Below, one piece after another: positions 1-32,957 of a stretch of 32,957 bases of DNA. Source of the DNA: Phycisphaerales bacterium (GTDB lineage: Bacteria > Planctomycetota > Phycisphaerae > Phycisphaerales > UBA1924). The stretch is taken from positions 1 to 32,957 of the forward strand of contig JAESRA010000089.1 in assembly GCA_016764895.1 (NCBI GenBank). The letters run 5' to 3'. Within the stretch, counting starts at the first letter, position 1. Each line of letters starts with the position of its first letter. The position numbers and the translations under genes are program-made. The notes under the pieces are model-generated. The model ran no database searches. It worked only from the letters and a program-made list of their open reading frames with translations, and had not been told where the DNA came from.

Positions 1-250
1 CAAACCCCCCAAACCCCCCCAGGCCCGCCAGCAGCACTACATCCGGATTCTCCGAACTCAGCATGTGCCGAAGATCATTCTGAACCTCGCAGCCAAATCC
101 TTGAGCAACCGCCCCTGATTGAGCAGAAACAGGACATCCCGCCCCAATAACCTCGATCCCACCATGAGACAACACCCCCTTGAGCATTTCAACCTGCTCC
201 AAATTCGCCCATATCATGGCCGTCGCTGTGTTCATAAACCCATTATACAT
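1..250 (-). CDS. N-terminal part of a protein of unknown family, running off the left edge
   Basis: Reverse-strand frame is open from ATG at 250 (or in-frame ATG at 235) to base 1: MYNGFMNTATAMIWANLEQVEMLKGVLSHGGIEVIGAGCPVSAQSGAVAQGFGCEVQNDLRHMLSSENPDVVLLAGLGGFGGF. Not in the ORF track because it is truncated. Weak resemblance to N-terminal nucleotide-binding folds only. Confidence 0.4.
   Translation of the reverse strand, partial: MYNGFMNTATAMIWANLEQVEMLKGVLSHGGIEVIGAGCPVSAQSGAVAQGFGCEVQNDLRHMLSSENPDVVLLAGLGGFGGF
242..247 (-). promoter_or_regulatory. Candidate -10 box (TATAAT) for the left-edge minus-strand CDS
   Basis: Exact TATAAT on the minus strand, about 7 bp before ATG 235; no convincing -35. 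Confidence 0.25.
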
Positions 251-283
251 AAAAACCAACGACCCTGCACGCAAGTTGCCCCG

Positions 284-289
284 TATAAT
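284..289 (+). promoter_or_regulatory. Candidate -10 box (TATAAT) for rnpB
   Basis: Exact TATAAT 8 bp upstream of the inferred rnpB 5' end at ~298; no clear -35. Confidence 0.45.
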
Positions 290-297
290 CACCACAA

Positions 298-797
298 GAT
301 GCAGCAAGGCGGCTGCTCATGAATGAACCTCATCCATGGGAGGAAAGTCCGAGCACGAAAGAACACGGCGGTGGGTAACCCCCACCCGTCTCAAAACCGA
401 CCTCATCGAAAGATCAGAATCGGCGGCTGGAGACGAGGGAAAGTGCCACAGAAAACAAACCCCCGATGGCCAGGTAGAACGGGCTTCCAGCCCGTTTCCA
501 ACTCGGCACAGGGAAGGGTGAAAAGGTGCGGTAAGAGCGCACCGCCCGATTGGTGACAATCGGGGCAAGGTAAACCCCGCCGCGTGCAAGCCCAAGCAGA
601 TCCTCTCACCTCCGGGTGAATCCCTTGTTCGGGGACCGCAGGATCGGGTAGGGTGCTGGGAGCATCACGCTCCTCATCGCATTGGCAACACTGCGAGCAG
701 AGAAATAGTCGCCCAGTTGGTCAGGTCCGATCCAGCCCCCGTCAAAAGGAAGATCGGAAACCACCCAACGGACAAAACTCGGCTTACCAGTTGCATC
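298..797 (+). ncRNA. rnpB: RNase P RNA, bacterial type A-like
   Basis: Conserved blocks in order: GGAGGAAAGTCCG (339-351), ACAGAAA (448-454), AGGGTGAAAAGGTGCGGTAAGAGCGCACCG (~514-544), GGCAAGGTAAACCCC (~564-578), AGAGAAATAGTCGCC (~699-713), ACAAAACTCGGCTTACC (~772-788). P1 pairing GATGCAGC (298-305) with GTTGCATC (790-797). Ends are approximate. Confidence 0.93.
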
Positions 798-808
798 CAG
801 CCGCAATC

Positions 809-847
809 GCACCCCTTGGGCACCCCCCAAGGGGTGCGGCCTTTTTT
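809..847 (+). terminator. Rho-independent terminator after rnpB
   Basis: GCACCCCTTGGG / CCCAAGGGGTGC stem followed by GGCC and TTTTTT. Confidence 0.85.
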
Positions 848-870
848 ACTAAAATGAGATTGATGGGTGC

Positions 871-898
871 CCCGACTCGCCGCTTCGGCGCAGTCGGG
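871..898. repeat. Inverted repeat between convergent rnpB and the peptide ABC permease gene
   Basis: CCCGACT...CGCCGCTTCGGCG...AGTCGGG hairpin just beyond the minus-strand stop at 906; no strong adjacent T tract on the minus strand, so a terminator role is uncertain. Confidence 0.5.
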
Positions 899-905
899 TT
901 TCATC

Positions 906-2507
906 CTACCCCACATGCTTCGGATCAAACGCATCCTGCAAAGCATCCGTCAGCACATTAAACGCCAGCACCAATACAAACATAAAGAAGGTCGCCGCCC
1001 CAATCTGCCAAAAGAACCCCGACACAACCTCAGACTTCGACTGATTAATCATAATCCCCCAACTCGCCCCTTCTTTGAGCCCAAGCCCCAAAAAGGTCAA
1101 CACCACTTCCCCCTTGATCGCCCCAATAAACAGCAGCGACATATTGATAAAAATCAGGTGCGAAGTATTCGGAATGATGTGCCGCGTAAGAATCCGCCAG
1201 TTCGACGCTCCAAGCGCCTGAGCCGCCTGCACATAGTCCAGCGACCGCAACTTGAGTGCCTCACCCCGCGTCACCCGGCAAGGCCCAATCCAAAAAGTCA
1301 ACGAAAACGCCACATACAAAGGCACCAACGACCCCTCAAAGATCGACCCCGTAAACATAAACGCCAAAACAACCAACAGCACCAAATACGGAATCGACGA
1401 AAAGGTCGAGTACAACCAAATCACCATATGATCCAAGAATCCGCCAAAGTACCCCGCCGCCGCACCAATGAGTGATCCAAACAGCACCGCAATCACCGAA
1501 ACCACCACCCCCACCTGAATCGCAATCTTCGCCGAGTACAACCCACGCAACAAAATCGACCGCCCTTGCTGATCCGTCCCAAGCATCATCCGCAGCCGGT
1601 AGATCACCCCGCCAACCCCACCAGGCATCGGATACAACTCCGCCAACATCGGCTCAAGTTCATCCAGCGTCCCCGCCACCGCCCCATCAATCCCAGGCCC
1701 CGCCGCCTCCACCGCATCATTGAGCCGCTCAACCAACCCCGCATCATAAATCGGATCCATAGGCGAAAAATCAAAAGCCGCATCCATCGCCTCTTCAAGC
1801 AACCCCAAATCCAGCCCCGCCAGCACATCACCCTCCGGCGACCCCTCCCCATACTCATCAACCAAAATCAACAACTCATCAAGCGTCAACGCAACTTCTT
1901 CCCCAGCAATCTCCCATTCCTCAGTCCCCTCCTCAGCCGCCTCAAACTCAGCCCGAAACTCCACCAACTTCTCAATCGCAATCGTCATCTGAGGCAACGC
2001 ATCACGCAACTTCCGATACCCCGCCTGACGATCCAAAACCAACTGCGTCCGCTCATACAACGCCCGAATCTCATCCACAGGCAAATCCACCACCCGCCGC
2101 TCAGCAAACGAAACCGATTCCCGAATATCCTCCATCGACCGCGCTTCAGTCCCCCCACCAGTACCAGGCCCTTCATCAATCTCCTCAAACATCTTGTTCA
2201 AGTTCCGAAGATAAAACCCAACCTGCTCCATCCGCTTGGTCGGCTCAGACCGAATCCCAAACCCCGGCTCATTACTCGCCCCCACCCGGTCAAGTGTCCG
2301 CTCCGGAAGCATCGCCCCAAACAACGATTCCCCCTGCCGAAAATCAAACGCTCCACTCTTGACCCCAACCCAGTTCACCCCCTGCATCAGCGTAATCCAT
2401 CCAAACAAAAGCATGTACAGCGAAATAATCCCCATCGCAAAAATGGTCATCTTCCGCCCAAACAACTTCCGCAACGCAGGCGACTCTTGTATCCGATCAC
2501 GAATCAT
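906..2507 (-). CDS. Peptide ABC transporter permease (DppC/OppC-like, BPD_transp_1) with a large insertion after TM1
   Basis: 533 aa. LGTDQQGRSILLRGLYSAKIAIQVG and EALKLRSLDYVQAAQALGASNWRILTRHIIPN match the OppC family permease signature. ATGA overlap with the upstream permease stop. Confidence 0.9.
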   Translation of the reverse strand: MIRDRIQESPALRKLFGRKMTIFAMGIISLYMLLFGWITLMQGVNWVGVKSGAFDFRQGESLFGAMLPERTLDRVGASNEPGFGIRSEPTKRMEQVGFYLRNLNKMFEEIDEGPGTGGGTEARSMEDIRESVSFAERRVVDLPVDEIRALYERTQLVLDRQAGYRKLRDALPQMTIAIEKLVEFRAEFEAAEEGTEEWEIAGEEVALTLDELLILVDEYGEGSPEGDVLAGLDLGLLEEAMDAAFDFSPMDPIYDAGLVERLNDAVEAAGPGIDGAVAGTLDELEPMLAELYPMPGGVGGVIYRLRMMLGTDQQGRSILLRGLYSAKIAIQVGVVVSVIAVLFGSLIGAAAGYFGGFLDHMVIWLYSTFSSIPYLVLLVVLAFMFTGSIFEGSLVPLYVAFSLTFWIGPCRVTRGEALKLRSLDYVQAAQALGASNWRILTRHIIPNTSHLIFINMSLLFIGAIKGEVVLTFLGLGLKEGASWGIMINQSKSEVVSGFFWQIGAATFFMFVLVLAFNVLTDALQDAFDPKHVG

Positions 2508-3532
2508 GACAACCTCACCCGTGGATCAACCATCGCATACAGCACATCAGTCAAAATATTCGAAGCAATAAACAACGCCGTAAACAAAGCCGTGAAGGTC
2601 TGAATCACTGGAAAATCCTTCGCACTGATCGCACTAATCAAGGTCCGCCCCATCCCCGGAATCCCAAAATACACCTCAACCAAAATCGACCCCGTAATAA
2701 TAAACGGCAGCGAAATCATGATCCGAGTAATAATCGGAATCATCGCATTCTTGAGCATATGAACAAACATCACCCGCCCAGTACTGGCGCCCTTGGCCTT
2801 GGCCGTCCGAATGTAGTCCTTGGCAGACTCTTCCACCATCACCGCACGATAAAACCGCGTGTCATACCCAAGCGACACAATCACATTGATCATCACAGGC
2901 AGCATACAAAACGCCACCCAGTTCATCGGATTGAAGAAGAAAAACACACTCTCCCCCGCCGACGCATCCACCGTCACCTGAAAAGGCCACCCGCTAATGG
3001 CCTGCCCAGGCACAAACGCACCAAAGTACTGACCCAAAATAATGTACACCAGCACCGAAATACTCATCCCAATCACCGCAATAAACATCAGCGTCCGATC
3101 AATCGCCTTGCCACGATTAAACGCCGACACCAATCCCACACAAATCGAAATCAACGCCGACATCACCAAGGTCGGAATCGTAATCGCCATCGAAGGCGGA
3201 ATCGCATTGCCAATCATCCGAGAAACGGGCAACCCCTGATCCCAACTCCGCGTCGTCTTCCGAGTCCAATCCCCAGCCACTTCCCCCTCTTCAAGCTCCT
3301 CAATCGGCTTCCAAATCAACGCCAGATCACGCAAGAATATCCCATACTGCATATAAAACGGCTTATCGAGCCCCATCTCCTCAGTCAACAACTGAATCTG
3401 CTCAGGCCCAGCATTCTTGCCCAACTGCGCAGAAACCGGGTCATTGACCCGCAACGCCGCCATCACCACAAGAATGATCGCAAGAAACACCGGTATGTTG
3501 TACAGCGTCCGCCGGATAATGTAATTCAGCAC
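2504..3532 (-). CDS. Peptide ABC transporter permease (DppB/OppB-like)
   Basis: 342 aa. MLNYIIRRTLYNIPVFLAIILVV... and KDYIRTAKAKGASTGRVMFVHMLKNAMIPIIT...VEVYFGIPGMGRTLISAI typical of OppB. Confidence 0.92.
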   Translation of the reverse strand: MLNYIIRRTLYNIPVFLAIILVVMAALRVNDPVSAQLGKNAGPEQIQLLTEEMGLDKPFYMQYGIFLRDLALIWKPIEELEEGEVAGDWTRKTTRSWDQGLPVSRMIGNAIPPSMAITIPTLVMSALISICVGLVSAFNRGKAIDRTLMFIAVIGMSISVLVYIILGQYFGAFVPGQAISGWPFQVTVDASAGESVFFFFNPMNWVAFCMLPVMINVIVSLGYDTRFYRAVMVEESAKDYIRTAKAKGASTGRVMFVHMLKNAMIPIITRIMISLPFIITGSILVEVYFGIPGMGRTLISAISAKDFPVIQTFTALFTALFIASNILTDVLYAMVDPRVRLS

Positions 3533-3591
3533 AAATCAGACTCCAGATACAAAGAACTCAGCGCCCATTCAGGGCCCCCATCATAGAGCCA

Positions 3592-5376
3592 TCATTCCCG
3601 CTTGGAGTCATCCACATCCAGATACTTGAACCACCCATAAAACCGCTCCGTCGGCTTACAATTCAGCAACCAAGGACTAATCAAGTAAAACCGCTCCCGC
3701 GCCATCCCCCCAACATACACGCAGTCATCCAAAACCATGTCCCGCATCTTCTCATAAATCGCGGTCCGCTCATCACTAGGCCCCATCGTCAAAATCTGCT
3801 CATACATCGCGTCATACTCAGGACGCTTGTAGTTGTAGTGATTCGACCCAGGCGACTCATTAGGCCCATAGAACAACGCCAGATTATTCTCCCCATCAGG
3901 ATAATCACTCCCCCAAGCAAACCCAAACATCGGCCCTTGCTTCTTATTGATCGACTCAATCAGCGTCGAAAAATCCATAAACACCGGCTCAAACTTGATG
4001 TTCACTTCCTCAAGCTGCCGCTTCACAAGCTCCGCAACAGCATTATTAATCGTACTCTGGCTCGTCAAGAACCGAATCGCAGGCAGCCCCTCTCCATCAG
4101 GATACCCCGCCTCAGCAAGCATCTCCCGCGCCTTGGCGATATTGCGCCCGCGAGCCGCCGCCGGCGAATACCCATTCTCAGGATGCCCATCAAGCCCCGG
4201 AGGAATCGGACCATCATACACAATCCGTCGCCCATTATAAAAAGTCTCATTGATCTCATCAAGATCAATCGCATACGAAATCGCCCGCCGCAACGCCCGC
4301 TTCTCAGGCGTATACCCACCAAGCAACTCGTCCTCCATATTGAACCCACGGAAGGTAAAGTCCAACAACTTATTGGCATGAGGCCGCATCCCGCGACGCA
4401 AATACTCCTCTTTCAACTCCTTTGATGATCGATCAAAAGCATCCGTAAAGTAATCTTCAGGCACCTGCGAATACCCAAGATTCCCCGCATTGAACTCCAG
4501 CCACATCGGCTGATCCTCAATAAACATCGTAAACTCAATCCGATCAACAAACGGCACCCGTTTCCCCGCAGCCCGATGCAACCTCGCCCGCTTATCTTCC
4601 CGCGACCATTCATCCCGGTCTGGGTACAACACTTCGTGATAGTTCGGATTCCGATCCGCCGTCAGCGATTGCTTCCGAACCCAAGTATCCAATATAAATG
4701 GCCCAGTCCCCACCGGATTCTCCGCAAAGTCTTCCCCATAAAACTCCACCGCTTCACGCGCTACAACTGAAGTCTGAAACATCCCCAAAACATACAAAAA
4801 CCGATACACCGGCTTCTGCAACACAATCTCAAACTCCAGATCACTGATCTTCACAAACCCTTCAACCGGCGCATCATAATCAAAATCCGCCGCAGCATTC
4901 TGTACATCCTTATAGCTGTCAAACCCCTTGATCGTGTCAGCCAGCAACCACCAGTTCTCCAACTTGTGCTCATCATCAGCAATCCGCTTCAACGAATAAA
5001 ACACATCATCAGCCCGAATCTGCCGTCCCTTCCCACCAGGAAAACATTCATCATCATGAAAATACACTTCATCCTTAAGTTTGAACCGCCAAGTCGTCCC
5101 CCCATCATCGGTCGTAGGCATCTCAGCAAGCAGCAACGGCTCCATCTCCATCGGACTCGCATACTTATTCGTCAGCAAAGTCTCATAGAACTGAGCGCAC
5201 GCCATGTTGTCATAAGTCGTCGATCCTTCAACCGGATCCAAACTCTTGGGCCCATCGGTCCGAATCGGCAACTGAATCACTTTCAAATCTTCTTTCTCGG
5301 CCGCCACAGCAGACCCAGAACCCAAAGCACACAACACGCTCAAGCCCAACGCAACGACTTTCCGAGAAATCAGCAT
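3592..5376 (-). CDS. Peptide ABC transporter substrate-binding protein (family 5, SBP_bac_5)
   Basis: 594 aa, signal peptide, KLKDEVYFHDDECFPGGKGRQIRADDVFYSLKRI..., ENPVGTGPFILDTW, LRRAISYAIDLDEI. Confidence 0.92.
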   Translation of the reverse strand: MLISRKVVALGLSVLCALGSGSAVAAEKEDLKVIQLPIRTDGPKSLDPVEGSTTYDNMACAQFYETLLTNKYASPMEMEPLLLAEMPTTDDGGTTWRFKLKDEVYFHDDECFPGGKGRQIRADDVFYSLKRIADDEHKLENWWLLADTIKGFDSYKDVQNAAADFDYDAPVEGFVKISDLEFEIVLQKPVYRFLYVLGMFQTSVVAREAVEFYGEDFAENPVGTGPFILDTWVRKQSLTADRNPNYHEVLYPDRDEWSREDKRARLHRAAGKRVPFVDRIEFTMFIEDQPMWLEFNAGNLGYSQVPEDYFTDAFDRSSKELKEEYLRRGMRPHANKLLDFTFRGFNMEDELLGGYTPEKRALRRAISYAIDLDEINETFYNGRRIVYDGPIPPGLDGHPENGYSPAAARGRNIAKAREMLAEAGYPDGEGLPAIRFLTSQSTINNAVAELVKRQLEEVNIKFEPVFMDFSTLIESINKKQGPMFGFAWGSDYPDGENNLALFYGPNESPGSNHYNYKRPEYDAMYEQILTMGPSDERTAIYEKMRDMVLDDCVYVGGMARERFYLISPWLLNCKPTERFYGWFKYLDVDDSKRE

Positions 5377-5540
5377 TCAAAATCCTCCTTTGGTCAATTC
5401 AAGGCAATATCGCCGAGCATAAAACCAGTGACCTCATACTATGCGAAGTATCCCAAAGAATACCCCGCACCTCAAATCCACCCATTCTCACCCCAAAACC
5501 GCGCCAATCCCCTCCCACCTGACCATAATTCGAAATACAA

Positions 5541-6656
5541 ATGCCCAATCCACCCTCCCAATCCGCCACAGCAACCCATGTCACCCGCAACGACTCAGCA
5601 GGCAACAGTCATACCCACCTCACCTTCGGAGGCTGCAACTACCTCGGACTCGCCCACCACCCCGAAGTCATCGCATCCACACAATCCGCCCTAACCACCT
5701 ACGGACTCTCAACTTCCGCCTCTCGACAAACCACCGGAAACGCCCAGCCCCACAGCGATCTCGAAGCAGCCCTTTCAGCATTCACCGGCTTTGCCGATGC
5801 CCTCCTCCTCCCCGACGGCTACACCGCCAACCTCGCAGCCCTCCAAGGGCTTGCCGCCCTCGGAATCAAAAACGCCGTCATCGACGCCCGCGCCCACGCC
5901 TCGCTCAAAGACGCCGCCCATCTCGCCCAAATGACCATCCACACCTACGAACACCTCAATCCAAATCACGCCCACCAAATCCTCCAAACCCTCACCGAGC
6001 CTTCAGTCATCCTCACCGACGCTGTATTCACCACCGACGGCGACCTAGCACCACTCACCCAACTCCTCAATACCATCGGCCACCACATCCTCCTCATCGA
6101 CGACTGCCACGGCTTCACCGTCCTAGGCCATCAAGGACGAGGCACCGCCGATCACTTCAATCTCTTGCATCCAAACCTCATGATGACCACCACCCTCGTC
6201 AAAGGCCTCGGCTGCGCCGGCGGCGTGGTCCTCGGTTCCCCGCAGTATGTCGGCGCATCACGCGATCATTCAACCGCCTACATCTGCACCACCCCCGCCT
6301 CACCCGCCCTTGCCGCCGGTGCAATCACATCCCTAAACATCCTCCAATCCCAACCCAATATTCACAAACAACTCCTCAACAACATCAACAACACCCGCAC
6401 CATGCTCGGCAACCACAACATCAAAACCCACAACCACCCAACCCCCATCTTCGCCTTCACCCTCGGCACCGAAGTCGACATGCTCAACATCGAGCAATCA
6501 CTCCTCGCACAAAACATCATCCTCCCCCTCATGCAATACCCCAACGGCCCAGCCCCAACCTACTTCCGCCTCTCCATAAACGCCTCCCACACCCAAGCCC
6601 ACATCGACCAACTCAACCACGCACTCACCAAAGCACTGGATACACAACTCGCATGA
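5541..6656 (+). CDS. PLP-dependent alpha-oxoamine synthase family (8-amino-7-oxononanoate synthase / KBL-like)
   Basis: 371 aa. FGGCNYLGLAHHPEV, LLIDDCHGFTVLGHQGRG, TTTLVKGLGCAGGVVLGS (PLP lysine context). Confidence 0.85.
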   Translation: MPNPPSQSATATHVTRNDSAGNSHTHLTFGGCNYLGLAHHPEVIASTQSALTTYGLSTSASRQTTGNAQPHSDLEAALSAFTGFADALLLPDGYTANLAALQGLAALGIKNAVIDARAHASLKDAAHLAQMTIHTYEHLNPNHAHQILQTLTEPSVILTDAVFTTDGDLAPLTQLLNTIGHHILLIDDCHGFTVLGHQGRGTADHFNLLHPNLMMTTTLVKGLGCAGGVVLGSPQYVGASRDHSTAYICTTPASPALAAGAITSLNILQSQPNIHKQLLNNINNTRTMLGNHNIKTHNHPTPIFAFTLGTEVDMLNIEQSLLAQNIILPLMQYPNGPAPTYFRLSINASHTQAHIDQLNHALTKALDTQLA

Positions 6657-7459
6657 CCCTGCCGACCACCGAACTTCAATCCCGCCTCAACTTCGCCGCA
6701 ACAAACACCATGCCCTGCGCCAAACTCGCCCTCAAATGGTTCGGCAAAGACACCTTCACCCCAGACCACAAATCCGACGGCTCCCCCGTCACCATCGCCG
6801 ACAAAGCAATCGAAACCGAACTCCGCAAACGAATCGAAGAAACCTTCCCAAACGACGCCATCATCGGCGAAGAATTCGACGACAAACCAGGCACCAACGA
6901 CTACCAATGGATCATCGACCCAATCGACGGCACCATCTCCTTCGTCCAAGGCATCCCCCTCTTCGGCACCATGCTCGCCTGCCTCTACAAAGGCACCCCC
7001 GTCATCGGCGCCATCGCCATGCCCTGCTTGGACGAACTCGTCTACGCCGCAACTGGCCAAGGCTGCTTCCACCAAACCAACAACAACCCACCCATCCCAA
7101 CGCGAGTCAGCAACATTGACCAACTCGACCAAGCCATGGTCAACACCACATCTTCAATGTACTTCACAACACCAGCACAGCGCGCATGGTACAACCGGTT
7201 TGAAACAGCCAGTAAATATGTTCGCGGCCTCCCAGACTGCTACGCCTTCGTCCTGCTTGCCACCGGGCGAGTCGATGCGGTCATCGAACCGGTTGTTTCC
7301 ATTTGGGACATCGCCTCAGTCCCCCCAATCATCCACGAAGCCGGCGGCATAACCACCGACATCGCAGGCAACAACACCGTCCATAGCGGATCGGTACTCG
7401 CTGCAACTCCAGGCGTCCACAAACAACTTCTCAAACTGATCCAGTCGCAATCCGACTGA
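6653..7459 (+). CDS. Inositol monophosphatase family phosphatase (histidinol-phosphatase-like)
   Basis: 268 aa from ATG 6653, which overlaps the stop of the preceding gene (ATGA). WIIDPIDGTISFVQGIPLFGTMLA and WDIASVPPIIHEAGG are IMPase motifs. The ORF-track start at 5441 is upstream read-through of an open frame. Confidence 0.88.
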   Translation: MTLPTTELQSRLNFAATNTMPCAKLALKWFGKDTFTPDHKSDGSPVTIADKAIETELRKRIEETFPNDAIIGEEFDDKPGTNDYQWIIDPIDGTISFVQGIPLFGTMLACLYKGTPVIGAIAMPCLDELVYAATGQGCFHQTNNNPPIPTRVSNIDQLDQAMVNTTSSMYFTTPAQRAWYNRFETASKYVRGLPDCYAFVLLATGRVDAVIEPVVSIWDIASVPPIIHEAGGITTDIAGNNTVHSGSVLAATPGVHKQLLKLIQSQSD

Positions 7460-7467
7460 ACTTGGCC

Positions 7468-10400
7468 TCACATGGCTTCGATCAGAATGTACACATCTTC
7501 CATGCTCACAATCCCATCGCGATTCAGATCCGAATTTGCATCCGAAGTCCCAAGCGATTTGACCATTATGGAAATATCGAAGAAGTCAATCACGCCGTCA
7601 CCATTGATGTCTGCTGTTCGTAGCCCCTGAGGCCCACAATCATCAATAATACTCGACAAGATCCGAACGACATCTTCGCGGTTAAAGTTCTCAATAAACG
7701 GATGCGAGTTCTCTTTGAGTTGCTGCCCCTCTTCATTGAGGAACCTGTCCAATGGCTGGACTTCAACAAAGACCTCGCCAGCACCAGATACTGAAAGCGT
7801 GTCGATATGCACCGGATTGGTTGGATCAGTCACATCGATCACCTGCAAACCAATACCAAAGTTGGCAAGCATTGCATAATCGTCAACGCCGGGAGGTGCC
7901 ATCTGGCTGGCGACATCAACATCCATGACGCTCCCGCCAAGATTGGTCAACGCCGCAGTTTGGTAGATGGTCTCAGGGTCTGTCATATCAAAGATATAAA
8001 GCCCCGCATCACCCGCAGCAACATACAGAAAGTCATGCTCAAACGACGGCGTATTGGCATCGCCAGTGATCCAAGCCGTGTACGAATCCAAACCAATCGC
8101 ACCGGGTAGATGGATCGTTCGCAGCAAGGTCGGGCTGCTCATATTGGGCAGCAAATCGACCACATGCACACCTTGGTCAGGATCGGCTACATACGCCCGA
8201 ACCTCAAAGCCTTGGCCTTGCTGGTAGTGCGAGTACACCCGGATATCCTGAGCATTGATCCCTGAAACCTCCGCCTCAATATATGGATAATGCTGATCGG
8301 AAATATTGACAATAAACATCCCATCATTGCCCGCAGCGACAAACAGATGGATACCCCAAACCAGTACACTCTGTGCCCCTGGAATATCAACTGTTGTAAT
8401 ATATTTGGGCGCCCGAATCCCATGACTCGCAATCGCCGGAGGCGTATCGCTCAGAACCGATGGACCTTCCCGGCTGTCATACACATGAACACCAACACCC
8501 TGGTCAACCACATAGAAATACTTGGCCACTCGAGCAACATCAATCGCGTTGATGCCTTTGATAAGCGTGACAGGACTTGTAAACGGGGTATCTTCAACAT
8601 CAAACCCGATCAGTCCGTCATTGCCCGCTGCGACATACACCGCATCGGCAGAACCATCAACAACATCAGGCCTCGTCACAAGGCCCATCGGATTGGCCAC
8701 ATCAAGCGTAGTCACCAATGATGGCGAAGTTGGATCAGTGATCCGGTCGTACACACGAACACCATCAGGTGCTGTGACATACACATAGTTCCGCGCCAGC
8801 GAATAGTTCCCAGTACCCATACCAAGCGACGCCGGCGAACGGTGACACTCAGCACAAGACCGTACATTGCCAGGCCCTTGAACCGTGTGCGGCTGCACCG
8901 GGTTCATGCCAAGCCCAGAAACACCCTTGGAAGTCTGAGGCATCTGGAAATCAAGAATCTTGGTTCCATCAGCCGCAGTCACATCAGCGATCGGCTGACA
9001 AGCCACCAAGTAAGGCGCGACCCGTCCTTCACTATTTGGACCAATGAAGAACGGACGGAAACTCTCAAAGACCTTATTGTTGGTCTTGACCCGGCCAATC
9101 TCTTCGTTCCGAGTCACAAGGTTCACCCCTGTAAACCGCTCGTCACGCTCGAAATGACACCCAAAACAGTTCGGTGTCCATGCCGAGTGACACGCATAAC
9201 ACTCAAGCCCGCCCGTATTCTTGAGGTGGTTCCCATCCATTGCACATGCAGCACGAGGGTTGTAACTATCTGATTCTGGATTCACAATGTCACGAACCAA
9301 TGGGATGGTGTGTATCTTGCCTGAAACCTTAGAAGTCAACTTGGCCACTTCGCCTTCCATGCGAGTGTTGTTCAACTCAAAACCATCATGATCCATCATC
9401 GTCGGGAGTTCGCCCGGCATCCCATGACACATCCGGCATTCAATCTTTGTCGCCTGATCCATATGACCATAAATATTGCCATCGCCCATAATCCCCTGAG
9501 CAGTGTGGCAATCAATACAATCAAGACCCAACTCAAAGTGAACATCCTGAGGGTTCACAGCATCGTTTGAGTAGTGGTAGTTGCTGTTGAACTTCTCATC
9601 AGTCGTACCAGCAATATCCGGCGTATTAGGCAGCCGAGGAGGCATCTGGGCACGCCCAGTATAATTCAACCCAATCCGTGCCCCGCGGTGGTGACAGTGG
9701 ATGCACTGCTCGGTATCAATCTTCTTGGTAATCTGGTGGATTCGTGGGTGCCCGGTCTGCGTATGGTCAATACTCATATCCGCACTGCGAGACAATCCAT
9801 CGTTGTCATAAAGCATATGACACGCGGCACACCCATCAGCTCGATAAGTCCCCTCCGCATTGATCGCCCCACGATACCCCTTACCACGCGACCACAAATG
9901 ACACCGCGCACAAGCCTGTGCAGGTACAGCAGCAAAATGAGTCGCATTATTCAGCGGATCACCCATAGGGTCATACTCAATCAAATCCTTCAAACTCTGC
10001 ACAGCCCCCTTCTCCAACGGCACAATACCGTCGGTGTCTTCCACCGCAAAGGTGCCATAGATCGGAGTCTTGGTCGCCTGCACACCGTTCAGATACAAAC
10101 CGCCAGCATAATGCCCCGCCGCGGTCGCCATCATGCTCTTGAGCACGGTCTCGACCTTATCAGGGTGACATGCACCACAGGTATCATTGACCACACGAAG
10201 ATTCGACGGATTCACAAACTTCTGGTAAGGCAAGTCATAGTCCAACGGAGCAACCGTATTATCCATAATCACCGGCAGCGTCGGAAGAACATGCGCATCC
10301 TCCTTAAACAAAGCATCCGGATCGCCCCCGTGACAGAATGTACAGTCAAGATCAAAACCCATCGACTCCGTTACATTCTCAATCTCACTATGACACACAA

Positions 10401-10671
10401 GACACTTAGGGTAAATCTCCCCCAAAGGCCCACGGTTCACCTGAGGCACCAACCGTCCATCAAAGGTCTCAACAGGCCCCGTATTCTCAAACTGCGTCTG
10501 CCCCAAACCAGCATGAACAGAATCATCCGGCATCCCAGCAGCACTGTAACTTGGAACCTCACGCTCAACGCCTGATTCAGTCTCAGACGGAGCAATCCCC
10601 ATTGCAAACAAAACAGCACCGACCGAAAGTACGCTCATTGCGAGCACAGTAGTTGAACGCTTGATACGCAT
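7468..10671 (-). CDS. Secreted multiheme cytochrome c with LVIVD-type repeat region and C-terminal dockerin/EF-hand-like module
   Basis: 11 CXXCH motifs (CLVCH, CTFCH, CGACH, CARCH, CAACH, CIHCH, CIDCH, CRMCH, CYACH, CFGCH, CAECH); repeats such as VYVTAPDGVRVYD, FYVVDQGVGVHVYD, LFVAAGNDGMFIVNISD; tail ADINGDGVIDFFDISIMV...DLNRDGIVSMEDVYILIEAM. Signal peptide supports start MRIKRSTTVLAMSVLS at 10671. Confidence 0.9.
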   Translation of the reverse strand: MRIKRSTTVLAMSVLSVGAVLFAMGIAPSETESGVEREVPSYSAAGMPDDSVHAGLGQTQFENTGPVETFDGRLVPQVNRGPLGEIYPKCLVCHSEIENVTESMGFDLDCTFCHGGDPDALFKEDAHVLPTLPVIMDNTVAPLDYDLPYQKFVNPSNLRVVNDTCGACHPDKVETVLKSMMATAAGHYAGGLYLNGVQATKTPIYGTFAVEDTDGIVPLEKGAVQSLKDLIEYDPMGDPLNNATHFAAVPAQACARCHLWSRGKGYRGAINAEGTYRADGCAACHMLYDNDGLSRSADMSIDHTQTGHPRIHQITKKIDTEQCIHCHHRGARIGLNYTGRAQMPPRLPNTPDIAGTTDEKFNSNYHYSNDAVNPQDVHFELGLDCIDCHTAQGIMGDGNIYGHMDQATKIECRMCHGMPGELPTMMDHDGFELNNTRMEGEVAKLTSKVSGKIHTIPLVRDIVNPESDSYNPRAACAMDGNHLKNTGGLECYACHSAWTPNCFGCHFERDERFTGVNLVTRNEEIGRVKTNNKVFESFRPFFIGPNSEGRVAPYLVACQPIADVTAADGTKILDFQMPQTSKGVSGLGMNPVQPHTVQGPGNVRSCAECHRSPASLGMGTGNYSLARNYVYVTAPDGVRVYDRITDPTSPSLVTTLDVANPMGLVTRPDVVDGSADAVYVAAGNDGLIGFDVEDTPFTSPVTLIKGINAIDVARVAKYFYVVDQGVGVHVYDSREGPSVLSDTPPAIASHGIRAPKYITTVDIPGAQSVLVWGIHLFVAAGNDGMFIVNISDQHYPYIEAEVSGINAQDIRVYSHYQQGQGFEVRAYVADPDQGVHVVDLLPNMSSPTLLRTIHLPGAIGLDSYTAWITGDANTPSFEHDFLYVAAGDAGLYIFDMTDPETIYQTAALTNLGGSVMDVDVASQMAPPGVDDYAMLANFGIGLQVIDVTDPTNPVHIDTLSVSGAGEVFVEVQPLDRFLNEEGQQLKENSHPFIENFNREDVVRILSSIIDDCGPQGLRTADINGDGVIDFFDISIMVKSLGTSDANSDLNRDGIVSMEDVYILIEAM

Positions 10672-10923
10672 CGCGACTCCAAATCCTACTAAATCATTGG
10701 ACAAAGTTGTCTTCTTTACTCTCTCTTCGGTACACCGTATTGGCTTTTTGATTCAAAAACAAGAAAATTACATCATTTTAAGATATTTTTGTCCTCAATA
10801 ATCCCTCCTCAAAGACGCATTCTCATGAAACAGGAAAATGGATGGACCAAGCCTCCATTAAAAACAATCTTCCTTCTGCACAGCAAACAATACCATTGTG
10901 TACACTCTTGTCCGCTTTATTAA

Positions 10924-12372
<1,449 letters not shown>

Positions 12373-12375
12373 CAA

Positions 12376-13551
12376 TCAAAGATCAATCTGCTGATAGTTC
12401 TGCTGATAGTTCTGCTGATAGTGATAATGGATATCACGCTTGGCGAGCTCGCCAATCACATGATCAACCAACCCGGCCTGAGGGCCGATCTGCTCGGCAT
12501 TAATCACGCCGGGCATCTTCAGATCGCCCTTGGCGATCATCCGCGCGATGATCGCGCACGGGTAAGCCGTGGTCCGGGACATGCTTGTTGCGCCGTGGTT
12601 GTAGTAATCGAGCAAGTCCCATTGATGGCGGATCTTCTTGCCAGAGGCATCGAGCCCGTCGGTGATGATCCGCATGATGGTCAAATCTTCTTCTTCCGGC
12701 TCATAAGTCCATTTGGGGAACATCAGTTTGCTGATGACATCCAATGGCCGAACGCTCCCTCCATCAACCTCGATGCGTTCCTGACTGAACAACCCCGTCT
12801 CGCGGAAGACCCGCATGAGCTCGATATGCCCCGGGTACCGCATCGTCTTCTCTTTCATAAACGGCACATCCATCGTGTACGCCAGCGACCGCAAGCCGTC
12901 GGTGTTGAACACTTCGAGCGTCCCCAGCCCGTCAAAGTCCATAAGCTCCGGCTCGCTGAGTGCCTCGCGCGTCACGATTTTGCCATGCTCAACTAATCGT
13001 GATGGCCTTGTGTATTCTTCGAGTACATCGGCCGGAGAGAACCCCGCCTTGTACTCAAATGGCCAGTTCCGTTTGCGTGGAAGACCACCCACATAGATTT
13101 CGATATTCTGGCATTCATCAAGCAAACTCGCCCCGTACCCGGAGAGCAAGTTGCTCATCCCTGGCGCGACCCCCATATCCACCACCGCCGTCACGCCATG
13201 CTCCTTGGCCAACCCATCAAGCTCCCAAGAATCCTCAGGCATAAACGAAATATCCGCATAGTTCTTGCCAGCCTCAATCACCGCACGCAACGACTGAAAC
13301 CCGATCTTGCTCGCCAAAGCCCCAAGCACAATATCAGAATCCGCAATCACCGCTTTGAGTGCATCAACATCACTCAAATCAGCAACCTTCGTGGATAACT
13401 TGCCGCCAATGTCCGCCGCGTGCGTGGCTGCGCGTTCGAGAGCATCGGGCCGGATATCAACAATGGTCACATCAAACTCAGAATCCGTCGAAAGATCCGA
13501 AGCCATGATGGATCCGACCATCCCACCACCAAGTACCGTTGCCTTTATCAT
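12376..13551 (-). CDS. Saccharopine dehydrogenase family protein (lysine dehydrogenase-like)
   Basis: 391 aa. Rossmann start MIKATVLGGGMVGSIMASDL, VVDMGVAPGMSNLL, IEIYVGGLPRKRNWPFEYKAGFSP. Confidence 0.87.
   Translation of the reverse strand: MIKATVLGGGMVGSIMASDLSTDSEFDVTIVDIRPDALERAATHAADIGGKLSTKVADLSDVDALKAVIADSDIVLGALASKIGFQSLRAVIEAGKNYADISFMPEDSWELDGLAKEHGVTAVVDMGVAPGMSNLLSGYGASLLDECQNIEIYVGGLPRKRNWPFEYKAGFSPADVLEEYTRPSRLVEHGKIVTREALSEPELMDFDGLGTLEVFNTDGLRSLAYTMDVPFMKEKTMRYPGHIELMRVFRETGLFSQERIEVDGGSVRPLDVISKLMFPKWTYEPEEEDLTIMRIITDGLDASGKKIRHQWDLLDYYNHGATSMSRTTAYPCAIIARMIAKGDLKMPGVINAEQIGPQAGLVDHVIGELAKRDIHYHYQQNYQQNYQQIDL
12388..12423. repeat. Three 12-bp tandem repeats (CTGCTGATAGTT, last copy with one mismatch)
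   Basis: Directly visible; encodes the QQNY repeats at the C terminus of the minus-strand gene (HYHYQQNYQQNYQQIDL). Confidence 0.95.
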
Positions 13552-13627
13552 CTGCGAATCTCCTTTGTATGCGAACGCATCAGTGTAGCGATCACAACGG
13601 AGAATCTGTCAAGATGGCTTGGCCAAA

Positions 13628-14203
13628 TCAGGGTTCGCAACAAGCCCCACTTGAACAACATGAAGCCGACGCTTTATTCCAAGGCAGCACGCTCAGCAAC
13701 TTGGCCATCCCGCACCAACCACTCAGTCCTGCGAATATCAGCCCGCAACCAACAAACGCGCTGATCCCATAAAGCCAAGGATTCACCAGCGTGCCAAGCA
13801 CCACGCCAGAGACAATGAGAAAACCTGCAACAATCTGCACCTGCCGCATAATGTCGATCTTGGGAGCCGACGCCGACCGCAGCACCGGACGCTCGGCCGC
13901 TTTCCATCCTTCAATCCCGCCCTGAAGATGAAACACCTGCTCGCCGCCAAACTTGGTAGCCGCTTCAGATGATCGCTTCCCGGTCCGGCAATAAAACACC
14001 ACACGACAATCTCCACACTCTTTGCGTAGTTGCTCGGCATCAAACTTCGATAAACAATGATTCCGCGACTGCTCGATCCGCTCGCTCGCATGTTCGAAAT
14101 CTTCACGGACATCAACCAAGATGGCCTCACCATCAGCGATCCATTTCTGAACCATCTCTGGGGACACATCAACAAGTTCACACACATCGGTTCCAGTGGC
14201 CAT
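13628..14203 (-). CDS. Rhodanese-like protein with DUF2892 membrane domain (YgaP-like)
   Basis: 191 aa. ILVDVREDFEHA, VVFYCRTGKRSSEAA (CRTGKRS loop), then two hydrophobic helices; Cys-rich tail SCCSSGACCEP. Confidence 0.85.
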   Translation of the reverse strand: MATGTDVCELVDVSPEMVQKWIADGEAILVDVREDFEHASERIEQSRNHCLSKFDAEQLRKECGDCRVVFYCRTGKRSSEAATKFGGEQVFHLQGGIEGWKAAERPVLRSASAPKIDIMRQVQIVAGFLIVSGVVLGTLVNPWLYGISAFVGCGLIFAGLSGWCGMAKLLSVLPWNKASASCCSSGACCEP

Positions 14204-14245
14204 ATTCGACTCCTAAGAATCCTGCTCCCAAATGATAAGCAACTC

Positions 14246-15676
14246 TTAGCCCCGAGACGACAACTGCTGCCAGGCAAGATGCCCGCCTTCCAAATTCACC
14301 ACCTGGAACCCCCGCCGCTGTAAATACGCCGCAGAAATCGCCGATCGAACACCACTGTGACAGTTGACAAGTAGACGGGTGTTCTCAGGAATTTCATCAA
14401 GCCGGCACGCCAGCCGCGTATGAGCAATGTTGATCGCCCCAGGCAAATGCCCGCACGCAAACTCCGTCATCCGCCGAACATCAAGCACCTGCACTTCCCC
14501 AGCATCAATCATGCCCGCCGCCTCAGCAGCGTCCACCTGAGCAATACTCGCCAGGCCATGTTCAGAATCTGAATACTGCTCAATTTCAGACGCATCCACC
14601 CAACCACGAATCCGATCAAGACCAATCCGAATCAAATCACGAATCGCATCTTCAAGATGCTCAGGTGCAATCACAAGATAAATCTCATCAGTATCTTCAA
14701 CCATCGACCCAACATTGGTATTGAAGGTCGTCATCAAAGGAAACGACATCGCCCCAGGCACATGCCCAGCCCGAAACGCTTCCCAAGGCCGCGTATCAAC
14801 AAGAGCAACCCGCTTTGCATCAAGTGCTCGCAGATCAGCTCCAGACATCTTCACAGGCCTTGGCAAATCTCCCAACACCGGCGGCCCGATCTTGTTGTCC
14901 CGCTTCATATTAGCAAAATACATCGGCGGCTCAGGCTGACCCTCAAGTATGAAATCCACAAAGTTCTGTTCGGAGGTCGCTGCAAGCAACGCCGGATTAA
15001 ACCGCCGCTCATATCCAACCGTACTCATCGGCACCGCACCAAGCGCCTTTCCACACGCACTCCCCGCCCCATGGGCCGGCCAAATCTGCACAAAATCAGG
15101 AATATCATCAAGCTTCTTGGTCGTCGCATACAGCGTGCGAGCAGACGGATCCATCATCCCCGAAATCCCAGCCGCCGATTCAAGCAAATCAGGACGACCA
15201 AGATCACCAACAAACACAAAGTCACCACTGGCCATTGCAATAGGCTCAGTCGCCCCAGACCCATGATCCGTAATCATGAACACAATATGTTCAGGCGTAT
15301 GCCCAGGAGTGTGGATCACCTTAAGTTCAATGTTTCCGATATGGAACGAGTCACCATCATAAAGCAGCGTGTGCTCATAGCTTCCGCCACCAACCTTCTG
15401 ATCAAGCCACTCATATTTCCAGTTCGCATCCCCCTCATCAGACACAAACACATGAGCCCCAACTTCCTCGGCAAGCTCACGCGACCCAGAAACAAAATCC
15501 GCATGAATATGCGTCTCAGCCGTCGCAACAATCCGAAGCTCATTCTCCGCAGCCAGCTTGATGTACCGATCAACATCCCGCTCAGGATCAATAATCACGG
15601 CCTCTCCAGTCTTCTGGCAACCAATCAAATACGCCGCCTGAGCAAGATTCTCGTCATAAACCATCCGCATAAACAT
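14246..15676 (-). CDS. MBL-fold metallohydrolase fused to two rhodanese domains (persulfide dioxygenase/Blh-like)
   Basis: 476 aa. TAETHIHADFVSGS, HTPGHTPEHIVF, GDLGRPDL, then a rhodanese domain without a catalytic Cys and a C-terminal rhodanese domain with NCHSGVRS. Confidence 0.88.
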   Translation of the reverse strand: MFMRMVYDENLAQAAYLIGCQKTGEAVIIDPERDVDRYIKLAAENELRIVATAETHIHADFVSGSRELAEEVGAHVFVSDEGDANWKYEWLDQKVGGGSYEHTLLYDGDSFHIGNIELKVIHTPGHTPEHIVFMITDHGSGATEPIAMASGDFVFVGDLGRPDLLESAAGISGMMDPSARTLYATTKKLDDIPDFVQIWPAHGAGSACGKALGAVPMSTVGYERRFNPALLAATSEQNFVDFILEGQPEPPMYFANMKRDNKIGPPVLGDLPRPVKMSGADLRALDAKRVALVDTRPWEAFRAGHVPGAMSFPLMTTFNTNVGSMVEDTDEIYLVIAPEHLEDAIRDLIRIGLDRIRGWVDASEIEQYSDSEHGLASIAQVDAAEAAGMIDAGEVQVLDVRRMTEFACGHLPGAINIAHTRLACRLDEIPENTRLLVNCHSGVRSAISAAYLQRRGFQVVNLEGGHLAWQQLSSRG

Positions 15677-15698
15677 GGCTCAACTCCTCAAAATGTCA

Positions 15699-16988
15699 TC
15701 AATCATCTGATTCAGTTGCAGGAAACAAGAACTCGATCGCCTCACCAAAGCGTGCAGACCACGCAAGCTCGTTGTGGACCTGCCCATCGCCGATGATCAG
15801 TTTGTGATCATCTTTAGAGAGCCGCCCCCGTCGAGCCAAAGCGTTATTCACTTCATTGGCCCAGTCAACATACTGCTGATTCCGATCAGAATCCGCAGGA
15901 TCGGTCCCGACCTCAGAGTTCCCCATCCCCATCACAAATTTGAACGGCACGCCCTTGGCCTTCTTGATGTGCCTCTGCGTTGGCTTCTGACCAATCATCG
16001 GCAAACTCTCAATGATCGCCATCCCAAAAACATTCGGATAAGTCGTTGATCCATACAACGCCATCGAACCCCCAAGCGAAGCTCCACCAATCGCAGTCGA
16101 CTCACGCCCCTGCTTGATGCGGAATGCACGGTTAATCCTCGGCATCACCTCACCAAGAACCCAGTCCATACCCGCAACTCCATCGCCAACGATCCCCTCA
16201 TAAGACCCCAACGCCATGTATTCAGAGGCCCGGAACTCGCCGGAGTGCGGAATCCCAACAACAATCAAAGGCTCAACACGCCCCTCTTCAATCAACGAAG
16301 TCAGCGTCTCGTCAATGTTCCACTCACCCGGCACGCCTGGGAGTTGGTCAAACAAGTTCTGCCCATCAAACATATAGATCACCGGATACTGACGATCGGC
16401 GTTCGCCTCGTCGCCGTACCCTTCCGGGAGCCAGACAATCAGGTCCCGCGTCGATGCCTCGGCACCGCCTGCGCCGCCGCGTACCTCGACGCGTTTGACA
16501 GTCCCTGTCACATCAAGTGCCCGGTAAAGACCCCGCTCGCGGACCTCTTCACTCAGCGCGACCGGGATTTTGAACTGTGGCACTTCGATTTCAATCACAG
16601 GCCGTTGACCCTCTTTGAGCTCAGAAATATCAACCAAACCGAGTTTGCGGTTGGGAATCGAATTGCCCTCGCTATCAAGTTCCTCGCGGTCCCAACTTCC
16701 AAGTGCAAACTTAAACTCAAGTCCAACCCCATGCAGGTCGCGGTCGATCACAATCTGCCATCGAGTATCAGAACGCCCGCTCAGGATCATCTCTTCATCT
16801 GATGGATCCCAGCCGTTGATACTCGACGCTAGGAAAATCGGATTGTCCTTATTGGCCATCCCCGAATTATCCTTGACAATCAAAACAAACCCTTGCGGCA
16901 ATGTCTCGGGACGAACCAGTTCAGGCTCAAGACCAAAGCTCGACATCACGCAACCAACCAAACACGATACAGCAACAAGTAAACGCAC
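15699..16988 (-). CDS. Secreted esterase (enterochelin esterase-like alpha/beta hydrolase) with N-terminal glycogen-binding-like Ig fold
   Basis: 429 aa, GTG start, signal peptide. LPEGYGDEANADRQYPVIYMFDGQNLFD, GGASLGG nucleophile elbow; N-terminal FLASSINGWDPSDEEMIL resembles CBM48/CBM20-type modules. Confidence 0.8.
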   Translation of the reverse strand: MRLLVAVSCLVGCVMSSFGLEPELVRPETLPQGFVLIVKDNSGMANKDNPIFLASSINGWDPSDEEMILSGRSDTRWQIVIDRDLHGVGLEFKFALGSWDREELDSEGNSIPNRKLGLVDISELKEGQRPVIEIEVPQFKIPVALSEEVRERGLYRALDVTGTVKRVEVRGGAGGAEASTRDLIVWLPEGYGDEANADRQYPVIYMFDGQNLFDQLPGVPGEWNIDETLTSLIEEGRVEPLIVVGIPHSGEFRASEYMALGSYEGIVGDGVAGMDWVLGEVMPRINRAFRIKQGRESTAIGGASLGGSMALYGSTTYPNVFGMAIIESLPMIGQKPTQRHIKKAKGVPFKFVMGMGNSEVGTDPADSDRNQQYVDWANEVNNALARRGRLSKDDHKLIIGDGQVHNELAWSARFGEAIEFLFPATESDD

Positions 16989-17049
16989 GATATCTCCTTT
17001 ATCTATCTATACACAGTAAAATAGCTCCCTCAGTGTAGCCAAGAAAAAA

Positions 17050-17073
17050 GGTGCCCACAATCATGTGGGCACC
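17050..17073 (-). terminator. Rho-independent terminator for the gene ending at 17111
   Basis: Minus strand GGTGCCCACA-TGAT-TGTGGGCACC (10-bp perfect stem) followed by TTTTTT. Confidence 0.9.
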
Positions 17074-17110
17074 TCATTCATCTCATTGGCTATCTTTTCA
17101 GATCAAAGTA

Positions 17111-19111
17111 TCACGGGCAACCCGCGCCGTACTCTGACAAGAATGCTGAAATATCAAAGAAGTCAAAGACGGTGTCTCCATTGAAGTCCACTGAGTTGGC
17201 CAAGAAGAACGAGATATCGAAGAAGTCAAGGGTGCCATCACCATTCAAATCTGCTTCACAAATCACGATAGGTGCAGAAAGGTTAATGAACTGGTCGCCA
17301 GCGATAGCGTTAAAGTCCAAGTCGTTAATCCCATCGCTATCCGCATCGCGAGGGCCCACATTGTCTGAGCCATCAGGGATCCCGCCGAGAATCTGGTTCG
17401 ACAAGAAGGAGAACGAATCGTTCGAAATCCAGCCAGCCATCAAAATATCCTGAACCCCGTCCCAACCAAGTTCATCAAGATCAATACAAATCTCGATACC
17501 AGAGTTCACAGCCGCCGCAGCAGCAGGGTCAGCCGCCACATCAGTCACACCAGCAACATTGGAGTTGTCGATCGCAAGCTGAATCAAGCCAGGCATTGGA
17601 TTAAACGGGTCAGTTTCAAGAAGGCGAGGAGCGTACTGAGCAAACAGACTCCCGAAGGTACCGTCCTGGATATCAACCTGTGGACCAGAGAAGTCCATCA
17701 CAGGCGTAGCAACGACCTCACCACCAAAGTATGAACCGTAATCAGTGATCACACCAAAGAACGGATCAATGTTGGCACCATTGGTACGAAGCGTTGCCGC
17801 ATCGGTGAAGTTGAGCAGGTCATCGCCGCTCACGCCGTTGTTGGTGTTCATCCAGTAATCAGGCTCAAAGCCAGCATCAAAGGTGATCCCAGCCATCCCA
17901 TTTAAGTTGTTAAAGCTGATATCAACATTGTTATCCAGAAGAACATTCTGGCCACCAGGCTGAACATCAAAGAAGAAGTTCAACTTGTTCCAGTTGTTCT
18001 GCATGTTGCCACCAATAAAGAGATACAAACGATTGTTCACGGTGTCAATATACACTCGGCAGTTATTGAGTTCTGAGCCATACGCCCAGTTCGTGTCAGG
18101 CGAAACAGGTGTAGGCGAAGCCTGTGACCCCAGAACACCAGCGATATTCGAGTTGTCAATACCCATGCTCACGCCGCCGACGAGTGCGCCAGCGTTGGCG
18201 GCACCGTAGCCAGCCAGTGAACCGAGATCATCAATCGTCGAAGACATCCCACCAAAATACGCACGAGGCACATTCGGAGTTGTCCCGTCATCAGCATCGT
18301 CGTTCCACGCATCAACTGAGAAGAGATAGTCAGCATCAAAGCCAGCATCAAATACCAGGCCCGACTGGCCATCAATGATGAACCCACCATCGCCAGAGCC
18401 AGCGCCAAGAACCGCATCGCCGCCAACGCCTGTATCAATGTACAGATCCAAAGCGTTGCCGTTGTTCTCAAGGTTACCGGCTACAAAGATGTAGAGGTTG
18501 GTCGCGTCCTTGGCCATGTAGATCCCGTCGATCTCAGAGCCACCACCATTGGGGCCTGAGCCATCTTCGGTGCCGTCGGTTTCGTCACCGAATCCGGTGT
18601 AGTTCCCCTGAAGGAATGCGTTGGTGTATGCCGGGCCAGCATCAAGAGTGCCGTCAACAGCCGGGGTGCCCGATGCGATTGCACCGAGGTCAACTGAAAT
18701 GTGCTGTGTTGTTGTATCAAACGGGGCAGCGTTCAGGTCCTGAGCACCACCGAGGTTGTTCGTATCAACAACCAAATCGCCAACGATCTGATTGGACTTA
18801 AATGTCCGATCACCAGAGTTCACCCAGCCCGCGATGCGGATTGTTTCGGTGCCAGTGAGGCCCAGCGATGCCAGTGGGATACAGATTTCAATACCCGTAC
18901 CAACATTCTCAGGATCACCAAAGACGCCACCTTGGAACAAACCTGGGCTGTTATCACCGAATGCGGTCGCATTATTATTCACCCAGATCACATCTGAGTA
19001 AAATGCATCCTCGGTACCGGCATCGTACAGCCCGTCAATTACTGGCTGGGCCATGACCGAACCTGCGCAGGCCGCAATGGTTACAGCCATCATTGATTTT
19101 GAAACTCTCAT
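17111..19111 (-). CDS. Secreted repeat protein with C-terminal GC-type dockerin
   Basis: Start MRVSKSMMAVTIAACAGSVMAQP with GAGGAG upstream. Tail CEADLNGDGTLDFFDISFFLANSVDFNGDTVFDFFDISAFLSEYGAGCP. Internal homologous repeats. Confidence 0.85.
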   Translation of the reverse strand: MRVSKSMMAVTIAACAGSVMAQPVIDGLYDAGTEDAFYSDVIWVNNNATAFGDNSPGLFQGGVFGDPENVGTGIEICIPLASLGLTGTETIRIAGWVNSGDRTFKSNQIVGDLVVDTNNLGGAQDLNAAPFDTTTQHISVDLGAIASGTPAVDGTLDAGPAYTNAFLQGNYTGFGDETDGTEDGSGPNGGGSEIDGIYMAKDATNLYIFVAGNLENNGNALDLYIDTGVGGDAVLGAGSGDGGFIIDGQSGLVFDAGFDADYLFSVDAWNDDADDGTTPNVPRAYFGGMSSTIDDLGSLAGYGAANAGALVGGVSMGIDNSNIAGVLGSQASPTPVSPDTNWAYGSELNNCRVYIDTVNNRLYLFIGGNMQNNWNKLNFFFDVQPGGQNVLLDNNVDISFNNLNGMAGITFDAGFEPDYWMNTNNGVSGDDLLNFTDAATLRTNGANIDPFFGVITDYGSYFGGEVVATPVMDFSGPQVDIQDGTFGSLFAQYAPRLLETDPFNPMPGLIQLAIDNSNVAGVTDVAADPAAAAAVNSGIEICIDLDELGWDGVQDILMAGWISNDSFSFLSNQILGGIPDGSDNVGPRDADSDGINDLDFNAIAGDQFINLSAPIVICEADLNGDGTLDFFDISFFLANSVDFNGDTVFDFFDISAFLSEYGAGCP

Positions 19112-19290
19112 TCTGATCTCCTCAAAGATTCTGGGTATAAACACCACGGTCCAACGCGGTGAATTTGTTCAAAACGCCGCGTAAAAGCCGCGACCAAACA
19201 TGACCACCATATCACAGAGTCCGTGGTTCAATCGTCGAAAACTGTCATTTTTAGTAGAAAATATAACTTTGTACCAAAACCACCACCGCC

Positions 19291-21183
19291 CTACTCCGGC
19301 CACTCAACCAATCGCAAATCCACACCCCAACACGACTCACCACGCTCAAAACGATGGTTCACTTCCGATATCAATCCCCCAGCATTCCCATCCCCACCCT
19401 CTCTCCAAACAATACCGCATGGTCCGATAGACACCACCAACGCCCGATCACCAATCCATCGCGTCACCCGAACCCCCGCCCCATCCTCGCTCGCCTCCCA
19501 CTCCGCATCACCAAACCGGATCAACTCCCCAAACCCAGGATCACGATTCAACCCCATAATCCACCGAACCTCATCCCGGAACCATCGGCTCCGAGAATCG
19601 ACCCCGCCAGATGAAAAATGCTCCGGATTGATCGGGTGCCGATCATCAGGATCATCCGCCCCCACCATCCCAAACTCATCCCCATTATAAATCATCGATG
19701 CCCCAGGATTGGCAACCATCAACATATACGCAACCAACGCCCGTACAAGAGCATCGTCACTGACCGTGTCCCGGTCATATGTTTCCGAATCCCTCCACGG
19801 GTGGGCCCCATTATCAAACGATCTCTGGTGATCATTGTGCATAAGTGACGCCAGCCGCTCGGTATCGTGTGAACTCATCAGGTTTAGCTGACTCAGATCG
19901 GTTTCCAGATCATGCGAGTACACTTCACGGAGCCGGGCCACCAACGACCTCGCATCCCCCTTCATATGCCCAATCGAAAGCCAGTCCGCCACCGCATACG
20001 CCATCGGATAATTCATCTGCGCATCAAACGCAGTCCCATCAAAATACTCCCTCCCATCAAACCAAATCTCCCCAACAATCAACGCCTCTGGATTCAATTC
20101 CTTGACCAACAACCGCCAATCCTTCCAAAAAGGCCTCCCAATCTCATTGGCAACATCAAGACGCCATCCATCAATCCCATCAGACGGATCGCCATCCCCA
20201 TTGGGATCCATCCATCGCCTCGTCACCGCCATCATGTGTGCTTTAGGCCCAGGCGCCAAATCCCCCGTTTCAGTCTGCCGAAACACAGGCAAGTCACCGT
20301 TCTTCCCATTCCATGATTTCCATCCAATCAACTGCCCGCTCCCCCAGTAATCATCAAACTCGGCCTCAAACCAATCCGCATACTTTGACGCACGCCCATG
20401 CTTGATCACATCGTCAAATGCCCAGTGATCCCGGCCCACATGGTTCCAGACCCCATCAAGTATGATCTTCATCCCCCGCTCATGCACCGCCGGGATAAAG
20501 GTCTCAACGAACCAAACATCCGCAGGCGTCCAATCCCAAGTCGATTCATCGCTCGGATCACCCACCGTCGAAGCCTCCACCACCCCAATCCCCCCAATTG
20601 TGGATATCTCCCCAGGATGACCCAGCGTCGGATCAATATGTCGCTGATCCGCAGCATCATATTTATGCAACGAAGTCGATGTGAACACCGGGCATATATA
20701 GATACCCTCTACCCCCAACTCCTGAAGCACATCAAGATGTTCGAGCACCCCTTGCAGATCCCCTCCATACCGCCTTTGAAAAATCACATTGGCAATTGCC
20801 CCACCAGCCTGGCCCGGATCGAACCAAAACCGCAACGGCTCACCAGCCGAAAGTATCCACGCACGCTCAATTTCCTCAATTGTCGGCTCATCAAACGGCT
20901 GGTCCCATAACACCGTAGTGCTCCGGGCCTGAACAGGATCATTCCCCGGATTCCCATTGGCAAATCGCTCAGGAAACACCTGATACCACACCATCCCACG
21001 CGACCACACAGGCCCAAATCGAGAATCTTCCTCAATTTCTGACTCAATCTGGGTAGCCACCCTACCCCCCCGCTCATCAGGGCCTTCTGTACTTTCAGCC
21101 CCGTGGGATAGACCAATCGCAGTCAAAATCACCAATACGGCCACCATTTTCAAACCGAACAACGAAAACTGATTTGCATACAT
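19291..21183 (-). CDS. GH13 alpha-amylase family enzyme (neopullulanase/cyclomaltodextrinase-like), exported
   Basis: GMKIILDGVWNHVG, DGWRLDVANE, LIVGEIWFD, LMSSHDTERL. Start MYANQFSLFGLKMVAVLVILTAIGLSHGA at 21183 (signal peptide); the track start at 21408 would overlap the divergent gene. Confidence 0.9.
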   Translation of the reverse strand: MYANQFSLFGLKMVAVLVILTAIGLSHGAESTEGPDERGGRVATQIESEIEEDSRFGPVWSRGMVWYQVFPERFANGNPGNDPVQARSTTVLWDQPFDEPTIEEIERAWILSAGEPLRFWFDPGQAGGAIANVIFQRRYGGDLQGVLEHLDVLQELGVEGIYICPVFTSTSLHKYDAADQRHIDPTLGHPGEISTIGGIGVVEASTVGDPSDESTWDWTPADVWFVETFIPAVHERGMKIILDGVWNHVGRDHWAFDDVIKHGRASKYADWFEAEFDDYWGSGQLIGWKSWNGKNGDLPVFRQTETGDLAPGPKAHMMAVTRRWMDPNGDGDPSDGIDGWRLDVANEIGRPFWKDWRLLVKELNPEALIVGEIWFDGREYFDGTAFDAQMNYPMAYAVADWLSIGHMKGDARSLVARLREVYSHDLETDLSQLNLMSSHDTERLASLMHNDHQRSFDNGAHPWRDSETYDRDTVSDDALVRALVAYMLMVANPGASMIYNGDEFGMVGADDPDDRHPINPEHFSSGGVDSRSRWFRDEVRWIMGLNRDPGFGELIRFGDAEWEASEDGAGVRVTRWIGDRALVVSIGPCGIVWREGGDGNAGGLISEVNHRFERGESCWGVDLRLVEWPE

Positions 21184-21307
21184 AGCGATTCCCTGTTGAC
21201 GCGGGCCAATTGATCCAGTAAAGTTCCGGTTGGGAACATAGAGGCATTTTTGCAATCTACAATTTTGCAGGCCTCGTCGCAACGATCGTATAACAAGGAT
21301 ACCACCA

Positions 21308-22303
21308 ATGCCCCCCCATCGCCGACTGGCCTTCACCCTAATCGAACTCCTCGTTGTGATCGCCATCATTGCCCTACTCATAGGCATCCTCTTGCCAGCA
21401 CTGGGCAAAGCTAGGCAGTCAGCTCAGGATATTAAGTGTCAGGTGGGTAATCGAACAATCTCCCAAACTATGACACTCTACGCAGATGACAATAAAGGTT
21501 GGCTGCCGATGATTCCTGCAGATAATCGCGCTGTTCCATACCCCGATCGCGATACGATCGTTAGGAAGCAATCAGGAGCGGGTGGGCTCGCCGGCTTCTT
21601 CTCACTGATACAAGTGGGTGACGCACCCTGGACCGGAGGACCCGCTCCAACCACCGGCGACCGCGGATATGTCGGCTCGATGCTCGGCGGCATTGGCGCC
21701 TACCCAAATGGTCAAAAAACCCCCGTAATGGATGGCTATATGGACGCCTTCGAATCCCTAACCTGCGCAAGGGACAAGGCAGACAGCTATTTCCCAAGGC
21801 CATTTAATATGGACCAACGCTACAGCGATGCCAACAGAGTAGACAAAACACCTGAACCCCCGGGCAGGCCCGAAGATGTCATCAGCTACAACATCAGCTA
21901 CATCTATATCGCCGGCCTGAGAATTGACGAACCAGGACTCCCCTACGCGATCCCTTTCTTTGGCGATGAAACAAATACAAACGATCTTGTATTCAATGCT
22001 TGGTATGGCTACGACTGGAAAAATGGCACAGCCGGAACTGAGAGCCAAGATGTTCTTGACGAAGTGGGGTACAACCCTGTTTCCGGATACGCAAAAATTG
22101 ACAACCACGGTGCAGATGGTGGGTATTTCGCATTCACCGACGGGCATGTTGAATTTATCGAAAAAAACCCCCAAAGAACTTTCTTCGCAAGCCTAAACGA
22201 TCCGCTTCTTTCCGACGAACTTCGAAACGAAATAAAAAGTGAAGGCCTCAGCATGGATATCTACAAACCAGGACGGAGCAATTTTGTCCGTACAATGGAC
22301 TAA
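21308..22303 (+). CDS. Prepilin-type N-terminal cleavage/methylation domain protein (pseudopilin-like, H-X9-DG type)
   Basis: [31 protein letters not shown] and [11 protein letters not shown]. Confidence 0.9.
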
Positions 22304-22368
22304 ATAACACACCGTTACCATTCTCTTCCCAAGCTCACCACGACCATGACAATTGATCGAGGCGAACC

Positions 22369-23625
22369 GTGACCACAGCGAACCCCGCTCCCAAAAAATC
22401 CAGCACCAAACCACCATTCCTCAAACGACTCTTGGCACACCAAGAGTCAGGCTTGGTATTGGTCATCATATTGATCTCCCTAGGACTCACTCTTTTCGGA
22501 ACACTCAATCCCGTCGAAACAAAAAACGCCATCGAACGCCCCGCCGGCTCCCAAGTCCTCCTCCTCGATGCCCAAGGCGTCACCCACGCCAACGGCACCA
22601 TCGCACGAACAAAAATCGCCACCTACCGAGTAAAATCCCCCGACTCCCACACAGACTACCCCGCCAATCAAATCAAAAACTACGACTCCACAACCGACAC
22701 CCTCTACAAAATCACCAAACTCAACCCCTTCCTCAACAAATCAAATCTCGTACTCGTCACCAAAGACGCGAGTTTCTTTGCCATCATCGCCGTAGGAATG
22801 ACAGGCGTCATCATCCTCGCAGGCATCGACCTCTCCGTCGGCTCCATCTATGGCCTCTGCGCCATCGTCGGCGCAATGATCCTCACAAATCTCCCCCCCG
22901 ATACAGGATGGATCGTCGCCGTCCCCATCGCCCTCCTCGTTTGCATGACCGTCGGCACCCTCTGCGGCTTCGCCAACGGCGCCATGAGCGAAGGTCTAGG
23001 CGTACACCCCTTCGTCATCACCCTCGGCATGATGGCCATCCTCCGAGGCCTCACCGTCGTCATACCACAAGAACTCTTCGGCACACAATCCATCGGAGGA
23101 TTCCCCACCTCCTTCACCACAGGATTCTTCAAAGCCGAATTCTTCGGCGTATACCCCGTCCCCGTCATCATCATGATCCTCTGCGGAATCGTCGGCTGGT
23201 TCGTACTCGCCAAAACGGTCTTCGGCCGGCGCATCTTTGCCATCGGCGGCAACGAAACAGCCGCCAAATACGCAGGCATCCCAGTCAAAAAAACCAAAAT
23301 ACTCGTCTACACCATCACCGGAGCCCTCTGCGGCCTCTCAGCATGTGCATACCTCGGCTACTACGGGGCCGCCGAAACCAACGCCGGCAACGCCTACGAG
23401 CTCCAGGTCATCGCCGCCACCGTCATCGGCGGCGCATCGCTCATGGGCGGGCGAGGCACCGTCATCGGGGCCGTCCTCGGAGCCATCATCATCCAACTCA
23501 TCAACAACACCCTCATCATCTTCGAGGTTGACACCAGTTATAATCAAATCGTCATGGGCGCCGCCATCATCATCGCGGTCGTCATCGACCAAACCAAACA
23601 AAGAATCCAAGCCCGCAGGGCTTAA
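22369..23625 (+). CDS. Sugar ABC transporter permease (RbsC/BPD_transp_2 family)
   Basis: 418 aa, GTG start. AVGMTGVIILAGIDLSVGSIYGL, TVIGGASLMGGRGTVIGAVLGA, FGRRIFAIGGNETAAKYAGI. Confidence 0.92.
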   Translation: MTTANPAPKKSSTKPPFLKRLLAHQESGLVLVIILISLGLTLFGTLNPVETKNAIERPAGSQVLLLDAQGVTHANGTIARTKIATYRVKSPDSHTDYPANQIKNYDSTTDTLYKITKLNPFLNKSNLVLVTKDASFFAIIAVGMTGVIILAGIDLSVGSIYGLCAIVGAMILTNLPPDTGWIVAVPIALLVCMTVGTLCGFANGAMSEGLGVHPFVITLGMMAILRGLTVVIPQELFGTQSIGGFPTSFTTGFFKAEFFGVYPVPVIIMILCGIVGWFVLAKTVFGRRIFAIGGNETAAKYAGIPVKKTKILVYTITGALCGLSACAYLGYYGAAETNAGNAYELQVIAATVIGGASLMGGRGTVIGAVLGAIIIQLINNTLIIFEVDTSYNQIVMGAAIIIAVVIDQTKQRIQARRA

Positions 23626-23648
23626 AAACCAAACCGGAGCCATCCACA

Positions 23649-24686
23649 ATGTTCACACGCCACCCACTGCTCTCTACAGCAATGTTCTCACTCTCAGCCC
23701 TCTCCCTCATCGGATGCTCCGGCGGATCAGACTCCGAAAAAAACACAGGCGACGACCACGCTGACCACGGCGACCACGCCCACGACGACATCACCTACAA
23801 AATCGGCGTCATCGCCAAAAGCAACTCCAACCCAGTATTCCTCGCTGCAAAAAACGGAGCCTTCGCAGCAGGCAAGCGACTCACCAAAGAACTCGACGGC
23901 GCAACCGTCGAAATCCTCTGGCAAACCCCCGCCATGGAAGACGCTCAACTCCAAGCCCAATATGTAGAACAACTCGTCGCCTCAGGCATCGACGGCATCG
24001 CCATCTCCTGCACCGATGCAAACCTCCTCACCAGCGCACTCAAAGCAGCCGTCGACAAAGGCGTCATCGTCGTCACCTTCGACTCAGACGCACCAGACTC
24101 AGGACGCATGGCCTACTACGGCGTAAACGACTACGAAGCCGGCAAAGAACTCATGCGACAACTCGCCACCGTCATGAACAACGAAGGCAAAGTCGCCGTC
24201 CTCACCGGAAACCCCGCCGCCACCAACCTCCAAGCCCGCGTCAACGGCGTCGTCGAACAAGCCGCCGAGTACGACGGCATCGAAATCCCTATGGTCTATT
24301 CCTTCATGCCAGAAACCGCAACAGAAGCCGCCGCAAAAATGCAACAAGTTCAAACCGCAAACCCAGACATCACAGGCTGGGCACTCGTCGGAGGCTGGCC
24401 CCTCTACACCGACAACGCACTCGACGGCATCTACGAAAATGCCAAAATCGCCTCAATGGACCCCCTCCCACTCCCACTTCAATACGCCATGAAGGGACAA
24501 GTTCAGGTCCTCGTAGGCCAACCATACTACGGCTGGGGCGAAAAATCAGTCGAAATGATCGTCGACAAACTCCACTTCGATCGCAGCCCAGCATCCGACA
24601 TGGTCATCGCCGACTTTGACATCGTCACCACCGAAACCGCCGAAGAGTTCTTAAAGAACTGGGAACTCTGGCTCGGCAAAGATTGA
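23649..24686 (+). CDS. Sugar ABC transporter substrate-binding lipoprotein (RbsB-like, Peripla_BP_4)
   Basis: 345 aa. Lipobox LSLIGCSGG, His/Asp-rich linker DDHADHGDHAHDD, YKIGVIAKSNSNPVFLAAKNGA, GIDGIAISCTDANLL. Confidence 0.9.
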   Translation: MFTRHPLLSTAMFSLSALSLIGCSGGSDSEKNTGDDHADHGDHAHDDITYKIGVIAKSNSNPVFLAAKNGAFAAGKRLTKELDGATVEILWQTPAMEDAQLQAQYVEQLVASGIDGIAISCTDANLLTSALKAAVDKGVIVVTFDSDAPDSGRMAYYGVNDYEAGKELMRQLATVMNNEGKVAVLTGNPAATNLQARVNGVVEQAAEYDGIEIPMVYSFMPETATEAAAKMQQVQTANPDITGWALVGGWPLYTDNALDGIYENAKIASMDPLPLPLQYAMKGQVQVLVGQPYYGWGEKSVEMIVDKLHFDRSPASDMVIADFDIVTTETAEEFLKNWELWLGKD

Positions 24687-24695
24687 TACCGGTTT

Positions 24696-26303
24696 ATGTC
24701 TGACACCAAACCAAACCTGATCGCCACCGGCATCTCAAAGCGTTTCGGTAATACCCAAGCACTCAAAGATGTCACCGTGTCCTTCTTCCCCGGAGAAGTC
24801 CACGCGCTCATGGGCGAGAACGGTGCGGGCAAATCCACCCTCGGCAAAGTCCTCGCAGGCCTCCACGCACAAAACACCGGCACAGTCACCCTCAACAGCC
24901 GCAAACTCATCCCAGGCTCCCTCGACGACGCATTCCACGCAGGCATCAGAATCGTCCACCAAGAACTCGCCCAATGCCCAAACCTCTCCGTCGCAGAAAA
25001 CCTCTGCCTCCACGACATCCCCACCAAAGGCCTCACCGTCGATTTCGCAGAAATGGAACGACGAGCCGCTGCCCTGGTCCATCAACTTGACCCAGACATT
25101 GATGTCACCAAACCCCTCGGCCTCCTCTCCCCAGGCCGACGCCAAATCTGCCAGATCGCCGCATCACTCGACAAAAACCCCGACGGCTCCATGATCGCCA
25201 AGATCATCGTCCTCGACGAACCCACCTCGTCGCTGTCGATCTCCGAAGCATCCATCCTCATGGACATCGCCCGCGACCTTGCCTCCAAAGGCCTCACCAT
25301 CATCTATGTCTCCCACCGCATGAGCGAAATCTTCACCTGCTGCGACCGCGTCACCATCCTCCGTGATGGCAAGTTCGTCGCCACCAATATCGTCAGCGAA
25401 ATCGACGAACCCACCCTCGTCGAACAAATGATCGGACGACGAATCGAAGCCCTCCAAAACAAATCCAACGGCTCCAACCAATCCATCGAAACCCAAGCCC
25501 TCAAAGCCCAAATCGGCACCGATCATCACACCCCCGTATCCCACAGCGGAAACCCACGGCTCGTTATCAAAAAACTCTACTCCCCAGGAAAACTCGACAA
25601 CTGCTCTCTGAATCTCTACCCCGGAGAAGTCCTCGGCATCGGAGGCCTCGTCGGAGCAGGCCGCTCCGAACTCTTCGACGCCATCTTCAACATCGACACC
25701 CGCGCCAAAGGATCGGTCAAAATTGACGGCGACGAAATCCTCGGTAAAGGCATCCGCGCCGCAATCGACGCCGGTGTAGGGCTCGGCTATGTTCCCGAAG
25801 ACCGGCGCATCCAAGGCCTCTTCTTCAATCTCGGTATCGACGAAAATATCATCGCCCCAATCATGAACCGCATGGCTGGCCCGCTGGGAATCCGTAACCG
25901 AGCCGCAGAACTCGAAACCGTCCGCAAACGCATCGGACGCTTCCAAATCAAAACCGCCTCACTCTCCCAAACAACCCCAGGCGAACTCTCAGGCGGCAAC
26001 CAACAAAAACTCCTCATCGCCCGATGGATGACCCAAGACACCAAAGTCCTCCTCCTCGACGAACCCACACGAGGCATCGATGTCGGCACCAAAGCCGAAA
26101 TCTACAAACTCATCCGCCAGGCCGCCGACGACGGCCTCGCAATCCTCCTGGTCTCCTCAGAAATGCCAGAACTCCTCGCCTTATCCGACCGCATCCTCGT
26201 CATGGGCGACGGCCAAATCAAAGGCGAACTGACCGAAAACCAAATGACCCAAACCAACATCCTCACACTCGCTACCAAAGAAAAAGCCCACGCCTTGGTC
26301 TGA
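24696..26303 (+). CDS. Sugar ABC transporter ATP-binding protein (RbsA-like, two ATPase domains)
   Basis: 535 aa. GENGAGKSTLGKVLAG, VLDEPTSSL, ELSGGNQQKLLIARWM, LLLDEPTRGIDVGTK. Confidence 0.93.
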   Translation: MSDTKPNLIATGISKRFGNTQALKDVTVSFFPGEVHALMGENGAGKSTLGKVLAGLHAQNTGTVTLNSRKLIPGSLDDAFHAGIRIVHQELAQCPNLSVAENLCLHDIPTKGLTVDFAEMERRAAALVHQLDPDIDVTKPLGLLSPGRRQICQIAASLDKNPDGSMIAKIIVLDEPTSSLSISEASILMDIARDLASKGLTIIYVSHRMSEIFTCCDRVTILRDGKFVATNIVSEIDEPTLVEQMIGRRIEALQNKSNGSNQSIETQALKAQIGTDHHTPVSHSGNPRLVIKKLYSPGKLDNCSLNLYPGEVLGIGGLVGAGRSELFDAIFNIDTRAKGSVKIDGDEILGKGIRAAIDAGVGLGYVPEDRRIQGLFFNLGIDENIIAPIMNRMAGPLGIRNRAAELETVRKRIGRFQIKTASLSQTTPGELSGGNQQKLLIARWMTQDTKVLLLDEPTRGIDVGTKAEIYKLIRQAADDGLAILLVSSEMPELLALSDRILVMGDGQIKGELTENQMTQTNILTLATKEKAHALV

Positions 26304-26358
26304 TGTACAAACCATTGCATGGGCTTCTTGTTTCTTCTGTGTTCTTCAGGCCATCAAA

Positions 26359-28518
26359 TCACTTGACAACAACATGAACCGGCTTGTCTGAACCAATCAC
26401 ACGCGCATTGATCGTGCGGTCAGGATACGAAATCGATCCGTCCACACGCTTCACATACACAACAATCTTATCGCCGGCATCCTTGGCATACAACGACGAC
26501 TCAAGGTACTCGCCCATCAGGTAGCCAAAGCCCTCGCCTTCGTCTTCATACATCGTGCCCTTGGCGTAGCCATCAGCATTGAGATGCACAATCAGCGTCA
26601 GCTCATCGCGTGAATCGGGACGATCACCAAAGTACTGTGTCACCGGCGCCGTCGGGATGATCCCGCCGGGACGGATAAACAACGCCGGCAGATGCTCATC
26701 CTTTGAGTCACGACCCGAATCAAAGTCCGGAAAATCAAACGCCGCCCATTCAACACCGTCAACCGCCGACGGCATCGCCGAGACTCGATCCCCCTCAGGA
26801 GTCGCCTTGGTGACAATCAACAACTCTGCACCGAGCAAGAACGAATCATCCTCAGAACGCAGTGCCGGATCGGCAGGATCCGCAAAGAATGTTGGCCGAG
26901 CAATCGGCATCCCGGTATCGGCAGACTCTTTAAACAGCGTGTATATATAAGGCATCAACCGGTATCGCCGCTCAAGCCCGCGCCGGCTCGTATCCTCAAC
27001 CTCCTGGCCAAATGACCAAGGCTCCTTATCAATATTCCCCTTGGCTGTATGCCCACGCGAGAACGGGAACAGCGTTCCAAAGCCCATCCACCGCTGAAAC
27101 AACTCACCATCGCCGTTGTAGGCAAACCCACCAATATCAGGCCCAACAAACGGCTGACCAGACAAACTCAAGTTCAGCGACATCCCAATCGACATATCAA
27201 GGTGTGCCCAGTTGGCACTGTTATCACCAGTCCAGGTCGCTCCGTAGCGTTGCCCACCGATGAAGTTGGCTCGCGAAAGCACAAACGGCCGCTTATCAGG
27301 ATTCGTCGCCATCACGCCCTCGCGTGTTGCGCGGATCATCTGCATGCCATACACATTGTGATAGCGTGCATGCGTATCGGTCCCGCCCAACTCTGGGTCA
27401 GCCCGGTGGATATTGGTCTCAGGCATGGTTTTGGATTCTACATTAAACACCGCAGGTTCGTTCATGTCGTTCCACACGCCGTCGATGTTGTAGGCCATGA
27501 ACTCTTCGTAGAGCCCCGCCCACCAGTTGCGGACATCCTTGTTCAAATAATCAGGGAACACACACACACCGGGCCAGACATTGCCGTTGTACACATTCCC
27601 GTCCTTGTCCCGAACCCAAGCATTATGCTCATCGCCTGAATCAGATACAAAATATCCATCTTCATCCTTGACACCCGGATCAATCATCCAAACATTCGAA
27701 AACCCCTTGGTATCAAGCCAATCATTGAGTCCCTTAGGATCAGGAAACTGCTCAGGATCAAAGGTAAACACGCGATACTCGTCCATGTAATCAATATCCA
27801 TCCAAATCACATCCGCCGGAAGCTTCCGAGCCCGAAACTCATTCACCACCTCTTTAACCCGTGAATCAGGATTATACGAATACCGGCACTGGTGATACCC
27901 CACAGCCCACTTAGGAGGCATCGCAATCGTCCCCGTAAGCACACCAAGCCCCAGCATCACATCCTGAGGCGAATCGCCATCAATCACAATAACCGCAAAG
28001 TCCCCACCCTCAGCACGAAAAGTAATCCCGTCCCGAAGATCGATCTCACACCGGTAAGTCGTATCAGCCAACACCCCAAACGCCGTACCATCGGCCCGCA
28101 CCGCAAGCACCCAAGGGTGCGATGTATACAAATTCTTAGCATCAAGCCCATACCCAAAAGCATCCAAATTCCAAGTCTCAGTCACAAACCCATTCCGAAG
28201 CAAAGGCCCAGCCGCCTGCCCAGTCCCATACAACGATGTCCCCGCATCAATCGAGATCGACGCGACCGTCCGCCCCGTCACCTCATCTATCGAGTACGCC
28301 GGAACCTCATTGAGTGATCCCAGCCCAACATCCCCAAAAGACTCAAACACATGAGCAAGAGCAAATGACGGCTTCCGATCCTGCCGGGCCTCCAAGGTCC
28401 GATCAAAGCGAACAATTCCTTCGCCGATAACCTGAGCCACCTGAGCCTGAGAGCTCGCAATGAATCCAAGCGACAAACTTCCGAGCACCAAAATTTGGGT
28501 AAATAACTGCTTTTTCAC
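26359..28518 (-). CDS. GH31 alpha-glucosidase
   Basis: 719 aa. DVIWMDIDYMDEYRVFTFD, DGVWNDMNEPAVF, PFVGPDIGGFAYNGDGELFQRWM. Confidence 0.92.
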   Translation of the reverse strand: MKKQLFTQILVLGSLSLGFIASSQAQVAQVIGEGIVRFDRTLEARQDRKPSFALAHVFESFGDVGLGSLNEVPAYSIDEVTGRTVASISIDAGTSLYGTGQAAGPLLRNGFVTETWNLDAFGYGLDAKNLYTSHPWVLAVRADGTAFGVLADTTYRCEIDLRDGITFRAEGGDFAVIVIDGDSPQDVMLGLGVLTGTIAMPPKWAVGYHQCRYSYNPDSRVKEVVNEFRARKLPADVIWMDIDYMDEYRVFTFDPEQFPDPKGLNDWLDTKGFSNVWMIDPGVKDEDGYFVSDSGDEHNAWVRDKDGNVYNGNVWPGVCVFPDYLNKDVRNWWAGLYEEFMAYNIDGVWNDMNEPAVFNVESKTMPETNIHRADPELGGTDTHARYHNVYGMQMIRATREGVMATNPDKRPFVLSRANFIGGQRYGATWTGDNSANWAHLDMSIGMSLNLSLSGQPFVGPDIGGFAYNGDGELFQRWMGFGTLFPFSRGHTAKGNIDKEPWSFGQEVEDTSRRGLERRYRLMPYIYTLFKESADTGMPIARPTFFADPADPALRSEDDSFLLGAELLIVTKATPEGDRVSAMPSAVDGVEWAAFDFPDFDSGRDSKDEHLPALFIRPGGIIPTAPVTQYFGDRPDSRDELTLIVHLNADGYAKGTMYEDEGEGFGYLMGEYLESSLYAKDAGDKIVVYVKRVDGSISYPDRTINARVIGSDKPVHVVVK

Positions 28519-28760
28519 GCGGCAACCTCACTAAAAACTGCGTATAGACCCACGCACGGCGCATGAGTAAAATCGACTGTCGGTACACAATACTTCTCGG
28601 ACTGCTCTTCGTGCAGAATTTGAGCAAGAAAACATCGCAAAGTGTCAATATTTTAGTTCACAGCCACCACAAAATCGTCAATAATCATCAAGCCGCTCTA
28701 TACACCAGGCATCCAGCCGGTTTTGGGCTCGTTTTAAGTTGTTCCACTGAAAGGCCATCC

Positions 28761-31526
28761 ATGTCATCCAACGCGAAATCTCACCGCTCCGCCATCATCA
28801 TCGGGGCCCTGATCGCCACTACAGGCATCGCTGTCCAAACCGCACAAGCCCAAAACAAACTCAACTACCTCCAATGGTTTGAAACAGAATGGGACGACAT
28901 CGAACGCCGCACCCCCGATGTCTTCCTCGCAGGCTACGACGCACTCTGGCTACCACCACCCTCAAAAGCCTCATTCACCTCAGTAGGTTACGATCCATTT
29001 GACCGCTTCGATCTCGGACAACCCCCACTCCTAAGCTTCTCCCCATCACGCAAGCGCACAACCTATGGCACCGAAGCCACCTTCCAAGCAATGATCGACG
29101 AACTCCAACGCTCCGGCGCCGAAGTCTACATCGACGGCATCTTCAACCACAACGGCGGAAGAACCACCTCAGACGCATTCCTCGCACAAGGTGGATACCC
29201 AGGCTTCTGGATCCCACGCGAAAGCCCGCCCCGAAACAAACTTCCAACAGACAACTGGGGCGACTTCCACAACGGAAACGCCTCAGGATACCTCCAATCA
29301 GAAAACCCAGGCGGCTCAAACTACGACCTCCACAGAGGCGACCTCGTCGCCCTCGTCGACATCGCTCAAGAAGAAAACTACCCATTCATCCGCCAACCAG
29401 TCAACGCAGGAGATCCCCAAAACATCCCCGCAGGCACCATCTACAACCGCCCAGACCCAAACAACGCACGCTTCTACACAGACCAAGCACTCTCCCCAGA
29501 CAACTTCATCAACCCCGGAACCTCCAGAAACCCAGGCGCACAAACCTTCACACGCTTCCCATACAACACCATCAACCAAATGCAAGGCGACCCAGTTGCC
29601 GACAACGGCACAGGCATGCTCATGCGATGGGCACAATGGATGATCCAAGTCCAAGGCGTCGACGGCTTCCGCCTCGATGCACTCAAACACACCCCAAGCT
29701 GGTTCTGGGACGGCTTCTTCGACTCAGCAATACACAACCTTCGCGTCCGCCCCAGCGGCGGAAACATCAACCCATTCACCTTCGGCGAAAACATCATCGG
29801 AAACTTCGACAACCTCAGCAACTACATCCGCAAAGACTCCTTCGCAAACCGTGACGGCCTCGATATCCAAGGCGCCGCCCGTCTCCGCGACCTCCTCAAC
29901 GCCAACGGCCTCGGCTCCTGGGCAAACATCAACTCCGATCTAAACTCAGGACACCTCGATGTCACAGACGACGGATTTGTCAACGGCTCAATGGGTGTCA
30001 ACCATGTATTCTCACACGACAACGGCACAGTCGGCTCCGGAAGCTCCATGCCACCATACCCCACCGTCACACAACAAGCCTACCAAATGCACGCCTACAT
30101 GCTCATGCGACCAGGCAGGGCCATCGTCTACCACAACGGCCGAGGCATCATCGCACGCTCCAGCGGATTCTTCCCACGCGAAGGAGTCCCAGCAGCCCTC
30201 GGATACGACCCCATAACCCAACAACTTGACCCCACCATCACCAAACTCGTCCAAATACGAAACCAAGTCGCTTTCGGACAATACTTCCAACTCAACTCAA
30301 ACCTCAACGATGTCATGGTCTTTGAACGAGCATTCAACGGCACCGCAAACTCCCTCACAGCAGTCAACGACCGATTCGATGTAGGCCACCAAGTCGTCTC
30401 CGTAGCCACCTCCTACCCACAAGGTACCAGAATCCATGAAATGACCGGAAACGCCGCAGACCCCCTCGTAGACCCCAACAACAACATCCCAGAAACCATC
30501 GTCGTAGGATTCGGTGGCTCCGTCACACTCACCATCCCAAACAACACCTCCTCAGCAGGAACCCATGGCAAAGGCTACCTCATCTACGCAGAATCCCTCC
30601 CAGAAACAACCCTCACCTTCATCGGACAAAACGGCACCATCGAACCAGACCCAACCAACTTCCCAGACTGGATCCAACGCCTCAGCCAAATCGCAGTCAT
30701 CAATAGCGACTCATTTGAAATCCGTCTCCAAACAGCACCAGGCGACCTCCTAGACCCCAACACAGACGACAACGCCATGTTCGCCTGGGACAACCGCACC
30801 CGCGACTGGAACGGCAACGGCGCCCCAGACATCTCCCCAACCGCCCTAGGACTCGCAGGATTCGAACAATTCCTCACCGTAAACAGTCCCCTATACAACT
30901 CAGGAAACCCCTTCGGCCTCTACCGCCAAGTCATCGACGCCACCACCATGGACGAAGGCATGCACTACCTCACCACCGTCGCATTCCGCCGCCGCCCCCC
31001 AGGCACCACCCCCATCTATCGTGAAACCCGAAAAGTCGTCTACATCGACCGCCTCCCACCAGAAGTCTCCCTCCAGCAAGCCGGGCAAACCCTAGAGGAC
31101 AATCAACCCCAGTTCATCGTCCACGCACTCGACCGCACCACAACCGCCCTCCACCTCCTTCTCAATGTCCCAGAAGGCACCGACCCACTCACACTAATCA
31201 ACTCAGGAACCCGAATACCACCATACGACCGTTTCGAATACCGCCACATCTTCAACGGCGCCCTCGACGATGGACTCAACAAAATCACCATGGTCGCAAT
31301 CGAAGACTCCGGCACCACCAATGTCATCACCGAAACCGTCATCATCGGCGGCCTAACTTGCCGTGCAGACCTGACAGGCGATGGCACACTCGACTTCTTC
31401 GACATCTCCGCCTTCTTGACCCTCTTTGGCAATCAAGACCCAGCCGCAGATTTCTCAGGCGATGGTGCATTTGACTTCTTCGACATCTCCGCCTTCCTCA
31501 CCGAGTTCTCGTCGGGGTGCCCATAA
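28761..31526 (+). CDS. Secreted GH13 alpha-amylase with C-terminal GC-type dockerin
   Basis: Start MSSNAKSHRSAIIIGALIATTGIAVQTAQAQ at 28761. EVYIDGIFNHNGG, VDGFRLDALKHTPSWFW, FGENI, NHVFSHDNG. Tail CRADLTGDGTLDFFDISAFLTLFGNQDPAADFSGDGAFDFFDISAFLTEFSSGCP. The track start at 28563 extends past the signal peptide. Confidence 0.9.
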   Translation: MSSNAKSHRSAIIIGALIATTGIAVQTAQAQNKLNYLQWFETEWDDIERRTPDVFLAGYDALWLPPPSKASFTSVGYDPFDRFDLGQPPLLSFSPSRKRTTYGTEATFQAMIDELQRSGAEVYIDGIFNHNGGRTTSDAFLAQGGYPGFWIPRESPPRNKLPTDNWGDFHNGNASGYLQSENPGGSNYDLHRGDLVALVDIAQEENYPFIRQPVNAGDPQNIPAGTIYNRPDPNNARFYTDQALSPDNFINPGTSRNPGAQTFTRFPYNTINQMQGDPVADNGTGMLMRWAQWMIQVQGVDGFRLDALKHTPSWFWDGFFDSAIHNLRVRPSGGNINPFTFGENIIGNFDNLSNYIRKDSFANRDGLDIQGAARLRDLLNANGLGSWANINSDLNSGHLDVTDDGFVNGSMGVNHVFSHDNGTVGSGSSMPPYPTVTQQAYQMHAYMLMRPGRAIVYHNGRGIIARSSGFFPREGVPAALGYDPITQQLDPTITKLVQIRNQVAFGQYFQLNSNLNDVMVFERAFNGTANSLTAVNDRFDVGHQVVSVATSYPQGTRIHEMTGNAADPLVDPNNNIPETIVVGFGGSVTLTIPNNTSSAGTHGKGYLIYAESLPETTLTFIGQNGTIEPDPTNFPDWIQRLSQIAVINSDSFEIRLQTAPGDLLDPNTDDNAMFAWDNRTRDWNGNGAPDISPTALGLAGFEQFLTVNSPLYNSGNPFGLYRQVIDATTMDEGMHYLTTVAFRRRPPGTTPIYRETRKVVYIDRLPPEVSLQQAGQTLEDNQPQFIVHALDRTTTALHLLLNVPEGTDPLTLINSGTRIPPYDRFEYRHIFNGALDDGLNKITMVAIEDSGTTNVITETVIIGGLTCRADLTGDGTLDFFDISAFLTLFGNQDPAADFSGDGAFDFFDISAFLTEFSSGCP

Positions 31527-31581
31527 TCCCAACTGAGCAATAGCACGCCCGCCGGCGTGGCTCAGGCAACCAAAAAAGAAA

Positions 31582-31617
31582 CGAGGCCGGATGATTCATC
31601 AAAATCATCCGGCCTCG
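31582..31617. terminator. Hairpin between convergent genes, best as terminator for the minus-strand PEP-CTERM gene, possibly bidirectional
   Basis: Perfect 15-bp stem CGAGGCCGGATGATT / AATCATCCGGCCTCG. Minus-strand reading is followed by TTTCTTTTTT; plus-strand side is followed by CATTCATTTTG. Confidence 0.85.
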
Positions 31618-31648
31618 CATTCATTTTGTATCAATCGTCGCTATCAAA

Positions 31649-32362
31649 TCAGCGGCGACGGCGTCCAGCAACCAAACCGCCAAGACCAAGCAACGCCAAT
31701 GATGACGGAGTTGGAATAACGGTGTAGCTCAGGAAAGCACCCGAAGTGGAGCCGGTGCCCCAGTCTGGAGTGGCTTCGCCAGCAAGGCTCAGCATGTCAA
31801 CGCCTGGATCACCACCACCACCACCGGTGGTTGCGACATCAAAGCCGAAGGTATCGCCAACGCTCAGTCCAAGAGCGGCGAGTGAAACGATGTAGCTCTG
31901 CACGCCAGCAGCGTGAGCAGAGTCGTCACCCATGATCAAACCGCCACCAAGGTAGGTCGCGTCAGTCACATTCCATGCAGCACCATCGAAGTTACGGAGT
32001 TCAGCACCAACGCCTGATCCACCTTCGTCAGCCCAACCACCAATGAAGTAGTCGATCCCGCTGCCCCAACTGATGTTGCGACCCCAGCCACCAGAGGTGC
32101 TGGTTGTTCCAGATCCCATATCAAACCCAACTAGGTACTTGCCCCAGTTCGTTGCATCGATATCGCCAGCGACGGAAATGTCAATGTACAAGAAGTTGGC
32201 ATCGTTGGTGATTTCAACCTGAGTAATGTCAAGGTGTGCAAAAGGTACACCACCTCCATCAACAAACGAGGCATTCAAATCACCAGCAGTGTCCATGTAC
32301 ACATCAGCACTTGCAACACCAGCCAGCGAAGCGATAGCCGCAGCCATCAGTAAATTTCTCAT
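31649..32362 (-). CDS. PEP-CTERM sorting domain protein
   Basis: 237 aa, signal peptide MRNLLMAAAIASLAGVASA, C terminus VIPTPSSLALLGLGGLVAGRRRR. Confidence 0.88.
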   Translation of the reverse strand: MRNLLMAAAIASLAGVASADVYMDTAGDLNASFVDGGGVPFAHLDITQVEITNDANFLYIDISVAGDIDATNWGKYLVGFDMGSGTTSTSGGWGRNISWGSGIDYFIGGWADEGGSGVGAELRNFDGAAWNVTDATYLGGGLIMGDDSAHAAGVQSYIVSLAALGLSVGDTFGFDVATTGGGGGDPGVDMLSLAGEATPDWGTGSTSGAFLSYTVIPTPSSLALLGLGGLVAGRRRR

Positions 32363-32555
32363 CTCTAGTCTCCCTATATTCTCTCAAAAAAGGTTCCGCC
32401 CCCCAACAAATTGAGAGTACGGCGTTAAAACACGACCTCCACTGTACTACCCCTTGAAACCCAACACAAGCCCCAAACCCCCAATTTGCGAGACTTTTTG
32501 TCCACAATCCACAAATTCCCCGCCACCCCCCCACCGCCCTCCACCAGTTATCGGC

Positions 32556-32957
32556 CTACACATCCAAGTCCGCCACCACCATCGCATGATCCGACACCGA
32601 TAACCCACTCTCCCGATCCACAAAACACCCCGTCAACCGCCCCCGAGCCGCCTTGTTCATCAGCAAATAATCAATCCGCCACCCCCGATTGAGTGCCCGC
32701 GCCTGCCCACGATTCGACCACCAAGAATAAGGCCCATCCACATCCCCGCTCACCTCCCGAACCACATCACTCCACCCCATCCCAATCATCTCCCCCATCC
32801 ACCGCCGTTCATGAGGCAAAAATCCCGACGACTTCGCATTCCCCTTGGCATAAAAAATATCCCGCTCCGTATGCGCAATATTCAAATCCCCACCAATCAC
32901 CGTAGGAATCTTCGACTTCAACATCGGCTCGGCCCACTCCATAAAGAACCCAAGCCA
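32556..32957 (-). CDS. xth: Exodeoxyribonuclease III, truncated at the right edge
   Basis: IPTVIGGDLNIAHTERDI, GWRIDYLLMN, SVSDHAMVVADLDV. The frame stays open to the window end (WLGFFMEWAEPMLKS...), so the true start lies outside. Confidence 0.9.
   Translation of the reverse strand, partial: WLGFFMEWAEPMLKSKIPTVIGGDLNIAHTERDIFYAKGNAKSSGFLPHERRWMGEMIGMGWSDVVREVSGDVDGPYSWWSNRGQARALNRGWRIDYLLMNKAARGRLTGCFVDRESGLSVSDHAMVVADLDV

Follow-up and report, generated by a model that had tools for sequence, protein, structure and literature searches.

We found that a single minus-strand gene (7468–10671) in the window, which is the whole 32,957-nucleotide stretch of Phycisphaerales DNA analyzed here, encodes a secreted protein of 1067 amino acids in which an ExtM-like cytochrome domain with 11 heme sites, a seven-bladed LVIVD-type beta-propeller and a C-terminal dockerin type I domain are joined. 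We consider it reasonably likely that the protein is secreted and transfers electrons as ExtM-type cytochromes do, most probably while exposed at the cell surface, with the propeller as its contact domain. Heme and LVIVD proteins of this kind are widespread and apparently form an undescribed class. As originally predicted, no paper describing the protein was found in the open-access literature (subscription literature was outside the search), and the open-access papers that contain both LVIVD and cytochrome concern, in the parts available, mycobacterial PE/PPE proteins and Methanosarcina DIET.

Modules of the 7468–10671 protein

The reading frame is uninterrupted and begins with an ATG at 10671; a GGAG lies 6 bases upstream, at 10677–10680. 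The N-terminus reads as a Sec-type signal peptide (MRIKRSTTVLAMSVLSVGAVLFAMGIAPS; 10585–10671, minus strand, as are all modules below) in which the lipobox pattern is absent. The original prediction that heme, LVIVD and dockerin-like modules are carried on one secreted polypeptide is confirmed, and its module coordinates were borne out (propeller at 7756–8799, dockerin match at 7477–7614). It had missed the kinship to ExtM, a conserved ExtM-like segment at 7636–7755, between propeller and dockerin, and the fact that the tail is optional. The module order and the count of exactly 11 hemes are repeated in 13 homologues from the same order, which rules out an assembly artefact. The fused, secreted heme and propeller protein stands; however, its architecture is not unique, since heme and LVIVD are combined in at least 50 relatives.

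In the ExtM-like domain (8800–10449), there are 11 CXXCH motifs between 8842 and 10404 (residues 90–610), exactly as predicted; shuffled versions of the protein had 0.015 on average and never more than 1. The domain matches the NCBIfam model for ExtM (NF040943; E 2.2e-56) with 191.4 bits, which does not reach the equivalog cut-off of 800 bits. ExtM, encoded in the Geobacter extHIJKLMNOPQS cluster, is a cytochrome with 12 hemes (PMC5877670). When we aligned 78 relatives, each of the 11 heme sites lined up with one in ExtM and its kin, and site 4 was missing from a sister LVIVD clade (clade B; the window protein belongs to clade A). Profile comparisons of the heme domain gave E-values of 4e-65 against ExtM, 3.6e-85 against the 10-heme LVIVD clade and 1e-101 against a small propeller-less group. 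Judged by alignment and profiles, the heme half is an ExtM-type cytochrome, a variant outside the ExtM equivalog. It is a multiheme cytochrome, as expected, but not one of unknown kind, because its 11 sites are in register with hemes 1–11 of ExtM. Fourteen further histidines are kept in 95% or more of the clade (13 without His325, which lies inside a CIHCH motif); these would more than suffice to give each heme a second ligand, and thus for bis-His ligation throughout. An AlphaFold2 model of the domain built with 78 sequences (pLDDT 82, pTM 0.83) had no match among PDB structures, and a PDB sequence search with the protein found the dockerin only.

The LVIVD and dockerin profiles both scored above their Pfam cut-offs, as the original prediction had anticipated (PF08309, 38.9 bits against 20.2; PF00404, 31.0 bits against 22.9, matching at 7477–7614). 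Between heme 11 and the post-propeller segment, AlphaFold2 returned the expected propeller, with 28 strands arranged as seven blades of four (construct residues 551–898, window 7756–8799) and a pLDDT of mostly 80–95. These strands come from a core model with 14 sequences, whereas a good model of the heme half needed 78. Foldseek with the propeller model found PDB propellers (best E 1.8e-9), and a sequence-level search of the PDB with the propeller gave no match.

Behind the propeller, the segment at 7636–7755 (PLDRFLNEEGQQLKENSHPFIENFNREDVVRIL; pattern PLDRFLNEEG..HPF..R.DVVRIL) aligns with the part of ExtM that separates its 11th heme from its 12th (hhalign 90.6%, E 1.3e-6). The post-propeller segment of clade B matches the same place in ExtM (89.6%, E 1.9e-6), and when the pre- and post-propeller pieces are joined, the match to ExtM rises to 98% (E 1.4e-13); three unrelated or non-overlapping control profiles gave E-values of 0.06–0.6. 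Because of this ExtM-like segment, the propeller looks inserted after heme 11, not appended, and the 12th heme of ExtM is missing, with the dockerin in its place.

The dockerin domain itself (7471–7635), a small tail of the calcium-binding type, has two EF-hand-like repeats. In clade A, the tail is dockerin or dockerin-like in 14 f1/f2 genomes and in L061, L065 and L182–L186; L182, the f19 tail tested, is dockerin-like by eye and has no Pfam match. Six relatives with the same core lack it (L062, L064, L068, L187, L188 and L189), and L190 has a different long tail. From the sequences at hand, the clade A tail is optional and exchangeable.

Relatives and genomic context

In the tree, a well supported branch separates each of clade A, clade B and ExtM from the rest (100/99 for clade A). 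Of 301 genomes from the order, 14 carry clade A; in a sample of 397 genomes across the class it is again present in 14, of which nine belong to another family, f19. Clade B proteins (10 hemes plus LVIVD, approximately 1300 amino acids) occur in Verrucomicrobia, Planctomycetota, Acidobacteria, alpha- and gammaproteobacteria and others, and no dockerin-like EF repeats were seen in them in a pattern scan. Clade A and clade B propellers are homologous (profile comparison, 99.7%, E 1e-25). The tree places a propeller-less group next to clade B, so one gain of the propeller and two gains are both compatible with it.

Across clade A, we found no conserved operon or functionally telling neighbor beyond the genus. 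An operon with neighboring genes was dropped, as these are ABC transporters, glycosyltransferases, ETF, UDG and similar, none conserved clade-wide. An MtrCAB-type conduit was dropped because the MtrB/PioB barrel (PF11854) is found in 0 of 21 genomes, and the clade B barrel was dropped as a partner in the same genomes because it is present in 0 of 14 clade A genomes as compared to 4 of 4 clade B genomes. In Phycisphaerae, the clade A gene is an orphan without an adjoining barrel, and the proposal that it forms a system in its own right is not supported.

In the window, a tyrosine phenol-lyase gene (10969–12372, plus strand; 761 bits, over the cut-off) divergently adjoins the cytochrome gene, as it does in all five cytochrome-carrying genomes of the genus. 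A rhodanese with a YgaP-like membrane segment (13628–15676, minus strand) adjoins a metallo-beta-lactamase/rhodanese fusion; an alpha-glucan locus (19291–31526) holds two amylase-family proteins, a GH31 protein and a sugar ABC transporter. There is a weak GC-type dockerin match at the end of 17111–19147 and a sub-threshold PEP-CTERM at the end of 31649–32362. In one relative, a clade A gene that lacks the dockerin is followed immediately downstream by a gene (L188:12259–16479) for a cytochrome with 30 hemes and an NHL propeller at its N-terminus.

The window's own genome contains cytochrome c assembly genes. On another of its contigs (C90, 325–15999), we found a separate candidate electron conduit (L164). 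It comprises a putative outer-membrane barrel, an NHL propeller and three multiheme cytochromes (two DmsE-like with 13 hemes and one with 11), and genes for cytochrome c assembly lie alongside. Among genomes carrying the clade A gene, the L164 barrel is present in 6 of 8 in f1, 7 of 7 in f19 and 0 of 6 in f2. It is found in 6 of 14 genomes with the gene as compared to 40 of 287 genomes (Fisher p = 0.011, uncorrected for kinship), and within the genus in 3 of 5 genomes with clade A and 0 of 9 without (p = 0.027, small counts, likewise uncorrected). The link of clade A to this barrel is weak, and since all six f2 genomes with the gene lack the barrel, it is not established as a fixed partner.

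In clade B, 44 of 59 loci encode a protein family of approximately 750 amino acids, directly upstream in most. The last residue is aromatic in all 44 members listed, which together with a weak porin match suggests a putative outer-membrane beta-barrel. Also near clade B genes are an HbpS-like protein (30 loci), a 10-heme cytochrome (22 loci) and, in 16 loci each, a b561-like membrane protein, a 4Fe-4S/cNMP-binding protein and a 3–4-heme cytochrome. One locus (L092:622–13582) combines the 4Fe-4S/cNMP protein, b561-like protein, 10-heme cytochrome, HbpS-like protein, barrel and heme/LVIVD protein, and the gene set is conserved in Proteobacteria as well as Verrucomicrobia. Clade B loci thus have the layout of a candidate trans-outer-membrane electron conduit.

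Proposed role and alternatives

The match to ExtM, the register of the 11 sites, the conserved histidines, the placement of clade A in the tree, the clade B loci, the porin–multiheme clusters predicted for Verrucomicrobia and the cytochrome loci of the window's own genome together point to an electron-transfer protein, which supports the earlier suggestion of electron transfer as the likely role. The absence of the clade B barrel and of MtrB/PioB, the absence of the L164 barrel from f2 genomes and the lack of telling neighbors speak against it. In the role that we propose, the 11-heme domain would carry electrons along a chain of bis-His hemes, the propeller inserted behind heme 11 would probably make contact, beyond the outer membrane, with a partner or a substrate, and the dockerin tail would serve as an exchangeable tag for targeting or attachment. 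We infer the surface location and, with it, the partner, the substrate and the direction of flow: electrons may pass between the cell's own periplasmic or outer-membrane cytochromes and something outside the cell that accepts or donates them, with a metal oxide, a humic quinone or another protein as candidates. More tentatively, both clades may belong to a widespread, undescribed group of outer-surface terminal cytochromes with a seven-bladed LVIVD propeller inserted in an ExtM-type heme frame. In several phyla, these would be the outer end of a new conduit (4Fe-4S protein, b561, 10-heme cytochrome, barrel, heme/propeller protein), and in Phycisphaerae a dockerin-tagged orphan that uses other conduits.

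Three other roles were considered. The protein could be a periplasmic or outer-membrane metalloid reductase that, like the Geobacter ext cluster, acts on toxic oxyanions, for example selenite or tellurite, with the propeller binding substrate or nascent particles. Its nearest named family, ExtM, comes from a selenite/tellurite operon in which loss of ExtI, a product of that cluster, lowers the reduction of both oxyanions; however, the same study does not show a role for ExtM itself (PMC5877670), other ext genes are absent beside the window gene and its score is 191 against an ExtM equivalog cut-off of 800, and we regard this role as unlikely. We find it quite unlikely that the protein is a true redox enzyme, in which one catalytic heme would act on a small nitrogen or sulfur compound, or on an organic substrate held by the propeller, while the other hemes shuttle electrons. 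Propellers are common catalytic folds, and a PDB search with the cytochrome profile weakly matched nitrite reductases over a short stretch (best E 9e-7), but these matches are confined to heme-motif stretches, each of the 11 sites is an ordinary CXXCH, conserved histidines are plentiful enough for bis-His ligation, and a CXXCK site is not needed to account for any heme.

A cohesin–dockerin complex resembling a 'planctosome', with a surface scaffold to which the cytochrome would dock, seems very unlikely, although the dockerin scores over its Pfam cut-off, the window's own genome encodes approximately 20 further dockerin-like proteins and cohesin/dockerin proteins have been reported from freshwater Planctomycetes (PMC6461901). 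A second, unrelated 10-heme cytochrome in the same genus (L166:8887–10890) also ends in a GC-type dockerin (NF041540, 37.8 bits). In contrast, the cohesin family PF00963 is found in 0 of 14 genomes carrying the gene (the window's own genome is 84% complete) and six relatives have no tail. On these two counts, the earlier idea that the tail docks the protein lost support, and a cohesin partner was dropped. A cohesin may be too divergent for PF00963 or may lie on missing contigs.

ExtM is conserved, and kin with a recognizable partner-binding fold give a handle on its function; the fold predicted here for the heme domain also lacks a PDB match. Little has been described of extracellular electron transfer in Planctomycetota and Verrucomicrobia, and the compact putative conduit operon of clade B is also present in named strains, namely Steroidobacter agaridevorans, Fontimonas thermophila, Verrucomicrobia IMCC26134 and Planctomycetes Pan216, so its function can be tested genetically and on electrodes.

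Comparison with known systems

The window protein shares with ExtM (Geobacter GSU2935) the 11 sites in register, the overall frame and the segment after heme 11; however, ExtM has a 12th heme and neither propeller nor dockerin, and it sits among the extHIJKLMNOPQS genes, whereas no other ext genes surround the window gene. The region of hemes 7–11 matches MtrC/MtrF domain II/IV (PF22113) with 31.5 bits, just over the cut-off of 30, but the protein has no full-length match to MtrC/MtrF and its genome has no MtrB/PioB. The blade motif and predicted propeller resemble those of LVIVD repeat proteins, here with seven blades inside a cytochrome.

He et al. (2017) predicted porin–multiheme clusters for extracellular electron transfer in Verrucomicrobia and named IMCC26134 (PMC5615132), a strain that holds a clade B locus here (L132). 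Most clade B genes, like those clusters, have a putative barrel alongside, but the window gene does not. The clade B conduit may be the system predicted in that paper; the published clusters contain 8-heme periplasmic cytochromes, the paper does not mention LVIVD and identity of the loci is not proven. In SRB-partner and D. ferrophilus operons (PMC5539420, PMC8322314), the parts are separate polypeptides, with a six-bladed core protein and other cytochromes; even so, these operons too bring together a beta-propeller and multiheme cytochromes that presumably serve extracellular electron transfer.
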